From positions 7,145,299 to 7,209,298 of the forward strand of contig NZ_JAGKQQ010000001.1 in NCBI RefSeq assembly GCF_017939745.1: DNA of 64,000 nt. Reading direction: 5' to 3'. Positions 1 through 64,000 of the stretch are shown piece by piece. The position numbers and the translations under genes are program-made. A model generated the notes under the pieces. That model saw only the letters and a program-made list of their open reading frames with translations. It was not told the DNA's origin and made no database searches. The number at the start of each line of letters is the position of its first letter. The first letter of the stretch is position 1. Source of the DNA: Gemmata palustris. GTDB taxonomy: Bacteria; Planctomycetota; Planctomycetia; Gemmatales; Gemmataceae.

Positions 1-994
1 GTACCAAGCCAACTTGAACGGCCCGACATTGAAGGACAACACCGGCGAACTCGACCCGCTCGAAGCACGGGGGGATTCGGCCAATCAGTGGGCGTTCACC
101 CCGGACGGGCGCCGGGCGATCGTCGCGAGCGGTGACCGGAGCGTGCGCTACTTCGATGTGGAGGGCCGGCGCGACCTCAAGCGGTTCGTGGGGCACACCG
201 CGAGCGTATGGGCGGTCGCGCTCTCTGCGGACGGCAAGTGTGCCGCATCCGGCGGGATGGACGGCACGGCCCGCGTGTGGGATCTGGCGACCGGGCTCGA
301 AATCGCGAAGTTCACCGACCACACGAGTCTCGTGAGTGCGGTCGCGTTTGTACCGAGTGGCAAATGGGTCGTGTCCGGGAGCTTCGACGGTACCGTGGCG
401 TACTGGAAGGTCGCCGACGGCAAAGAGGGCTGGCGCGTGGAGACGCTCGGCCTCGTCACCGCGCTCGCGGTCGATCCGCACGGGAAATTCGTAGCGGTCG
501 CGACCGAGAACGCGCTCGTGTTGCTCGACCTCACCACCGGCGCCGAGTTGAAGCGCTACGGTAAATTCACGTCCCCTCTCTCCGCGGTCGCGATCAGCCC
601 CGACAGTCAGTGGATCGCGGCCGGCAACGACGCGGGCACGGTCCGCGTGTGGCAATTGGGCGAAGAAAAAGCCCGATTCACACTCACCGGGCACGAGGGC
701 GGGGTTCGGAGCGTTGCTGTTAAAGATAGCGGGCGCTGGGTACTTACCGGCGGGGCCGACCGCACATTGCGTCTCTGGGACACGTCCGCCGCGAAGCAAG
801 AGGTTCCTGTGTTCCGCAAGCACGGCGCGAGTGTGACGGGGGCCGCGTTCCTGGGGAACGGCACGCAGACCGTTTCCGGTGACCGCGACCTCGTTGTGTT
901 GCCCTGGAAGATCGACCGGTTCATCGGCGCGGCCCCGGCGCCGATAGTGGAAATGCCCAAAACACCGGACCGGATTCCTTACGCTGAGCCGTAA
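1..994 (+). CDS. WD40-repeat protein, 5' end outside the window
   Basis: The reading frame is already open at the left edge, so the N-terminus is missing. The visible ~330 residues are a run of WD40 units with typical ends such as 'DGTARVWD', 'AGTVRVWQ' and 'DRTLRLWD', which fold as a beta-propeller used for protein-protein contacts. No catalytic motif is visible. Planctomycete WD40 arrays are often the C-terminal part of larger kinase or signalling proteins, so the missing part may carry another domain. The TAA stop is followed by a large palindrome before the convergent next gene. Confidence 0.85.
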   Translation, partial: YQANLNGPTLKDNTGELDPLEARGDSANQWAFTPDGRRAIVASGDRSVRYFDVEGRRDLKRFVGHTASVWAVALSADGKCAASGGMDGTARVWDLATGLEIAKFTDHTSLVSAVAFVPSGKWVVSGSFDGTVAYWKVADGKEGWRVETLGLVTALAVDPHGKFVAVATENALVLLDLTTGAELKRYGKFTSPLSAVAISPDSQWIAAGNDAGTVRVWQLGEEKARFTLTGHEGGVRSVAVKDSGRWVLTGGADRTLRLWDTSAAKQEVPVFRKHGASVTGAAFLGNGTQTVSGDRDLVVLPWKIDRFIGAAPAPIVEMPKTPDRIPYAEP

Positions 995-1013
995 CACCAA
1001 ATCGTGCATTTGC

Positions 1014-1091
1014 CTTCTGTAGTCGGCCTCTGTGAGGCCGGGGTGCCACTGTCCGTGGATATCCCGGCCTCACAGAGGCCGGCTACAGAAG
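1014..1091. repeat. Large imperfect palindrome between convergent genes
   Basis: Two 29-bp arms (1014-1042 and 1063-1091) are inverted copies with one mismatch and a ~20-bp loop. Each arm contains a smaller palindrome, GGCCTCTGTGAGGCC. It sits between the convergent WD40 and CDF genes and could end transcription of both, though neither arm is followed by a clear T-run. A related core (GTAGCCGGCCTCTGT) occurs at 40133, so it belongs to a dispersed repeat family. Confidence 0.75.
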
Positions 1092-1124
1092 ACAATCGAA
1101 ACGAGGCTGTACGAGACGCGACAT

Positions 1125-2075
1125 TCAGGGGACTTGTGGGGTTGTGGGCGGCGGGGGGAGCGGCTCTTCGCCGAGCCGCTGGAGGTACTCCGGCTCCCAC
1201 GACTCCTGCTCGTCCACCGGCTCGACGTGAATGGTTACGGCCACTTCGGGCATCGCGGCTTCGAGCGCGGCTTCGAGTTTCGTCGCGAGGTGGTGCCCCT
1301 CGCGCACGGAAATGTCGCCGTCCACGAGCAAGTGAAACTCGATGAACCGGCGCGCCCCGGACAGGCGCGTGCGGAGCAGGTGGAAGGTCGCGCCTTCGGG
1401 CAGGTTCGCGCGGATCACTTCGCGGATGCGGTCGCGCTCGTCAAGGGGGATCGCGTGGTCCATGAGTCCGTCGAACGACCGGCGGATCAGCCCCCACCCG
1501 GTCCAGGTGATGTGCAACCCCATGATGATCGCGAGCAGCGAATCGAAGAACGTGAGCCCGGTCGCGTAGACGAGCGCCAGCCCCACGAGGACGCCGACGG
1601 AGGTCAACACGTCGGCCATGAGGTGCTGACCGTCGGCTTCCATCACGATGGACTTGTGAACGCGCCCGTAGTGCAGGAGCACCCGTGCGACGACCAGGTT
1701 CACGACCGACGCGACCAGGGCGAGCCCGCTGCCGAGTTCGAGCGCCTGGAGTGGCTCGGGGAAAATTAACCGGCGGACGGCGTACCCCGCGGCGCCGAGG
1801 CCGGCGGCCACGATGAGCACGCCTTCGAGCCCGCTCGAAAGGAACTCGATTTTCTCGTGACCGTAGGTGTGCGTGGGGTCGGCGGGGCGGGAGGCGTACC
1901 ACAGCGCGAAGTACGCGGTGACGGCCGCGAGCAGGTTCACCACCGATTCGAGCGCGTCGGTGAGCAACCCGACGGACCCGGTGAGCGCGTAGGCCGCGCT
2001 CTTCATTCCGATGGTGACAAGGGCGGCGGCGATCGACAAGACTACCGGCCAGCGCAGCCGTGCGAGAGGTTCCAT
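1125..2075 (-). CDS. Cation diffusion facilitator (CDF) family metal exporter
   Basis: The 316-residue protein has about six hydrophobic segments and the CDF metal-site motifs 'LLTDALESVVN' in TM2 and 'HLMADVLTSVGV' in TM5. It ends in a soluble cytoplasmic domain ('RFIEFHLLVDGDISVREGHH') typical of the family dimerisation domain. CDF proteins export divalent metals (Zn, Fe, Mn, Co, Cd) in exchange for protons. The Asn closing the TM2 motif, in place of the second Asp of classic Zn exporters, is common in one CDF subgroup. Metal specificity cannot be read from this. The start at 2075 is the first ATG. Confidence 0.88.
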   Translation of the reverse strand: MEPLARLRWPVVLSIAAALVTIGMKSAAYALTGSVGLLTDALESVVNLLAAVTAYFALWYASRPADPTHTYGHEKIEFLSSGLEGVLIVAAGLGAAGYAVRRLIFPEPLQALELGSGLALVASVVNLVVARVLLHYGRVHKSIVMEADGQHLMADVLTSVGVLVGLALVYATGLTFFDSLLAIIMGLHITWTGWGLIRRSFDGLMDHAIPLDERDRIREVIRANLPEGATFHLLRTRLSGARRFIEFHLLVDGDISVREGHHLATKLEAALEAAMPEVAVTIHVEPVDEQESWEPEYLQRLGEEPLPPPPTTPQVP

Positions 2076-2087
2076 CCGGGCATTGTA

Positions 2088-2161
2088 GGTGAACCCCGGC
2101 CGCGAGGCCGGCGGGTGACGCGCTACGATACTACCGCCGGCCTCGCGGCCGGGGGTTCACC
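2088..2161. repeat. Large GC-rich palindrome
   Basis: Arms 2088-2114 and 2134-2161 are inverted copies differing by one inserted base. Each arm has an internal palindrome, GGCCGCGAGGCC. It lies between the 5' end of the CDF gene and the 3' end of the TPR gene, both on the minus strand, so it could terminate the TPR transcript. The two-level palindrome resembles the one at 1014 in architecture but not in sequence. Confidence 0.75.
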
Positions 2162-2195
2162 GGCCCGCCGACCTTACGACTTGTGACGCGGCCGA

Positions 2196-2963
2196 TTACT
2201 TGCGGCCCGTCAGTTCGCCCACGCGCTTCTCGGCCTGCTTGATGTGCTCGGGGTTCGTGTCGTGTTCGACGACGGCCCGGTACAGGTCGACCGCCTTCGT
2301 GCGCTCGTTCAGTTGGCGGTCGTAGAGCGTCGCGGCGCGGAGCCGGGCGTCGGTGCGCGACCCCTTCACCCACTGGAACGAGCGCTCGTAGTATTTGGCG
2401 GCGCGGTCGTACTGCTTGTACGCGCGGCCCTCGTAAATGTCGGCGAGCTGGTACGCCACGTCCCCGATCTTGTCCGAGTTCGGGTACTTCTCCAGTACCT
2501 CGCGGAGCAGCAGTTCGGACCGGCGCATGTTCAGCACGTAGTCGTCGCCCAGTCCCTTCCCCTTGTACTCCATCGCGGTCTTGTACAGCTCGTTCGCCTC
2601 GCGCACGTTGACGCGGGCCTCGAGTGTGGGGGGCGGAACGTCCTTCACGTCGAGGTTGTACGACGGCTTCCACACGAGGTGGTAGGCCATGAGTTCGCGC
2701 TCGGCCCACGCGAGGCGCTGCTTGTCGCCGGCCTTGGCGTAGTGCTCGTAGAGCGCCTTGAGGCTGCTCTCGTACTCCTTGCGGGCGGCGAGGCACCGCT
2801 CGACGGCCTGCACGTCGTTGGTGGCGGCGGCCGGCGGGAGGTTGTCGCCTGGGGGGAGGGGCCCTTTGCTCGGCTCCGTGAGCGGCTTACTCGGTTGGGC
2901 GCCCACCGTCCACACGACGGTCCCCGCGCTCAGACCGGCCAAGCCCAACAGCAGCATGCGCAT
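2196..2963 (-). CDS. Exported tetratricopeptide-like protein
   Basis: The 255-residue protein starts with a signal-peptide-like segment ('MRMLLLGLAGLSAGTVVW') and so is probably exported. The rest is helical with TPR-like units around residues 125-245 (for example 'KYYERSFQWVKGSRTDARLRAA'), recalling the BamD/YbgF kind of periplasmic scaffold. The ATG at 2963 has a GAGG about 9 bases upstream. It follows the PIN-TRAM gene, from which a terminator hairpin separates it. The partner is unknown. Confidence 0.7.
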   Translation of the reverse strand: MRMLLLGLAGLSAGTVVWTVGAQPSKPLTEPSKGPLPPGDNLPPAAATNDVQAVERCLAARKEYESSLKALYEHYAKAGDKQRLAWAERELMAYHLVWKPSYNLDVKDVPPPTLEARVNVREANELYKTAMEYKGKGLGDDYVLNMRRSELLLREVLEKYPNSDKIGDVAYQLADIYEGRAYKQYDRAAKYYERSFQWVKGSRTDARLRAATLYDRQLNERTKAVDLYRAVVEHDTNPEHIKQAEKRVGELTGRK

Positions 2964-2997
2964 ATCGAAGACCTCTTACGGAATCACAAAACGAAGA

Positions 2998-3020
2998 ACC
3001 CACGGGGGGCGCCCGTGGGT
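2998..3020 (-). terminator. Rho-independent terminator after the PIN-TRAM gene
   Basis: ACCCACGGG and CCCGTGGGT form a 9-bp stem with a short loop. On the minus strand the stem is followed by TTCTTCGTTTTG. It lies about 30 bp past the stop of the minus-strand gene ending at 3049. Confidence 0.7.
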
Positions 3021-3048
3021 CCGTGCCGCCGACCGTTTGAAGGTGGGG

Positions 3049-4200
3049 TCAACTCTTCGTTTCGCCCCCCTTCAAGGGTTCGTGCGGCCCCGACCCGCTC
3101 CGGGAATCGCCCGGCCCGGCCACGTTCGGCGTGTTGCTGCCCCCGGGGTACGGGGTGTGGGAGCCGCTCGCGCGCTGGTCCGGGCGCCCGAAGATCATGC
3201 GCCCGGCCGGCGTCTGGAGCACGCTCGTGACCACGATCGGGATGTCCTGCCCGATGAACGCCCGGCCTTGTTCGATCACGACCATCGTGCCGTCGTCGAG
3301 GTACCCGACGCCCTGGCCGATCTGGTCCCCGGCCTTCACGACCTTCACCTGCATGTACTCGCCGGGGATCGCGACCGTTTTCAGCGCGTTCGCCACCTCG
3401 TTCAGATTGATAACGTCCACGCCCTGGAGCTGCGCGATCTTGTTCAGGTTGAAGTCGTTGGTGACCACGCGGGCGCCGAGCGCCTTAGCGAGAATCACCA
3501 GGCGCTCGTCCACGCGGATGCGCTCGCCGGTCCGCAGCTCGGGCACGTTCCCGTCGTGCATCTGCAGTTCGAGCTTCGGGTTGCTCTGGAGCCGCTTCAA
3601 CACGTCCAGCCCGCGGCGCCCGCGGTTCCGCTTCATCTTGTCCGCGCTGTCCGCGATGGCCTGGAGCTCTTGCAGCACGAACCGCGGCACGATGAGCTTC
3701 GTGTCGATCAATCGAGTATCGCACACGTCGGCGATGCGGCCGTCAATGATTACGCTCGTGTCCAGCACGAGCGGCTTGCCGCCCTTCACCTGTTTGGAAA
3801 ATTCGACATAAGGGATAATGAACCGAAACTCGTCCTTGGTCTGCACAAACGTTGAAATCGTCACATAGCAACACACCACGGTGAGCAGCACCCGGCCGAG
3901 GAGGATGAGGGGCGAGCCCGCGCCGAACGTCGATTCGAGGATCGGCACGAGGGCGATCGAGAACAGGTACCCGAGCAGCATGCCCAGGAGGAGCCCGAAG
4001 TAGAGCGCGGAGATGGTGGTGATCTGCTTTTGCTTCTCGCGCAGGTCGGTGAAGAGCACCGTGCCGCCGATGGCCAGGACGCCGAGCGGGACCAGGACCT
4101 TCTTCAGGGTCTGGTCCGAATCGACCAGGAAACTGAACGCGAGCACGGCCATGCCGACGACGAGGGCGGCGTAGGCGATCCGTATCAGTGAGATCAGCAT
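3049..4200 (-). CDS. Membrane PIN-TRAM domain protein (YacL-like)
   Basis: Of 383 residues, the first ~120 contain four membrane helices (about 7-26, 35-51, 64-86, 97-117). A PIN nuclease domain follows (about 144-265) with the acidic residues of the active site visible: Asp147 in 'LDTSVIIDG', Glu178 in 'QELQ', and the later Asp residues in 'VDERLV' and 'TNDFNL'. A TRAM RNA-binding domain (about 270-335) and a disordered Pro/Gly tail complete it. The architecture matches the widespread YacL family, presumed membrane-bound RNases of unknown substrate. Confidence 0.88.
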   Translation of the reverse strand: MLISLIRIAYAALVVGMAVLAFSFLVDSDQTLKKVLVPLGVLAIGGTVLFTDLREKQKQITTISALYFGLLLGMLLGYLFSIALVPILESTFGAGSPLILLGRVLLTVVCCYVTISTFVQTKDEFRFIIPYVEFSKQVKGGKPLVLDTSVIIDGRIADVCDTRLIDTKLIVPRFVLQELQAIADSADKMKRNRGRRGLDVLKRLQSNPKLELQMHDGNVPELRTGERIRVDERLVILAKALGARVVTNDFNLNKIAQLQGVDVINLNEVANALKTVAIPGEYMQVKVVKAGDQIGQGVGYLDDGTMVVIEQGRAFIGQDIPIVVTSVLQTPAGRMIFGRPDQRASGSHTPYPGGSNTPNVAGPGDSRSGSGPHEPLKGGETKS

Positions 4201-4311
4201 TTGATTCCTCGGGTGTCGGTGAGCGGGGGCCGGTCCGAGAACAATGAGTCGCGGGACCGCGCAGGGTTTCGTCCCACTCTCCGAAAAAATCGCTCACCTC
4301 AACACATGATT

Positions 4312-5532
4312 CTACAGTTCAATGGACGGTAAAAACAGTCGCCGGTATTCCAGTTGGGCGAACCGGTCCGTCATCCCGGCCAGATAGTCGCCCACGACGC
4401 GCTCCAGACAGTCGAGGCGCGTGCGCGCCGCGGTCACCCAGCCCGGGGGCGGCGGCCCGGTGATCGCGTCGGCCCCGGTCCAGCGCCGGAGGTGCTTTTC
4501 CGGGAGCAGTGCGGGGGCGCGCGCGTACTCCGCGAACAGCGACTCCAGGATGCGCTTCCCGTTGGCGGTCATCCGCAGCACGCGGTGGTGCTTGTACACG
4601 CGCGCGCGCAGGAACCGCTCCAGTTCGGCCTTCAGTTTGCGCACCTCGGGCGCGAACCCGACGAGCGGCTGGCGCGCGGCCCGCACGTCGTCAACGGATT
4701 TTACGCCGGCGCTCGCGAGCCGGTTCGCGGTCTCTTCGAGCAGGTCCGTCACCTGCCACGCGAGCAGTTCACGAATCACCGCGACGCGGAGCGGCCCCTC
4801 GGACAGCCCCGGCGTGTGGACCTGCACGCGCTCCGTCGCGCGCGCCCAGAACTCGACGCGGCGCAGTTCGTCGAGCGTGATGAACCCCAGCCCGAGCGCG
4901 TCGTCCGTGTCGTGCGTGTCGTAGGCGATGGAATCGACCACGTCCGCGATCTGCGCTTCGAGTAGCGGTGCCCCGGCCGTGCGGAACTCGGCGCACTCGG
5001 GCGCCTCGCGGCGGCTGCTGTGCTGGACGAACGCCTCGCGCACTTCAAACGACAAATTCAGCCCGGGGAACTGCGGGTAGCGCTCTTCCAGCTCGTCGAC
5101 CCGGCGCAGCCCGAACAGGTTGTGGTCGAACCCGCCGAACGGCTTCAGGCACTCGTCGAGCGCGTCCTCGCCGGCGTGCCCGAACGGGGGGTGGCCGATG
5201 TCGTGCGCGAGCGCGATGGCTTCCGCGAGGTCTTCGTTCAGCCGGAGCCGGCGGGCCACCGTGCGCGCGAGTTGGGTGACCTCGAGCGTGTGCGTGAGCC
5301 GGGTGCGGTGGTGGTCGTTAACACTGGCAACGAGAACCTGCGTTTTGCCGGTCATGCGCCGGAACGCGGTGCAGTGAACGATGCGCTCGCGGTCGCGCTG
5401 GTAGAGCGACCGGAACTCGTGTTCGGGCTCGGCGTGTTTGCGCCCGCGGCTCGCCCGGGAGGGCATCGCGTAGGGTGCGAGCCACCCGTCCTCGAACGCG
5501 AGCCAGGCGTCGGTGGTGATCGGAGCTGCCAT
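4312..5532 (-). CDS. dgt: dGTP triphosphohydrolase-like HD protein
   Basis: The 406-residue protein carries the HD-domain signature of dNTP triphosphohydrolases: His81 in 'RLTHTLEV', His110-Asp111 in 'ALAHDIGHPPFGHAGE', and a later Asp in 'ADVVDSIAYDTHD'. The N-terminal 'FRSLYQRDRERIVHCTAFRR' is also typical. These enzymes cleave dGTP, or several dNTPs, to nucleoside and triphosphate, affecting the dNTP pool and sometimes phage resistance. Length fits the type 2 dGTPase-like group. Exact substrate range is inferred. Confidence 0.88.
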   Translation of the reverse strand: MAAPITTDAWLAFEDGWLAPYAMPSRASRGRKHAEPEHEFRSLYQRDRERIVHCTAFRRMTGKTQVLVASVNDHHRTRLTHTLEVTQLARTVARRLRLNEDLAEAIALAHDIGHPPFGHAGEDALDECLKPFGGFDHNLFGLRRVDELEERYPQFPGLNLSFEVREAFVQHSSRREAPECAEFRTAGAPLLEAQIADVVDSIAYDTHDTDDALGLGFITLDELRRVEFWARATERVQVHTPGLSEGPLRVAVIRELLAWQVTDLLEETANRLASAGVKSVDDVRAARQPLVGFAPEVRKLKAELERFLRARVYKHHRVLRMTANGKRILESLFAEYARAPALLPEKHLRRWTGADAITGPPPPGWVTAARTRLDCLERVVGDYLAGMTDRFAQLEYRRLFLPSIEL

Positions 5533-5646
5533 CGATCCAGAATATCACCGGTGGGCGGCGCTGGCTATCGGTGGGTTCCAATACCGCAAGGGCGCGCGCC
5601 GGGCGGGGCATCCCAACGGCACACGCGGCGCTCCCGGTACGGTCCG

Positions 5647-6894
5647 TCACTCGACGGTCCACAGGATGACCGAATCGGCGTCCTTCACGAAGATGCGGTT
5701 CCCGGTTGCGATCGGGTACGCATACGTCTTGCCGGCGCCCACTTTGTAGCTCGCGATCTTCTTGAACTCCTTGTCGTTCGACTCGAACACGGTCAACTGG
5801 CCGGTCGGCGGTAGGGCGAGTAGCACCGTCCCGGCGTCCACGACGTTCCCGTACCCGCGCCCGCCGGCGAGCGGTTCCGTCCACGCGGTCTTGCCGGTTT
5901 CCGCGCTCACGCAGAACAAACTGTCGGCCGATGTCAGCCCGAACATACTGCCGCCCTTCAACACGGGAGTATTGTACAGCGCCGATTGGTCTTTGTTGCT
6001 CCACGCTTCCTTTGCTGTGTACTCGTCACCCTTCTTTTCGATCTTCAGTGCCCGGGTGCCGCGGTTGGACCCGGAGAAGATCACGGTTTGCCCCTCCACG
6101 ATCGGTGTGGACGAATTGTACCCGCGCCCGCCGGTCACCGGGTAGGCGCTCTTCCACAGCAGTTTCCCTTCGGCCGCGTCGAGCCCGACGACGTTCGCAG
6201 CCGTTTCCGCGATGACCGTTTGGGTTCCGTCCACGGTCATTAGAACCGGCGATGCGTAGGCAGTGCCGTCGCCCGTCCACTTCCATTTTTCCTTACCGCC
6301 GTCCAGTTCGTAGGCCGCGATCCCGCCGCTACTTTCGCCGCCGAACTGGGCGATCACGAGCTTGTTGACAATCACGGGCGAACTGGAGGTGTGGAACCGC
6401 GGCACCCCCTTGGTTTCGACGCGCCAGAGCTTCTTGCCGCTCTCGGCCTCGAGACACGAGAGCGTGCCGTTCACGCCCAGCGTAACGACCTTGCCCTCCG
6501 CCACGGCGGGCGAGCACCGCGGCCCCGGGAACCCGGCGTCGGCGGTCGGCTTGAACGCCGCGTCGTACTTGTCGGCCCACACTTCTTTGCCGGTGCCCGC
6601 GTCCAGGCACCGCGTGATTTCGGCCCCGCCCTCGCGGGTGAACACGAACAGCTTGTCGCCGACGAGCGCGGGCGTCGCGACCCCGTCGCCGACGGTCACT
6701 TTCCACTTCTGGGTGAGTTCCTTGGGCCACGCTTTGGGGGCCTTGAAGTCGGTGGCCCGGCCGTCGCGGTTGGGTCCGCGCCACTGCGGCCAGTCGCCCG
6801 CGCCGAGTGTCGTGAGGCTCGCGAACAAAGCACCGACCGCGAGCGCGGAGGCGAATACGAATTGTCGCCGGGACCGCGTGCGAGTGTGACCCAT
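5647..6894 (-). CDS. Exported PQQ-like beta-propeller protein
   Basis: I chose the ATG at 6894 over the upstream in-frame GTG at 6942 because it begins a signal peptide, 'MGHTRTRSRRQFVFASALAV', with a Tat-like twin-arginine stretch. The mature part opens with 'DWPQWRGPNRDG', the hallmark of planctomycete PQQ-binding-like propeller proteins. It continues with repeated units such as 'GTLSCLEAESGKKLWRVET' and 'NVVGLDAAEGKLLWKS'. It is probably periplasmic and non-enzymatic, or a dehydrogenase relative. No cofactor-binding residues could be assigned. Confidence 0.85.
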   Translation of the reverse strand: MGHTRTRSRRQFVFASALAVGALFASLTTLGAGDWPQWRGPNRDGRATDFKAPKAWPKELTQKWKVTVGDGVATPALVGDKLFVFTREGGAEITRCLDAGTGKEVWADKYDAAFKPTADAGFPGPRCSPAVAEGKVVTLGVNGTLSCLEAESGKKLWRVETKGVPRFHTSSSPVIVNKLVIAQFGGESSGGIAAYELDGGKEKWKWTGDGTAYASPVLMTVDGTQTVIAETAANVVGLDAAEGKLLWKSAYPVTGGRGYNSSTPIVEGQTVIFSGSNRGTRALKIEKKGDEYTAKEAWSNKDQSALYNTPVLKGGSMFGLTSADSLFCVSAETGKTAWTEPLAGGRGYGNVVDAGTVLLALPPTGQLTVFESNDKEFKKIASYKVGAGKTYAYPIATGNRIFVKDADSVILWTVE

Positions 6895-7008
6895 GATTGG
6901 GACTCCGGGGGCGAAATGCGCGGGGAATTGATTCCCGCGCACATCCTAACCCCGGACCGCGGCAATTGGTTCTGAAAATGGTGTGAGACGTGATCGTGCC
7001 TTTTGAAA

Positions 7009-7719
7009 CTACGCCGAGCGCGCTCCAGTTCCGCTCGGTTCGCGGAGAAACCGGAAGCCGTGAAGCCCGAGCTTGGCCAGGCTGAACGCCGTTTGCGCGT
7101 CGGACTGTCGGTGCTTGCCGTGCAGTTCCCAGCCCAGTACCGCGCGCCCGGTGTCATCCCGCTCCAAAGTCGCGCGATCCGGTACCGCTACCACCCAGTC
7201 GATGCCCGTTTGGGCCGGGTACTCGCGGCGCCCATTTTCGTCTTCGACTGTCAATTTGCAATGCGGGCTGTGGGGCTCAAATGACAGGTGAAGAGGGGCC
7301 GAAGGCCCGCCTCGGAACGCCATGCCGTAGATCGTCACCGGCTGTTGGCTGGTGGAAGGGTACACGAACACTTCCTCCGCGAACGTCGCCCCGAGCAAGA
7401 CGTTACTCTTGTAGCCCGGGAGCGTTTCTTGGAGTTCGCGGATGGTCTTCGCGGCCGGATTGGTCGTTCCGATGAGTTTGATTTGAGAATCAAGAACCCG
7501 GGCGAGGCCCATTGACCGCAGGACTTCGTTCACCGTTCGGTAGCCCGCCACCGGGCCTTTCTCGTCCACAAGTGGGGTCGCAATGTAGAGCGACCACCGG
7601 TCCTCGTCGGCGGCCTTGACCCAGCACGACGCATCAACGGCGACGCCCTCCTCTCGGAGCCGGTCCAACAGGCTCATGCCGCCGTCGATCTGCGCGTCTA
7701 CCAGCGCGATTGTATCCAC
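7009..7719 (-). CDS. Unknown protein paired with a HEPN gene
   Basis: I do not recognise this 236-residue soluble protein. It begins 'MDTIALVDAQIDGGMSLLDR' from a GTG start that lies inside the end of the upstream HEPN gene, a 22-bp overlap that implies coupled translation. There is no signal peptide or membrane segment. The pairing with a HEPN protein raises the possibility of a toxin-antitoxin-like or defence-like module, but none of the usual antitoxin folds (MNT, RHH) is evident. Confidence 0.7.
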   Translation of the reverse strand: MDTIALVDAQIDGGMSLLDRLREEGVAVDASCWVKAADEDRWSLYIATPLVDEKGPVAGYRTVNEVLRSMGLARVLDSQIKLIGTTNPAAKTIRELQETLPGYKSNVLLGATFAEEVFVYPSTSQQPVTIYGMAFRGGPSAPLHLSFEPHSPHCKLTVEDENGRREYPAQTGIDWVVAVPDRATLERDDTGRAVLGWELHGKHRQSDAQTAFSLAKLGLHGFRFLREPSGTGARSA

Positions 7720-8126
7720 GGGAACACTCCGTTGGGTGCGTGGGACACGGCCTCGTACAGCGCCCGCGCTTCGGTTTCGGTTCGCTCTTCGTACCGGCTC
7801 GTTTCTTTCCAGTCCTTCACGATGCTCCAGAAACCGTCGAGGGCGGCACTCGCACCGCGCGCCGCACCGAAGTCGGCGTCCAACCCGGCAAGGTTAACGA
7901 GCTTCGCCAAGTCGTGCGTCCAGCAATCGGCGAGCTTCTTGAGGTAGCTCGGGTCGCTGTATATTGCGCCGGACTCGCCGAGGTACTTCAACAGGCACGC
8001 CTTCAGGCCGCACTCGATCGCGTACCCGGCCAAATAATGAGCCGCGGACCACCGCTGCTTGTCGATGAGCGCGGCCGCGTCGTCGAGACGGATTATCGCG
8101 AGCCGTTGGAGTTGTAACCGGTTCAC
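7698..8126 (-). CDS. HEPN-domain protein
   Basis: The 142-residue helical protein contains a HEPN-like core, 'SAAHYLAGYAIECGLKACLL', where HEPN proteins place a helix with conserved small and acidic residues. The canonical Rx4-6H RNase motif of toxic HEPN proteins is not obvious, so it may be a non-nuclease HEPN. It starts at GTG 8126 and overlaps the next gene by 22 bp. HEPN domains occur in toxin-antitoxin, abortive infection and nucleotidyltransferase-associated systems. Confidence 0.7.
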   Translation of the reverse strand: MNRLQLQRLAIIRLDDAAALIDKQRWSAAHYLAGYAIECGLKACLLKYLGESGAIYSDPSYLKKLADCWTHDLAKLVNLAGLDADFGAARGASAALDGFWSIVKDWKETSRYEERTETEARALYEAVSHAPNGVFPWIQSRW

Positions 8127-8200
8127 GAAGATGGATCTCGTCGGGGCGGGGACGATACCAGCAGTTTACCAGATTAGAGGCGTTGGGGCTGAGGTCGCCG

Positions 8201-9931
8201 TCATCCCGTTACCCCGGCGCGCGCGGTGTCGCCCTCGGTGACGGCGCGGACGATCTGGTCCTGGCGGAACGGCTTGAACAGGACGTGCCGCATCCCGTCG
8301 GCGCGCGCCTTCACGATCGAGTGGGCCACGTCGTACCCGAAGCCCGTGGTGAGCGCGACGGTCGCCGCCGGGCACGCGGCGCGCAGGCGCCGGTAACACT
8401 CGTACCCGCCCATGTCGGGCGGCTTCACTTCCTGGAAAATCGTGTCGTAATCGGCGTCGGCCGCCAGCGCGACGCCGTCGGCACCGGTGGCGGCGGTTTC
8501 CACCGTCGCACCCAACCGCCCGAGCATCAGGTGCGCCATGCGGCGGATGCGCTCGTCGGAATCGATCACCAGCACCCGCCGGCCCAACAGCGGGTGGCTC
8601 CCGGCCGTGGGCTGGGGCGCTTCGGTCATGTCGCGGCCGACCTGCGCGATGCTGTCCTTCACCTGCCGGGCGGCGCCGAGGACGCGCCGCAGCCGGGCGG
8701 CCGCGTCCGGGTCGGTCCCCGCGAGCCGCTCGAGGAGCACGCTCGCGCCGGTCAGCACCTCGTCGAGCGGGAGCGCGACCTCTTTGTTCACCGACTCGAT
8801 CGACTGCCCCGCGGTACACACCTGCTGGGCGCTCAGCAGGTCGAGCGTGTGGAGCGCGGCCGCGACCTCGCGACTGAACAGTTCCGTGAACTGGAGGTCG
8901 TCCGTGCCGAACCCGTTCACGCGCGGGCTCTCGACGTTCAGCGTGCCGATTACCGCGTCCTGGAACTTCAGCGGCACCGTCATCGAGCTGCGGGCGCCCG
9001 CGGCCCCGGCGATGTAGTGCGGGTCGTCGGCCGTGTCCCGGCACAGGTAGCTCACCCCGGTGGCCGCGACGAACCCCGTGACCCCGTTGCCGGTCGGGCG
9101 CGCGTACAGCACCCGCCGCGCGGCCTCGGGCAGCATGCCGTCCTCGAGGAGCGGCTTCAGCTCGTCCGTCTTGCGGTCGAGCAGGCGGACCTCGATCGTG
9201 TCGTAGTGGAGCAGGTCGTGAATGGTGCGGCGCAGGTTCGATTTGAGGAGCTCGACGCGGGCCTCGACGTTCATGTCGGTGAGCTGGTCCGCGTCCAGGC
9301 CCGCGAGCTCGCGCCCGGCCGCGTGGAGCGCGTCGAGCTTCTGCTGCTGGACCACCTGGAGGGTCACGTTCCGCACGAGCGCGGTGAGCCCGGACACGGT
9401 GCCGTCGGGCGCGAGCACCGGGCGGACGTCGATCTCCACGAACGGCTGCTCCGCGTTGGCCGGGCAGTGGACCCGCAGCGCGGTCGCGGCCCCGCGCCGG
9501 GCCGGGCTGAGCGGGTCCGCCGGGTCGTCGGCGACGGGGGCGACGACGCGCCCCGAGGCGCTCTCGATGTGCTCGATCGACACGCGGTCGCTCCCGAGCG
9601 CGTCGAGCAGCGGGCGCCCGACGGGGTCGCCGATCGCGCTGGAGCGGAACACCGGGTTCGCCCACAGTACGGTCCCGACGGGGTCCAGGACGGCCAGCCC
9701 CTTCTCGATGTGGCCGATAATGAGTTCGTCGCGGCGGAACCGGTCGAGCATCCCGGCGACCACGTCGGGCGCGGCGATGACGGCCGCGAACGCGCCGGAG
9801 CGGAGCTGGACCGCGACCTCGGCCGGGTCGGGCGAAATCGGTTCCACGGCCGCGCCGGGCGCGAGCGCGCCGTCGAGTGACCCGACGGACGGGCCGATCA
9901 GCAGTAATCGGGGTCGATCCGGCACCAACAC
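8201..9931 (-). CDS. PAS-GAF-receiver signalling protein with altered phospho-site
   Basis: The 576-residue cytoplasmic protein appears to have a degenerate N-terminal receiver-like segment (to ~65) and a PAS-like region (~70-195, 'GLAVLDPVGTVLWANPVF'). These are followed by a GAF domain (~205-385), a short helical dimerisation region ('VALPLDEVLTGASVLLERL') and a C-terminal receiver domain (~445-565). There is no histidine-kinase ATPase domain. In the C-terminal receiver the phospho-acceptor Asp position reads Glu ('TIFQEVKPPDMGGYE'), while the conserved Thr ('LTTGFG') and Lys ('LFKPF') remain. It is transcribed divergently from the ECF sigma gene. Confidence 0.75.
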   Translation of the reverse strand: MLVPDRPRLLLIGPSVGSLDGALAPGAAVEPISPDPAEVAVQLRSGAFAAVIAAPDVVAGMLDRFRRDELIIGHIEKGLAVLDPVGTVLWANPVFRSSAIGDPVGRPLLDALGSDRVSIEHIESASGRVVAPVADDPADPLSPARRGAATALRVHCPANAEQPFVEIDVRPVLAPDGTVSGLTALVRNVTLQVVQQQKLDALHAAGRELAGLDADQLTDMNVEARVELLKSNLRRTIHDLLHYDTIEVRLLDRKTDELKPLLEDGMLPEAARRVLYARPTGNGVTGFVAATGVSYLCRDTADDPHYIAGAAGARSSMTVPLKFQDAVIGTLNVESPRVNGFGTDDLQFTELFSREVAAALHTLDLLSAQQVCTAGQSIESVNKEVALPLDEVLTGASVLLERLAGTDPDAAARLRRVLGAARQVKDSIAQVGRDMTEAPQPTAGSHPLLGRRVLVIDSDERIRRMAHLMLGRLGATVETAATGADGVALAADADYDTIFQEVKPPDMGGYECYRRLRAACPAATVALTTGFGYDVAHSIVKARADGMRHVLFKPFRQDQIVRAVTEGDTARAGVTG

Positions 9932-10029
9932 CTCCGGGCGGCGAGTCGAGGCACTTCAGAGTATAGCCGCGAACCTTCCGCTCCCACAAGCGCCCGCGGT
10001 GGGCTAGACTTGTATTAGAGGGGTGGTTC

Positions 10030-10614
10030 ATGCAGGCGACATCGGCCACGTTATTAGAACGGCTCCGCGACCCGCGCGATTCGGCCGCGTGGGAGCGGCT
10101 CGTCGAATTATACGCCCCGCTCATCCGCGTGTGGGCGGAGCGGCTGAACGTGCGCGGGGCCGACGCCGACGACCTGGTCCAAGAAGTCATGGCGGTCGTC
10201 GTGCGCCGGTTCCCGGAGTTCGTCCACCCGGAGAAACCCGGCGCGTTCCGCGGGTGGCTCCGCGCGATCGCGGCCAACTGTGCCCGCACCGTGTGGAAGG
10301 CGCGCAAGGTGAACCCGACCGCGCCGGGCGGGTCCGATTTCGGGGGCTACCTGGCCCGCCTCGAAGACCCGACCGACGACTTCGCGCGGGCGTGGGAGCG
10401 CGAACACGACCTCCACGTCACCCGCAAGTTGCTCGAGCGCATCAAACCGGACTTCGAGGCCCGCACCTGGGAGCTGTTCGGCCGGTTCGTCCTGGATGGT
10501 TTCTCCGCGGAGGAAGTCGCGGCCGAATCCGGGGTCACCGCGAACGCCGTTTATATCGCAAAGTCTCGTGTTCTCGCCCGGCTGCGCGAAGAAGCCGGGG
10601 GACTGTTGGGTTAG
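10030..10614 (+). CDS. ECF-type RNA polymerase sigma factor
   Basis: The 194-residue protein has sigma region 2 ('ADADDLVQEVMAVVVRRFPEF', 'FRGWLRAIAANCAR') and a region 4 helix-turn-helix ('SAEEVAAESGVTANAVYIAKSRVLARLRE'). That is the layout of extracytoplasmic-function sigma factors. The ATG at 10030 is preceded by GAGGGG. It lies 182 bp upstream of a zinc-finger kinase gene in the same direction, an arrangement common in planctomycetes where the kinase is thought to act in the sigma factor's pathway. Confidence 0.9.
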   Translation: MQATSATLLERLRDPRDSAAWERLVELYAPLIRVWAERLNVRGADADDLVQEVMAVVVRRFPEFVHPEKPGAFRGWLRAIAANCARTVWKARKVNPTAPGGSDFGGYLARLEDPTDDFARAWEREHDLHVTRKLLERIKPDFEARTWELFGRFVLDGFSAEEVAAESGVTANAVYIAKSRVLARLREEAGGLLG

Positions 10615-10796
10615 GGTGCGAGCCTCAAGTTTCAAGTCACGGACGAAGTGTCACACGCGCTTTGCCCGTAGAATTGCGAACCAGACCTGAATTGGCACGA
10701 TGTTTTCACCAAGGCGCCGAATGGCGACAGATCCTCCCATTTTCGTGCCATCATTTCTCCGTGCGGTTTGAATTCGCCCCCGAGAGGTTTCGTTCG

Positions 10797-12926
10797 ATGT
10801 CGGTAGCCACTTGCCCTCAAGCGGGAACTCTGGCCGCGTTCGCGCGCGGGGAACTGTCGTCGACCGATCTGGCGAGCGTCGCGGACCACGTCGCCGGGTG
10901 CGCCGCGTGCGGTAGCGCCCTGAAGCTCATCCCAGAGGACTCGCTCGCGAACCTGGCGCGTGCCGCTGCTGCCGCACCTCCTACAGTGAAATCGGTGACG
11001 GACGCAGCACCGACCGGGGCCACCGTCGCGACCGACAAGATCCCCCTCGCGCTCGCGAATCACCCCCGGTACCGCATCATTAGCGAACTCGGGGCCGGCG
11101 GGATGGGGGTCGTGTACAAGGCCGAACACCGGCTCATGGGCCGAGTGGTCGCGCTGAAAGTCGTCGCCCCGCACCTGACCGCGAAAGCCAGTGCGGTCGA
11201 GCGGTTCGTGAAGGAATTCAAGGCGGCCGGCAAACTCACGCACCCGAACATCGTGACCTACCACGACGCCGAGGAAGCGGGCGGGCTGCACTTCCTCGCG
11301 ATGGAGTTCATTGAGGGCGTCAGTCTCGACCGGCTGGTTGCGAAGAAGGGGCCGTTGCCGGTGCCAATGGCGTGCGTGTTCGCGCGCCAGGCGGCGCTCG
11401 GGCTCCAGCACGCGGCCGAAAAGGGCATGGTCCACCGGGACATCAAGCCGCAGAACCTGATGGTGACGCGCAAGGGGCAGGTGAAGGTTCTCGACTTCGG
11501 TCTCGCGCGATTCGCACAAGCAGACGAATCCGAGGCCGAGGTCGAAATGGACCCCGCGCGGACCACGCAGATGCCGTTCGGCGCGGGGCGAACGATGGGC
11601 GCGGCGAGTGCTGGGGTGACGAACCCCAACGTGCTCATGGGCACGCCGGATTACCTCTCTCCCGAGCAGGCCCGGAACTCGCACGCCGTGGACCACCGGA
11701 GCGACATTTACTCGCTCGGCTGCACGCTGCACTTCCTGCTCACCGGTAAAGCACCGTTTCTCAGTGCGACCACGCTCATCGACAAGTTGCTCGCTCACAC
11801 GAATGAGGCGCCGCCGCCGATTCGCGAGGTCCGCCCCGAGGTGCCGGCGGGGTTGGCCGATGTGCTCGCGCGGATGATGGCGAAGAAACTGGAGGACCGC
11901 TACCAGACGGCCGCGGAGGTGGCGGGCGCGCTGCTCCCGTTCACGCGGTCCGATTCCGCGAAGGAACCGGCCTTCGAGATCGTCGACGCGGTCGTCACCA
12001 CTCCTTCCCCGCTCGTCGGTTCGCGTGCGCACACGCCCGTTCCACTGTCGGTGCCGGATTTCGACACCTCCCCGGTTGCGAACGGTCCGACGCTCGCGGA
12101 CGCGCCGCGCCCGAAACGTGCGAAGAAGCCCAAGAAGGCGGTGCGGGGGCAGCAGCGGAAGCGAGCCGTGATCGGCGGAGTGGTCGCGGCTCTGGCGCTG
12201 TTCGCCGCGGTCGCGATCGCTGTTTCCAGCAAGAAAAAGGTAGCCGATGCGCCGACCGACCCGACCGCGGGTGCCAAAGCAAACCCACCGCAGACCAAGT
12301 CCGATAAGGGCGACAAAGGTGAGAAGGGGAACAAGACGGCCCCGGTTACACCGACCGTGATCGCACCGCCGACGAAGGGCGTGCAGGTTCTCTACGTGCT
12401 GCCGAGTACCGGCGTCTGGCTGGACGATTTCGTGCCGGTGCGCGACCGGTTCGTGGCGCGGGGCGCAACGGTAGTGACCGCTTCGTTCGACGGCGACCGG
12501 TCCCGGCCGGCGCCGGGTACACCCGGTCCGGACGTGCCCATTGATGTGCGGCTCGAAGCGAGTATGGACCTGACCGACTATTCCGCGCTCATTTTCTGCG
12601 GTGAGCGGGCGGAGGAGTACATGGGGGTGGGGCGCGGGTCGGCTGCGGCCGGCCAGGTGATCCAGAAAATGCGCACGGCGGGCAAGCCGATCGCAGCGAT
12701 CTGCGTGGGGCAGGGCGTTCTGGCCACGCACGGTGTATTGAGGGGTAAGAAAGTCGCGCCCAACGAGCACCTGTTCAAGAAGCACCCGTTCCTGCCGTGG
12801 GACAAGATGGGCGTCACCTGGGACAAGCCGGGTGTGACGGTGGACGGCAAGGTCGTCACCGCGAGCGGCCCGCCCGACGCGGTCCCGTTCGCCGACGCGA
12901 TCCTGAAGCTGATCGAAGCGAAGTGA
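10797..12926 (+). CDS. Zn-finger Ser/Thr kinase fused to a DJ-1/PfpI-like domain
   Basis: I chose the ATG at 10797 because it begins a zinc-finger-like motif (Cys6, His31, Cys35, Cys38) and the upstream extension is non-coding in character. In 709 residues there are, in order: the finger; a complete Hanks-type kinase (about 92-380) with 'GAGGMGVVYK', Lys121, 'VHRDIKPQN' (213-221) and 'DFG' (233-235); a Pro/basic linker; one membrane helix (458-477); a Lys/Gly-rich stretch; and a C-terminal domain (about 527-709) resembling DJ-1/PfpI. The nucleophile elbow 'AAICVGQGVLATHGVLRGKK' has Cys636. The last domain should be outside the cytoplasm. DJ-1/PfpI proteins are amidotransferase-fold proteases, glyoxalases or sensors. 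Confidence 0.85.
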   Translation: MSVATCPQAGTLAAFARGELSSTDLASVADHVAGCAACGSALKLIPEDSLANLARAAAAAPPTVKSVTDAAPTGATVATDKIPLALANHPRYRIISELGAGGMGVVYKAEHRLMGRVVALKVVAPHLTAKASAVERFVKEFKAAGKLTHPNIVTYHDAEEAGGLHFLAMEFIEGVSLDRLVAKKGPLPVPMACVFARQAALGLQHAAEKGMVHRDIKPQNLMVTRKGQVKVLDFGLARFAQADESEAEVEMDPARTTQMPFGAGRTMGAASAGVTNPNVLMGTPDYLSPEQARNSHAVDHRSDIYSLGCTLHFLLTGKAPFLSATTLIDKLLAHTNEAPPPIREVRPEVPAGLADVLARMMAKKLEDRYQTAAEVAGALLPFTRSDSAKEPAFEIVDAVVTTPSPLVGSRAHTPVPLSVPDFDTSPVANGPTLADAPRPKRAKKPKKAVRGQQRKRAVIGGVVAALALFAAVAIAVSSKKKVADAPTDPTAGAKANPPQTKSDKGDKGEKGNKTAPVTPTVIAPPTKGVQVLYVLPSTGVWLDDFVPVRDRFVARGATVVTASFDGDRSRPAPGTPGPDVPIDVRLEASMDLTDYSALIFCGERAEEYMGVGRGSAAAGQVIQKMRTAGKPIAAICVGQGVLATHGVLRGKKVAPNEHLFKKHPFLPWDKMGVTWDKPGVTVDGKVVTASGPPDAVPFADAILKLIEAK

Positions 12927-12936
12927 GGGCTGGTCG

Positions 12937-13128
12937 TCACTTCCTGGCCTCGACCCCGTAGGGGCGCCGCTGTCGCGCGAGGGGAGCGCCGAGAATCGGG
13001 TCAGGTGGCGTTGAGCTCGGAATTCTGTTACACGATCCCTCTCGCACGGCCCGCCACTTCTCCCAGACACGCTCTGGGTTCAGTCGAGTGACGGGCATCT
13101 GGGCGTCCAGCGCGGCGTAGAACCGCAC
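12937..13128 (-). CDS. Possible short ORF or gene remnant
   Basis: A 63-codon frame ('MRFYAALDAQMPVTRLNPER...') fills the gap between the kinase gene and the next gene. It has no recognisable domain and no strong ribosome-binding site. It might be a small gene, or debris of a larger gene. The rest of 12927-13179 shows nothing definable. Confidence 0.2.
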   Translation of the reverse strand: MRFYAALDAQMPVTRLNPERVWEKWRAVREGSCNRIPSSTPPDPILGAPLARQRRPYGVEARK

Positions 13129-13179
13129 AAGTAGCTCATACTATCTATGGCGGGCACGTTTAACGCATCGAAAGGGCGC

Positions 13180-14151
13180 TTACTTCGCGGGTGAGAAAAT
13201 AATGCGTTCGCTGTCACCTGATTTGGTCGAAATTTCTGATAGGTAATCGATAATTTTATGTTTCTCTAGTAATTTTATGAATAATTCTGCTGCTTTATCA
13301 GGGTCAACTGACTCGCAGAATATTTCCACGCCCCACCACCCCCAGTTGACTCCTGTCTCAAAACCAAGAGCGCGTTGATTCAATGCCGCGCGAATTTCGT
13401 CGATGAGCTCGTCCTGCCAGTCGGACACGCCCTCACGGTCCCGCTCGAAAATGTCGGTGCGCAGTTTGATAACGATTTGGTGATAGTCGAGATCCTCGTA
13501 GCCCTCCTCGTGACGAGCCGCTTCGTCTTGCTTTACTCGGGCTTCGGCTGCTTTCGCGCTGGTGACCTGCTCCCGTTCCATTACCGCCATTTCACCCACT
13601 CGCCCCGTGACGCGACAGACCCAATCCTCGTGGACCCACGCTCCCCAAAACATTACTGTGTCACCGCTTTGCTTATACAAGTGCCCCGGGCAATCTTCTG
13701 CTTCCGGGAGCCAGCTACTGGCGGGCAGCGACGAAATCTTTTGGGCCGGAGGGTTCTTTGAGTTCGGATCTACTCCCCTCACGTTGGCAAGTGTGCGACA
13801 TACGGCGACGAACTCGTTCTCGCTGAGGCTCTGCTTCATCGCCCAGATGTGACGGGCGCACACTTTGAAAGTGGGTTTGCCGCTCACGCACTGAACGGTG
13901 GGCAAATCGGACGGCACCCCGAACCCCTGGGGGGGAGTGGCAGCATATTCGTCGAGTAGGTCCCACCGGAGCGGCACCCCCGTGTACTCGTCGAACGCGC
14001 CGGCGCGTTCAACGGCCCGGTGCATCGCTACTTTATGGTTCCAGTTGCCGGCGGATCTCATTTCACGGAACAGCCACAGGCGGTACGCTGCCGGAGTGCA
14101 TACGCCGACTAAAAAAGCCGGAAACTTGTTCGTCACAGCCGGGTGAGTCAC
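13180..14151 (-). CDS. Hypothetical protein with degenerate HNH-like N-terminus
   Basis: The 323-residue protein is not assignable to a named family with confidence. Its N-terminal half has the spacing of an HNH-like endonuclease group often written 'YTG...W..L...LPTVDH...F.IC....K..LS..EFV..C'. Here that reads 'EYTGVPLRWDLL', 'DLPTVQCVSG', 'FKVCARHIWAMKQSLSENEF'. The expected Asp-His is replaced by Gln-Cys, suggesting loss of catalysis. The C-terminal half is charged, with no clear fold. The 3' end is more AT-rich than its neighbours. It starts at a GTG. Confidence 0.6.
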   Translation of the reverse strand: MTHPAVTNKFPAFLVGVCTPAAYRLWLFREMRSAGNWNHKVAMHRAVERAGAFDEYTGVPLRWDLLDEYAATPPQGFGVPSDLPTVQCVSGKPTFKVCARHIWAMKQSLSENEFVAVCRTLANVRGVDPNSKNPPAQKISSLPASSWLPEAEDCPGHLYKQSGDTVMFWGAWVHEDWVCRVTGRVGEMAVMEREQVTSAKAAEARVKQDEAARHEEGYEDLDYHQIVIKLRTDIFERDREGVSDWQDELIDEIRAALNQRALGFETGVNWGWWGVEIFCESVDPDKAAELFIKLLEKHKIIDYLSEISTKSGDSERIIFSPAK

Positions 14152-14540
14152 GGGCCACCTTTTCGATCATTTAGTACGCATTTTACAGCAGTCCGCAGTA
14201 GCACTGGGTTCGGCGTTTGGTCAGAGGCCACGCGACTTACACGGCCGCTCGAGTACCGCCAGCGTATGCCGAACCTGCAATCAGTTCGCGCCGACGAGAT
14301 GTTACTCACTGCGCGGGAGGCAACACAACACGTTCGCGCGTCACTTCTTGGACCAAACCTCGTAGGGGATCTTGTTGAAGCATCTGAAGTGGAGGGCAAA
14401 TCTGAGCGCTATCACGTTACCGGTATGCACTTACGTCGTCAACGCTGCCTATACTACTGCACAAGTTTCCACATAAAAATCGCCGGGAAATATCCGGTTC
14501 GAGTGTCAATGTACGGGCGCCATACACACCTGACGGCCGT
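14152..14540. other. Gene-free stretch at the left edge of the mobile element
   Basis: Frames crossing this ~390-bp segment look non-coding by composition. It is more AT-rich than the chromosome around it and contains the candidate attachment core at 14477-14488. Nothing else definable is visible. Confidence 0.5.
14477..14488 (+). repeat. Candidate left attachment core (12-bp direct repeat)
   Basis: AAATCGCCGGGA occurs here and in the same orientation at 30008-30019, just upstream of the integrase. The segment between holds the integrase, phage-like genes and an excisionase-like gene close to this end, as expected of an integrated element of 15.5 kb. A 12-base match in the searched regions could still arise by chance. 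Confidence 0.3.
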
Positions 14541-14828
14541 TCACCCGAGTAGTGCTTTCACGCGGGCGTGTTCCGCCGCGAGTCGCCGCTTTTCCGCAGC
14601 CGGTGATTCGGGGAGCGCGGGCCGCTCCGGGTTGCAGTCGAGGAGGAATTGCTCGTACCAGTCGGGCGCCACGCACCATTGCCGCCCGACGCGGACCGCG
14701 GCGAGCTTGACCTTTCGGTTGCCGACCGTGACGCCGGTCTTGACCCAGTTCCAAACAGTCATGCGGGTGCGGCCGATCCGCTTCGCCAGCGCGGGCAACG
14801 TTTCGGCGCTGCTGTCGATCCCGATCAT
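14541..14828 (-). CDS. DUF1580/excisionase-like helix-turn-helix protein
   Basis: The 95-residue protein has a MerR/excisionase-like DNA-binding motif, 'LPALAKRIGRTRMTVWNWVK', followed by 'AAVRVGRQWCVAPDWYEQF', matching the pattern of the planctomycete DUF1580 proteins. A strong GGAGGAG precedes the ATG at 14828. Such genes usually sit at the ends of planctomycete integrated elements and may act in excision or gene control. Position next to the candidate attachment core supports an excisionase role, which is inference. Confidence 0.75.
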   Translation of the reverse strand: MIGIDSSAETLPALAKRIGRTRMTVWNWVKTGVTVGNRKVKLAAVRVGRQWCVAPDWYEQFLLDCNPERPALPESPAAEKRRLAAEHARVKALLG

Positions 14829-15150
14829 GTATTCGCTCCTCCGGGGATGTGAACGCGGTACGCCCGACGCGCGCCGCCGGGCGCGATCTTATACGAGCGT
14901 CGCGGGAGATGAAAGTGTGTGGTGGGCACAAAGAAAAGTCAGCTGGGGTGCCCTTGTCCCCGGTTGAAATTACGACAGGTTACTGGCCCTATTTTTGTTC
15001 GCACGGCGGGCTGGCCCGGTTAGGCCCACATCAATAACTTGTTACCTCTGACAGAAATTATAATCAGAGTTGCACCGGGTGCCACAGCGCGGATAAGTTG
15101 ACCGCTAGGGACATTACGTCTGTGCGGTAAGCCCTGCTGGTGCAACAACT
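14829..15150. other. Intergenic region between divergent genes
   Basis: About 320 bp separate the divergent DUF1580-like and DUF6941-like genes, so promoters for both should lie here. The right part is AT-rich and contains a TATAAT at 15059. No small gene is convincing. Confidence 0.5.
15059..15064 (+). promoter_or_regulatory. Possible -10 box upstream of the DUF6941-like gene
   Basis: A consensus TATAAT lies 87 bp before the start codon at 15151 in an otherwise GC-rich setting. A TTGTTA 14 bp upstream could be a -35 box but the spacing is shorter than usual. Confidence 0.3.
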
Positions 15151-15570
15151 ATGAACGGACCCGAACCAGTTGTCCTGGCGGTAGTGCTCTGTGACGCGGT
15201 GCATACGGACCACGCGACGGGCAAGAGAACCTTGCTCGGCACGTTCTCCCGAATCAACGCATCTCATTTTCCCGTGACGCACCCGCGAATGGCGGTCTAT
15301 GTTTGCTTAACCGAGTGCCACGGTGATCTACCCCTGACGTTCCGCATCGCCGACGCGAGCGACGACCGGGCGATCTTCGAGGCGTCGAACGTGATCGAGG
15401 TAGGCGACCCGTTAGCGGTCGTTGAGCTGGACATCCAACTCGGGGCGCTCACGTTCCCGGAGCCCGGCGAGTACCGAGTTCAGATTCTCTCGAACGGGCC
15501 ACCGCTCCTGGAACGGCGGCTGCTCGTCGTTGCCATAGCCGTTCCAGATCATACACCAGAGGGCGGGTAG
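15151..15570 (+). CDS. DUF6941-like hypothetical protein
   Basis: The 139-residue protein reads like a planctomycete family of unknown function that I associate with DUF6941. Typical phrases are 'VVLAVVLCDAVHTDHATGKR', 'LLGTFSRINASHFPVTHPRM' and 'AVVELDIQLGALTFPEPGEY', suggesting an all-beta domain. No signal peptide or catalytic motif is visible. It is directly followed by a small gene with no gap. As part of the element it would be cargo. Confidence 0.75.
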   Translation: MNGPEPVVLAVVLCDAVHTDHATGKRTLLGTFSRINASHFPVTHPRMAVYVCLTECHGDLPLTFRIADASDDRAIFEASNVIEVGDPLAVVELDIQLGALTFPEPGEYRVQILSNGPPLLERRLLVVAIAVPDHTPEGG

Positions 15571-15786
15571 ATGCCGGACCAGTCGCCTCGATCCTTTACC
15601 GCGCCGGGTGTCAGTTTCAGCTTCGCCTACAACGTTCCCGTCACCCCCGTCATCTCCACCGATCCCGGCACACAAGACACAACCACCGGCACCCTGTGCC
15701 CCGAAGTCGTTCAGCTATTGCGCATGAGCGGCGTGCGCATCCGCCCGCACCTCGTGGTTGACGAGCGCCCACGTAAGCCGCGGTGA
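15571..15786 (+). CDS. Small hypothetical protein coupled to the DUF6941-like gene
   Basis: The ATG immediately follows the TAG of the upstream gene and is preceded by GGGCGGG, so translation is probably coupled. The 71 residues ('MPDQSPRSFTAPGVSFSFAY...') contain no recognised domain. Existence is supported mainly by the arrangement. Confidence 0.5.
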   Translation: MPDQSPRSFTAPGVSFSFAYNVPVTPVISTDPGTQDTTTGTLCPEVVQLLRMSGVRIRPHLVVDERPRKPR

Positions 15787-15844
15787 ACACACCTGAGCAA
15801 CCGCCGCGGGCCACGGGAGCCGAGTTGTTCCCTTTCTATCCGCC

Positions 15845-16504
15845 CTACTCCTTCCCCAGCGCCAGATCAACAACCCAGCACCCGCGGACGTGCGGCCCCG
15901 GTCCGCGGCAGTGATCGAGCACATCGGCGCTGTCACACCCGGCGTCTTGGAGCGCGTCGGCCAGGATCGGCATCGCGCTGAAGTCGCGTGACTCGTACAT
16001 CTGGGATGCGAGCGCGACCGTTGTGGAGGTGCGCCACGAGGGGGAGAAGGTCAAGGGGCGAAGGGGAGAAGGCCCGAACAATTCACGGAACAAACTAACC
16101 AGACGCCCCGCTAACCGGTGTGTGAGTGCGCCCCACCTCTCGCTCCTGTCGAGAGTGCCCAGAAGTTGCGAGCTGGAGGTCGTGCTGAGCGCGATGAAAT
16201 AGAAATCGCCGGTCTCGGCTATATTGCGGCGCCAAGCAGTACGCTCGGGTGTGGAGCGGGATTGTATGGCGCTCGTGTACACGAGCGTGTTGGCCTGTTT
16301 CAACGATTCGGCCGGCAACTCACCTTCGATCCACTGCTCAACAATTTCCACCGCCTCACGTAGTTCCGGAAGAGGTAGCCGATCCCAGACCGACCGGGCG
16401 GCGTGGGTGAGAAGCAGACGGAGCTTGCGCTCCGTTCTGAATGCGGACGTCGCAAGTAACATTCGAGTCGGATCTTCGCACACCAGCCATTCCGCTTCGG
16501 TCAT
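15845..16504 (-). CDS. Gemmataceae-type conserved hypothetical protein
   Basis: I place the start at ATG 16504 ('MTEAEWLVCEDPTRML'), preceded by GGGAG, rather than at the longer frame start at 16615. The 219-residue product matches a paralogous family abundant in Gemmata relatives. These begin 'MTEAEWL..' followed by an RKLRL helix, and end 'LADALQDAGCDSADVLDHC' and 'GPGPHVRGCWVVDLALGK'. Function is unknown. It is useful here mainly as a lineage marker. Confidence 0.8.
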   Translation of the reverse strand: MTEAEWLVCEDPTRMLLATSAFRTERKLRLLLTHAARSVWDRLPLPELREAVEIVEQWIEGELPAESLKQANTLVYTSAIQSRSTPERTAWRRNIAETGDFYFIALSTTSSSQLLGTLDRSERWGALTHRLAGRLVSLFRELFGPSPLRPLTFSPSWRTSTTVALASQMYESRDFSAMPILADALQDAGCDSADVLDHCRGPGPHVRGCWVVDLALGKE

Positions 16505-16568
16505 CGGGCGCTCCCTGGAACCGCTCCCAGCATGACCGATCCGGCGCCCGGTGCAAGCCCCAACGAAA

Positions 16569-16590
16569 ACACCCGCCGATTGGCGGGTGT
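16569..16590 (-). terminator. Terminator after the fused topoisomerase gene
   Basis: ACACCCGCC and GGCGGGTGT form a 9-bp stem with a 4-base loop, followed on the minus strand by TTTTC. It lies 22 bp past the stop of the topoisomerase gene, inside the 5' leader of the next minus-strand gene. Confidence 0.75.
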
Positions 16591-16611
16591 GGGGCGGTCG
16601 GGTTTGGTCGT

Positions 16612-18990
16612 TCATGAAAGAGGCGCGGCTACCTCGTTCGCCCTGGAATCAACCACCCCCGACCAGTGTTCCAGAGGGTGGTCGGCCAACATCGACGGGA
16701 GTGATGAGGCTAGGCTTTTTGCCGCAATATCTAACTCGCATTTGAGTTCAGCGATCGCCTTCTCGACACGCGCGTTAACGTTCGCTGAGCGAATGGCATC
16801 TTCGGTAAGGCGTTTCCTGATTGCCTCTCGTGCGCGTTCGGTCATCTCATTTTGAACTACCTCTATGGGCGGTACGACTTTCCCCGAGTCATGCTCGCTC
16901 ATTTTCCGCGTGAGCCAAGCGAGAAACTGCGGAGTGGGCATCGCGTTTAGCTCAATACGGTTAGTTTGAAGCCACTCTCGATCCGAATCAGAAATGTACC
17001 GCCCAACTCGGACGGTTCGCTTTCGATGGATCGTCTCAAGTTCCAGCCCCATTTCCCGCCCTTCGGCTGGGTCCAGCCCCAAATTTATAACCTTCACGTT
17101 GTGGCCGGCGAAGGCTCGACAGAGGGTCTCGAAAATCATGGTGCCGTCACCGTCGGCATCGTGAATGCAAAAGAACTGAATCGGTTCGCCTGTGCGATTG
17201 ATCATACGTATCACTTCTCGCGCCGCCCGAGTCGCGTAGCCCTTTGATGTGAGTAGGGCGCAGTCGTGTCGCTCCGGCCACCGGGCTTGCTGCAGGAGGG
17301 GGAACAAGCCCTCTTTCTCGCAGTACAGGATCTTATTGAACCCCCAGGACGGGCGCTCGTAATCGGCAACCGATCGCGTTCCGAGAGACAGCGAATCGTG
17401 AGTGTGAGGGTGATAAATCGTACCTCGATCGTCACGGTAGAGGTGCTCGATATCTCCGCATTTGTCTTCGTATTGCCCTACCACTCGTGAGAATGTATTG
17501 TAGCTTGGATCTTTACCAAAAGCATCTATCAGACGCGGGCGAATGCGATAGTAAAATTGGCGCAAGCTGAAACCGTATACTCCACCTCCACTGAGCACCT
17601 CTGCCGCCTCACTTCGGTGAGATAGGATCAGATCTTTCTGAGAGGACTTACCCCTCCCCTTTGGCTTGTTGCGCTTCGCGGTTCTCACTGCCTTCTCAGC
17701 CGCTGTGAGGATCTGATCCATCATCGGAGAGAGGTCGGGATCTTTGCCGCTCGATGTGAGCGGAACGAAGGGGCTGATGACGTTCACGGTTATGCTGAAG
17801 TCGCCGCCTCTCTTTTGCCCGACCCTGAAGCTATCGCAGTCGAACCCGCCGCCGTTGAGCACGTATTCCACATCACCGTCGTGGCGCCAGCAGCCGGGGT
17901 TGTTAACGACCGGAGTTCGGTTCACGCAAACTGTAGCTTTGGCTCCCTTCGATCTTTTGGCCCACACTTCCACCACGAACGGAATTTGTGCGCCGTCTTG
18001 TTCAAACTCTCCGCGGGCTACAGCATACCCATCACCGAGAGATTCAATTGGCCCGACCTTTCCGAGTCGCGATGGGGGTACGGGGCGCACGGAGTGCTGA
18101 GCAGCGGCGAGAAGGGTGGCGGCCTCGTTCGGCTTGATAGAGGTCGCACCCCGGCCCCGCAGCCCGCCCGCCACCTTTGCAACTCGCTTTCGCTCCGTGC
18201 AGCCGTCGAGCGTTTCGAGCACACGCTCAAGCGGCCGGTGACCGGCCGCTTGAAGGAGTTCCCAAAATGAGCTGTCCCCATACCACCAGGGAGACGACTT
18301 GCCCCTGTACTGGTCGCCGTGAGTCAGAAGGCACGCCACATGCGCCCACTCGAACAACCCGCCGTCCTTGGCCGCGATCGAAGCGAACTCGCCTCTAAAA
18401 ATTACCTCGATCCTCGTCCCCTCTTCATTCCAGGGCGCGACCTCAACCACTTCCGTGTGGCCCTCTGGTCGAGGAACAAGCCTGAGCGCCCGGCCGCGCG
18501 TGCAGACCTTCAACTCTCCACCACTAACGAGCGCGACCCCCGCAACGACCCTGAGCCCGTTACCCAACATTCCGCGCGTTGGCATCCGGCGAGTCTTGCT
18601 CGATGTAAGTGGCCGCCGGATGGAAAAGTGGGTGGCCAGCTCCTCATCCGTTCCGGGCAGGCCGGGGCCGCGATTCGACACGAACAAGGTGAGCGAGGGG
18701 GCGCAGTTCTCTTTTGAGCCAGCCCCCTCGTGCTCGCCCCCTAGGAGCCCGAATTCTACGCCACCGGTAGCGTCCAGGGCGTTATCCACCAACTCCTTCA
18801 CCACCACTCGCGGTAGCAACCCTCGGCTGACGCCGGCCTTCGCTGAGATCCGCGCCGGGTCACGGAACTCTGTCCAGTCCTGACGGGTGAAAACCAGAGG
18901 TTCCGGTTCCCCGTCGGTAAGAACGTTCGTTTTTGTCGTGTTCGGTATCTTGGTTCGGGGGTCCAAAATCGAGCCGTTTTTCCGCCCCAC
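16612..18990 (-). CDS. Single-chain type IIB topoisomerase (Topo VIB-VIA fusion, Topo VIII-like)
   Basis: The 792-residue protein joins both parts of a type IIB topoisomerase. Residues ~35-230 are a GHKL ATPase ('VKELVDNALDA' at 64-74 with Asn70; 'NRGPGLP' at 106-112; 'RGMLGNGLRV' at 139-148). Residues ~280-420 resemble the H2TH and transducer parts. Residues ~450-520 are the winged-helix CAP part with the candidate cleaving tyrosine in 'SLRQFYYRIRP' (Tyr480/481). Residues ~550-640 are the Toprim fold with Glu558 and 'DADGDG' (Asp611, 613, 615). Such enzymes cut and pass duplex DNA using ATP. Fused forms, Topo VIII, are known mostly from plasmids and integrated elements. GGGAGG lies 8 bp before the GTG start. 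Confidence 0.85.
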   Translation of the reverse strand: MGRKNGSILDPRTKIPNTTKTNVLTDGEPEPLVFTRQDWTEFRDPARISAKAGVSRGLLPRVVVKELVDNALDATGGVEFGLLGGEHEGAGSKENCAPSLTLFVSNRGPGLPGTDEELATHFSIRRPLTSSKTRRMPTRGMLGNGLRVVAGVALVSGGELKVCTRGRALRLVPRPEGHTEVVEVAPWNEEGTRIEVIFRGEFASIAAKDGGLFEWAHVACLLTHGDQYRGKSSPWWYGDSSFWELLQAAGHRPLERVLETLDGCTERKRVAKVAGGLRGRGATSIKPNEAATLLAAAQHSVRPVPPSRLGKVGPIESLGDGYAVARGEFEQDGAQIPFVVEVWAKRSKGAKATVCVNRTPVVNNPGCWRHDGDVEYVLNGGGFDCDSFRVGQKRGGDFSITVNVISPFVPLTSSGKDPDLSPMMDQILTAAEKAVRTAKRNKPKGRGKSSQKDLILSHRSEAAEVLSGGGVYGFSLRQFYYRIRPRLIDAFGKDPSYNTFSRVVGQYEDKCGDIEHLYRDDRGTIYHPHTHDSLSLGTRSVADYERPSWGFNKILYCEKEGLFPLLQQARWPERHDCALLTSKGYATRAAREVIRMINRTGEPIQFFCIHDADGDGTMIFETLCRAFAGHNVKVINLGLDPAEGREMGLELETIHRKRTVRVGRYISDSDREWLQTNRIELNAMPTPQFLAWLTRKMSEHDSGKVVPPIEVVQNEMTERAREAIRKRLTEDAIRSANVNARVEKAIAELKCELDIAAKSLASSLPSMLADHPLEHWSGVVDSRANEVAAPLS

Positions 18991-19013
18991 GTTGTAGTCC
19001 TCCCAGGTGTGAA

Positions 19014-19040
19014 ACAGGCCAGCGCAACGCGCTGGCCTGT
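19014..19040. terminator. Perfect 12-bp hairpin upstream of the topoisomerase gene
   Basis: ACAGGCCAGCGC and GCGCTGGCCTGT enclose three bases. On the minus strand it follows the gene ending at 19149 and precedes the topoisomerase ribosome-binding site by ~10 bp. It could end the upstream transcript or attenuate topoisomerase expression. Confidence 0.6.
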
Positions 19041-19148
19041 GAAGCGAACACCGTTCATAACGGGTGAAATGCGATGCCGTAAGGTCGGCACTTTCCGCTG
19101 TCAGCGGTTGCCGTCAGAAGTCATTGCGCGCGTGAGATTTGCGATCAA

Positions 19149-19520
19149 TTACGCCGATCGCGGCCCGGTACGCCACTTCGTGAACTCTGCGTTTGTCTGA
19201 AGCCGGTGCGAGTTGAACATGCACAGTTGATCGAACATCACGAGCGACAGTCCCCGCAAGCGGGTCATGAACTCATCCCCGAACTCCGTGAACATTCCGT
19301 CCGGGAACTCCTGAACGTCGTTCACGAACTCGTCAATCTGCCCGCGAGCCTGCTCGACGAGCACCAGCAACTTGCCCAGCCGCGCGTTAACCGGCGTGTC
19401 CCAAACCGGATGCGGCGGGTCGAACAGCAACTCGGCTGATGTCGGCTTCTGCGCCTTGGCGCTGGTGGTCGACTTCTTGCTCTTCGGGGTGGTTTTCTTC
19501 GTGGCTTTACTCGTGCTCAT
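19149..19520 (-). CDS. Hypothetical protein with Lys/Thr-rich N-terminus
   Basis: The 123-residue protein starts from an ATG with AGGAGCG upstream. The first ~30 residues are Lys/Thr/Ser-rich ('KATKKTTPKSKKSTTSAK'), like a DNA-binding tail. The remainder is helical ('ARLGKLLVLVEQARGQIDEF'). I do not recognise a family. It is the first of three small minus-strand genes ahead of the topoisomerase and may be co-transcribed with them. Confidence 0.6.
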   Translation of the reverse strand: MSTSKATKKTTPKSKKSTTSAKAQKPTSAELLFDPPHPVWDTPVNARLGKLLVLVEQARGQIDEFVNDVQEFPDGMFTEFGDEFMTRLRGLSLVMFDQLCMFNSHRLQTNAEFTKWRTGPRSA

Positions 19521-19562
19521 CGTCGCTCCTCGTAGTGGTGGTGTAAGTGATTGGGTTGTGGA

Positions 19563-19811
19563 TCAGCCGCGACCGAGCGCGCGGACATAGGCGAACACGG
19601 CGTCTCGGAGATCACTGGTGAACGAGTCGTACTCATCATCGAAAGGCGAGTCGTAACCAGCGCGGCGCATGTCGTCGTCGAGTCGCCAGACTCGGCTGAA
19701 CAGATCGCCGACCTTCACGATCTCAGCGAGGAGTTCCGCCCCCTTCTCTTCGTCGGCGCGGCCATTTGCTGTTGGCCCTTCGTTCACGGGCGCGATCGCA
19801 GTGGCGGTCAT
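19563..19811 (-). CDS. Small acidic hypothetical protein
   Basis: 82 residues, acidic and helical ('VGDLFSRVWRLDDDMRRAGY'), no recognised domain. It begins at an ATG 42 bp upstream of the next small gene in the same direction. Small genes of this kind are typical in phage-like elements. Confidence 0.5.
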   Translation of the reverse strand: MTATAIAPVNEGPTANGRADEEKGAELLAEIVKVGDLFSRVWRLDDDMRRAGYDSPFDDEYDSFTSDLRDAVFAYVRALGRG

Positions 19812-19923
19812 GATGATCCTCGTTGGTTGGGTACGTTCCTTCGACGTGACGGCCCCGCGCTGGGGTCGCCGGTTGGACTTCGGGTTGTGCAGGGGATGGG
19901 CCGGTGAGTTCCGGCCCGGGGGA

Positions 19924-20193
19924 CTACGCGACCCTCAACTCTCCCGCGTCAGGTTCGGCCGCCACGGTCGCGACCAGTTCCACGGGCTTCGGCGTCGGCA
20001 CATTGACTGTGATCTTCACCATCCGCGAGGCGAGTCCCGCGGCGGGCTGGAGTTCGTCGGCGTCTTTCGATACCTCGTAGTCGCCGTTCTCATCGACCAA
20101 AACCCAGACCTCGACTTGGATCAGTTCCGCTTCCATCTGTCGGCCCTCACAGTGCGCGCAGTGGCCCGACTCCCCGCGGGCTGCGGGGATCAC
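19924..20193 (-). CDS. Small protein with a CxxC motif
   Basis: 89 residues from a GTG start. An N-terminal 'HCAHCEG' could bind a metal, followed by a beta-rich segment ('AELIQVEVWVLVDENGDYEV'). No family recognised. It is transcribed divergently from the XRE regulator. Confidence 0.5.
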   Translation of the reverse strand: MIPAARGESGHCAHCEGRQMEAELIQVEVWVLVDENGDYEVSKDADELQPAAGLASRMVKITVNVPTPKPVELVATVAAEPDAGELRVA

Positions 20194-20349
20194 ATCGCCG
20201 GAGCATCCAGCGCGATCATTGAAATAGGTATAACTTGAAGGCTAGCAGAGTTCTGCCATCCCAGCAAGCATAATCCGGCGTTTCCAAGAAAACTTTGTCA
20301 GCAGCGAATCTTCCGGGTAGAGTTTTGCTGATACACCTCGGAGCAGTCC

Positions 20350-20643
20350 ATGCAACAGGGAAGCGTAATGGCTGGAGGGTTTTCCGAACGGCTGAAGCGG
20401 CTTCGCAAGCAGGCCGGCATGACCCAAGAGGCGCTGGCGCGCGCTGCCAACGTCAGCAACACTACGGTCGCCAAGTTGGAACAAGGCGTCGGCGATCCGA
20501 CGTGGAACACAGTTGTCGCCCTGGCGCGGGCGTTGGGTGTATCGGTTGCGGAATTTGATGAAGGTGGCGAGGCGGAAGTGCCGGAGCAACCGGAGGTACT
20601 ACCAGAGAAGCCGGCCCCCAAGAAGCCGAAGGGCAAGAAGTGA
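20350..20643 (+). CDS. XRE-family transcriptional regulator
   Basis: The 97-residue protein contains a textbook Cro/C1 helix-turn-helix ('RLKRLRKQAGMTQEALARAA' then 'VSNTTVAKLEQGVGDPTWNT'). A Pro/Lys-rich tail follows. Two starts are possible, ATG 20350 (GGAG 6 bp upstream) and ATG 20368 (AGGGAAG upstream). Placed between divergent halves of the element, it is a good candidate for the element's repressor. That role is inferred from position. Confidence 0.85.
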   Translation: MQQGSVMAGGFSERLKRLRKQAGMTQEALARAANVSNTTVAKLEQGVGDPTWNTVVALARALGVSVAEFDEGGEAEVPEQPEVLPEKPAPKKPKGKK

Positions 20644-20713
20644 TGGTACGGCTGCCGACCGCGACATGATCCAAACCAGTTGGATTGAGATCCGCGAATC
20701 ACGAGGCCCGCTC

Positions 20714-21142
20714 ATGCCCAATATCTCGCAAGAGGATCGAGACAAATCCTCACCCGTTTGGGATCTGAGCCAGGAGCGAGTGCTACTGACCTCGATGGTC
20801 ACCCAACGATTCCAGTTCCTGCTTTTGGTCTTCTCTTTGGTCGTCGCGGGCGCGCTCAATGCCCGCTCCCAATCGCACATGATCGGCGTCTTCGTGCTCG
20901 GCCTCTCGATGACCGTAGCGCTCGCGGGATCTTTAAACCACGCGCGCCGGAAGCTCGGCGCGGTGCATAAGCGATTGCTTCAAGACCCGACGCACCCGTA
21001 TACGCTCATCAAGGGTGATGTCGGTAACAGGCCGATACTCCGAGTCATGATGGGGCACGTTCTCCCGGTCGGAAGTTGGCTGTTACTGTTGGTGGCGACG
21101 GTATTGGCCGCGCTTGGGGTTATTACGCCAGCGCCGCGCTAG
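20714..21142 (+). CDS. Small membrane protein
   Basis: I place the start at ATG 20714 (GAGG 8 bp upstream). An in-frame ATG at 20666 would add 16 residues. The 142-residue product has three hydrophobic segments ('FQFLLLVFSLVVAGALNA', 'MIGVFVLGLSMTVALAGS', 'LPVGSWLLLLVATVLAALGV'). No family recognised. It follows the XRE gene in the same direction with ~70 bp between them. Confidence 0.65.
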   Translation: MPNISQEDRDKSSPVWDLSQERVLLTSMVTQRFQFLLLVFSLVVAGALNARSQSHMIGVFVLGLSMTVALAGSLNHARRKLGAVHKRLLQDPTHPYTLIKGDVGNRPILRVMMGHVLPVGSWLLLLVATVLAALGVITPAPR

Positions 21143-21193
21143 TGAACCGCTCGCGATCCCCGGCGCCACTGGGCTGAACCTCCATCGGCTGTT

Positions 21194-22408
21194 TCACCAC
21201 AAAACAACTGGAAACCACTGCCAATGCCGTGAAGGAAATTGGTGATGTAGGAAGAAATTTGCAAAAATGGCTACCGCTGACGCCGTCGAGTAGATTGATA
21301 GTATCATCTGAATTGTAATGAATTTATTTAGATAGTGGCGAATCTCGGATGGTCTCCACACCCCTCGCTCCAGCCTCCTGGCCGCATACGGAGCATAAAT
21401 AATTGACACATACAAGAATATCCCACCATTCAATGCCGAAGCGAGCTGCCATGCACGCATAGTTGGCGGGAAATAGTATTCTGCAAGAAGTATAAACACC
21501 GGCGTTGCATCCGGCCGCATCCACTCATGGGCCTTCATTACAAGTCCACTAAATAAGATCGTCAGGGCAAAAGAGCCGATTGAGAACAGAGCGAACCACC
21601 GTTTCAAGACAGCTGCATTGTCATGCTGCATTTCGATTAGTCGCGTGGCCGGGTCGACTCGATGGTTAATCGGGTCGCTGTTTATTACAAGAAACAGGGG
21701 CGTGTACAGAATCGAAGCGCCTTTAATCCCAGTCCGTAGAATCAAGGGCACAACGTAAATAAGTGCAACGAGCCACCAGAGGATAGTTGAAGCGATAGCA
21801 TATCGGTGGAATTTACTTTGACCCCGCATGGCACTACGGACAGTGTTAACGTTTGCGACACTTACGAGGCATCTTTTTCTGTAATCAGCGTTCCGGTCGG
21901 CACCTGGAAGCCACTCGGGCGGAGTTCCAATGTCTGTTGCAAGAACAAGTCGCTTCCAATTTTTGCGAATTGAAATCATATGAACAAGCGGATAACTAAA
22001 CAATGAATACGCGGTAGCAACAACACGCAGTATTGTGCAAATAACCATGTCGCAAACCACTAAAGCAAATGCGTTGCAGACTATCCATATTAGTAGCCAG
22101 AGTAGGTAACCCCTCCTTTTCACTTGCGGCAAAGCGGCAGATTCCGCCTGCGCTCGTCTTTGGAACATCTGTGTAGGGTAGTATTTCCACGACCTGACTC
22201 GCAGGTAGCACCGCACTGCGCGTCTTACGCTCAGATTTGTCCTGAGCAACCATAGCGGCGTTATTGCCGCAGCAATAAAAATGTGTTGTATTGTGTCGAA
22301 CCAATGCGCCACCCCCACATACAGGGCGACCGAAAGCAAGCTCTCGACGATCGATAAGATTGTAATCTCGCCTTTATTCGATGATTTAGTATCAGATATA
22401 ATTCTCAT
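21194..22408 (-). CDS. Multi-spanning membrane protein, AT-rich cargo gene
   Basis: The start is taken as ATG 22408; a TTG lies two codons upstream. The ~404-residue protein has about eight hydrophobic segments (for example 'LLWLLIWIVCNAFALVVCDM', 'FALFSIGSFALTILFSGLVM') separated by basic loops. No transporter or enzyme motif is recognised. Codon use is clearly more AT-rich than the flanking genes, a sign of recent transfer. It lies convergent to the small membrane protein gene. Confidence 0.65.
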   Translation of the reverse strand: MRIISDTKSSNKGEITILSIVESLLSVALYVGVAHWFDTIQHIFIAAAITPLWLLRTNLSVRRAVRCYLRVRSWKYYPTQMFQRRAQAESAALPQVKRRGYLLWLLIWIVCNAFALVVCDMVICTILRVVATAYSLFSYPLVHMISIRKNWKRLVLATDIGTPPEWLPGADRNADYRKRCLVSVANVNTVRSAMRGQSKFHRYAIASTILWWLVALIYVVPLILRTGIKGASILYTPLFLVINSDPINHRVDPATRLIEMQHDNAAVLKRWFALFSIGSFALTILFSGLVMKAHEWMRPDATPVFILLAEYYFPPTMRAWQLASALNGGIFLYVSIIYAPYAARRLERGVWRPSEIRHYLNKFITIQMILSIYSTASAVAIFANFFLHHQFPSRHWQWFPVVLW

Positions 22409-22486
22409 GGGCAAATGGTCGCCAGGAGTTTATGCGCGTGTTGTGAAGGTGGTATCGTATCGGCTAAAGTGGCAAAAACGAAGACA

Positions 22487-22507
22487 GCCGGGAGAACACC
22501 TCCCGGC
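22487..22507 (-). terminator. Terminator at the end of the phage-like gene run
   Basis: GCCGGGAG and CTCCCGGC form an 8-bp stem with a 5-base loop. On the minus strand a TTTTT follows 8 bases later. It lies ~40 bp beyond the stop at 22548. Confidence 0.55.
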
Positions 22508-22547
22508 CGCTTCCCGTCTCGTGGCACAACCGACGGCCTACCTGAAC

Positions 22548-22760
22548 CTACCGGTGCGCGTCCGCGAACGTCTGACCGACAGACACGAGGCCCGTGTCGA
22601 TCGCCTGACGATCGGCCGCCCGGTCCGCGGCCTGCCCGCGAATGAGCGCGTACAGTTCCGCGATCTGCCTCGCCTGCGTCGCGACCGTGGACCGGAGCCG
22701 CGCCACGTCCGATGCCGTCGCCCGCTGATCGCGCTGGCAACGTTCAATGTCCTCTTGCAT
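22548..22760 (-). CDS. Small coiled-coil protein
   Basis: About 70 residues, almost entirely amphipathic helix ('ARLRSTVATQARQIAELYAL'). The ATG at 22760 follows GGGAGCAGG, and a GTG lies one codon upstream. It is the last gene of the phage-like run, 12 bp after the small terminase gene. Function unknown. Confidence 0.55.
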   Translation of the reverse strand: MQEDIERCQRDQRATASDVARLRSTVATQARQIAELYALIRGQAADRAADRQAIDTGLVSVGQTFADAHR

Positions 22761-22772
22761 CACCTGCTCCCG

Positions 22773-23294
22773 TTAGTTGGCTTCCCGCAATGCCGCAATG
22801 CGGTCCCTGATCGCAATGACCTTGTTCGTCGCCGCCGTGGGCGCCGCTTCCGGTGCCGCACCCGCCCGCGATCGGGCCGCCGGAGAGATCCCCAGCGCGT
22901 CAGCCAATTGCTTCACCCGACCCAAGAGCGCGTCCTGCGTGCGGAGCAGCGGGTTCGGTTTCTCGACACTGTGACCCGTGGGGCGCCCGTTGCGATCCAG
23001 AGTCGGCACCTCGATCACAACGCCGGTCTTGTTCAGCGCCTTGCGCACCTCCGCGAGATCGGCCTCCGCCGTCGCGTAGGACGCGATCAGGCCCACATCG
23101 ACGTTCGCCACGGTCCCGGCCTCTAGCATGTCGCCGACGACGCGCTTGAACACCTTCTTGGCGGTCTTGCTCAACCAAGACGGACACGCCGGAGCGCCCG
23201 GCCTGTACCGAGACGCGCCCTTGCTCGCGGCCGGAGATCCCTTCGGCATCGGCCGCATCACGTACTGTCCCGGCTTCGGCCCACGCTGGCCCAT
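22773..23294 (-). CDS. P27-type phage terminase small subunit
   Basis: The 173-residue protein resembles the P27 family of small terminases. It has a basic N-terminus ('MGQRGPKPGQYVMRP'), 'LSKTAKKVFKRVVGDMLEAG', 'ATAEADLAEVRKALNKTG', 'EKPNPLLRTQDALLG' and a helical end 'LADALGISPAARSRAG'. The small subunit recognises the packaging start site and recruits the large subunit for DNA packaging. No large subunit gene is present in the window, so any packaging would rely on another phage. Confidence 0.75.
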   Translation of the reverse strand: MGQRGPKPGQYVMRPMPKGSPAASKGASRYRPGAPACPSWLSKTAKKVFKRVVGDMLEAGTVANVDVGLIASYATAEADLAEVRKALNKTGVVIEVPTLDRNGRPTGHSVEKPNPLLRTQDALLGRVKQLADALGISPAARSRAGAAPEAAPTAATNKVIAIRDRIAALREAN

Positions 23295-23426
23295 TACTTA
23301 CTCGGTGTGGGGGAAAAGATGTTTGCGAAACCAGTTTGTGTTTTTTGAGCAGGGGCACACGGTCTTCCCGGGTCTATGCCGTAAAATATTACCGGGTATC
23401 CCCTTACAGCGAAATTATGACTAAGG

Positions 23427-23798
23427 CTATTTCGATTTCTGCGCTGGTGTCGGCACGAGGGGCGTGAGCTTGTTGACGAGCGCGATCTGATCGGCGATGG
23501 CCACCGCGGTCAGGTACGGCAGGTCGCGCGCCTCGTCAATCGTGAGCAGCGCCTGACCTTCCGCGTCGCACAGACCGAACGCGATCACGCGAACCATTCG
23601 GCCGATCATGTCGCCGGGGTTCTGCCGCTCGAACTGGTAGAGCGCGGCCCACCGCTCCGCGGTCAAGGTGCGCGCGTGGAGCTTCACGCCCTCGACTTCG
23701 ATCGTGACGACGCGCACCTCGTCGGGAAGCCCGCGTACCTTCATGCGGTGCCGAACGAATCCCAGAAGCGTCGGCCCGTCCACGTTCAGCGCGCCCAT
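23427..23798 (-). CDS. Phage tail assembly chaperone-like protein
   Basis: 123 residues. The C-terminal pattern 'FGLCDAEGQALLTIDEARDL' followed by helices and 'ADQIALVNKLTPL' resembles tail assembly chaperones, which prevent aggregation of the tape measure protein and lie next to its gene. Here the tape-measure-like gene is immediately upstream with a 1-bp overlap (TAATG). The assignment is by pattern and context. Confidence 0.6.
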   Translation of the reverse strand: MGALNVDGPTLLGFVRHRMKVRGLPDEVRVVTIEVEGVKLHARTLTAERWAALYQFERQNPGDMIGRMVRVIAFGLCDAEGQALLTIDEARDLPYLTAVAIADQIALVNKLTPLVPTPAQKSK

Positions 23799-25162
23799 TA
23801 CGTCACCACCTTGATCGTGGGAGAGCGATCCATCAGGTCGATGAGCCGCTGTATCTTGCGGTTCTGCTCCTTCGCGACCTTCAGCGCCTCACGCGCGATC
23901 TGCACCGGGTTGTCCCCGATCGACCCGCCCGCGATGGCGTTCGAGGCGCGGAAGTTCGCGACCGCGGTATGGGCCTCGAACGACCCGCCCAGCGCGGCGC
24001 CCGATAGGATGGGGCCGCCGCTTTCGAGCTTGGTGTCTTTGACGCCGTTCGCGATGCTCGACGCGATCCCGAACGTGTTGACGAGAAGTTCCGTGCTGTT
24101 CTGCAACTTCTCGATTTCCTTCAACTGCCGCTCTGCGAAGCCCTGCATGCGCAGGTCGTAGAGCTGGATCTGGTTCGCCGTGAACCCGAGCGTATCGCCC
24201 TGCTTCTTGATCGCGTCGGTCACCTGCTTCATCTTGTCGAAGTCGGCGCCACCTACGAAGTTCGCCGCGCTGCCGACCGCCGTCATGACGTGATCGAAAC
24301 CCTTCGTCACGGCGTCGAGCTTCTCGGCAGCGATGACGAACTCGCGAACCTGCTTTTCGCTGAAGCCGTCAAGCTCCAACTCCAGGCGCTTCGCCGCGTG
24401 TTCGGCCATCCCAAACGTTGCCGCCTGCCGCTCCATCGCCTCGGTGATTTTGTTGATCTCTCCGACCTTTGCGGGGTTGCGGTCCGGGTCGTTGTGGAGC
24501 AACAATTGCTTCAGCAATTCGTCGCGCCGCTCGGTCGCCTTCTGAAGCCGCTCGTCGGACTCCTTCAGCGCGGCTTCGAGGGGTTCACGAAGTCGCCCGA
24601 GTTGGCCAAACGACCATTCGCGAGCAACCTGCGCGTCCGCGGTCATTCTTTCGCTGAGACTCCCTCCGCGCGCCGCGCCCAGTTTCAGCTTGTCGAGCTC
24701 GATTTGCGCCCGGCGTTTCTCCGCTTCGGCCGAGCCGGACTCCGCGCTCACCTCGCGTAACTGCTTTTCGAGTTCCACGAGCCGACTGGCCGCGGTCGCG
24801 CTCTGTGCGTCGAGCATCGCGGCCCGATCTGCGGCGCGGGAGTCAGTGATCTTGGCGAGCTTCTGACTCAACTCGGCCGATCGCTCCATCGCCTTGTTGA
24901 ACTGCTCCGTGCGCAAGACTGCGTGTTGGATTTCGTCGCCGACCTTGAGTGCCGCGAACGCAACGGCGGCCCAGCCCAGAGCTTTGGCGCCCGGTCCCGC
25001 CAGCAACTTATCGACACCTGCGCCGGCGCTGCCCGCGATCTTGCGCGTCTTCGCCGCCCAACTTTCAGTCGCGGCTTCGGCCTTCTTCAGCCCGACCAAC
25101 AGTTGGTCCGCGTTCGCCGTGAGAACTACCGCACCGGTTCCGATCGTGTTTGAGCCGGCCAT
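23798..25162 (-). CDS. Tape-measure-like helical phage protein
   Basis: The 454-residue protein begins like tail tape measure proteins ('VVLTANADQLLVGLKKAEAA'). A short Gly/Ala hydrophobic part (about 45-75) is followed by long coiled-coil segments and Gly-rich ends ('LESGGPILSGAALGGSF'). At this length it would be a short tape measure for a short tail, or a degenerate one. It overlaps the tail chaperone-like gene by one base. Confidence 0.55.
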   Translation of the reverse strand: MAGSNTIGTGAVVLTANADQLLVGLKKAEAATESWAAKTRKIAGSAGAGVDKLLAGPGAKALGWAAVAFAALKVGDEIQHAVLRTEQFNKAMERSAELSQKLAKITDSRAADRAAMLDAQSATAASRLVELEKQLREVSAESGSAEAEKRRAQIELDKLKLGAARGGSLSERMTADAQVAREWSFGQLGRLREPLEAALKESDERLQKATERRDELLKQLLLHNDPDRNPAKVGEINKITEAMERQAATFGMAEHAAKRLELELDGFSEKQVREFVIAAEKLDAVTKGFDHVMTAVGSAANFVGGADFDKMKQVTDAIKKQGDTLGFTANQIQLYDLRMQGFAERQLKEIEKLQNSTELLVNTFGIASSIANGVKDTKLESGGPILSGAALGGSFEAHTAVANFRASNAIAGGSIGDNPVQIAREALKVAKEQNRKIQRLIDLMDRSPTIKVVT

Positions 25163-25226
25163 TGAAACTCACAGTTGGGTGTGGAGAGAACCGCGCTGAC
25201 GAGTGCCGGCGCGGGAGAGGAGTGGG

Positions 25227-26048
25227 TTAGCGCGGGAGAATTCCTGGGAGCTTCATGTCCACCTCGGCCGTGGTCAGCGCCCCGCGGCCGATGAGGTCAT
25301 TGAGCACCGCGACCAAGTGCATGTGCGAGCTCTGATCCCGCATGTCGGCTGGGACGGGACCGCTCGCGAACATGCTCGCCAGTTGGCGCATCCCCGCGCC
25401 GGTCAGTTGCACGACAGCGGACCTGAGTTGCTCACCGGCCGCGACGAAGTTCAGGTACTGCGCGGCCGCCTCGCGCAGCGCCGGCACATACAGGGTCGCT
25501 TCGGCTTCTTCGGCCAGCGCACTTCGGGCTTTGCGAATCGCGTCCTGAGTCGCGCCCGCGGCCACGCTCGCAGCTTCCGTGAGGAGCTTCTCGCGCTTGT
25601 ACAGGGCGCGCAATTTCTCGATGTCCGTCTCGTCCGCGCCCGCGACGATCAAGGCGACTTGCCGCTTGTCGAGTTCCCGCTCCCCGGCGCCCGCGGGCAG
25701 ACTCAGCGCCGTGAGGAGCGCGCCCTTCGATTCACCGAGTGCCTTCCGCTTCGCCTGGATGTCGGCTTCGGCGGCCCGCGCGGAGATCACACCGGGAACA
25801 CCCTCGACGTCGGGCAGCCCGATCACCGCAGGCGCGCGGGGTGGGGGGATCACCGGCGCCGTCAGGAGCCCTTCCAGGTCGCTGCCGTCGTCGGCTTCAT
25901 CGTCGTCGTCGTCACCGATCGGAGCAATCGGTTCCGCCTTCCGCACGGTCGGGCGCACCCGCTGGCGCGGCGCCGGTTCGGGCGCGTCGAGTTGCTGACT
26001 GAGCGTCCGCTCGATCAAGGCGATATCTGATTGCGCTTCCGGGGGCAT
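25227..26048 (-). CDS. Phage-like helical protein, possible scaffold
   Basis: 273 residues with an acidic low-complexity segment ('DDDDDEADDGSD'), a Pro-rich linker and long helical stretches ('LREAAAQYLNFVAAGEQLRS'). I do not recognise a family. Its place directly downstream of the prohead protease is where phages often keep a scaffold or capsid-associated gene, but there is no capsid fold visible in it. Confidence 0.5.
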   Translation of the reverse strand: MPPEAQSDIALIERTLSQQLDAPEPAPRQRVRPTVRKAEPIAPIGDDDDDEADDGSDLEGLLTAPVIPPPRAPAVIGLPDVEGVPGVISARAAEADIQAKRKALGESKGALLTALSLPAGAGERELDKRQVALIVAGADETDIEKLRALYKREKLLTEAASVAAGATQDAIRKARSALAEEAEATLYVPALREAAAQYLNFVAAGEQLRSAVVQLTGAGMRQLASMFASGPVPADMRDQSSHMHLVAVLNDLIGRGALTTAEVDMKLPGILPR

Positions 26049-26111
26049 GTTGCGGTCCTTGTAGTTCCAGAAGGGGCCACACCGCGAAGTTGCGAGGTGG
26101 CATTTCGGTCG

Positions 26112-27206
26112 TCAGCACATACAGTCTTCGAGTTCGTCCCTGCCGCAGAACTCGCACACCATTTGCGGCTCGGACGGCTTTCCCCGGCTGCCCGTGAGCC
26201 GAAGCGTGGCCGCGATCCGCTCGCGGTCGCATTCGGACGCGATCCGCCGGCACTGCGCCGATAGCGCGTTCATCTTGCGGGCGCGGGGGCTGGGAGGGAC
26301 CGGGCGGGAAACCTCACGCTCCTCATCCTCCATGCCCATGAGCGCGAGTTGCACCGCGACGGCATCCTGATCGGCGCGAGCGTCGGTGCCGTGATTGCTC
26401 CGGCCTCCGGCGTCGGCCGCAACGCCAGCAGTCGAGCCTGTGTACGCGGGAATCGAGACGGGACCGAGTTCGTAGAGTTCGAGGTCCATGCGCTCGATGA
26501 TGTCTCGCCCATCGTCCGCGTACCGTTTCGAGTCGTGCGGAAAGAACGAGAACGAAGAGCCGTTGAGATCGCCGCGCCGGGCCAGTTCGTACACCTCGTT
26601 GCCCGTGGGCGTGTTGGGCAAATCGACCTCGTACCGCAGCCCGACCTTGTCCACGGTGAGCCGAAGTGTTCCCGATGTGGTTCGACCCAGAAGGCGCGCC
26701 GTGTCGTGGTCCTGACAACACACCACGTCGGGCCGCTCGCGCAGGGTGCGCGTGAAGGCGTCCGGGTTGATGCGCTCCCAGAGGTCGGTGTTCAGCTCGT
26801 ACTCGGTGCCGGGATCGCCGGGGACGTGGAACACCGCGCCGTAACCGGAAAGAACCCGGTTGCCCCCTTCGGTACGAACCGTGGGGCGACGGTTCGCGTG
26901 CCGCCGCTCGCCACCGATCGACCCGCTGCGGTACTCGATCTTCGGCCCCGTGCTACCCCCTCGCTCGATCCAACGGTCAATATCCGCGGCGCGCCACCGC
27001 GGGCGGGAACCCACGCCAAACGGCTGGGGGAAGCGCCCCGCGGCCACAAGCCGGCGAATGGTGATGACGTGACAGTTGAGACGCTTTGCGACCGCGGCGG
27101 TATCGAGCGCGTTCGGGTCGCTTGAGGTCCGGGTGTTGTCACCCGATTCGGGAATTGTGAGCACGGGTACTACTCCGGGTTCGCCGCAGTTCGCGGGAGT
27201 CACCAT
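26112..27206 (-). CDS. HK97-type prohead protease with an N-terminal HTH domain
   Basis: Of 364 residues, ~33-83 form an excisionase/MerR-like DNA-binding module ('LDTAAVAKRLNCHVITIRRL', 'RWRAADIDRWIERGG'). Residues ~105-260 match HK97 (U35) prohead proteases: 'GYGAVFHVPGD', His167 in 'CQDHDTARLLGRT', Ser217/218 in 'DLNGSSFSF', and an acidic residue in 'LELYELGPVSIPAY'. A C-terminal cluster 'CEFCGRDELEDCMC' looks metal-binding. Such proteases cut capsid and scaffold during head maturation. The HTH fusion is unusual. The start is the ATG at 27206. Confidence 0.75.
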   Translation of the reverse strand: MVTPANCGEPGVVPVLTIPESGDNTRTSSDPNALDTAAVAKRLNCHVITIRRLVAAGRFPQPFGVGSRPRWRAADIDRWIERGGSTGPKIEYRSGSIGGERRHANRRPTVRTEGGNRVLSGYGAVFHVPGDPGTEYELNTDLWERINPDAFTRTLRERPDVVCCQDHDTARLLGRTTSGTLRLTVDKVGLRYEVDLPNTPTGNEVYELARRGDLNGSSFSFFPHDSKRYADDGRDIIERMDLELYELGPVSIPAYTGSTAGVAADAGGRSNHGTDARADQDAVAVQLALMGMEDEEREVSRPVPPSPRARKMNALSAQCRRIASECDRERIAATLRLTGSRGKPSEPQMVCEFCGRDELEDCMC

Positions 27207-27255
27207 CTGGTATCCGGTTCACCCCGGTCCTGTCAGATCCCGGAAAACGAAAAAA

Positions 27256-27275
27256 CCGCGGGAGCGCTCCCGCGG
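27256..27275 (-). terminator. Terminator after the element's sigma-like gene
   Basis: A perfect 20-bp palindrome (CCGCGGGAGC/GCTCCCGCGG) is followed on the minus strand by TTTTTTCGTTTTCC. It lies 22 bp past the stop at 27298. Confidence 0.85.
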
Positions 27276-27297
27276 CCCATCTGTGTTCGCTCGCTAC

Positions 27298-27849
27298 TCA
27301 GCGCGAGAGACATTTTTGCCCATTCGCGCGCTGAGGCCTCATGCGCCGCGGTGCGAGCAGTTCGGCCGCGCGGTGCAGTTGGCGAGCGACGGTGTCGTGG
27401 CTTTGATTCGTCAAATGGCCGATCTCGCGGAGGCTGAAACCATCGACCATGTACAATCTGACGATAAATGCAATGTCTTCAGGTAGATCCTCGATCAATA
27501 CGGGCTTCGCGGGCTGCTCCACGCGCCGGCGCGCCACGTCGTGTTCGAGCGATACGACCGCCGGCCGGTTCGAGCGCCTGAGCTTCAGCCGGTGGAGCGC
27601 ACGCCCGAACCAGCGCCGAACGGCCGCCTTCGCGAACCCTATGAACGTGTCCGCATTGGTGCAGTTGGTGCGACACCACATGAGCGCGTCGGTAGCCGCG
27701 TCGATCAGAACCTCTTCGACCTCGCTGCTACCGCGGGCGCGCTTCCGTGCGAAGCTCATCGCCCAATCGCACGCAGCCTTCATGTCCTCATCCGCGATCG
27801 CGACCGTCAGGGGCGCGCCCACGAGCACCTCGTTGTTCTCGGTTAGCAT
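27298..27849 (-). CDS. Sigma-70-like factor encoded in the mobile element
   Basis: I choose ATG 27849 ('MLTENNEVLVGAPLTVAIAD') because GAGGT lies 4 bp upstream; the longer frame to 28185 looks non-coding. The 183-residue product has a region-2-like helical part ('CTNADTFIGFAKAAVRRWFG') and a region-4 helix-turn-helix ('LREIGHLTNQSHDTVARQLH'). It may direct transcription of the element's late genes or be a regulator derived from an ECF factor. Confidence 0.65.
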   Translation of the reverse strand: MLTENNEVLVGAPLTVAIADEDMKAACDWAMSFARKRARGSSEVEEVLIDAATDALMWCRTNCTNADTFIGFAKAAVRRWFGRALHRLKLRRSNRPAVVSLEHDVARRRVEQPAKPVLIEDLPEDIAFIVRLYMVDGFSLREIGHLTNQSHDTVARQLHRAAELLAPRRMRPQRANGQKCLSR

Positions 27850-28356
27850 TTCGACCTCGCGGTTGTTGGTTGGTCCGGCGGATGCGGCTCGTCTTCCTAA
27901 TCTGTCGGGATGGCGCGGGTTGGTGCGTACCGACCCCTGCGATGGAGTCGGTACAGTCAAAACCCTGTCGTACATGGACGGGAGGTTTGACCGGCCCGGG
28001 TATTTGGTTCGCGCATCCCGGGCTTCCACCCTGCGCGCCGAACAGTGGTGGGTCGCTGGCAGGGTGTCGGTACGCACACCAGCGCTGTTCGGTACGGCAA
28101 CCCGCACCCGGGTCACCTTCACTCCTGGCTCATCGCCCTCACGTTCCCGGAGTTGGGAACCGATCCGTCGGCCGCAGCCACGCACGGAACAACGCGCTCG
28201 CCCAACCGGGGGCTATGTCGAGGCGAAGTGTACACGATGGCATATAGTGAACACAAGGTCGGTGCGCGGCGAGGTCTGCCCCTTGCTCTTGCCCGCCGGA
28301 ATTACGACGCGAGCGCGACGAAAACGCGACGGGGCTGCGACAAAAGCGAGACCTTT

Positions 28357-28468
28357 AAAGGTCACCCCAAAGGTGGGTCCAAAGGTGGTTGACGTGTGGT
28401 GCGGACTATGGGGATTTGGGAACCACACCACCCTTAAGGGTCAACCCAAGGGTGGTGTCAAGGGTCAC
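28357..28468 (+). repeat. Two iteron-like triplets with 12-bp spacing
   Basis: AAAGGT starts at 28357, 28369 and 28381, and AAGGGT at 28436, 28448 and 28460, each triplet exactly 12 bp apart. The second triplet lies in an inverted repeat (ACACCACCCTT at 28425 and AAGGGTGGTGT at 28448). Such phased repeats are typical binding arrays for a plasmid initiator, integrase arm site or repressor. Confidence 0.65.
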
Positions 28469-28471
28469 GAC

Positions 28472-28546
28472 GTGGGGCAGAAAAACAGCTCGATTTTGGA
28501 ACCCCGAACCAAGATACCGAACACGACAAAAACGACCGTTCTTCCC
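28472..28546 (+). repeat. Inverted copy of the topoisomerase gene's first 75 bp
   Basis: This segment repeats the start of the topoisomerase gene (minus strand, 18990 downward) with five substitutions in about 75 bases, then similarity ends. It is in the opposite orientation, so the two copies bracket 9.5 kb as inverted repeats. All five differences would change the encoded amino acid. Confidence 0.8.
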
Positions 28547-28647
28547 GAACCCGAACAGATCCTTAGAGCCGAGTGGTCGCCTTACGTCTGCGCGCAGATG
28601 TTTGCACCCGCACGCAGATGCATTCCGGGCGGTCGCGCCCCAGCTCG

Positions 28648-29940
28648 CTACCCCATCTTGCGCGCGATCTCAATTTTCATGCGCTCGCGCGGATCGACGT
28701 GAACGTAGACCGCGCTGGCAACGGCCTCCGAATCCCCGATCGCCGCCGCCGCGTGTCCGAGCGAGCGGAATTGCTCGGCAACTTCTGTGGCGAGCGCGTG
28801 CCGGAGTTGGTGCGGTGACCACCGAGTCACACCGGCCCGGACGCTGGCGCGGAGAACCGCGTGCGAGTAATTATTCGGCCCCTCGTCGAAGATCGGACCG
28901 GAGGGGTCGCCTTCGAGAAACGGCCGGAGGATCTCCACCGCCTTCGGGCCGAAGTAGTACGCCTGCCGCTTCCCGCGGTGGCGGTTTTTGTTCGCCTTGC
29001 CGACCTCGTACCGCCACACGTCCGCCGACCTGTCGAGATCGCCCAATTCTAGCGCGCACACTTCGCCGGGCCGCATTCCCGTCAGCCGTTGCAACTTCAC
29101 CATCGCCGTGAGCTTTGTGTTGCGCACGGGGTCGGCCGGCGCGAGGAAGGGTATTGTCGCCTCAATCTGCTGGTTCGTGGCGGGCTGCTTTTTCGGTCGA
29201 TCGGGCGCGGGCGATCGACCCGGTTTGAGGCTCTCGACCAATTTCAGGGCGCTGTGAACCGCGGCCGGAACCAGTGATTGCCCCGCGCCCCAGGCGAACA
29301 TCCGCACGACGCGGTTGACGTAGGAGTTGACTGTCGTTCTCGAATGCCCGTAGCCGACGAGCTTCGTGCGGCATTCTCGGAGCGCGGCCGGGGTGAAGTC
29401 CGCCGCGAGCGTCATGCCCAGTTCTTCGTTCACTAATCGCGCCGCCGCGAGGCACGTCTTGACCTCGGTCGTCGGTAAGCCGTCCTTTGTGTAGTAGCCG
29501 CGGACGTGTTCCATCCACCGCTCTGCGAGGATCGCGACCGACAGCCCCCCGCCGGCCTTCATCCCCGAGCCGGCCATCTGATCGTACTTGCCCTCAATCC
29601 AATCCTGCGAGAACTTGCGGTACGCGGTGTTCGCCTCCGCGCCACCGTGCTTCCCGAAATAGCGCTCGTTGATCTTCCCCATCATCCGCCAGCGCGAGTA
29701 CGCGCGCCCGGACGGGTGCCGCTTCAACTTGGGGACCGGGCGCGGGACGTTTGCCGGGGGCCGCCCGCCGTAGGTGGACTTCCTCCGGATCGGCGTCGCT
29801 ACCGCCTGCTCGATCGTTTGGCCGTAAACGGCGATGCGAGACCTGAGCGTCGCGGCACTTACGCCGCACCGCTCGGAGAGTTGCGCGAGAGTCAGCCTCT
29901 CGCCCATGTACTCGACCACTGTTGCTTTTCCCTGAGCCAT
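28648..29940 (-). CDS. Tyrosine-type site-specific integrase
   Basis: The 430-residue recombinase has an N-terminal helix-turn-helix-like part ('LTLAQLSERCGVSAATLRSR'), a SAM-like core-binding domain (about 130-240) and a catalytic domain. The catalytic residues are Arg290 ('TGMRPGE'), His377 and Arg380 ('HQLRH'), His396 and the nucleophile Tyr412 ('AVYVHVDP'). It should integrate and excise the element. It is complete with an intact active site, so the element may still be mobile. Confidence 0.92.
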   Translation of the reverse strand: MAQGKATVVEYMGERLTLAQLSERCGVSAATLRSRIAVYGQTIEQAVATPIRRKSTYGGRPPANVPRPVPKLKRHPSGRAYSRWRMMGKINERYFGKHGGAEANTAYRKFSQDWIEGKYDQMAGSGMKAGGGLSVAILAERWMEHVRGYYTKDGLPTTEVKTCLAAARLVNEELGMTLAADFTPAALRECRTKLVGYGHSRTTVNSYVNRVVRMFAWGAGQSLVPAAVHSALKLVESLKPGRSPAPDRPKKQPATNQQIEATIPFLAPADPVRNTKLTAMVKLQRLTGMRPGEVCALELGDLDRSADVWRYEVGKANKNRHRGKRQAYYFGPKAVEILRPFLEGDPSGPIFDEGPNNYSHAVLRASVRAGVTRWSPHQLRHALATEVAEQFRSLGHAAAAIGDSEAVASAVYVHVDPRERMKIEIARKMG

Positions 29941-29962
29941 TGTTCACCTGCTACAAATGTTC

Positions 29963-29977
29963 GCATGTGCCACATGC
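29963..29977. promoter_or_regulatory. Possible operator upstream of the integrase
   Basis: GCATGTG and CACATGC form a perfect 7-bp inverted repeat around one base, 22 bp upstream of the integrase start, where a repressor or the integrase itself could bind. Confidence 0.35.
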
Positions 29978-30007
29978 CCAGTGTTAACCTCCGCGTCAGA
30001 AAGAATC

Positions 30008-30019
30008 AAATCGCCGGGA
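30008..30019 (+). repeat. Candidate right attachment core (12-bp direct repeat)
   Basis: AAATCGCCGGGA, the same-orientation partner of 14477-14488, lies 67 bp upstream of the integrase start and just before the zinc-ribbon protein gene's 3' end. This would make the element about 15.5 kb. Confidence 0.3.
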
Positions 30020-30061
30020 TTCCTAGCGTTTCCGGCACCTTGATTTATACTGTACAAGTAT

Positions 30062-30982
30062 TCAGATGTTGTTGAAGAACGTGTCGCGCTCGTTCACGTT
30101 CGCGCCGTCGAGTCCGAGCCACAAGTCCCGAGAAGACGCCGCGGGCGCTTCAAATACGAGAACGTCCACGATCCCGGCCCCACCGGGCGGCAATGAGTGG
30201 TTCCCCTTCAGTTGCCCGCCGACCCACGCGCCGGACGGGATCTTCGCGGCCTTGATCTTCGCGTTCGCCGAGTCCTTTAACTCCGCGTAGTTGTGGAGCG
30301 GGTTCTGCCACCGGCGCAGCGCCACGCGGCCGTGCGGGAGGCTCTGGGTCTCGACCCACACGACCAACACCGGCTCGGGCGCGAGAAACTCGTTGTTCGT
30401 GGCGCTAATCAGGGTCGGGCGCGTGACCGTTGCGCCGACGACGCGGGTCTGAATTGGGCCGCAGCGCACCCACTCGGAAACGAACCCCGCGGGCGGGCGA
30501 TTGAGTGGGAGCGCGTGCGGGGGCGGCGCGAGATAATCGGCCGGGTTCGGCGCAACGGCGACCGGATCGGGCTGCTCTTTTTTCGGGAGCGGTGCCGGCG
30601 TGTTCGGTTCCTGAATCGGCTCCGGGCGCACTTTTGAGATCGGAGGCGGCCCCGGAGGAACTATCGACCCGGGGTTGGGCGGGAGTTCGGGATTCGTCTT
30701 CGCTGGCGGTTCGCGGCCTTCAACGGGCTTTTCAATGAAAGCGGGTGCTTTGGCCACCGGCTCCGGGGGATCGGAGTCGTCACGATTGAACAGAGCGAAC
30801 ATCCCCCCGCAGGCGAGCAGCAGAACGAACAACCCGCCGCCCAAAACGGGCGCCACCACGGGGAGCCAAGAATGCTGAACCGCCTCGCTCCCGCAACCGG
30901 GGCAGCGGGGCGCGAGGTCGTGGCCCTGCGGGTACCACGTGTAATTGCAGGCGTCGCATCGATTGAGTGGGCGAATCGGCAT
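30062..30982 (-). CDS. Zinc-ribbon membrane-anchored protein
   Basis: I place the start at ATG 30982 (GGAG 9 bp upstream) instead of the TTG at 31027. The ~306-residue protein opens with a zinc ribbon ('CDACNYTWYP' and 'CPGCGSEA'), then one membrane helix ('VVAPVLGGGLFVLLLACGGM'). A long Pro-rich linker and a C-terminal beta-rich domain (~190-306) follow. No named family is certain; the end domain recalls DUF4352-like exported domains. It is the first chromosomal gene right of the element. Confidence 0.75.
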   Translation of the reverse strand: MPIRPLNRCDACNYTWYPQGHDLAPRCPGCGSEAVQHSWLPVVAPVLGGGLFVLLLACGGMFALFNRDDSDPPEPVAKAPAFIEKPVEGREPPAKTNPELPPNPGSIVPPGPPPISKVRPEPIQEPNTPAPLPKKEQPDPVAVAPNPADYLAPPPHALPLNRPPAGFVSEWVRCGPIQTRVVGATVTRPTLISATNNEFLAPEPVLVVWVETQSLPHGRVALRRWQNPLHNYAELKDSANAKIKAAKIPSGAWVGGQLKGNHSLPPGGAGIVDVLVFEAPAASSRDLWLGLDGANVNERDTFFNNI

Positions 30983-31099
30983 CGGGGCGAGCTCCGGGGG
31001 CGGGGGCGATCGCGCATTCGCGGACAAATTCGTTTGTATAGGGGATACAAACTACCATTCCGCTCGTCGTCTGTCATGCCCGAAGATGCGTTATGCTCG

Positions 31100-31139
31100 G
31101 TCGGGCATTCGGTGAACCTTCATTCGCCGAATGCCCGAC
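31100..31139. terminator. Hairpin after the esterase gene
   Basis: GTCGGGCATTCGG..GAA and its inverted copy (17-bp arms, one mismatch, 6-base loop) lie about 50 bp past the stop of the minus-strand esterase gene. No strong T-run follows. Confidence 0.55.
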
Positions 31140-31188
31140 GGATTGGAGACTTGCGCAGTAGCGGCGAGGTGGGTTCAGTGCGGCCCCA

Positions 31189-32106
31189 TCATGAGGCGGA
31201 GGGGGCCATGACGCTCTTGAAGAACGCCCAAATCATCTCGGTCGCGTTCACGGTACTCGAGGGCGGCCCCGCCACGCGCGGGTTGAGTTGCGCCCGGCCC
31301 CCGGGCCAGTGATGGCCGAGGTCTTCGATCGTCACCGCGTCGAACACGACCGGGCCGGGGTAGCGATCGACTCTAACTGTCTGATCGTCGCGCTGCGCCA
31401 CGGGCGGTACCGCGCAGTCGAGTGCCCGTGCCCAGCGCTCGAGGGTGTCCGCGACGGGCGGTCGGCGCACGAGTCGGTTGCGCCACGGCAGGCGCACGTC
31501 GCCCCCGCGGAGCGGGAGCAATAAATCCCGCGCGCCGACGGTATAGAGTGTGGGGACCGGGCGCGCGGGCCGCGGGTCGCGCACCCAACAGTGCCCCGCA
31601 ACAGGGGCAATAGCCGCAACGCGGTTCGCCGATTCTGCCGCGATACGAAATGTCATCCCGGCCCCATTTGAGAAGCCCGTTACAAACACGTTGCGTGAAT
31701 CGAGACCGAGGCGAAATATCGCGTCGTCCATCACCGCAGTGAGGAACTGGACATCGTCCGGTAGGGCGGAAGAACGACGCGCGAAGGGTGAATCAGAACC
31801 GGAAGAAGATCCGGTGTCGTGTTCTATGGTTGTTGTCTGTTGGTCATACGCCCAAGATGCGTCGTTCCAGCGGGGCGGATTGGCGAGAAGCGACGGCGGT
31901 TTGGTCGGGTCCGGCGGAAGTGCTTCGGGAACCGCGAGCGCAAAACCTTCGCGCCGAGCGAGTTCCGACCAGCCGGTTTCGCGGTCCGCCCATTCCGCGG
32001 TTCCACCGGTGCCGGTAAGGAAGATCACGATCGGCGCGCCCGGGTGCGCGGGGAACAGGAGCCATTCCCGGCGAAAACCACCGATTTCTGCCCCAATACG
32101 TTCCAC
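31189..32106 (-). CDS. Alpha/beta-hydrolase, PHB-depolymerase/LpqC-like esterase
   Basis: The 305-residue protein has the alpha/beta-hydrolase pattern of the LpqC / polyhydroxybutyrate depolymerase-like esterases. There is a hydrophobic strand with 'IVIFLTGTGGTAEWAD', the nucleophile Ser in 'VFVTGFSNGAGMTFRIA' and the candidate His in 'LGHHWPGG'. An acid residue precedes it. There is no clear signal peptide from the GTG start at 32106. The true substrate (feruloyl, acetyl or polyester) cannot be told. It starts divergently from the sigma factor gene. Confidence 0.75.
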   Translation of the reverse strand: MERIGAEIGGFRREWLLFPAHPGAPIVIFLTGTGGTAEWADRETGWSELARREGFALAVPEALPPDPTKPPSLLANPPRWNDASWAYDQQTTTIEHDTGSSSGSDSPFARRSSALPDDVQFLTAVMDDAIFRLGLDSRNVFVTGFSNGAGMTFRIAAESANRVAAIAPVAGHCWVRDPRPARPVPTLYTVGARDLLLPLRGGDVRLPWRNRLVRRPPVADTLERWARALDCAVPPVAQRDDQTVRVDRYPGPVVFDAVTIEDLGHHWPGGRAQLNPRVAGPPSSTVNATEMIWAFFKSVMAPSAS

Positions 32107-32627
32107 TCTGTCGTTTTAGGAAATGGAGCCTGATCGGGAGCGTGAACTCGCTGACTCGTCTGAAGGCGCCCACGGGCGCCGTATGTAACGAACTGCGCAA
32201 TGTCGTAATTGGCGGCCCCGGGGCTGTGAACCGAGTTCGTCCCGGTCGCGCCAGTGGGTTTAGGAACGCGCTTTGCGCGGGAGTGTAATTGGTGAAGGGG
32301 GCGAAAGTTTACCGGCCGAATCTGCGCCCCGGCCCAGAAGGTCGGGTATAATGCAGAGGGATTCGGCGCGAACCGTGAACCTTTCGTTCTTCGGGACCGT
32401 CGAAATCTGGGGGCGGGTTGGCCCGCTCTCGATCGCGAAGTACGCTGTTGTTTCCTATCGCGGGTCAGTGTCCGGAACCACTGCCACGCGAGACCCCCAC
32501 CAGATAAGTTCGTTGGCACGGGATTCGGAGCGGTTGCGCCCCGACGAACCCGTATCGCGATACGGTACGCACGCGGAATGACTTTTGCCTTGCCGACCGG
32601 CACCCACCGGACGGAGCGGACAGAAAT
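32107..32627. other. Divergent promoter region, no gene
   Basis: About 520 bp between the divergent esterase and sigma factor genes. It must contain the promoters of both, but no convincing -35/-10 pair stands out in the GC-rich sequence, and I see no small gene. Confidence 0.4.
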
Positions 32628-34199
32628 ATGAGCCGTATGACGCACAACGACGAAACGAACGACCGACCCGTGAACGAACTGCCCCACGACGAGCGCGTGG
32701 CGCGGGACGAGCGCGAGGAGGAAGACGATCTGGCCGACGACGGCGAGGAGTCGGACGACGATACCGCCCTCGAGCCCGAAGAGGCGCGCGCCGACGACGA
32801 AGCCCCGGCGAGCGAAGACGAGTACGCCGGGGGACCGGACGACGCGCTCGGGCTGTACCTCCGGCAGATGGGTTCGATCCCGCTGCTCAACCGCGAGCGG
32901 GAACTCGCGCTGGCGAAGCGCCTGGAGCACCACCGCAACCGGTTCCGCAGCGCCGCACTGGTGTGCCCGCGCTTGTTGATTCGCGTGCTGGAGAAGTTCG
33001 AGCAGATCGCCGCCGGCCAGACGCCCATCGATCCGAACATTGATGCGTACTCGTCGGTCGATTTGCGCCTCACGCGGGCACAGATCCTCGCCCGCCTCGG
33101 CACCGACCTGCCGACGCTCCGCGTGCTGCTCGGGCAGGACACCCAGGTGTTCGCGGCCGGCGTGCGGGACGAGTTCCGCGGTGGTTCCAGCGCGTGGAAG
33201 CGCGACCGGTTCCACCGGCTCGCCAAGTGCCGCCGGCTCGTGAACGAGCTGTCCCCGCGGACGGAAATCCTCGAGCGCTGGACGGACGAACTGAACGACC
33301 TCGCGGACGAACTGAAGCACCTGTCGATCGCGCAGGGCGAAGCCGGGTGCCCGGCCGACCGCGCCAAGTTGGGCAAACTGCTCCGCGACGCCGAGTGCCG
33401 CGCGTCCATGACGGCCGACGAACTGGCGGCGCTGGTCCGCGTGCTGCGGAAGCGCCGGCTCGCGTACCAGGCGGTGCGGAAGGAGCTCGCGGAAGCGAAC
33501 CTCCGGCTCGTGGTTTCGATCGCCAAGAACTACCGCAACCGCGGGCTGCCGTTCTCGGACCTCATTCAAGAGGGCAACCGAGGGTTGATGCGGGCCGTGG
33601 ACAAGTACGAGTGGCGGTTGGAGTTCAAGTTCGGCACCTACGCGACGTGGTGGATTCGGCAGGGCATCACCCGGGCGCTGCACGACAACGCCCGCACGGT
33701 GCGCGTGCCGTGCCACCAGATCAGTTTGCTGTCGCGTATGGAGAAGACGCGCGGGGAGCTCACCGCCGCGACCGGGCGCGAGCCGACCACCGAGGAACTG
33801 GCCGCAGCCCTGGACATCAAACCCGAAGACGCCCGCAGTTTGCGTATCGTCGGCCGGCACCCGGTCAGCCTGAACGACGCGGTCGGCGGGGAGGGCGAAC
33901 GCGCCCTCGAAGACTTCCTGAGTGACGGGCAGATCCCGAACCCCGGCGAACACGTTGATGCGAACTTGCTGAAAGAGCGCATCGGCGAGGTGCTGAAGAG
34001 TTTGGCGCCCCGGGAGCGCGAGGTGATCGAGCTGCGGTTCGGACTGAAGGACGGCACCCCGCGCACGCTCGACGAAGTGGCCAAGCAGTACGGCATCACC
34101 CGCGAGCGCATCCGTCAGATCGAGGCCCGCGGGCTGCTGAAGCTCCGCCAGCCGACGCGCTCGTGCCGGCTCGAAGAGTTCGCCGACGAGAACGAGTAA
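32628..34199 (+). CDS. Primary-type sigma-70 factor (RpoD/SigA-like)
   Basis: The 523-residue protein has a very acidic N-terminal ~75 residues, region 1.2 ('[20 protein letters not shown]'), and a non-conserved insert. Core region 2 follows ('[20 protein letters not shown]', '[20 protein letters not shown]'), then region 3 and region 4 ('[20 protein letters not shown]'). It binds core RNA polymerase and recognises -10/-35 promoters. It is either the housekeeping factor or a group 2 paralogue. A strong terminator follows 20 bp after the stop. Confidence 0.9.
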
Positions 34200-34218
34200 C
34201 TCGCAACAATAACAGTCG

Positions 34219-34263
34219 AGCGAACGGGCCGGGGAGCAGGTGGTGCTCTCCGGCCCGTTCGCT
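34219..34263 (+). terminator. Strong terminator after the sigma-70 gene
   Basis: Arms of 20 bases (34219-34238 and 34244-34263, one mismatch) with a 5-base loop, followed by TTTG. The stem carries GCGAACGGGCC/GGCCCGTTCGC. It lies between convergent genes and may serve both strands. Confidence 0.85.
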
Positions 34264-34275
34264 TTGTACCCCGCG

Positions 34276-34596
34276 TCATTTCAAATCGCGCTTGGGCCTT
34301 GATACCTCAACTGTGACCGGGCCGTTCGTGGCCGGCTTACTGTCGATCCCCAGTTCGCTCGAGAGCTTGTTCGCGGCTTCGTAAGGATTGGCCTTCACGT
34401 CGCTGGGCGTGACGTACATCGTCGGCGGCGTCGGGTTGACGGCCGGCGGTGGGGTCGGATCGATCGCGGGCGACCCGCTCGTGAGCGCCTTGCCCTGCTG
34501 TGCGGCCGGCGCTTCTTTGGCGAACGGGCCGATCGGTTTCAGCGTGCTGCACCCGGCGAGCGTGAACACACTCAACGCGAAGAAAAGCGTTTTCAC
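34276..34596 (-). CDS. Small Pro-rich lipoprotein
   Basis: 106 residues starting at GTG 34596. The signal peptide ends in a lipobox ('FTLAGC'), so Cys16 is the likely lipidated residue. The rest is Pro/Ala/Thr-rich with no domain. The start overlaps the stop of the gene upstream (GTGA), indicating translational coupling with that exported protein. Confidence 0.75.
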   Translation of the reverse strand: MKTLFFALSVFTLAGCSTLKPIGPFAKEAPAAQQGKALTSGSPAIDPTPPPAVNPTPPTMYVTPSDVKANPYEAANKLSSELGIDSKPATNGPVTVEVSRPKRDLK

Positions 34597-35186
34597 GGGT
34601 TCACCTCCCGAACTTCCTGAGCGGGTGCTGCGGCTCCACCGAGTGCGGCGGTGCCCGATACCGGGACCGGAGCGGCCGGTGCGACCAGCTTTGCCGCGGC
34701 CGTCTTGGAATCGAGCGGCTTCTCCGGGGCGAGATCGAACGACGACGCGAAACTGCTGCTCGACGTGGGCAGCGGAGCTTTTGCGTGCTTCGACACGCCG
34801 AGGGCCGCGACCCGTGCCTGGTAGACCGCGTTGGCCTGGCGCTCCATCTCATCGACCTGGCGCATCAGCGCTTCGTCGACCGGGATCTTTTCGAGCGCGA
34901 CCTGGCGGAGTTCGGTGCAAACCGTCAACCGGCGGAGCAGGGCATCGGACTCGGCTTTCACGGCCGACTGGACCACGTCCGGCGGGAGCGGCGCGCTCGG
35001 GCGCGGCCCCCCGGTGACCGGCCCGCTGCGGACCGTTGGCCCGGCCGGTTTCGGCGCGCTCACGAACATCCTCTTGTACCACGGCCGCGTGTCGGTCGCG
35101 GTTGTGGGCGCATCGGCCGCGATCGCCGGCGCCCCCGCGCCGACCGCCAGCGCAGCGGCAACCCCCCAGACCCGAAGTCGGCTCAT
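34593..35186 (-). CDS. Exported hypothetical protein
   Basis: I choose ATG 35186, preceded by GGGGGG, since it begins a clear signal peptide ('MSRLRVWGVAAALAVGAGAP', cleavage after 'AIAA'). The ~197-residue product has a helical middle ('DEALMRQVDEMERQANAVYQ') and low-complexity ends. No family recognised. It forms a two-gene unit with the overlapping lipoprotein gene, so the pair may act together in the periplasm. Confidence 0.7.
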   Translation of the reverse strand: MSRLRVWGVAAALAVGAGAPAIAADAPTTATDTRPWYKRMFVSAPKPAGPTVRSGPVTGGPRPSAPLPPDVVQSAVKAESDALLRRLTVCTELRQVALEKIPVDEALMRQVDEMERQANAVYQARVAALGVSKHAKAPLPTSSSSFASSFDLAPEKPLDSKTAAAKLVAPAAPVPVSGTAALGGAAAPAQEVREVNP

Positions 35187-35388
35187 GGTTCCCCCCCTTA
35201 TTTCCCGCCCGCGCCGCAGCGCGGTTCGAGCGGTACCCGTGATTCCGCGCGCGTTCCCCAGCGGCACGTCTTCAGCGGGTGACTATTCGCAGTGAGTGGG
35301 CGGCTTATGCCAACGGAAACCGGACGTGTAAAGCCCGTTTCGGTATGGGTTCAGAACCGTTGGTGTGCGCTTGCGCACGGCGGGCCGC

Positions 35389-36875
35389 TCCACCCGCTCG
35401 TTGACCCCTTCCAGTTGGTCACATTGTTGGGGTTGACAAGTGGTTGTTTGGAATGGGTAATCGTTTGCACCCGAGGAGGGGTCGCGATGAATCCGTTACC
35501 GAAATCGTTCGGGGCTCAGGAGTTCGGTGATGTGGAGCTGGGGGACGTGCGGCGCACGCGCCGGCTCGTGGCCCTCGCCGATGCGTGCGCGTGCGCTCCG
35601 GGCCACGCGCTCCCGGACAAGTTCCACGACCCGAGCGGTTACCAGGGTGCGTTGCGCCTGCTCCGGAGTCCGCACGTCACGCACGCGGCCGTGCTCGCCC
35701 CGCACCAGGCGCGCACCCTGGACCGGGCCGAGGCCCACACGGGCACGGTACTCATCGTTCACGACACCACGGACCTGGACTTCTCCGGGCACCGGACCCT
35801 GGCCCCACAACTCGGACCCATCGGTAACGGGGGCGGGCGCGGGCTCCTGTGCCACAACAGCCTCGCGGTCGACTCCGGGACCGGGGAGATCCTGGGCCTG
35901 GTGGCCCAACAGCTCCACGTGCGCGTGCCCGTGGGGAAGAACGAGTCCCGGGGCACCAAGCGCGCGCGGGCGACCCGGGAGAGCCGCCTGTGGACCCGGG
36001 CCCTCGACGAGATCGGGCCGGCCCCGGGCGCGAACCGGTGGGTCCACGTGGCGGACCGGGGGGCCGATGCGTTCGAGTTCGTGTCCCGGTTGGCGCGCAC
36101 CGGTGAGCGGTTCGTGGTGCGCGCCCAACACGACCGGTCCTTGGGCCCGGGGGCCAAGCTGTTCGCTACGGCACGGGCCACGCCCCCGGTGGGCGCGTGG
36201 GAGCTCGAGTTGCCCCCCACCCGAGCCCGCGCGGGGTGCCGAGCGCAGGTGCGCGCGAGCCTCACGACGGTGACCGTGCCCCCGCCCCACAACCGCAAGG
36301 GCGAGTACCCGGCGCTCCCGATCCGGGTCCACGTGGTGCGCGTGTGGGAGCCGGACCCGGGGGCCGGGGCGGACCCCGTGGAGTGGTTGCTGTTGACCTC
36401 GGAACCGGTGACGGACGTGCCCGGGTTGCGCCGGGTCGCGCACTGGTACCGAACCCGGTGGGTGATCGAGGAGTACCACAAGGGCCTGAAGACGGGCGCG
36501 GGGATCGAGCGCTTGCAGCTCGATCCCCGCGGGGCCCTGGACCCGGCGATCGGGGTGCTCAGCGTGGTCGCGGTGGCCCTGGTGAACCTGCGCCAACTGG
36601 CTTCGGGTTCGGGCGGTGCGGACCGACCGGCACACGAGGTGGTCCCGGGGCGCTGGGTCGAGGTGCTCAGCACGTGGCGCTATAAGGCCCCGCGCGCGTT
36701 GAGCGCCGAGGCGTTCGTGCAGGCCCTGGCCCGGTTGGGTGGGTGGATCCCGCGCAAGCAACCACCCGGGTGGCTCGTCCTCTGGCGCGGATGGACGAGG
36801 CTACACGCCTTCCTCGAATTCGAGGCCGCAATACCAAAGATGTGACCAACTGGAAGGTGTCAACGAGCGGGTGGA
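35389..36875 (+). mobile_element. Tn5-like IS4-family insertion sequence, ~1.49 kb
   Basis: Terminal inverted repeats of 36 bp (35389-35424 and 36840-36875) differ at one position, each containing CCTTCCAGTTGGTCACAT, with weaker similarity continuing inward for ~11 bases. A single intact transposase gene lies between. No 9-bp target duplication is seen at these borders, so the exact ends are uncertain or the copy is old or rearranged. It sits in intergenic DNA and does not break a recognisable gene. Confidence 0.85.
35487..36845 (+). CDS. IS4-family (Tn5-like) DDE transposase
   Basis: The start is ATG 35487, preceded by GAGGAGG. The 452-residue protein carries the DDE triad context of Tn5-like transposases: 'IVHDTTDLDFSG', 'WVHVADRGADAFEF', and 'HWYRTRWVIEEYHKGLKTG' with the catalytic Glu and the YREK-like signature. 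The N-terminal 'AQEFGDVELGDVRRTRRLVA' is the family's DNA-binding start. The frame is uninterrupted, so it is probably active. Confidence 0.92.
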   Translation: MNPLPKSFGAQEFGDVELGDVRRTRRLVALADACACAPGHALPDKFHDPSGYQGALRLLRSPHVTHAAVLAPHQARTLDRAEAHTGTVLIVHDTTDLDFSGHRTLAPQLGPIGNGGGRGLLCHNSLAVDSGTGEILGLVAQQLHVRVPVGKNESRGTKRARATRESRLWTRALDEIGPAPGANRWVHVADRGADAFEFVSRLARTGERFVVRAQHDRSLGPGAKLFATARATPPVGAWELELPPTRARAGCRAQVRASLTTVTVPPPHNRKGEYPALPIRVHVVRVWEPDPGAGADPVEWLLLTSEPVTDVPGLRRVAHWYRTRWVIEEYHKGLKTGAGIERLQLDPRGALDPAIGVLSVVAVALVNLRQLASGSGGADRPAHEVVPGRWVEVLSTWRYKAPRALSAEAFVQALARLGGWIPRKQPPGWLVLWRGWTRLHAFLEFEAAIPKM

Positions 36876-36927
36876 CCTTCCTATCCCCGAGAACTCAACG
36901 GCCCTGAGTAGCGGTTGTTGCCACTTT

Positions 36928-36988
36928 TTGGCGAACAGCCGGCGTGAGTTAAGCGCCCACCAGCCGGCTCACGCCGGCCGTTCGCCAA
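36928..36988. repeat. REP-like palindrome (family shared with 46263-46332)
   Basis: Outer arms TTGGCGAAC / GTTCGCCAA and inner arms CCGGCGTGAG / CTCACGCCGG form a two-step hairpin. The right half (CCAGCCGGCTCACGCCGG and on) is almost identical to the right half of the palindrome at 46263-46332. Confidence 0.7.
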
Positions 36989-37150
36989 GAAGCGGATTCG
37001 TGCAGATTATTCGTGGCAGCGATTGGATTTTTATGTGATAATGCGTATACTATATGTGAAACGCGGCGCAGTATCCAAAACTGACCACCGGCGAGCCTCA
37101 CAGATATTTGGGCATTCCGGGTGTGAAAAGGTGTGCGGAGGGGCGGAATT

Positions 37151-37287
37151 GTTAGCAAATGTTAGCCGCCGGCGTGGGCTCCGAAGACGGGCAACAATGC
37201 TAATACACATGAAATACCAGCGACTGGTGCGTTCCACCCCGCGCGTATGAGTGCCCTGGGCCGGAAATGTTAGCAAATGTTAGCCGC
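37151..37287 (+). repeat. Pair of 19-bp direct repeats
   Basis: GTTAGCAAATGTTAGCCGC is present at 37151-37169 and 37269-37287, 118 bp apart. Each copy itself contains GTTAGC twice. They are ~140-270 bp upstream of the TPR gene and may be regulator sites. Confidence 0.6.
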
Positions 37288-37423
37288 GGTCCGGCGGCGC
37301 CTCGGGTGAGCTCGGGTTCCTCACAGTTTTCAGCGGAATCGCCACAAGCTGCGCGCCGCTCTGGACACCTCCCCGCGCGCGGGGGATAATTGCGAGCGTT
37401 GCTCGTGCATTGTGGGGGCGCTC

Positions 37424-38440
37424 ATGGTGTTTGCGGAACAGCCGTCGGCCGCGCTACAAGAAGCGCTGTCGTTGCTCGCCGAGGGGCGCGCTGAGGAGGC
37501 CGAGACGGTCGTGAAACGGGCCGCGAAGGTGGCCAAGGGGAAGCACGGTTCCGGATCGCACCCGCTGGCGATGGCGTATGCGGACATGGGCCGGCTGCAC
37601 CTGCGGATGGGGAAGTTCCAGAAGGCGGTGGCCGAGTTCCAGCACGCGAGCAAGGACGCGATGCCGCCCGACACGCCGAGCCGGCGCGACCGCCTCGGCT
37701 TCCTGTACGGGTTGGCCGCGGCGTTCGCCGGGGCGGGCAACTTCGATGAGGCGCAAATGGTCCTGCGCCAGTGCGCGATGTTTGCCAAGCGGCTGTACGG
37801 GCCGTCTTCCGCGCTGGCCGCCGCCGCGATCGTGCCGCTCGCCGATGTGACCCTTCGGGCCAATCGGCCGGTTGACGCGCTCCAGATCGCTCAGGAGGCC
37901 TACGACACGCTCTGGCGCCTCGGCGACGTGCTCATCACGGAGGTGGTCCCGGTGCGGGCGGAGGCGTGGAAGGCGGCTGGCAAAGCGGACAGCCCGTTCG
38001 CCGATCTCGTGAACCTGCCGGACGAGCTGGTGGGCCGGACCGTTGCGAAAGTCATCGAGCGCGCGCCGGACGGGAACCCGGCCCACATGCGAGCGGTTCT
38101 CGCCGACCTGCTCGCCCTCGCGGACAAGAAGTACGGCGACGGCCACGCGGTCACGTGCGACGTACTGGCGGCCGTCGCGCACCACGAAGCGGCGCAGGGG
38201 GCCGGGGCCGATGCGAGCGTTCGTGCCGCTGCGGTGCGCCGATCGGTGTGGTCGTACACGGTCCGACGGTTAACGGGCGGGCTGCTCGCGAACCTCGAAG
38301 TCGAGTTCGAGCCGGACGGGACGCTGCACCTTGTTCCTTACCTCGCCCGTGAACCAGAAATCGGCGAGCCCGCACAACTCGAAGGCGTCCTCACGCAGGC
38401 CGTCGATGATTTGTACGCGCGCCCCGTGGTCAGAGCGTAA
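37424..38440 (+). CDS. TPR-type hypothetical protein
   Basis: ATG 37424 is taken as start; a GTG lies four codons upstream. The ~338-residue soluble protein has TPR-like helix pairs over its first ~170 residues ('AYADMGRLHLRMGKFQKAVA', 'LAAAFAGAGNFDEAQMVLRQ'), and a less clear C-terminal part. It precedes the caspase-like gene by 34 bp in the same direction, so the two are likely an operon, the TPR part acting as an adaptor. Confidence 0.75.
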   Translation: MVFAEQPSAALQEALSLLAEGRAEEAETVVKRAAKVAKGKHGSGSHPLAMAYADMGRLHLRMGKFQKAVAEFQHASKDAMPPDTPSRRDRLGFLYGLAAAFAGAGNFDEAQMVLRQCAMFAKRLYGPSSALAAAAIVPLADVTLRANRPVDALQIAQEAYDTLWRLGDVLITEVVPVRAEAWKAAGKADSPFADLVNLPDELVGRTVAKVIERAPDGNPAHMRAVLADLLALADKKYGDGHAVTCDVLAAVAHHEAAQGAGADASVRAAAVRRSVWSYTVRRLTGGLLANLEVEFEPDGTLHLVPYLAREPEIGEPAQLEGVLTQAVDDLYARPVVRA

Positions 38441-38474
38441 CCACCGCGATCGGCGCGAGCTATCAAGGGCCACC

Positions 38475-40103
38475 ATGCGATTCGCACTCTCGGTTGCAGC
38501 AATCTTCGCCCTCGCGCCGATCGTTTCGGCCCAAGACCCTAAAGCACCCGCGCTCCCGCGCCGGGTGCTGTTCGTTCACGTCGGCGGCTACCTGTACCTG
38601 AACCCGCTCACGCACTCGGCTCCCGGTGGCCCGGATCGCGTGCGCGCCGTGGCCGATCGCTTCGCCACCGGCTTGCTCACCCCGACCGTGAGGGGTAACG
38701 ATCAGCTCTTTGTGCTGGCCGACACGCTGACGACGGACGCGCGACTGCCCACCAAAGACGTGCTCGCGAAGGCCCTCGAAGGTTTCTGCACCACGACGCG
38801 GCCGCAAGATCGCGTCGTGATTTACTTCGGCGTCCATGCGGTGGAGAAGGACGGTAAGGCGTTCGTCGTACCCATTGATGGCGCGCCCGACGCACCCGAG
38901 ACGCTGCTGCCGGTCGCGGACGTTTACGCCGCACTGAAAGGGCTGAACGCGGCGCAAAAGGTGGTGATTTGGGACGTGTGCCGACACAACCCGGAGCGGG
39001 TGCGCGGGCGCCGTGATCCGGGACCGATGACGGATGCACTCTTCAAAGCACTCACCGCTCCGCCCGAGGGCGTGCAGGCGCTGGTCAGTTGTTCGCCCGG
39101 CGAGCGCTCATTGGAATACTCAGCGCCACGCGGACCGGCCGGGATATTCGCGGGCAGCGCGTATTTGGACGCACTACGACACGCAGCGGCCGATACCTCT
39201 GCGAAGGCGGCGCCCGGCGATGCCATTCCGGTAGAAGCACTACACAAGTCCGCGTGTCAGTCCGTTGCGACTCTGAGCAAGCAGACGCCGGCATTCACGG
39301 GCATCGCCCCCAAGCAATCCGCGGCACACGGCCCGAAGGCCGCGCCCGCGAAGCGGTTCGAGCTTGCCGCGATTCCAAAGGGAACTCCCAGTGCGGATGT
39401 GAAAACAATCCTCGACGAACTCGCGCTGCCGCCGTTGTTCGAGGACGATGCCGGGAGTGTTGCGCTGCTGCCGTTCGCGGAAGCGTCGCTGAAGAGTTAC
39501 GAGCCCGACGTTTCGGTGGACGAGGCACTCAAAAGCGGCGACAAGTACCCGCTCCGAGTCGCGACGCTTCGGGCGCTTCAAGCGGTGCGCGATACGTGGC
39601 CACTCACCGCAAAGGAACCCAGGGGCGTCACGCCGTTGGTCGCGCCGGTCGTGGACCGGACCAAGAAGGCGATCAGCGACGCGCAACTGCCGCTCGCCCA
39701 GGCGATCACGAAACTGGAAGTCGAACTGGAGGGCTTGCTCGCTGTGGCCGCGAACAGGGCGAAAGAAACGAAGCGGTGGCAGGCCCATTACGACTACGCC
39801 GTCGCCGAGGTGCGGCTGCGGTTGGTCGTACTCAACGAGTACAACGTGCTCCTCGCCCGTGTCCGCACCGAGTCACTTCCCGATCTGCCCAGCGGGGCAA
39901 CGGGCTGGCGGCTCTGCCCGGCCGAGAAGCTCACGTCTCGCCGCGAGGTGCGGGACATGTTCAACGCGGCCCAGGAGGGTTTCACCAAACTGGCGACCGA
40001 CCACAGAGGGACGCCGTGGGAAGTGCTCGCGAAGCGGTCGCGGGCGTTCGTGCCGGGGTTGCGCTGGGAGGTAGTCGTTCCGCTCAAGGTCGATGAGAAG
40101 TGA
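38475..40103 (+). CDS. Exported caspase-like (peptidase C14) protein
   Basis: I choose ATG 38475, which begins a signal peptide ('MRFALSVAAIFALAPIVSAQ'). The 542-residue protein has a caspase-like domain (about 28-235) with the likely dyad His121 ('VVIYFGVHAVEKDGKAFVVP') and Cys169 ('KVVIWDVCRHNPE'). A long helical region without known domain follows. The residues around His differ from the usual 'SGHG', so activity is uncertain. Bacterial caspase homologues act in proteolysis, regulated cell death or signalling. This one should work outside the cytoplasm. Confidence 0.75.
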   Translation: MRFALSVAAIFALAPIVSAQDPKAPALPRRVLFVHVGGYLYLNPLTHSAPGGPDRVRAVADRFATGLLTPTVRGNDQLFVLADTLTTDARLPTKDVLAKALEGFCTTTRPQDRVVIYFGVHAVEKDGKAFVVPIDGAPDAPETLLPVADVYAALKGLNAAQKVVIWDVCRHNPERVRGRRDPGPMTDALFKALTAPPEGVQALVSCSPGERSLEYSAPRGPAGIFAGSAYLDALRHAAADTSAKAAPGDAIPVEALHKSACQSVATLSKQTPAFTGIAPKQSAAHGPKAAPAKRFELAAIPKGTPSADVKTILDELALPPLFEDDAGSVALLPFAEASLKSYEPDVSVDEALKSGDKYPLRVATLRALQAVRDTWPLTAKEPRGVTPLVAPVVDRTKKAISDAQLPLAQAITKLEVELEGLLAVAANRAKETKRWQAHYDYAVAEVRLRLVVLNEYNVLLARVRTESLPDLPSGATGWRLCPAEKLTSRREVRDMFNAAQEGFTKLATDHRGTPWEVLAKRSRAFVPGLRWEVVVPLKVDEK

Positions 40104-40484
40104 TACGCACTCGTATTGCTTGTTTGTCTTTCGTAGCCGGCCTCTGTCAACGAATTGCAGACGTGGAGCGCCGGCGTTTTTGGTTGTGCCCTCTCCCCTT
40201 GCGGGAGAGGGTCGCCGCGCTTCGCGGCGGGGTGAGGGGTTGCTTCCGGTGTGTGGCGACCACCCCTGGTATGTCCGAAGGACCAACAGTGACATGTGTT
40301 GAATTGCGGCGCTTCCCGCTTGTGAACAAAACGACAAGCGCCCAATTCAACACAGCCACTCACCCGGTTCGCAAAGCCTCACCACCCTCTCCCGCAAGGG
40401 GAGAGGGCACAATCCGAAGCCAACCGACAATCCACGTTTGCAATCCGTTGACGAAGGTCGGATACAGAAGGAGACCCGCGGCCT
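40104..40484. other. Intergenic region filled by a nested palindrome
   Basis: The convergent caspase-like and WD40 genes are separated by ~380 bp occupied almost wholly by the long inverted-repeat structure at 40131-40470. No gene is visible. Confidence 0.7.
40131..40470. repeat. MITE-like long nested inverted repeat
   Basis: The left arm (~40131-40208) and right arm (~40385-40470) are diverged inverted copies, both containing TGTGCCCTCTCCCCTTGCGG in one orientation or the other and a CGTCAACG/TGTCAACG stretch. An inner inverted repeat (40295-40314 with 40336-40354, TGTGTTGAATTG...) is nested inside. Size and structure suggest a miniature transposon-like or palindromic element. Confidence 0.6.
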
Positions 40485-41462
40485 TCACTCCGCGGTGAGT
40501 TCGTAAACCCGGAGACTGTTATCGAAGCACGCGATCGCGAGCCGTTTGCCGTCGGGCGCGTAGGCCACGCGACACGGCCCCTTCGATTCTTTCGGTAATC
40601 GAAGAATACGCACCTCTTTGCCCGTTTCTGTTTCCCAAACGCGGACGGTACCGTCCAACCCGCTCGCGGTCGCGAAGTTCTTGCCGTCGGGGTTCATGGC
40701 GACACCCGAAACCGGCCCGCCGTGTTTCGTGAGCTTCGCTTCTTCTTTGCCCGTTTCGATGTTCCAAATACGCACGGAGTGATCTTGCCCACCGGTGACC
40801 GCACGAACCCCGTTCGGGGCGACGGCCGTTGCCAGCACAAGGCCCTGGTGCCCTTTGAGCGTGTGAATCAGCTTCCCGGTGTCCGGGTGCCACACGCGGA
40901 CGGTGCCGTCTTCGCCCGCGGTCACGAGCCGCGCGCCTTGCGCATCGAACCCGATCCCGCGAACCGGGTCCGTGTGGCCCTCGAACGTCACTTTCCGCGT
41001 CCCGGTCATGACGTCCCAAATGTGAACCAGTTTGCCGCTATTGGCTGCGACCTGTCGGCCGTTCGGGTCGAACGCGACCGCTTCGACCGCGAGGTTCGTC
41101 TTCTCCATCGTTTGAAGCAGTTTGCCGGACGAGACGTCCCACACCTTCACCTCGCCGGTGAATACCTCGGTACCCTTTTGCCGCGGACCGTAGCCGCCGG
41201 TGACGAGCTTCTTGCCATCGAAACTGAACGCGAGGCCCGTGACGGCTCCCGTGTGGGCTTCGAGCGAGAGCAGTTCTTTGCCGGTCTTTGCGTCCCACAC
41301 GCGCACGGTCTTGTCCGTGCTTCCCGTGGCGACGGTCTTGTTGTCCGGGGTGAACGCAACGGCGTTAATGCGGTCCTTGTGGCCGCGGACCACGACCGCA
41401 TCGGCGGCGCGTGCTGGCGCGCTGAAGGTCAGTGCGAGCGCGGCGGCAAGAAGGTGACGCAT
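40485..41462 (-). CDS. Exported WD40 beta-propeller protein
   Basis: The 325-residue protein has a signal peptide ('MRHLLAAALALTFSAPARAA') and then seven WD40 units (for example 'HKDRINAVAFTPDNKTVATG', 'DKTVRVWDAKTGKELLSL', 'DHSVRIWNIETGKEEAKL'), enough for one closed propeller. It probably sits in the periplasm as a binding scaffold. No enzyme domain is attached. It lies 31 bp from the nucleotidyltransferase gene upstream, possibly co-transcribed. Confidence 0.88.
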   Translation of the reverse strand: MRHLLAAALALTFSAPARAADAVVVRGHKDRINAVAFTPDNKTVATGSTDKTVRVWDAKTGKELLSLEAHTGAVTGLAFSFDGKKLVTGGYGPRQKGTEVFTGEVKVWDVSSGKLLQTMEKTNLAVEAVAFDPNGRQVAANSGKLVHIWDVMTGTRKVTFEGHTDPVRGIGFDAQGARLVTAGEDGTVRVWHPDTGKLIHTLKGHQGLVLATAVAPNGVRAVTGGQDHSVRIWNIETGKEEAKLTKHGGPVSGVAMNPDGKNFATASGLDGTVRVWETETGKEVRILRLPKESKGPCRVAYAPDGKRLAIACFDNSLRVYELTAE

Positions 41463-41493
41463 ACTGTGCTTCTCCGCGTGGCGGACAGTTCGT

Positions 41494-42180
41494 TCACTTC
41501 GCGGCGCTGACGTCCGCCTTCTGTGCGGCGTTCCACTGGTCGATGGTCCCGATCGGGAGCCAGTAGTTCGCCGCGACGACGTGGAACGGCCCCTTCGCTG
41601 CGAGCTGGCTCACCGCGTCGGTGATCTCGTACTCGTTCCGCGGCGACAGCGGGAGCGTGAGGTCGAACACCTCGCGCGGGAACATGTAGCCGCCGATGTT
41701 GGCCAACTGCGGCGGTACTAACCCCGTGGGCTTCTCCACGATCTTTTCGAGAGTGCCGTCGGGGTTGCGGAACGTGATTCCGTAGTGCTCCGGTTCGTTC
41801 ACGGAGTGCGTGAGAATACCCATCGGCACCGTCGCGAGGTTCGCGAGGTCCGCGCGGCCGATGAGGTCGTCGCCGTTCAGCACCATCACCCGGTCGGACG
41901 TGACGGCGCCCCGACAGCTCATGAGCGCGTCGCCGGTGCCGCGCGGCTCGGCCTGTCGGACGGTGGTCCAGTTCTTGACGTGCGTCTGTGTCGCGAGATA
42001 GCTTTCGATCTGTTCCGCGAGATAATTGACCACGACCACGAGGCGGTCAACGGGTGGAAGGGCGCCGATGATCCAGTCGAGGATCGGCCGCCCCTGCACG
42101 TCGAGAAGGGGTTTGGGGACGGTTTCAGTGTGCGGGCGTAACCGGGTGCCCTTACCGGCGGCGAGAATGATCGCATCCAC
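41494..42180 (-). CDS. Sugar-phosphate nucleotidyltransferase
   Basis: 228 residues of the NTP_transferase fold. The nucleotide-binding loop 'IILAAGKGTRLRPHTETVPK' is at the N-terminus, with 'KPLLDVQGRPILDW', 'LNGDDLI' (metal-binding Asp) and 'KIVEKPTG'. The family activates a sugar-1-phosphate with NTP (as in GlmU, RmlA, MurU or GDP-mannose pathways). There is no C-terminal beta-helix, so it is the short form. The sugar is unknown. It starts at GTG. Confidence 0.85.
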   Translation of the reverse strand: MDAIILAAGKGTRLRPHTETVPKPLLDVQGRPILDWIIGALPPVDRLVVVVNYLAEQIESYLATQTHVKNWTTVRQAEPRGTGDALMSCRGAVTSDRVMVLNGDDLIGRADLANLATVPMGILTHSVNEPEHYGITFRNPDGTLEKIVEKPTGLVPPQLANIGGYMFPREVFDLTLPLSPRNEYEITDAVSQLAAKGPFHVVAANYWLPIGTIDQWNAAQKADVSAAK

Positions 42181-42513
42181 GCTTGGAGACCGTTGAGATT
42201 GAGTGGGGCGCGACCGGTGCGCGCTTCACAATCAGTCTAGAAAGGGGAGCGGGAGAAACCGCGTGGTTCGGCGAAAACGAGTGAACCCGGGCAACGGGGG
42301 CCGTCGATATAACCGGCGTCGGGTGCGGTAGCGGCGGAGTCCAACACCCACCCGACCGCTGGTGGTTCGCGCACGGAAGCGGGCCATTAGTGCGTTCACC
42401 CTCCCGTGCCGCCGTCGGGTCGGGCGCTGGTACCACCGGCGTTCTTCCCGGCGGCGGCCGTGGGTGGCCGGTTCCCATTTTTCGACTTCAACAAGCCACG
42501 GACGGTTACGGTC
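42181..42513. other. Intergenic region between divergent genes
   Basis: About 330 bp of GC-rich sequence between the divergent nucleotidyltransferase and lipoprotein genes. I see no RNA gene, repeat or clear promoter box. Confidence 0.4.
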
Positions 42514-42714
42514 ATGCGCCGATACATCGCGTTGACGTCAGTTCTCGCCGCGCTGGTTGCCGCGCTCGGCTGCAGCCACGTCGGGGGCAAGTGCGACTGC
42601 GGGTACAACCCCAGCGACTACCAAATTACGGGGCCGACGAACCCGTACCCGTCGGCCCCGGCGCCGGCGGTGCCCGCGAAGCCGACCCCGCCGAAGGGCG
42701 GCGGGAACGAGTGA
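42514..42714 (+). CDS. Small lipoprotein
   Basis: I choose ATG 42514 because it begins a lipoprotein signal ('MRRYIALTSVLAALVAALGC', lipidated Cys20). The mature part is ~47 residues, Pro-rich, with a second Cys pair ('KCDCGYNP'). Function unknown. The longer frame upstream has no signal character. Confidence 0.65.
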   Translation: MRRYIALTSVLAALVAALGCSHVGGKCDCGYNPSDYQITGPTNPYPSAPAPAVPAKPTPPKGGGNE

Positions 42715-42793
42715 CAGAAGTTGAGTGGCCTGAGTGCGGGGCCGGAGATCGGGTCGGGTGAAACCGATTCGACCTCCGGTCCTTCTTCTGCGC

Positions 42794-45028
42794 TTACCGG
42801 CGCTTGGTTCGGCGCACGGGCTTGGGTGAGATAGGTGCGGACGGGGGTGGGGGCGGCGGTTCGTTGGCCTGCTCCAGGAACCGCGTTTGGCTCCGCAGTG
42901 CGATCTGCCCCTCGGGGGGCATCACACGGTGGTAGTGCCCGTCCGCTAGTAGCTCGCGCGCCTTTGCCGTGTCCGCGAGGGTCGTCCGAAGTATATCAAT
43001 GACCCGCTGTTTCAGGTCCGGCTGCTCGATCGGGAACACCACTTCCACGCGCCGACTCAGGTTGCGGTCCATCCAGTCCGCACTGCCGACGAACACTTCG
43101 GGCGTGCCGCCGTTCTCGAAGTAGAAAATGCGGCTGTGTTCGAGGAACCGGTCCACCACCGAGATGACGCGGATGTTCTCGCTCACTCCCGGGATGCCGG
43201 GGCGCAAGGAGCAGATCCCGCGGCACGCGATGTCGATCTTCACCCCGGCCTGACTCGCGCGGTACAGCGCCTTGACCACCGCCGGTTCCAGAATGCCGTT
43301 GACCTTCACCAGCAGGCGCGCCGGTTTGCCGGCCTTGAGGTTCGTGGCCTCGCGGTCGATCTTCTCGATCATCTGCGCTTGGAGGCGCGCCGGGGCGACG
43401 AGCAACTTCCGCATCGCCGGCAGTGTGGTGCTGGCGGTGAGGTGGTTGAAGAGGAGCGTCGCGTCTTCGGCCACTTCGGGGTTGCAGGTGAACAATCCGA
43501 GGTCCGTGTAAACGCGCGCGGTCTGCGGATTGTAGTTCCCGCTGCCCAGGTGGACGTACCGGCGGATGGCGTGGTCCTCGTCGCGCCGCACCACGAGCGA
43601 CACCTTGCAGTGCGTCTTCAGCCCGACGAACCCGAAGACGACGTGAACCCCGGCCTTTTCTAGTTCCCGCGCCCAGAGGATGTTCCGCTCCTCGTCCATG
43701 CGGGCCTTCAGTTCCACAACGGCCGTGACCTGTTTGCCGCGGTCGGCGGCGCGCTGGAGCGCCCGGACGATCGGCGAATCGCTGCTCGTGCGGTAGAGCG
43801 TCTGCTTGATCGCGAGGACGCGGTCGTCGGAGGCCGCGGCCTCGATGAACTCGACCACCGGGGCGAAGGACTCGTAGGGGTGGAACACGAGCACGTCGCG
43901 CCCGCGGATGACCGACCACGGGTTGCTCGCCTGCGCGAACGCGGCCACGAGTGCCGGTGTAAATGGCGGGTCGCGCAGGTCCGCGAATCCGGGCACGGCG
44001 AGGAGCTGGAACAGGCCCGTCAGGTCGAGCGGCCCCGGGGCCGGGTACACGTCGGCCGCGTTCAGGTTCAGCCCGTCGGTGAGGAACAGGTGCATGTCCG
44101 CCGGCGCGTCGGTGTCGATCTCCAGGCGCACCGGGTGCCCCCGGCGCCGCGCGCGGACGTGTGCCTCGATCTCTTCGAGCAGGTCGTCCACTTCGTCGTC
44201 GAGCTCGTACTCGCTGTCCCGCGTGACCCGGAACGCGACCGCCGGACCGATCTCGAGGCCCGGGAACAGCTCCTTCAAGTGCAGGCGGATCGCGTCTTCG
44301 AGCGGCAAAAATGCGTGCTGGGTCGGTGGGAGGGGGGCGGGGCGCGAGGCGAAGGGGATCACACCCGAGGTCTCGCCGTTCGTGCCCGACTTCGCTTTCT
44401 CACGGTCCTCGCCCGGTGCGGGGGCCTCGCTCCGGGCCGCGGGTAGGGGCAGGAACCGCGGGAGCACACTGGGCACCTGAACGACCGCGTAGACGGGGTC
44501 GGCGTCGTTGGGCCGGTGCAGGAGGACGGCGAGGTTGAGCGACTTGTTCTGGAGGTGCGGGAACGGGTGCGCCGGGTCGGTCGAGAGCGGCGTGAGCACG
44601 GGGAAAATTTCCCGCGTGAACAGGTCGCGCACGTGCGCGCGGTCCGCGTCGCAGAGCTGCTCGGCGGTGCGGAGCCCGATCCCCCGCGCGGCCAGCGCCG
44701 GGAGCACCTCCTCGCGCAGCACCCGGTACTGTTCGCCCACGAGCTCGCGCGTGGTCGCCCGCACCTGCTCCAGTTGTGCCCGCGGCGGCACTTGATCGGC
44801 CCCGGACCCGATCGGAATGTTCGCGTGGACCTTCTGCTGAATCCCGCCCACCCGGACCATGAAGAACTCGTCCAGGTTGGAACTGAAGATCGCGAGGAAC
44901 TTCAGCCGCTCCAACATGGGCACGGTCGGGTCTTGGGCCTCTTCCAAAACGCGCCGGTTGAACGCCAACCAGCTCAGGTCGCGGTTGGTGTACAGGACGG
45001 GGTCGTCGAGGTTCGCGGGCGGTTGCAC
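42794..45028 (-). CDS. ppk1: Polyphosphate kinase 1
   Basis: I place the start at GTG 45028 (GGAG 6 bp upstream), which begins at the family's usual point shortly before 'YTNRDLSWLAFNRRVLEEAQ'. The frame can be read further up to 45136. About 744 residues carry the N and head domains and the two phospholipase-D-like C domains with the phospho-histidine in 'RRYVHLGSGNYNPQTAR' and the second His in 'VVDRFLEHSRIFYF'. The enzyme makes polyphosphate from ATP. The C-terminus is Pro/Arg-rich. Confidence 0.93.
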   Translation of the reverse strand: MQPPANLDDPVLYTNRDLSWLAFNRRVLEEAQDPTVPMLERLKFLAIFSSNLDEFFMVRVGGIQQKVHANIPIGSGADQVPPRAQLEQVRATTRELVGEQYRVLREEVLPALAARGIGLRTAEQLCDADRAHVRDLFTREIFPVLTPLSTDPAHPFPHLQNKSLNLAVLLHRPNDADPVYAVVQVPSVLPRFLPLPAARSEAPAPGEDREKAKSGTNGETSGVIPFASRPAPLPPTQHAFLPLEDAIRLHLKELFPGLEIGPAVAFRVTRDSEYELDDEVDDLLEEIEAHVRARRRGHPVRLEIDTDAPADMHLFLTDGLNLNAADVYPAPGPLDLTGLFQLLAVPGFADLRDPPFTPALVAAFAQASNPWSVIRGRDVLVFHPYESFAPVVEFIEAAASDDRVLAIKQTLYRTSSDSPIVRALQRAADRGKQVTAVVELKARMDEERNILWARELEKAGVHVVFGFVGLKTHCKVSLVVRRDEDHAIRRYVHLGSGNYNPQTARVYTDLGLFTCNPEVAEDATLLFNHLTASTTLPAMRKLLVAPARLQAQMIEKIDREATNLKAGKPARLLVKVNGILEPAVVKALYRASQAGVKIDIACRGICSLRPGIPGVSENIRVISVVDRFLEHSRIFYFENGGTPEVFVGSADWMDRNLSRRVEVVFPIEQPDLKQRVIDILRTTLADTAKARELLADGHYHRVMPPEGQIALRSQTRFLEQANEPPPPPPSAPISPKPVRRTKRR

Positions 45029-45130
45029 GGCGCTCTCCAGACTGCGAGCCGATCCACAATTAACGAACCAGTATACGCATTTTCTGCAAACGCGGGACAG
45101 GGCAACTGCCGCAGCCACGAAACGAGAAAA

Positions 45131-45168
45131 CCCCACCGTATTTTGGCTTGCGCCTCGGTACGGTGGGG
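45131..45168 (-). terminator. Terminator after the ABC transporter operon
   Basis: CCCCACCGTA and TACGGTGGGG form a perfect 10-bp stem with an 18-base loop, followed on the minus strand by TTTTC. It lies between the permease stop (45278) and ppk1. Confidence 0.8.
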
Positions 45169-45277
45169 CCGGAACAGAGAAGAGGCAGAACTTCTGGGTA
45201 TACTGAGCGGGCGCGCAAAAGTTGTCAACGCCAACTGAGAGGATTTTTCCCGTACACCCGCCGCCCTCGTTCGTAAC

Positions 45278-46252
45278 TCATAGCGGGGCCGGGAGATCGC
45301 GGCGGGTAAATACCCGCAGCGCGATCGCGTACCCGGCCGCGCCGACCGCGAACAGTACCCCGACCGCCGGCACGGAGAAGCTGCTCCCGAGGTTCCACGT
45401 CTTGTTGAGGTCGATGGTCCAGGCGTCCGCGATCATCGCGCGCTGCGGTTGGTAGTAGTAGAAGAACGTGAACGGGCGCAGGAACCCGGCCGGTTCCCAC
45501 AATTGGCCGATCGTGTTCCCCACGAACATCACCACCAGCACCAGTACCGCGAGGCCCACCACCTTCCACCGGCTCCGGCCGAACGCGGACATCGCGAGCG
45601 TCATCCCGCTGATCGCGAACATCAGCGCGAGCGTGTTGACCAACCCCGGGATCTCGCCCATTCCGCTGACCTCCAGCGGGGTCGTGTCGCGTGGGAAGTT
45701 CTTCAACTGCGGGATCTCGTCCAGTGCGGCGTAGTTCGGTACGAACGGCCCGGCCGTCGCGAGGCCGAACTGCGTCCCGGCGAAGAACGCCAGACACAGC
45801 GCGGGCAGCACGACGCAATCGACGATGAAGTGTGCGAGCAGCAACCGGTTCCGCGGAACGGGCTGCGACATGAGCAGCTCCATCGTGCCGCGATCGAGTT
45901 CGCCGGCCACCGCGCCGGCCCCGCGCCCCACGCACCACACCACGCACAGGACGAGTAGCACCGGGTGCAACATACCAATAGAGAGGAACTCCGTCGGGCG
46001 CTCGAAGTTGATCTCGCCCCACCCGAGGGCGGCCTGGGACACCTTGGTCGGCCCGCGCATCATCAGATTCTCGAACCGCTTCGGGTCGCCCATTGCGACC
46101 GTAGAAACGATCTTGAACATCGGCGCGATCTCGGTCGTCACGCGCTGCGTGATCTTCACCCAGAGAGTCGCGAACGCGAACAAAATGATGGATACGGCGA
46201 TGAACGCGGGGCGCACGTCGCGGAGCAGCTTGCGAACGAGAATGAAGGTCAT
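45278..46252 (-). CDS. ABC transporter permease (ABC-2 type)
   Basis: I choose ATG 46252 ('MTFILVRKLLRDVRPAFI'), with GGAGG upstream, over the long upstream extension. The ~324-residue protein has six likely membrane helices, with a large loop after the first, and 'GELDRGTMELLMSQPVPRNR', the cytoplasmic motif typical of ABC-2 permeases. It should pair with the ATPase encoded just upstream to form an exporter. The substrate is unknown. Confidence 0.85.
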   Translation of the reverse strand: MTFILVRKLLRDVRPAFIAVSIILFAFATLWVKITQRVTTEIAPMFKIVSTVAMGDPKRFENLMMRGPTKVSQAALGWGEINFERPTEFLSIGMLHPVLLVLCVVWCVGRGAGAVAGELDRGTMELLMSQPVPRNRLLLAHFIVDCVVLPALCLAFFAGTQFGLATAGPFVPNYAALDEIPQLKNFPRDTTPLEVSGMGEIPGLVNTLALMFAISGMTLAMSAFGRSRWKVVGLAVLVLVVMFVGNTIGQLWEPAGFLRPFTFFYYYQPQRAMIADAWTIDLNKTWNLGSSFSVPAVGVLFAVGAAGYAIALRVFTRRDLPAPL

Positions 46253-46262
46253 GTGCGCCTCC

Positions 46263-46332
46263 GGCGAACGGCTGGTGAGAGTGACACGTGCTCTGCGAGT
46301 TCCGACCAGCCGGCTCGCACCGGCCGTTCGCC
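46263..46332. repeat. REP-like palindrome between the ABC genes
   Basis: Ends GGCGAACG / CGTTCGCC frame a partly paired structure. The right half nearly equals that of the palindrome at 36928-36988. Lying between the ATPase and permease genes, it could adjust their relative expression. Confidence 0.65.
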
Positions 46333-46335
46333 CGG

Positions 46336-47214
46336 TTAGCCGTGGAATTTCTTGTAGATCGGCGTCAGGCCCTGCGGTTCGATCACCAGATCCGCGAGCG
46401 GTTGTTTCGCGAGCCAATCGAGAAGCGCCGGGAGCGGGCCGCGGAACGTCAACTGGAGGCGCCCGTCACGGCTGATCGCGTCCGCACTGAGGGGCGAGCC
46501 GTCGGGTCCGGTCGCGGGTCGTGTGCCGGTTAGCTGCGCGCTCACGCTCCGGCCCTCGCGCAACGAACTCATTTCCTGCGTGTGAACCAACTCGCCCCGG
46601 CGCAGGATCGCGACGCGGTCGCACACCGCTTCGACCTCCTGGAGCACGTGCGACGAGAACAGAACCGCCTGGCCGCGGTCGCGGGCCGCTTTGAGTTGGT
46701 CGAGCAACTCGTCGCGCATCGTGGGGTCGAGTGTGTTCGTCGGCTCGTCGAGGATGATGAGCGGCACCTTCGGCACCAGCACCGCGAGCAGCGCCACCTT
46801 CCGCTTCATGCCGCTGGACATCTGCGTGAGCGGGCGGTCGACGTCGATGTCCAGTTTCTTCGCGAGGTCATCGACTTCCGTGCCCGGTGTACCGCCGCGG
46901 AGCTGCGCGAGGAACGTGACGAGTCGGCGGCCGGTCATGGTGTCGTAGAGGCGCAACTCGCCGGGTAAATACGCGACCCGTTTGCGCGCCTCGACGCTAT
47001 CGGCCCAGCAATCGAACCCGCCGATACGCGCGCGGCCGGCCGTCGGGCGGAGGAAGCCGAGCACGAGCCGCAGCGCGGTGGACTTGCCCGACCCGTTGGG
47101 GCCGAGGAGCCCGACTACCTCGCCCGGGGCGACGGAGAGGGTGAGGGCGCTCAGCGCGCGGAACGGGCCGTAATCTTTTGTTAAGTTCTCGGTCGCCAGT
47201 ATCGGCTCGGTCAT
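46336..47214 (-). CDS. ABC transporter ATP-binding protein
   Basis: I choose ATG 47214 ('MTEPILATENLTKDYGPFRA'). The ~292-residue protein has Walker A 'GLLGPNGSGKST', an ABC signature ('LTQMSSGMKRKVALL', slightly off LSGGQ), Walker B 'PLIILDEPTNTLDP' and the H-loop 'VLFSSHVLQEVE'. It is the CcmA/NatA-like class serving ABC-2 exporters. The permease gene follows 83 bp downstream in the same direction. Confidence 0.92.
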   Translation of the reverse strand: MTEPILATENLTKDYGPFRALSALTLSVAPGEVVGLLGPNGSGKSTALRLVLGFLRPTAGRARIGGFDCWADSVEARKRVAYLPGELRLYDTMTGRRLVTFLAQLRGGTPGTEVDDLAKKLDIDVDRPLTQMSSGMKRKVALLAVLVPKVPLIILDEPTNTLDPTMRDELLDQLKAARDRGQAVLFSSHVLQEVEAVCDRVAILRRGELVHTQEMSSLREGRSVSAQLTGTRPATGPDGSPLSADAISRDGRLQLTFRGPLPALLDWLAKQPLADLVIEPQGLTPIYKKFHG

Positions 47215-47269
47215 GCGCTTCCCGGGTTCGCACAGCGGACAGGTGCATTGTCGGGCGCGGGGGGACAAA

Positions 47270-47350
47270 AGCGAGCCGGGCGCACCAGAGCCCGGAGGTT
47301 TTGCGCTTCGAGAGCGCTACGCCTCCGGGCTCTGGTGCGCCCGGCTCGCT
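47270..47350. repeat. Perfect 29-bp-arm palindrome at the end of the secretion locus
   Basis: Arms 47270-47298 and 47322-47350 are exact inverted copies (core GCCGGGCGCACCAGAGCCCG). The 23-base loop contains GCGCTTCGAGAGCGC. It lies between the stop of the minus-strand lipoprotein gene and the start of the ABC ATPase gene, and can act as terminator for the secretion locus. Confidence 0.85.
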
Positions 47351-47363
47351 ACGAACCATCAGG

Positions 47364-48536
47364 CTACTGTCGTGTGGGCAGCGTGATGGTCAGTGGAGAC
47401 AGTCCTTCCGGCAACGGCATCGGGTTCACGGGAGCTGTTCCGGGCAGCGCGTTCGGACCCGCACCTCCCGACGGAACCGTGCCCGGCTGGATCGGCATCA
47501 TGGCACCGTTCGGCTGGAACGGCATCATGGGTGCAGACCCGTTCGGCTGGAACGGCACCATCGCGGCGCCGCCCGACGGAAGCGGCATCATGGGCGCAGA
47601 CCCGTTCGGCTGGATCGGCAGCATGGCCGGGCCGGGTAGTTGTGCCGGCCCGCCGATCGGGATCGGGGCGCCGGTCGCGCCGGAATTCGGTACCACCCCA
47701 CTCGTCGTCACCCCGCCCAGCCCCGGCAGGGAACCGGTACCACCCGGTTGACGGTTCCCTGCGGGAACAATCGGCGTCGACACGTTCGATTTTTCGGCCC
47801 ACATGCTGGCACCTTGTGGCCCGCTCGCGTCGAGCGTGATGCTGTTCGGCGAGGCGAACAGCGTGTGCCCCGTCGTGTCCGGGTCGTACCGGGCGGAGAT
47901 CCGCACCCGCGTGACGTCCGGCGTGTACGTCGGCCACGGGAGGAACAGCACGTAGCTCTTCCCGAACGTTTCGTCGCGCGTCTGCAGGTTCCGCAAGATC
48001 TCCTTGCTGAACTGCCACCGCTCCGGTTTGGCCGCCGGTTGCCCCGCGGGTCGCGGGGTCTCGTCGATCAGGTCCACCGTGAGCGTGCCGTCGGCCTGTG
48101 CGAACTCCAGCTTCGTTCCGCCGAAGAGGAACATCTGGCCCACGATGCCCGGGCTCATGCGCCCGCTGCGCACCGGATCGGGCAGTGAGGCGATACGGGG
48201 CTGCCAGCCGACCGCCATCTCGGTCGCGACCACCTTGCGTTCGGTCCGCCCGGTCAGTTTCGCGAGCGACGAACCGGTTCCGGTAGCCGCCTGCGGGGTG
48301 ACCACGGGCGTCAACGACACTGCGGAAGCCGGCACTACCGGCCCGCCCGGTGTCGCGGCGGACACCGGGCGGGTGGTTTCTTGCGGGGGCGGTAGCACGC
48401 CCGGCTGCGTCACGTCGGGCTTCTTCGCCTCGCTCTTCACGTCGGCCTTCGTGCCCGTGCTCGTACATCCACCAGCGAGGGCCAGCATACCGGCCGCCAA
48501 CGCGATCAACGGAAGATGTTGTTTCCGGTGTTCCAT
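47364..48536 (-). CDS. Lipoprotein of the secretion locus
   Basis: The 390-residue protein has a lipobox ('LALAGGC', Cys24). A Pro-rich linker is followed by a conserved-looking middle (~105-260, 'GQMFLFGGTKLEFAQADGTL', 'VRISARYDPD') and a Pro/Gly/Met repeat tail ('GSAPMMPLP', 'GSAPMMPFQ'). Its start overlaps the end of the secretin gene by 31 bp, so it is probably co-made with it. Role unknown; a secretin-associated or pilotin-like function is conceivable but not shown. Confidence 0.7.
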   Translation of the reverse strand: MEHRKQHLPLIALAAGMLALAGGCTSTGTKADVKSEAKKPDVTQPGVLPPPQETTRPVSAATPGGPVVPASAVSLTPVVTPQAATGTGSSLAKLTGRTERKVVATEMAVGWQPRIASLPDPVRSGRMSPGIVGQMFLFGGTKLEFAQADGTLTVDLIDETPRPAGQPAAKPERWQFSKEILRNLQTRDETFGKSYVLFLPWPTYTPDVTRVRISARYDPDTTGHTLFASPNSITLDASGPQGASMWAEKSNVSTPIVPAGNRQPGGTGSLPGLGGVTTSGVVPNSGATGAPIPIGGPAQLPGPAMLPIQPNGSAPMMPLPSGGAAMVPFQPNGSAPMMPFQPNGAMMPIQPGTVPSGGAGPNALPGTAPVNPMPLPEGLSPLTITLPTRQ

Positions 48537-51500
48537 TGCGTACCCTCCGTGGTTTTGGGAATCGGTTTCTTGTCGGCCGGTGGGGTATCCTTACCCGCTG
48601 CCGGTTGTGGTTGAACGGGGGCCGCCGGGCCGGGATTGGGGCTGCCGCCGACCATGTTGAACCCGCGCCCCGCGGTGCTCGGAGCCGCGGGCACTCCCGG
48701 TAGCGGTTGAACCGCGGCCGGGGTGCCGGGGGCGGGCTGCATGACGTAGCCCACCGGAGCGGCCGGCTGCGTGTACCCCGGGGCCGTTGGTGCGGGCGGC
48801 ACGAAGCCCGATTGTGTGGAACTCGTGGGCGCGAAGGCTGGTTGCGTCGCGCTGACCGGCATCACGCCCGCAGCGGGCTGATTCGGCCACAGTTGCGGGG
48901 CCGCTCCGGTCGCCCCCGGCAGGGGAGGGAGCGTCACCGCGCCCGGGACGGGTTGGCTACCGACCGGTTGGCCCGGCATCGGGACCATCGGTTGAACCGG
49001 CTGGGTCGGCATCATCGGCAGGATGGTCGCACCACTCGGCGGCATCACGTTGTTCGACTGAGCCGCCCCCGGCTGCGCGCTCGGTGGGATGTACGCCGGT
49101 TGCGGCGTGCCCGGTTGCAACATGCCCTGCGCGGCGCCCGGCTGGTAGGCCGGTACACCGTCGAGCGGAATCGGGTTGAACGTGCCAATGTAACTGGGGC
49201 CGGGTACGGGAGCTTGTCCCCCCAACTGCGGTGCGCCCACCGGTACCGGGCGGGCGCCCTGGGACGCCGGTCCCATGACTTCCATCCCGTGCCCGTGCAT
49301 CGCGCCCACTTCGGGCAGGCACCACTTCAGTTTGGCCGATTCTTCCGCCAGGATGCGGGCCTGGTCGTACTCGCTGCGGACGATGTGCGGCGTCATGATC
49401 ACCAGGATCTCGCGCCGCTGGATCGTGTGCTGGCGGTACCGGAACAGCGCCCCGACGTAAGGAATGTCCTTCATGTACGGGATGCCGGTCTCGGTCCGGT
49501 TCTCCAGTTTGCTAATCAACCCGCCGAGGACGATCGTTTCCCCGTCCGAGGCGAGCACGGTGGTCTGCACCGTCTGCTGGTTGAAGACCGCGGCCTGGAT
49601 ACCGCCCACGCTGACGGCGCCCGGCTGCACGCTGGACACGGTCGGCTCGACCCGCATGAGTACCTTGCCGTCCGGGTTCACGCGGGGCGTGACCTGGAGC
49701 GTGATACCGATGTCGATGTAGTTGATGCCCTGTTGGGCCAAACCGTTGGTGATGGTGGACCCGGTCGCGACCGGGAACTTCTGGCCGACGTTCATGTACC
49801 CGGTCTGGTTGTCCGCCACCTGCACCTGCGGGCGGCTGAGCACGTCCACCCGGCCCTGGGCCTTGAGCGCCCGGACCAGCAGGCTGAACGTGTCGCTGGA
49901 CGCGGAGAACACGAACCCGCCGACGCCCTGCGTGGGCGACGTCCGGCCGACGCCCAGGTTGCCCAGCCCCTGGAACCCGACCGTGCTCTCGCTGACCGTC
50001 ACGTTCGGCAGCGCAGAGGTGTTGTTGAAATTCAACCCCGTACCGCGGTTGAACAGCACCGGGGTCTGGAGCCCCAGTTCCACGCCGGCCTCTTCCGTGT
50101 TGTTCAACTGCACTTCGGCGATCGTCACCTGGATCACCACCTGCGGCGGTTGCGAATCGATCTTGTCGATGATCCGCTTGATTTCGGCGAAGTATTGCGG
50201 GGTCGCGCTGATGAGCACCGTGTTACTCACCGGCTCGGCGATCACCACCACGTTGCGCTGGAGCTGCTGGTAGGCGCTCGTGAAGTTCGTCGTGTAGACC
50301 TGGAGCGAATTCGTGAAGAACGTTTGCACGGCGGTGGCCACGTCCGCGGCGGCGGCGTTCCGCAGCTTCACCACCTCGTTGGACCGGGACTGGGTCTCGG
50401 CCCCTTCCAACCGCGCGACGATGGCGCGAATGGTGTCGAGGTCGTTGAGCGAGCCGGCCACGATGAGGCTGTTGGTACGATCGTCGACGGACAACCGCAG
50501 GTCGATCAGTGAGGCCCCGTCGGACGGGTTCCCCTGAAGGATGAGCAGCGGGCGCGATTGGGTCGTCCCGCCGAGCCCCCCCTGCTGGCCGATGCCGGTA
50601 GTGGCCTGCCGCCCCTGGCCGGTGAACAGTTGCGCGATCAGGTTCGCCGTGAGGGTCGCGTCCGCGCCCTTCGAGAGCTGGAACACGTTCACGTAGGACC
50701 GGGCCGCCGCGACCGTGTCGAGGTTCTCGACCAACTGCTCGATCATCTTCATCGTCTCGGCCGGGGCCGCGACGATCAGCGCGTTGATCCGCGCGTTCGA
50801 GACGATGTGGACGTCCGAAAGGAACCCGGTCTCGTAGGTCTTCCCGTCCTTCGCGGAGTAGAACCGGATCGCGGTCGTTTTGGTGTGGATGCCGCCCGCG
50901 CTACCGGTCCCGATGGTCGGGACGAGGGCGTTGATCTGCGCGACCTGCAGGGCCCCGTTGAGCCCGCCCTGCTGCCCGCCGATTTGCCCCTGCTGGCCCT
51001 GCTGACCGAGCTGTTGTCCACCGATCTGGCCGCCCTGTTGCCCGCCGATCTGTCCCCCGAGGCCGGTCAGTTGCCCGCCCCCGAAGATCGCCTGCCCGCC
51101 GGCCGTTTGTGCGAGCGGGCTGGTGAACGTCTGCTGCGGGCGGGGGTCGAGGACGTTCGCGGTGAGCGCCTGGCTCAGCACCTGGCCGAGTTCGTCGGAC
51201 AGCGCGTTCTTGAGGCGGAACACGCGCATGTCGTTGACGGCTTTCGACACGGACGTGTCCATCAACCGGAGCAGTTCCTCGGCGTCCTTCAGGTCGCCGT
51301 TGCTGCCCTGGACGTACACGGTGTTGCTGAGGATGTCGAACGTGACGCGGAACTGGTTCCGCTGCAGCGACTCGCCCGGGTAGCGCGAGTTCCAGAAGTT
51401 CTGGAGCTGAGTCGCGACGATTTGCGCGGACGCGTTCTTCAGTTGGAACGCCTTGAACGGGGCGCCGGTCGGCTGATCGAGCCGCTTCAGCTCCTTCTTC

Positions 51501-54500
51501 ACGTCATCGAAGCGCGCCTCCGGCGCGACGAGGAGAATGGCGTTGAACCGCGGCAGCGCGAGGGCGCCGACGTTCTGCGAGCCGGCGGCGCCGGTCGCGC
51601 CCTGGTTGCCGAACCCGCCGCCGGGCGCGCTCACCCCGGTACGGGCCGCCGGGACGTAGTTCCCGTTCTGCCCGATCTGGACGCGGGTGAGGAGCGCGTT
51701 GAACGTGTCGGCGATGTAGTTGCAGTCGGCGTGTTCGAGCTGAACGATCTCGATCTTCGGTTGGACCTCTTTGGCCTGGCGCTGGAGCAGCTCGATCAGT
51801 TGGAGGACGATCTCCAGGTCCTTCGCGTCCTGGGAGCGAAGGACGATGGAATCGAACCCCGTGATCGGGATCGCGGTGATCGTGCCGCGCGGGGCCGCGT
51901 CCCCGCCGCTCGCTGCGCCCGGGCCGGGTTGCGCGCCCGGGTACCCGGGCGGTGCGACCGGCGGGGCCATAGTCGTGGGGAGGGCGCCGCCGGGCACAAT
52001 GGGCTCCGGCTGGCGCGCGCCGATCTGCACGACGTCGTTGAGTGGTTTCGGGGGCGCCGGTCGGTTGTAACCGAAATCCGGCGCATCGACCATCGGGTCG
52101 TAAATCTTGGAGACGGCCGAAGGGGCGTCCTTGCCCCGGTAGTCAAAATTTAAGGGGCCCTCCGTGCCGAGGCTGGCTTGGCGCCCGCCCCCGCGGGTTG
52201 CTCCCCCGCCGCCCCCACCGCGGTTCCCTCCTCCGCCCATTCCACCACCACCGATCCCGCCGCCGCCCCCGCGGTTCCCACCGCCACCGATCCCGCCGCC
52301 ACCACCGAGGCCGCCTCCGCCGAAGCCCCCGCCTCCGAACCCGCCCTGGCCGCCACCGAACCCACCCTGGCCTCCCCCGAATCCGCCCTGACCTCCGCCG
52401 AGGCCCCCGCCGCCCTGACCGCCCTGGCCGAAACCGCCGCGGTTACCCTGCTGCTGACGGGTGTCGCGGCCCTGCATGGCGTTGATCGCCTGCTGAACCA
52501 CGTTCGGGTCGATGCCCTTGAGCTGGACCAGTTTCACTGTTTCGGTGGTGCTGATCGTGGCGTTGTCCAGGTGCAGCGCCAGTTCCCGGATGTCCTGGTA
52601 CAGCGGCTCGGCGCAGACCAGTAAGAGGCTGTTGCTCCGGTCGTCCACCGAGAGCGAGAGCGCCGGTGGGCGCTGCTGTTGCTGCTGCCCGCCGCCGCCA
52701 CCGAGTGCGGCCGCGGCGAACGGGTTGAACACCGGCAGTGCCCCGACCTGCCCGCCCCCGGTGGGGGACATGGCGCTGCGGTACAATTCCCGGATCCGCG
52801 TCGCGACCTCGGCCGCGTCCGCGTTCTTGAGCGGGAGGATGTACGTCTTCATGACCACGGCGGAGTCGTTGGGTCCGCCGTCGATCGCGCCCTCGAGCAA
52901 CTTCTCGATCATCACCACGTCGAGCGGGCTGGCCTTGACCACGATCACGGAGTTGCTGCTCCGCTCCGCGACGACGCGAATGCGCCCCGGGGCGGGTGCG
53001 GCCGGTGCGCCACCGCCACCGAGCCCCAGCAGCGCCAACGGGTTCAGTCCGCCGCCCAATCCGCCGCGCCCGCCGCCCTGTTGCTGCTGCTGCGGGCCGT
53101 TGAAGATCTCGGTCAGCTCGCGGGCCGCGTCCTCGGCGGCCACGGACTTCAGCCGGATCACCTTGAACAGGTTCTCGTCGACCTTCGCGCCCTCGGTGGT
53201 GACGTACCGGGCCAGTTGCGCGAGCACCTCGAGCGCCTTCGTGTCGTCGCTCTGGATGATGAGTTTTCCGCCGGCCACGGTGATGGTGATCGGCTTGTCT
53301 TCCTTACGTTCCGGGTCGCTGATCTGCGCGGCGATCAGGAAGTCGCGGCCGGGCAGTTGGTCCCGCGTGCCCAGGGTCGGCGGTTTCGCCGGTGCCGGCA
53401 GCACGGGGGCCGGTTGAAGGCTCGGCGGTGATTGGAGCCCCGGTTGCGGGAACGCGCCCGTCGGCGGTTTGAGCACCGGCGGTTTCGGGTTGAGCGGGTC
53501 GTTGATGATGACCTTCTTGCCCATCCCCTCCATCGCGCGGCCGAGGAGTTCGGCGACGACCGCGGCGTTGGCGCCCCCACCGAGACTGATGGTGCGCGAG
53601 TTCGGCAGAATCGTGGGGCTGCTCGGATTCGTGTCGAGCCCGGTTTCGCCGAGGAGCTTGAGGACGTTCTTCGCTTCGGCGATCTGCGCCGCCGTGCCCT
53701 TAATCAGAATTCCCGGGGTTACCCCGGTCTTCTGAGGCTCGATGCTCGGTCCGCCGGCGAGCGTGGTCGGGAACAGTTTCACCAACTGCGCCGCCGCTTC
53801 GCCCGGATCGAGGGCGTTAAGCGCGATGAACACGGTCTCCTGGGCCGTCCCGCCCGGTTGGTCGAGACCGAGGTACGCCGCCACTTCCTTCTGATCGAGG
53901 GGCGCAGCGGACACCAAGATCTGGTTCTGGGCCGGGAGCGCGACCGCTTGCACCCAAGGGAATTTCGTCCCGATGTTCTTGGCGAGTTCGGCCGCGGCGC
54001 CGGCCGACACGGTGTACGTCCTCATCACCGGGTCGGCCGCTTTCAACTTCTCCTGTCCCGGGAAGAGCGGACGGTCCTGTTCTTCAATGATCTTCTTGGC
54101 GAGGCCGATCTTGTCCTGCGGCGCGGTAACGAGGATCGCGTTCCGGCGCGCGTCCACCGCGATCTGCACGGTCTTCACCCGCCCGCCGCCCGTAGCGGGT
54201 GCAGCGTTCCCGCCGCCGGGGGCGCGGCGCGGGTCACCCCCGCCGCCCTGCCCCCAGCGCGGATCGAACCCGCCCCCGCCCTGCCCCCAGCGCGGATCGA
54301 ACCCCGGCTGCATCGCTTGCGCGCCGGTGATATCGACCTTCACGTCGTTGCCGGCCATCAGCGTCTTGAGCGTTTCGGCGATCTCCTGCGGGCGCCGGTA
54401 CTCGCACACGTGGTTCAGCGAGTCCGCGCCCTTGTTCTTGTCCACGATGTCGTCGAGCGTCTTCTGGATGCGCGCGATGTTGCCGACCGTGTCCTGGATC

Positions 54501-55138
54501 AGCAGCGCGTTCGGCTTGATGAGCGGGAACATCGTGCCGAACGGGGTGAGCATCTTTTTCAGCTCTTCGACCGCGTCCTCGACCACCATGCCCTCGACGG
54601 GGACCACGACCTGCACGATCTCGGTGCGCCCGCGCTCGGGCAGCTCGCCGAGCGTGACGCGCGGGAGCAGGGTCGGGTCGATCTTCTCGTCCGACGGCTG
54701 GATGAAGAACGTCATGTGTCGGCGAATCAGAATGAACTTCTGCTGCATCATCGCCTCGTTGATGAGGTCGGTGACTTCGCCGATGGTGAACTTGCGGTCC
54801 TTGCCCGGCTTGATGGCCACGGTGCCGGTCGGCTTGACGGTGGTGATGAGCGTCAGCCCGGTTTCCTTCGAGTACCAGTCGAGGACTTCGTCCCAGCCGG
54901 CCTTCTCGAAGTTGATGCTCACCATCTTCGCGGGCGCCGCCGCGGGAGTCGCAGGGGCCACCGGCGCGACGGCGCCGGGCATCCCTGGGACCGGCATGGT
55001 CGCGGGCTGGGCCAAGGCGCGATCGATCGGCCCGGTCAGCCCGGCGGCCGCGGCGAGAACGCCGGGCAGCCACTTGCGGAGCTTCAGGAGCTTCCAGAAC
55101 GGAACCGCTCGCAGGCGCGAGCCGCGACGCTGACCCAT
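48506..55138 (-). CDS. gspD: Giant secretin (GspD/PilQ-like), about 2,210 residues
   Basis: The start is ATG 55138 (GGGGG upstream), giving a signal-like N-terminus up to ~residue 44. Many N-domain-like repeats follow (for example 'VMKTYILPLKNADAAEVATR', 'KNASAQIVATQLQNFWNSRY'). They are broken by a Gly-rich tract (~900-995), a Gln/Gly tract around 1370-1400, and Pro-rich linkers. The secretin domain lies at ~1650-1940 ('LRPQVQVADNQTGYMNVGQK'-like, 'VASDGETIVLGGLISKLENR'-like). A Pro-rich tail closes it. Ordinary GspD is about 650-750 residues. It should form the outer-membrane channel of the locus. Confidence 0.85.
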   Translation of the reverse strand: MGQRRGSRLRAVPFWKLLKLRKWLPGVLAAAAGLTGPIDRALAQPATMPVPGMPGAVAPVAPATPAAAPAKMVSINFEKAGWDEVLDWYSKETGLTLITTVKPTGTVAIKPGKDRKFTIGEVTDLINEAMMQQKFILIRRHMTFFIQPSDEKIDPTLLPRVTLGELPERGRTEIVQVVVPVEGMVVEDAVEELKKMLTPFGTMFPLIKPNALLIQDTVGNIARIQKTLDDIVDKNKGADSLNHVCEYRRPQEIAETLKTLMAGNDVKVDITGAQAMQPGFDPRWGQGGGGFDPRWGQGGGGDPRRAPGGGNAAPATGGGRVKTVQIAVDARRNAILVTAPQDKIGLAKKIIEEQDRPLFPGQEKLKAADPVMRTYTVSAGAAAELAKNIGTKFPWVQAVALPAQNQILVSAAPLDQKEVAAYLGLDQPGGTAQETVFIALNALDPGEAAAQLVKLFPTTLAGGPSIEPQKTGVTPGILIKGTAAQIAEAKNVLKLLGETGLDTNPSSPTILPNSRTISLGGGANAAVVAELLGRAMEGMGKKVIINDPLNPKPPVLKPPTGAFPQPGLQSPPSLQPAPVLPAPAKPPTLGTRDQLPGRDFLIAAQISDPERKEDKPITITVAGGKLIIQSDDTKALEVLAQLARYVTTEGAKVDENLFKVIRLKSVAAEDAARELTEIFNGPQQQQQGGGRGGLGGGLNPLALLGLGGGGAPAAPAPGRIRVVAERSSNSVIVVKASPLDVVMIEKLLEGAIDGGPNDSAVVMKTYILPLKNADAAEVATRIRELYRSAMSPTGGGQVGALPVFNPFAAAALGGGGGQQQQQRPPALSLSVDDRSNSLLLVCAEPLYQDIRELALHLDNATISTTETVKLVQLKGIDPNVVQQAINAMQGRDTRQQQGNRGGFGQGGQGGGGLGGGQGGFGGGQGGFGGGQGGFGGGGFGGGGLGGGGGIGGGGNRGGGGGIGGGGMGGGGNRGGGGGGATRGGGRQASLGTEGPLNFDYRGKDAPSAVSKIYDPMVDAPDFGYNRPAPPKPLNDVVQIGARQPEPIVPGGALPTTMAPPVAPPGYPGAQPGPGAASGGDAAPRGTITAIPITGFDSIVLRSQDAKDLEIVLQLIELLQRQAKEVQPKIEIVQLEHADCNYIADTFNALLTRVQIGQNGNYVPAARTGVSAPGGGFGNQGATGAAGSQNVGALALPRFNAILLVAPEARFDDVKKELKRLDQPTGAPFKAFQLKNASAQIVATQLQNFWNSRYPGESLQRNQFRVTFDILSNTVYVQGSNGDLKDAEELLRLMDTSVSKAVNDMRVFRLKNALSDELGQVLSQALTANVLDPRPQQTFTSPLAQTAGGQAIFGGGQLTGLGGQIGGQQGGQIGGQQLGQQGQQGQIGGQQGGLNGALQVAQINALVPTIGTGSAGGIHTKTTAIRFYSAKDGKTYETGFLSDVHIVSNARINALIVAAPAETMKMIEQLVENLDTVAAARSYVNVFQLSKGADATLTANLIAQLFTGQGRQATTGIGQQGGLGGTTQSRPLLILQGNPSDGASLIDLRLSVDDRTNSLIVAGSLNDLDTIRAIVARLEGAETQSRSNEVVKLRNAAAADVATAVQTFFTNSLQVYTTNFTSAYQQLQRNVVVIAEPVSNTVLISATPQYFAEIKRIIDKIDSQPPQVVIQVTIAEVQLNNTEEAGVELGLQTPVLFNRGTGLNFNNTSALPNVTVSESTVGFQGLGNLGVGRTSPTQGVGGFVFSASSDTFSLLVRALKAQGRVDVLSRPQVQVADNQTGYMNVGQKFPVATGSTITNGLAQQGINYIDIGITLQVTPRVNPDGKVLMRVEPTVSSVQPGAVSVGGIQAAVFNQQTVQTTVLASDGETIVLGGLISKLENRTETGIPYMKDIPYVGALFRYRQHTIQRREILVIMTPHIVRSEYDQARILAEESAKLKWCLPEVGAMHGHGMEVMGPASQGARPVPVGAPQLGGQAPVPGPSYIGTFNPIPLDGVPAYQPGAAQGMLQPGTPQPAYIPPSAQPGAAQSNNVMPPSGATILPMMPTQPVQPMVPMPGQPVGSQPVPGAVTLPPLPGATGAAPQLWPNQPAAGVMPVSATQPAFAPTSSTQSGFVPPAPTAPGYTQPAAPVGYVMQPAPGTPAAVQPLPGVPAAPSTAGRGFNMVGGSPNPGPAAPVQPQPAAGKDTPPADKKPIPKTTEGTQWNTGNNIFR

Positions 55139-55668
55139 AACATCCCCCAGAAACTGCGAAGCTCTCGTGGACCGGGTTCCCCCGCCGCTCGGTCGCGGCG
55201 GGTTCGCGGGCGCCCGTTCCCCAACGAGCGGTCCGCCGAACCGACGAGAGTGTTCACACACGTGATGAGGCTGAATATCGTCCGTCACCGGGGCCAGCAA
55301 CGGGAAACTGCCGAAGCAAGGGAACTTTTAATCTAACCCCAGTTTATCTCAGTTGCCGCGCCAACACACCGTTAGATCGGAATGAGAGAATGCGGCAAAT
55401 CTGGGTGGGCACGGGCACTTGGGTCGGGCTCGAATTTGGCGCGCCGAGTGCAAACTCGGGTCGGGGCTTCTCTGCCGATTGGTACGACGTCGTGTCGGGG
55501 AGAGGTCGGAACGCGATCCGAATCGCTGACCGAAAGCGGAACCGAAGTGGTGTGCTGATTTCTTCGTTGCGGGCGGTCTCGTTTTGTTGCGCGTGCGACG
55601 AACCTCGTGGTACAGCACGCGCAACAAAACGGGAACGCCCGACTTTTTGCTCGGCGGGATCTCGGTCC
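55139..55668. other. Gap between the M-like gene and the secretin gene
   Basis: About 530 bp without a convincing gene. It contains the perfect hairpin at 55580-55631 that should stop the upstream transcript, and so probably also the promoter for the secretin gene. Confidence 0.5.
55580..55631 (-). terminator. Hairpin ending the F-to-M transcript
   Basis: CGTTTTGTTGCGCGTGC and its exact inverted copy (17-bp arms, 18-base loop) lie ~40 bp past the stop of the M-like gene. On the minus strand the hairpin's descending arm ends in GTTTTG-like sequence of modest T content. Confidence 0.65.
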
Positions 55669-57312
55669 TCACGGGTTGCTGATCGCAGCCACTTCGACCA
55701 TCGGGCCGTTGTCCGCGGCCTGCTTGAGAATCTTCTTCGCCTCGGGGTCCGGGATCAGTGTGATTGTCGCGAGCGACTGCCCGACGGTCCACCGGTAGAG
55801 CTTGGCCGGTGTGGACGCGACCCCCGCGGCCATGTTCCCCGCGATCGCCGTGATCGGGTTGGCCGGCCCCTGTTTGGGCGGTCCGCCCTTACCCGGCCAA
55901 TTGGTCGGGCCGGCCTTCGGTTTCGCCGCCGCGGTCGGCTTCTGGTCTTCGAGAACCAGCGCGTCGCCTTCGACCGCGACCACTTTGAACGTGCGCTTGG
56001 TTTTGCTGTTGTCGTCGGAGATGACGAGCACGCCGTGCGCGTCAGTGTCATCTTCCTTCTTCTTGTCCTTGATGTAGTAGTACTTGCTCACGACCACCTT
56101 CTTGCCGTTCACGTCGATCTCGTACCGCTGGCGGTTCGCGGCGTCGCGGATCGCGGCCGACGCGGTGCCGTCCGAACGGAACGTGACCATCGTGAGGATG
56201 ATCGCCGCGTCCACTTCGGGGCGCTTGTCTTCTACGTTGCTCGCGACCTTTGCTGCTTCGACAGAAATTTTGAACGAGGTCTTCTCGACCTTACCGTCGG
56301 CGGAGGTCGCGATGACCGAGATGGTCTCCGTGCCTTCGCTCGCGGAGGTTTTGGGCAACTCGATGGCGAGCGCCTTCGGATCGACCTTCAGCGCGCCCGA
56401 GGGGAACAGCGTGCCCGACGCGATGGCCGTGACCTTCGTACCCACGGCGCCTTCGCCGCTGACCGCGACCTTCACGGGTGACGGCTTTTCGTCCTGGACG
56501 ATCTTCACGTCCTTGATCGGCGAGAGCTTGAACGCGGGGGGGGGCGCGAGCGGCCCGTTGAACGGGTCTTTCAGCACGATCAGGCTGTAGTCGCGGCCCT
56601 TGGCGAGCACCGAATTCAGCACCTGGGGCGAGATGCCGCGCCCGTACTCCTTTTGAGACGTCATGGTCGCGTACAGCCCGCCGCCCCCGATCGCCCCGAA
56701 CGCGGTCGGGATCTGGAGCAGCGTCTTCCGGTTCTCGGCGCCGTCCACGATGATGGCCTCGGTGGTGAGGTCCACGGTGAGGTCGTTGCGCTTGCCCGTG
56801 CCCTTTGCGCCCTCGTCTTCTTTCTTGATGCTGAAGTGCGTGATCTGGTGGAGCAGCCCGAGTTCGTAGTAGCCCTTGAGGAAGTCCTTCACGACCCACA
56901 TGTCGGCCTTCTTGATCTGCACCGCGTAGGCGATGCGCGTGTAGACCGGCTTGCCCTTGGAGATCTCGGGCACCTGGCGCGCGGTGTTGTCCACCACCTT
57001 CCACGAGATGGTGTACCCCTTCGGGGCCCCGGCCGCGTCCAGCAGGCGCCCCAGCGCGACGACGTACTCGCCCTTGGCGAGGTCCGCGTCGGCGGGGAGG
57101 CTCCGCGTGCGGGCCGCGGCCAGCTTCTTGGCGCTGGCCACTTGTGCCCGCTCGTCTTTCTCCAGGTCGTCGATCTCTTTTTGGATCGTTTCCTCGGCGG
57201 CTTTCTGCTGCTGGAGCGGCGACCAAATTAGCAGGTACCCGCCGGCGGCGCCGACGCCCAGCACCATGAGGCCGATCAAGAGGAGGGCCAGTGTTTGTTC
57301 GCGGGAAGTCAT
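55669..57312 (-). CDS. PilO/GspM-like inner-membrane protein
   Basis: I choose ATG 57312 (GAAGG upstream; a GTG lies 45 bp earlier). The ~547-residue protein has one N-terminal membrane helix ('LALLLIGLMVLGVGAAGGYL'), a coiled coil (~35-75) and a periplasmic domain, the layout of PilO/GspM. It carries a long extra C-terminal region with 'DVKIVQDEKPSPVKVAVSGE' and a beta-rich part. It lies directly downstream of the PilM-PilN-like gene, as in type IV pilus and T2SS operons. Confidence 0.7.
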   Translation of the reverse strand: MTSREQTLALLLIGLMVLGVGAAGGYLLIWSPLQQQKAAEETIQKEIDDLEKDERAQVASAKKLAAARTRSLPADADLAKGEYVVALGRLLDAAGAPKGYTISWKVVDNTARQVPEISKGKPVYTRIAYAVQIKKADMWVVKDFLKGYYELGLLHQITHFSIKKEDEGAKGTGKRNDLTVDLTTEAIIVDGAENRKTLLQIPTAFGAIGGGGLYATMTSQKEYGRGISPQVLNSVLAKGRDYSLIVLKDPFNGPLAPPPAFKLSPIKDVKIVQDEKPSPVKVAVSGEGAVGTKVTAIASGTLFPSGALKVDPKALAIELPKTSASEGTETISVIATSADGKVEKTSFKISVEAAKVASNVEDKRPEVDAAIILTMVTFRSDGTASAAIRDAANRQRYEIDVNGKKVVVSKYYYIKDKKKEDDTDAHGVLVISDDNSKTKRTFKVVAVEGDALVLEDQKPTAAAKPKAGPTNWPGKGGPPKQGPANPITAIAGNMAAGVASTPAKLYRWTVGQSLATITLIPDPEAKKILKQAADNGPMVEVAAISNP

Positions 57313-57382
57313 CGGATCGGGCCTTCGGTCGCGGTGATTCGTGGCTTGGTTGGACACCGGGAGTTACGAACGCGGCCGCCGG

Positions 57383-59029
57383 TCACGGGGCGGCGTCGGG
57401 CGCCTTACCTTCGGCCGGCGGGGGCGCGAGTTCGACCGGCGGGTCGGGCGCGCGCTCGGGGGCCGGGGTGAACGCCCCCCAGCTCCGCTTCGGCGGCGTG
57501 AAGTTCGGGTGGTTGGTGTACTTGTCCGGTTCGCGGTGGTTGACCTTCGTCACCAGCCCGAACCCCTGCGTGTACTTGCCCGCGCTCGCGGGGAGCGTAC
57601 CGAGGAAGCTCACGGGGGAGTTCGTGTAATATTTGTTCGTGAGCGTGTTGTCGCGCTCGGTGGCGGACACCAAGTTGTTGACCGGTTTGGCGTCGGTCGC
57701 GGCGATCTTCAGCTCCACCCGGGACTGCGCCTCTTGCTTCCCGTCCTTGCCCACCGGGTACGGGGTCGCGGCCACACTCGTGAGGCGCATGTTGTCGTCG
57801 GCGGGCATCCGGGCGGCGAGGTCGTGCAGTTCGTCGAGCCACACGACTTCGCGCTTCGACCAACTGTCGATCGCGGTCGCGCGGCTCACGTCCGGCTTGC
57901 CCTTGTCCGTCTTCTCTTTCAGCTCGTCCCGCCGCTGGGTCAGTTGACCCACTCGCGCCTCGGCCGAGTTCAGCATCATGAAGCCGAAAACGGCGCCGCC
58001 GGCGAGCAGCACACCGGCCGCGACCGCGGCGACCACGAGCCGCCGCTTCGCGGGGTCGCGCGTGGTCACCGGCTGCCGGGGCGCGGCGAAGTTGATCGGG
58101 AGCGCGTCGTGGGCCTTGCCCGCGAGCAGCCCCACGGCCCCGGCAAAGCGCCCGCGGATGTGTTCGGGAACCTTCGGCAGTACGTCGGCGAGCGGGTCGT
58201 AGGAGTGGACCGGGATGCCCAGGGCCGAGGCCAACCGGCCGGTCCAGCCCGGCCCCACTTCCGCGAGGTACACCGCCTGGACCGGGTGGCCCGGGTGCTG
58301 GCCGGCGTAGACCGTGAGGTTGCGGCGCAACTGCGCGACGAGCATGTTCTCGTTCGCCAGCACGGGGCTGGGGATCGCCAAAGTCAGAATCATCTCGCCG
58401 TTGCGGACGACGGTGAACTCGCCCCCGCTCGGGCTGAGGGTGAGGGCCGCGACCGTGTCGGTCTTGTGTTCCGGCGCCGGCGCCGTGCCCGCGGCGAACG
58501 CCCGGACCAGTCCGGCGGCCACCGCGTAGGGCCGGGGGGTGACGCCCGCGAGCTTCAGCCCGGCCGCGACGCACATCGCCTGGATCGCGTGGAACACGTC
58601 CTTCCGCAACATTACCGCCATCGCCCGGCGGTCGCCGTTCGCGTCGCCGCCGTTGCCGTTGGTCAGCGGCGCGTAGTCGAGTACCACGTCGTCGGGCGAC
58701 TCGGACATTTCCTTGATGGCCTGGAACTTGATGAGGGCCGGCTCCTCGTGCGCCGGCACCGGCGGGTGCTTCAGTTCCTTGAGAATGACCCGGTCGCGGC
58801 CGATCGAGACGAGGACCGGTGCGGGCGGGCCGCCGGCCGCGCGGAGCTTCGCGCGGAGGGCCTCGCCGAACGCGCGGGCGGTATCGAGCGTGAGCGCCGG
58901 GGGCGGGTCCCCGTCGTCCGCGGTCCACGCGGTCGCGTGGGTCAGCTTGACGGACCCACGCGCGCCGCCCGTGCCGGCGACGGCGTACACCCCGCTCGCT
59001 TCCAGATCGATCGCGATAAAGTTGGACAC
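57383..59029 (-). CDS. GspL-like PilM-PilN fusion
   Basis: The 548-residue protein starts with an actin-like PilM domain (about 1-320, 'MSNFIAIDLEASGVYAVAG', 'APVLVSIGRDRVILKELKHP'). A single membrane helix (about 340-358) and a coiled coil with a PilN-like periplasmic part follow. This fuses in one chain what pili encode as PilM and PilN, as in GspL. It would link the cytoplasmic ATPase to the inner-membrane platform. Start GTG 59029 with GGAG upstream. Confidence 0.75.
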   Translation of the reverse strand: MSNFIAIDLEASGVYAVAGTGGARGSVKLTHATAWTADDGDPPPALTLDTARAFGEALRAKLRAAGGPPAPVLVSIGRDRVILKELKHPPVPAHEEPALIKFQAIKEMSESPDDVVLDYAPLTNGNGGDANGDRRAMAVMLRKDVFHAIQAMCVAAGLKLAGVTPRPYAVAAGLVRAFAAGTAPAPEHKTDTVAALTLSPSGGEFTVVRNGEMILTLAIPSPVLANENMLVAQLRRNLTVYAGQHPGHPVQAVYLAEVGPGWTGRLASALGIPVHSYDPLADVLPKVPEHIRGRFAGAVGLLAGKAHDALPINFAAPRQPVTTRDPAKRRLVVAAVAAGVLLAGGAVFGFMMLNSAEARVGQLTQRRDELKEKTDKGKPDVSRATAIDSWSKREVVWLDELHDLAARMPADDNMRLTSVAATPYPVGKDGKQEAQSRVELKIAATDAKPVNNLVSATERDNTLTNKYYTNSPVSFLGTLPASAGKYTQGFGLVTKVNHREPDKYTNHPNFTPPKRSWGAFTPAPERAPDPPVELAPPPAEGKAPDAAP

Positions 59030-59093
59030 AGGTGCTCCGCTCCGAATTTCAATTCTTGGGGCCGGGCTCCACGTTCAAAACAGCGGACCCGGA

Positions 59094-60776
59094 TTATTGG
59101 CTCGTTTTCGACGGATCGAATCCGCGGGGGTTCTCCAGGTCCGTCAGGTCGCGTATGTGGAGGAACCGCGGGGCGCCCTGGTTCGTGTCGATGACGGCCT
59201 CCATGCGGGCCACCGGTCCGCTGCCGCCCTCGAAGTACCCGATCGACTGCACGCGGTACACCATCGCGCTGCCCGTCACGTACTTTTCCATTTGCTGGAA
59301 CGTGCTCGACGGAATGTTCGCGGTCGTAATCAGCCACGCGCCCGAGACGGTCGCGGCGTCGCCCGGTACCTGATCGGCGCGCGTGTTGATGATCGTGTCC
59401 ACGTACCCCTCGGTCATGCCCGGGATCCCCAGGAGCACCTCGCGCGGCGCGGTGTTCACGTTGATCCGGGGGATCATTTCGACGTCCTTCGTCACCGTGG
59501 TCTTGTCCATCAGCGAGCCGAGCAACTCGTTGCGCTTGCTGGCGTCGAGCAGGGGCGAGAACGCGACCACGTCGAGATCTTCTGCCTTGGCGTCCTTTGC
59601 GCGGGGGAGCGTGATCCGCGTGTTAATCAGATCGAAGATCGAGTTCACCTTGTTCTTGCCCGTCCAACCGTTCGATTCGCCCTTGGTCTGAACCGCGTCT
59701 TGGAGTTGGGCGAGTGTTGCGGTGGTCACGGGCGTTTGCTTGGGCTGGGTAGAGGTGAGGGTCACCGTCACGGTCCCAGCCGTCACGGTACTCCCCGAGC
59801 CGCTGCTCATTGAGACTGGCGTCGTTGTCGTTGTGGTGGTTTGGAGGTTTCCGCTGGCGTCCGTTTTGGTCGCGGTGAACATCTTGTACGCGACGATGTA
59901 CGTCGCCAGTTCGTCCCCGATCAACTGGGTGAGTTGCGGCAGCAGCGTGTCCAGTTCGCCGTTGAGGTACGCCCGCACGGTACCGGTCGAGTCCACGTTC
60001 AGTTCGCGCCCGTAGACAGTCAGGAAGTCGGACCAGCCGAGGTCCGGGGTTCCGCTCTCGCCGTCGTCGAACACGCCGTTGCGGTTCCGGTCGCCGCCGT
60101 AGAGCAGGTCCGGTGTCACGCCCCGGACGAACAGCAACTCGTCGAGCGAGTTGAGCGGGCCGTTCTTCGCCTTGTACGGGTTCGAGAGCGACTGGTACTC
60201 CGAGGATTCAGCGCCGCTGGCCCGCGGGACGTCGTCCGCGTCCACCCAGTCCACGATCGCGTCGGCGATGTCCGCGGTCATGTTGGGGAGCTGCATGAGC
60301 GCGTTGTAAAGCAAGTTGCCGGTGGGGTCGAGCGCCATCATGCTGTTGATGTTGATCTTGCCGCCCTCGTCGATCGCCCCGAACCGTTGCTCGTAAGTGC
60401 CCCCGTCCAGGCGGGCCACGGAGCGCACGTCGAAGTACGCGCTCTTGCGGCTGCTCCCGCCGGCTGCTGGTACTTCGATGCGCTCGAAAATGGTCGAGTT
60501 GTCGAACGGGTTGCTGTCGAGTTCCTCACTGAACGTGGTACGGTCGGAGAGCACCGCGGCGGCGTAGTGCAGCCCGGAAACGGCCGCGAGTTTGACCTGC
60601 GCGTCGTCGTTGGCCCGGGCGCTGGCCCGCGCTTCCGCCGACATCGCCGCAGTGAACCGGTACGCGACGAGCGACAGGACGACGATGACGATGAGCACGG
60701 CGAAAATAACGTACCCGCCGCGCCGCGAAGACTCGCGCTTGTCTCCTAATGGGTAGGAGGTCAGGTGCAGCTTCAT
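59094..60776 (-). CDS. gspK: GspK-like minor pseudopilin
   Basis: The 560-residue protein has a type IV pilin-like N-terminal helix ('YVIFAVLIVIVVLSLVAYRF') after a basic leader, and GspK features: 'GKININSM', helix-hairpin-helix-like 'LPNMTADIADAIVDWVDADD', and 'LNSLDELLFVRGVTPDLLYG'. A Thr/Ser-rich insert ('TTTTTTTPVSMSSGSGSTV') interrupts the middle. GspK caps the pseudopilus with GspI and GspJ. Its ATG overlaps the GspJ stop by four bases. Confidence 0.85.
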   Translation of the reverse strand: MKLHLTSYPLGDKRESSRRGGYVIFAVLIVIVVLSLVAYRFTAAMSAEARASARANDDAQVKLAAVSGLHYAAAVLSDRTTFSEELDSNPFDNSTIFERIEVPAAGGSSRKSAYFDVRSVARLDGGTYEQRFGAIDEGGKININSMMALDPTGNLLYNALMQLPNMTADIADAIVDWVDADDVPRASGAESSEYQSLSNPYKAKNGPLNSLDELLFVRGVTPDLLYGGDRNRNGVFDDGESGTPDLGWSDFLTVYGRELNVDSTGTVRAYLNGELDTLLPQLTQLIGDELATYIVAYKMFTATKTDASGNLQTTTTTTTPVSMSSGSGSTVTAGTVTVTLTSTQPKQTPVTTATLAQLQDAVQTKGESNGWTGKNKVNSIFDLINTRITLPRAKDAKAEDLDVVAFSPLLDASKRNELLGSLMDKTTVTKDVEMIPRINVNTAPREVLLGIPGMTEGYVDTIINTRADQVPGDAATVSGAWLITTANIPSSTFQQMEKYVTGSAMVYRVQSIGYFEGGSGPVARMEAVIDTNQGAPRFLHIRDLTDLENPRGFDPSKTSQ

Positions 60777-61963
60777 TTCCCGCCTCCACTCTTGCCGCCG
60801 GTTGAGCCGCCCATGCTTCCTCCGGTGGTTGTTCCTGTGCTCGGTCGCGTTCCACCCGTGGACGGTGTCGTTGTGCCGCCCGAGCCCCCGGAGCTGTTTC
60901 CCCCGGTCGTGCCGGAGCCGGTGCTCGGCTGTGTTCCGCCCGTGGACGGTGTCGTCGTACCGCCCGTGGTTCCGCTCGTTGTCGTGTCGGTCGCGCCGTC
61001 GATCGGGGGTTCGATGAACGTCGGGGTGTTCGTGCCGGGCGCGGCCCGCACCGCGATCACCTGCGTCAAACGCTTCTCAACGGTCTCGTTGCTCTTCCCG
61101 GTGGGGATCTTGAGCACGAGCGTGACGCGGATCGCGCGGGGCGGGCCGAGCGGGGTCACGCCGTCCGGCCCGGGCACCGTGCCGTCCCACTCCGTGGTCC
61201 AGGCCGATCCGTCGGTGTACTCGAAGGACACGTCCGAAACTTCCTCCGCAACGAGCACCGCATCGGCCGCTTCGGGGTCGGGGTCGAGCGAGTTGCGCAC
61301 CCCGTCGGCGGTCACCCACGGGCGCTCTTGCCGGTACAGCCCGCCACTGGGACCGAGCCAGTAAATGATCTGGCGCTGGTCGGCGCGGATCTGGTCGCCG
61401 GGGTTACCGAACCGCCCGAACGCCTCCGGCACGCGCCCCGCGAAGACCACGATCTGCTTCTCCGTTCCCGACACGCCGCCCTGGAACGAGAAGTCCGCGG
61501 CCCCGGCATTGGGATTATCGGTTTCACTGTCTGTCGAAGTCGTCGTTGTCGGGGTCGTTGTGGTACTCGGCGTGGTCGTGGAGCCGGTACTCGTTGCCGG
61601 AGTGGTAGAACCGCCAGAACCAGTTGCAGTGCCGGTGACGGTTGGTGTGGTTGTGCCCCCGGTGCTGGGCGTGGTTGCGCTCGAGGTGGCCGTGGTGCTC
61701 GCGGCCGGGAGCGGGTTCCCACCGGACCGCGGCGGGAGCGGCGCGAGTGTGCCGCTCAGGTCCACGGTCATCTTGTTGAAGATCCCGCGCGACAGGTCTT
61801 CGACCTCGCTCGCGTCGCGGCTGGTCTGCGTTTGCCGCAGCGTCACGGACATCGCAAGGTATAGTGCGGCGAGCAGCAGACTGGCGATCAGGGTGGCGAG
61901 GAGGATTTCGAGGAGCGTGAACCCGGCCCGGCGGGTGGAGCGGGCGCGTCGAGAGCGGAGCAT
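60773..61963 (-). CDS. gspJ: GspJ-like minor pseudopilin with Thr-rich tracts
   Basis: I choose ATG 61963, which gives a prepilin leader and helix ('RRAGFTLLEILLATLIASLL', cleaved after Gly). The ~396-residue product has a core ('QIIYWLGPSGGLYRQERPWV') interrupted by a Thr/Gly/Ser tract (~80-140) and ending with a Gly/Thr tail (~330-396). The tail includes two copies of a ~32-base repeat (60849 and 60933). It overlaps the genes on both sides (ATGA), so it is strongly coupled. Confidence 0.82.
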   Translation of the reverse strand: MLRSRRARSTRRAGFTLLEILLATLIASLLLAALYLAMSVTLRQTQTSRDASEVEDLSRGIFNKMTVDLSGTLAPLPPRSGGNPLPAASTTATSSATTPSTGGTTTPTVTGTATGSGGSTTPATSTGSTTTPSTTTTPTTTTSTDSETDNPNAGAADFSFQGGVSGTEKQIVVFAGRVPEAFGRFGNPGDQIRADQRQIIYWLGPSGGLYRQERPWVTADGVRNSLDPDPEAADAVLVAEEVSDVSFEYTDGSAWTTEWDGTVPGPDGVTPLGPPRAIRVTLVLKIPTGKSNETVEKRLTQVIAVRAAPGTNTPTFIEPPIDGATDTTTSGTTGGTTTPSTGGTQPSTGSGTTGGNSSGGSGGTTTPSTGGTRPSTGTTTGGSMGGSTGGKSGGGK

Positions 61964-62451
61964 CACGGCGTCGTTCCTCCCGTTCCGGTCGTGGTGCCGG
62001 ATGTGGTACCGGTCGTCGAGTCGGTGGCCGTGGATTCCGCCGGGGGGCGCTCGGCTTGCGCCGCGGACCCCATCACAGTCGGGTCGAAGATCATCTGCGT
62101 CAGCACGATTTCGTAGGGCAGGCCCTTGAGATCGCGGGAGACGCGGACGGTCACGGTGTACAGGTTCGGGGGGCCGGCCGGTTCCGGGGTGACCGTGAAC
62201 TTCCAGGCCGCGTCGTCGCCCTCGAAATCGCCAGACGATTCGCTGGTGAGGCTCACGACCCCGGCCTCGACCTCGACCATCTTGCCCTGCGCCAATCGCG
62301 TCCCGCGGGTCGCGGCGCGGGCCTGGTTCCCCTGGTCGGTACCCAGGTCGACTAACTGGCTGATGGCGGCGAGAGAAATAATCAGGATCGTCAGCGCGAG
62401 TATGACTTCGATCAGCGAGAGCCCGTGGCGTGGGGGCGTGCGGAGGAGCAT
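61963..62451 (-). CDS. gspI: GspI-like minor pseudopilin
   Basis: 162 residues with a prepilin leader and helix ('RHGLSLIEVILALTILIISL'). Gly10 precedes the cleavage and Glu5 of the mature form is present. A small C-terminal domain and a Thr/Gly-rich tail follow. Together with the J- and K-like proteins it should form the tip of the pseudopilus. Start and stop overlap the neighbouring genes. Confidence 0.82.
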   Translation of the reverse strand: MLLRTPPRHGLSLIEVILALTILIISLAAISQLVDLGTDQGNQARAATRGTRLAQGKMVEVEAGVVSLTSESSGDFEGDDAAWKFTVTPEPAGPPNLYTVTVRVSRDLKGLPYEIVLTQMIFDPTVMGSAAQAERPPAESTATDSTTGTTSGTTTGTGGTTP

Positions 62452-62987
62452 CAGCGAGCCTCCGTACCGGCGGGCAGCACACGGGACGTACCCGTCAGCC
62501 CGCGGATCTGGATGCGAAGCGGTGAACCGCTGTCTTCTCGCACTCCAACGATAATGTTGTCATCCAGGCAGGTGCCGTTGGGCAGTACGACAGCGATCGT
62601 CGTCCACCCGTTGCCGGAATCGGACGCCGCGGACGGGTCCGAGAGGAGCTCCGCGGTGACGTAGTCGAACGCATACTCAACGACGGCCGCGCCCCCGTCG
62701 GCGTGTTCAAAGGCGGCGGTCTCGGCGAATTCCGGCCCGTCCGGGGCGCGCCGGATGCGTGTTCCGTTAGCCCCGATTGCGATCCGGTACGGGCGCGATT
62801 CGAGCATCGCCCGGCCGCGAGCCGTGGCCAGTTCCCCGCGAATCACATCGGCCGCGGCCCGCGGCCGCGAGTCACCGCGGAAGGCACCGATGCTGGGCAG
62901 CACGACGGCCGCCAACAGCAGAAGGATCGCCATGACGACGAGTACTTCAACCAGGGTGAATCCGCGGCGGGTGGAGCGGGTGAGCAC
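62451..62987 (-). CDS. gspH: GspH-like minor pseudopilin
   Basis: 178 residues from a GTG start with the prepilin leader 'RRGFTLVEVLVVMAILLLLA', then a beta-rich domain ('RPYRIAIGANGTRIRRAPDG'). Length and position between G and I fit GspH. It overlaps the GspI-like gene by one base. Confidence 0.82.
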   Translation of the reverse strand: MLTRSTRRGFTLVEVLVVMAILLLLAAVVLPSIGAFRGDSRPRAAADVIRGELATARGRAMLESRPYRIAIGANGTRIRRAPDGPEFAETAAFEHADGGAAVVEYAFDYVTAELLSDPSAASDSGNGWTTIAVVLPNGTCLDDNIIVGVREDSGSPLRIQIRGLTGTSRVLPAGTEAR

Positions 62988-63050
62988 GGCCGACCCTCAG
63001 GCGACGCGCGGACCGCCTCGGTCCGCACGGAACGGGAACGAACGTAAGGG

Positions 63051-63521
63051 CTAGTTCCGGGGCTCGGAGTTCGGCCCGACCCCGTACTGGCTGATTCGCG
63101 TGTTTGCGGCGTCCGGGGCGTGCGTGAAAACGAACACGTATGCCGTCCCGTCCGTTCGCGAGCGCCGCTCGAACTGGTACGGCTTGCCCCACGGGTCGAT
63201 CGTGTTCGACTGACCGTCTTTCAGGAACGATGCTGCGCCCCACGGCGGCTGGTACAGGTCGGTGATGCTCGTCGGCATCTTCTCTTCGTCGGTGAGACCC
63301 GGGTTGGAGGTGCTCAACTGGTACGACTCGATGGCCGTTTCGATGCTCTTGCACCCGAGTTGGGCCTTACCCTTCTTCGCTTCTTCGATCTGCTTCGGGA
63401 CGGCGACCGCCGCGATGGTCGCCAGAATCACGAGAATCGCGACCACCACCAGCACTTCGATCAGGGTGAACGCGGAGCGCCGGCGGGTTGCCGGAGAGAG
63501 GCGGGTTGTTGCGAGCATCAT
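63051..63521 (-). CDS. gspG: GspG-like major pseudopilin
   Basis: 156 residues with leader and helix 'RRSAFTLIEVLVVVAILVIL' and a GspG-type end: 'WGAASFLKDGQSNTIDPWGK' followed by 'PYQFE'. Ala precedes the cleavage-site Phe in place of the usual Gly, a change from the consensus that may affect processing. Tandem ATGs at 63521 and 63518 follow AGG. It should form the pseudopilus shaft. Confidence 0.82.
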   Translation of the reverse strand: MMLATTRLSPATRRRSAFTLIEVLVVVAILVILATIAAVAVPKQIEEAKKGKAQLGCKSIETAIESYQLSTSNPGLTDEEKMPTSITDLYQPPWGAASFLKDGQSNTIDPWGKPYQFERRSRTDGTAYVFVFTHAPDAANTRISQYGVGPNSEPRN

Positions 63522-63614
63522 GGGTCGGAACCTCTTACGTGGGCGAACAGGAAGCGTGGATGCAGTCAGTATAACTCGGCGGGCGGTTAACCCGCCATGA
63601 GAGACGTAACTTCT

Positions 63615-64000
63615 TCAACTGAGCGTATTACTGATCTTGAATACGGGCATCAGTAAGCCGACCGCGATGGTGCCGACCACCACCGCCATGAACAGCAGCA
63701 TGATCGGCTCCAGCAGTTTGACCATGAGTTCGAGGTTGCGGGCGGTCCGCTTGTCCAGCCCGTCGGCGACGTCGATCAGCACCTTTTCCAGGCTGTTCGC
63801 CTCTTCCGCGATGGTAATCATTTCCACGATGTCGGTCGGGAAGTGGCCGCTCTTGCGGAGCGGGTCGGCCAACTTTTGCCCGGCGGTCACGTTCTCCGCC
63901 GCTTGCTCGACGGCCGCGGCCAGCACCTTGTTGCCGGTCGAGTCCTTGGAGATGTGCAGCGACTTGAGGAGTGGGATGCCGTTGTGGAGCATCGTCCCCA
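63615..64000 (-). CDS. gspF: GspF-like inner-membrane platform protein, 5' end outside
   Basis: The frame runs off the right edge. The visible C-terminal ~128 residues contain 'GIPLLKSLHI', 'LRKSGHFPTDIVEMITIAEE' and the final helix 'LMVKLLEPIMLLFMAVVVGT', typical of GspF/PilC. The protein anchors the assembly platform and ATPase. The missing part includes the first membrane segments. Confidence 0.88.
   Translation of the reverse strand, partial: GTMLHNGIPLLKSLHISKDSTGNKVLAAAVEQAAENVTAGQKLADPLRKSGHFPTDIVEMITIAEEANSLEKVLIDVADGLDKRTARNLELMVKLLEPIMLLFMAVVVGTIAVGLLMPVFKISNTLS

What the first reader, a model, noticed from the sequence alone, without database searches (positions are those of the whole stretch)
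16612..18990. Single-chain Topo VI-like (Topo VIII-type) topoisomerase in a phage-like element
One protein carries both an ATPase part (E..DNALDA, GMLGNGL) and a cleaving part with a Tyr motif and Toprim acidic residues (Glu558, DADGDG). Known Topo VIII enzymes are fused forms of this kind from plasmids and integrated elements. One usual N-box-side Asp appears as Asn106-Arg107 ('NRGPGLP'). A bacterial type IIB enzyme beside phage morphogenesis genes suggests a role in element replication or transfer.
Basis: partly seen in the sequence, partly recalled or inferred. Interest (0 to 1): 0.8.

Follow-up and report, generated by a model that had tools for sequence, protein, structure and literature searches.

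The report
Topoisomerase VIII in a mobile element
A 792-residue single-chain DNA topoisomerase of the rare plasmid-type family Topo VIII sits in a swappable gene slot of a phage-derived integrated element in a bacterium, and a sister element in the same genome carries a different relative of the same enzyme class in exactly that slot.

Summary
The ORF is on the MINUS strand (18990 to 16612) and encodes an intact 792-aa fusion of a Topo VI-B-like and a Topo VI-A/Spo11-like half. It is 36-39% identical over 91-95% of its length to plasmid proteins, including one on the Paenibacillus polymyxa plasmid pPPM1a, and its model matches solved Topo VI-B and the Toprim part of Topo VI-A. I file it as a Topo VIII. 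All cleavage residues are present, but the adenine-binding Asp of the ATPase is Asn106; all 28 other readable rows have Asp.

New context: the gene fills a slot in a 15.7-kb tyrosine-integrase element with a few phage head/packaging genes. A colinear sister element in the same genome has, between the same conserved flanks, a ParB-domain/Mini-A fusion; four further elements have neither. An unrelated serine-recombinase element family carries Topo VIII in one genome and ParB-Mini-A in another. The two therefore look interchangeable. Several relatives lie near replication genes, so I infer an accessory role in element DNA topology or replication. Whether this copy still uses ATP is open. The protein is a new member of a known family; the swap is the interesting part.

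The parts
16612..18990 (-). Topo VIII gene, 792 aa
17620..18879 (-). Topo VI-B-like half (residues 38-457: GHKL ATPase, H2TH-like helices, transducer)
   Evidence: structure match 2hkj Z 20.8, 383 aligned, rmsd 6.0; profile match to M. mazei Topo VI-B E 2.5e-9. The H2TH label is my reading of the helices
18673..18675 (-). codon AAT = Asn106 at the adenine-binding Asp of the ATPase N-box (Asp in 28 of 28 other readable rows)
17548..17550 (-). Tyr481, presumed DNA-attacking tyrosine (R477 four residues before, as R102/Y106 of M. mazei Top6A)
   Evidence: invariant; M. mazei numbering from PMC13040014 passages
16891..17331 (-). Toprim region, residues 554-700, with E558, D611, D613, E680
   Evidence: 1d3y_A Z 13.1, 155 aligned, rmsd 2.9
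16525..16608 (.). conserved left flank of the cargo slot (contains a hairpin; terminator-like by my reading), shared by the three elements of this genome
19000..19142 (.). conserved right flank of the cargo slot (upstream/ribosome-binding side)
   Evidence: 82.5% identical to the sister element
18914..18995 (.). 82-bp repeat that supplies about the first 25 codons of the Topo VIII ORF; inverted copy of 28467-28548
28467..28548 (.). other copy of the 82-bp repeat, about 100 bp beyond the 3' end of the integrase gene (also next to the sister element's integrase)
14368..14380 (.). probable left attachment repeat GAT[C/G]TTGTTGAAG
   Evidence: 13 bp with 1 mismatch; as long a match in 1 of 100 random region pairs; left junction conserved in related genomes
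30065..30077 (.). probable right attachment repeat, inside the 3' end of host gene 30062-31027
28648..29940 (-). tyrosine integrase of the element
   Evidence: Pfam Phage_integrase 2.9e-13; relatives
27298..28122 (-). sigma-70 region-4-like regulator
   Evidence: below cut-off, E 3.2e-5; phrog_1740
26112..27206 (-). excisionase-type HTH fused to HK97 prohead protease
25227..26048 (-). conserved element protein, unknown
   Evidence: homologues in sister elements
23798..25162 (-). conserved element protein (marker of the element family)
23427..23798 (-). tail-assembly-chaperone-like protein
   Evidence: phrog_344 E 5.5e-6
22773..23294 (-). P27-type small terminase
20350..20643 (+). Cro/CI-type HTH regulator

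Best explanation
The gene encodes a Topo VIII: a single-chain, presumably homodimeric type IIB topoisomerase. The N-terminal GHKL/transducer half would act as a nucleotide-closed gate, and the C-terminal winged-helix/Toprim half would cut both DNA strands with Tyr481 and Mg bound by E558/D611/D613. It is accessory cargo of an integrated, phage-derived tyrosine-integrase element, in a slot that can instead hold a ParB-domain/Mini-A fusion with the same cleavage residues. The most likely job is to relax or unlink the element's own DNA when it replicates or moves. Shown here: homology, residues, fold of the model, slot and swap. Inferred: dimer, activity, role. Asn106 predicts weak or altered nucleotide binding in this copy, so it may relax or cut DNA poorly, or independently of ATP.
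For: Near-full-length homology to plasmid Topo VIII. Two relatives at about 50% identity in one genome of the same family. Clade with planctomycete Topo VIII. 116 of 121 positions invariant in 18 other Topo VIII are kept. Model matches Topo VI-B and the Toprim part of VI-A. Slot swap with ParB-Mini-A between colinear elements of one genome and again in an unrelated element family. Genes near Topo VIII or ParB-Mini-A in other elements include replication genes: NrS-1-type primase, Prim-Pol, DnaB twice, a Toprim-domain protein, and a P4-type primase next to Topo VIII on an archaeal plasmid. P. polymyxa Topo VIII relaxes DNA with Mg (PMC7614492 passages).
Against: Asn106 replaces the adenine-binding Asp; the equivalent D79N blocks ATP binding in yeast Hsp90 (PMC12280139 passage; equivalence recalled). 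Four of six elements of this backbone lack any type IIB gene, so the element family does not need it. The window element itself has no recognised replication gene. Among 12 Topo VIII loci of other origin no neighbour recurs widely; a methyltransferase is shared by L052 and the G006/G051 elements and a serine recombinase by L062. The neighbours scanned were chosen by me, not at random; two neighbours of the viral ParB-Mini-A L092 gave no family, and those of L086, L088, L089 and L090 were not scanned. The Tyr481-bearing stretch 450-534 has no listed structure match. No activity was measured.
Confidence: 0.66

Rival explanations
1. A Topo VIII on its way to inactivation: the gene arrived as cargo, its N-terminus was replaced by a repeat, its ATP site is already lost, and it does nothing useful.
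For: Asn106 at a residue that is Asp in 28 of 28 other readable rows; window has the most family-invariant positions broken, 5 of 121, against 0-4 for the 18 others; N-terminus from a repeat; a review says many Topo VIII appear to be in variable states of inactivation (PMC7614492 passages).
Against: 792 codons without a stop; all cleavage residues, E66, N70 and the transducer Lys416 kept; five other Topo VIII rows also have 3-4 broken positions.
Confidence: 0.22
2. A DNA-cleaving weapon rather than a maintenance enzyme: like the Top6A-related nucleases of Wadjet/MksBEFG, the type IIB gene is element-borne defence or inter-element competition, which would explain the variable slot.
For: Occupied by different type IIB-like genes in sister elements and absent in others, as defence cargo often is; Top6-like Toprim nucleases serve plasmid defence (PMC13040014 passages).
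Against: PADLOC gives only a weak JetD match limited to 45 residues of the Toprim domain, E 0.0035; of the other eight proteins scanned only ParB-Mini-A matched anything (a methyltransferase model over its ParB part, E 5e-4), so no partner was seen; several relatives lie near replication genes; P. polymyxa enzyme relaxes DNA.
Confidence: 0.1
3. Chance neighbourhood: slot swap is coincidence and Topo VIII merely hopped into this element with no element-related role.
For: Only two occupied slots in the tyrosine-integrase family; the partly colinear G011a has neither gene; the 82-bp repeat suggests a recombination accident at the 5' end.
Against: The replacement is gene-for-gene, with conserved flanks within about 15 bp of start and stop, and the same exchange occurs in an unrelated element family, although there other genes between the flanks differ too.
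Confidence: 0.1

Closest known systems
Topo VIII of Paenibacillus polymyxa plasmid pPPM1a (PPM_RS27690, WP_014600290.1; the record calls it 'ATP-binding protein', the Topo VIII label is from a review plus inference)
   Same: Single chain, same domain order, 36% identity over residues 32-787; same cleavage motifs.
   Different: Chromosomally integrated phage-derived element instead of a 366-kb plasmid; Asn106 instead of Asp; about 30-residue N-terminal extension, mostly from a repeat.
Topo VI (VI-A + VI-B)
   Same: Fold of most of both halves and catalytic residues.
   Different: One chain instead of two; sequence only distantly related (NCBIfam Topo VI models score 13.5-28.8 bits against cut-offs of 274-675).
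Mini-A (Pseudomonas phage NP1 type; phrog_6247)
   Same: The sister element's slot protein, residues 196-461, belongs here: phrog_6247 E 2.2e-35, NP1 match E 1e-19.
   Different: Mini-A lacks the GHKL half; in these elements it carries a ParB N-terminal domain instead.
Wadjet JetD / MksG nucleases
   Same: Top6A-like Toprim nuclease relationship; weak match.
   Different: No JetABC/MksBEF partners seen; JetD has no GHKL half (recalled).

Membership tests
Topo VIII | Fusion of Topo VI-B-like and Topo VI-A-like halves in one chain (most members) | tested here: met
Topo VIII | Groups with known Topo VIII rather than Topo VI | tested here: met
   Near-full-length tblastn to the P. polymyxa plasmid protein; tree of 24 rows. 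Topo VI sequences were not in that tree; the contrast with Topo VI rests on the weak NCBIfam scores
Topo VIII | Encoded by a plasmid or integrated mobile element | tested here: met
   Integrase element with end repeats and a colinear sister
Topo VIII | Cleavage residues: Tyr, Arg four before it, Toprim Glu, DxD, and the fourth acid | tested here: met
   R477, Y481, E558, D611, D613, E680 invariant in A3; M. mazei equivalents Y106, R102, E202/E254/D256/E342; E680 = E342 is my alignment by motif
Topo VIII | Intact GHKL nucleotide site | tested here: inconclusive
   E66, N70, GxxGxG, K416 kept, adenine Asp replaced by Asn106
Topo VIII | Short C-terminal motif that separates Topo VI, VIII and Mini-A | not tested
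   Recalled from a paper that is not held
Topo VIII | Homodimer; Mg-dependent relaxation | not testable with these tools
   needs biochemistry
Topo VI | Separate A and B subunits | tested here: not met
   one uninterrupted ORF
Mini-A (for the sister element's slot gene) | Truncated Top6A homologue without GHKL half, related to phage NP1 protein | tested here: met
   profile-profile with Topo VIII weak (E 0.0037, probability 8.9); model of a viral relative poor, structure match inconclusive
Wadjet/JetD | JetD profile match over the protein with JetABC neighbours | tested here: not met
   only residues 582-626, E 0.0035; no Jet partner among the other eight proteins scanned

The most novel reading that the evidence does not exclude
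Topo VIII and ParB-Mini-A are functional equivalents: mobile elements swap a GHKL ATPase-gated type IIB topoisomerase for one gated by a ParB-type (CTP-dependent) clamp domain. That would make ParB-Mini-A a type II topoisomerase driven by a nucleotide clamp other than GHKL, and the Asn106 Topo VIII an intermediate that has relaxed its need for ATP.
Probability: 0.17. Interest if true: 0.85.

Novelty: new member of a known kind. Interest (0 to 1): 0.52.

Why it matters
Why mobile elements carry their own type IIB topoisomerases, and whether Topo VIII and Mini-A do anything in cells, is left open in the review passages read here. Natural swaps of Topo VIII for ParB-Mini-A, in two unrelated element families, give matched pairs with which the question can be tested. 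They also suggest that Mini-A in these bacteria works with a ParB-type clamp instead of a GHKL gate.

Tried and rejected
Phage collection: no match to the Topo VIII protein in 50,697 records. Viral contigs: none with the single protein, one Topo VIII with the alignment (L091), so Topo VIII is not a usual phage gene in these collections. Rfam: no match in 12000-33000. tRNA: none in the window. The 82-bp repeat was considered as an attachment site and rejected as the element's end: its copies are inverted and internal to the element, and a direct repeat fits better at 14368/30065. A conserved operon around Topo VIII in other phyla: nothing widespread among 12 loci. Defence: weak JetD only. Structure of a viral ParB-Mini-A: low confidence, its fold matches are inconclusive. 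Profile-profile comparison of Topo VIII with ParB-Mini-A is weak; the Mini-A label rests instead. A sample of 61 family genomes (G010 not among them) with the integrase at E up to 1e-60 found it in 3; the marker protein at E up to 1e-15 was found in 2 of 95, so the element family is small and the first swap rests on few elements. My gene caller missed the ParB-Mini-A gene of the sister element; it was found by reading the DNA and confirmed with the ORF listing. Absence of type IIB genes from elements was therefore also checked by tblastn, by whole-genome searches of G000 and G010 and by slot length (about 0.8 kb in G010s). Dropped from the six-element tally because the backbone is not, or only partly, colinear: G011a, G011b, both G094 loci, G000d, G010z, G010v; no type IIB match in the roughly 20 kb fetched around each.

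Full report
WHAT IS THERE. The ORF lies on the minus strand, 18990 to 16612, GTG start with a Shine-Dalgarno-like stretch by my reading, 792 aa without a stop. Pfam gives TOP6A-Spo11_Toprim at E 6.1e-8 (above cut-off), HATPase_c at 3.8e-4 and the Topo VI-B transducer at 0.21 (both below cut-off). tblastn against plasmids gives 7 records, four of them covering at least 80% of the query: Paenibacillus polymyxa (two records), Pseudomonas pMPPla107 and pBASL58, 36-39% identical. The P. polymyxa M1 plasmid pPPM1a gene fits the plasmid-borne Topo VIII that a review names as the biochemically tested P. polymyxa enzyme (PMC7614492 passages); that they are the same gene is my inference. No phage record matches.

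FOLD AND RESIDUES. An AlphaFold2 model made with 16 relatives has mean pLDDT 75.6; residues 1-37 are disordered. Residues 36-457 match Topo VI-B (2hkj, Z 20.8, 383 aligned, rmsd 6.0) and 535-700 match the Toprim half of Topo VI-A (1d3y_A, Z 13.1, 155 aligned, rmsd 2.9). The stretch 450-534, where the winged helix with Tyr481 should lie, is not covered by these rows. Against solved sequences the profile finds M. mazei Topo VI-B at 2.5e-9 and a Topo VI-A subunit at 7.1e-5. In 17 aligned proteins R477, Y481, E558, D611, D613 and E680 are invariant; M. mazei Top6 uses Y106, R102 and the acids E202/E254/D256/E342, and N48 and K435 in its ATP site (PMC13040014 passages). The window keeps the counterparts N70 and K416 (equivalence by motif).

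ASN106. The N-box Asp is Asn (codon AAT). In a 32-row alignment, which includes some distant GHKL proteins and some near-identical relatives, 28 of the 31 other rows can be read at that place and all have Asp; three rows have no residue there. Leave-one-out: of 121 positions invariant in 18 other Topo VIII the window breaks five (E37Q, D106N, R298Q, L479F, D592E), the others break 0 to 4. In Hsp90 the change D79N blocks ATP binding (PMC12280139 passage; that the two positions correspond is recalled). Pairwise dN/dS estimates against the G006 genes are about 0.27-0.28, on nearly saturated synonymous sites; between the two G006 genes dN 0.30 and dS 0.52. So the gene is not obviously decayed, but its use of ATP is doubtful. 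A review reports one Topo VIII that relaxes DNA without ATP, and says many members appear partly inactivated.

THE ELEMENT. The genome (9.2 Mb, 65% G+C in the window) holds a second element, C1:387058-404768, colinear with window 14429-30014 and bounded by a 19-bp direct repeat. The window element is bounded by a 13-bp repeat with one mismatch at 14368 and 30065, the right one inside the 3' end of a host gene; as long a match arose in 1 of 100 random region pairs. A related genome, G010, has another element of this family at the same chromosomal place, with both flanks conserved. Element genes: integrase, sigma-region-4-like protein, HTH/HK97-protease fusion, small terminase, tail-chaperone-like protein, repressor-like HTH. 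No separate capsid, portal or large terminase was recognised. I call it a phage-derived integrative element, not a prophage.

THE SLOT. Conserved flanks (16525-16608 and 19000-19142) enclose only the Topo VIII gene. In the sister element the same flanks enclose a gene of 478 aa counted from its ATG (513 aa from an earlier GTG). Its N-terminus is a ParB domain (Pfam sub-cut-off 0.0086; profile match to Spo0J/ParB structures, best E 2.1e-7). Its residues 196-461 are a Mini-A: phrog_6247 'DNA topoisomerase' E 2.2e-35 and Pseudomonas phage NP1, the review's example of Mini-A, E 1e-19. Its family keeps the Arg/Tyr pair, the Toprim Glu, DxD, and the GHRR and N..R residues of the ParB fold (ParB motif meaning recalled). 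Of six elements with this backbone (three here, three in G010) one has Topo VIII, one ParB-Mini-A and four neither (whole-genome searches of G000 and G010 agree). One of the six (G010y) has a more distant integrase.

A SECOND SWAP. Full-length Topo VIII occurs in 2 of 95 genomes of the family: this one and G006, which has two copies (11 of 95 have any match, the others being A-like or B-like stretches of other ORFs). The G006 copies lie in two serine-recombinase elements whose other DNA is mostly 86-99% identical in 300-bp bins, while the Topo VIII genes are 60% identical as proteins and about 1.6 kb downstream of them is also diverged (0.52-0.60). ParB-Mini-A occurs in 9 of 95 genomes, ten loci, two of them flagged with a stop codon. 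In G051 two elements homologous to the G006 ones (recombinase about 60%, methyltransferase about 70% identical) carry ParB-Mini-A between the same flanking genes, though there the region also differs in other genes. So two unrelated backbones carry either Topo VIII or ParB-Mini-A.

ROLE. I scanned long neighbours of these genes, chosen by eye. Replication families were found near them: NrS-1-type primase-polymerase (G006), Prim-Pol directly after ParB-Mini-A (G051), DnaB helicase about 2 kb away (G010 at 3.99 Mb, G092), a Toprim-domain protein directly after (G087), and a P4-type primase next to Topo VIII on a Halalkalicoccus plasmid. Two neighbours of the viral relative L092 gave no family, and the short contigs of G008, G043, G088 and the G014 locus were not scanned. 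Elements of the window's backbone without a type IIB gene carry DnaB (G010s, and G010y by 98% identity) or an AAA_25 primase-helicase-like gene (c), while the window, its sister and G010x have the sigma-like gene there. I infer a role in unlinking or relaxing element DNA. It cannot be essential for the backbone. Against this, no neighbour recurs widely in other phyla and nothing was measured.

KNOWN OR NEW. [quoted passage not shown] PMC8185306 and PMC11302465 passages). The two primary papers are not held. The tree puts the window with the G006 copies (100/100) and more loosely with a Planctomycetota MAG (92/87). A search for Mini-A, topoisomerase and ParB together found no held paper, and the listings show no title on the swap; the unread 2020 paper may describe ParB fusions. 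I rate the protein a new member of a known kind and the swap as the reason for interest.

Noticed in passing
window 26112-27206 (-): Excisionase-type HTH_17 fused to an HK97 prohead protease; separate genes in sister elements b, G010s and G011a, fused in G010y (79% identical).
   Followed up: partly
window 18914-18995 and 28467-28548: 82-bp inverted repeat, 93% alike: one copy forms the 5' end of the Topo VIII ORF, the other lies just past the integrase gene; a third is beside the sister element's integrase. Recombination between the two window copies would flip 9.5 kb. Origin unexplained.
   Followed up: partly
L029:8766-10205 (sister element): ParB-domain/Mini-A fusion; 10 loci in 9 of 95 family genomes and three near-full-length relatives in viral contigs L092-L094.
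   Followed up: yes
G006 C9:229.1-241.6 kb and 326.8-338.6 kb; G051 L083, L084: Serine-recombinase elements with primase, ParB-domain N6/N4 methyltransferase and either Topo VIII or ParB-Mini-A.
   Followed up: partly
L052 12291-13628: A relative of that methyltransferase directly follows Topo VIII in a Desulfotomaculum MAG.
   Followed up: no
window 37412-40103 (+): Neighbouring genes for a TPR protein and a caspase-domain (Peptidase_C14) protein, conserved in G009.
   Followed up: no
window 48506-55138 (-): Very long ORF, 2210 aa, with homologues in G009.
   Followed up: no
window 35307-36845 (+): DDE transposase with Tnp_DNA_bind domain, about 5 kb outside the element.
   Followed up: no
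L029, C1:388903-391678 in sister element b: ORFs that look like transposase fragments (my reading, no family search) inside the conserved left flank, parts of which lie on both sides of them.
   Followed up: no
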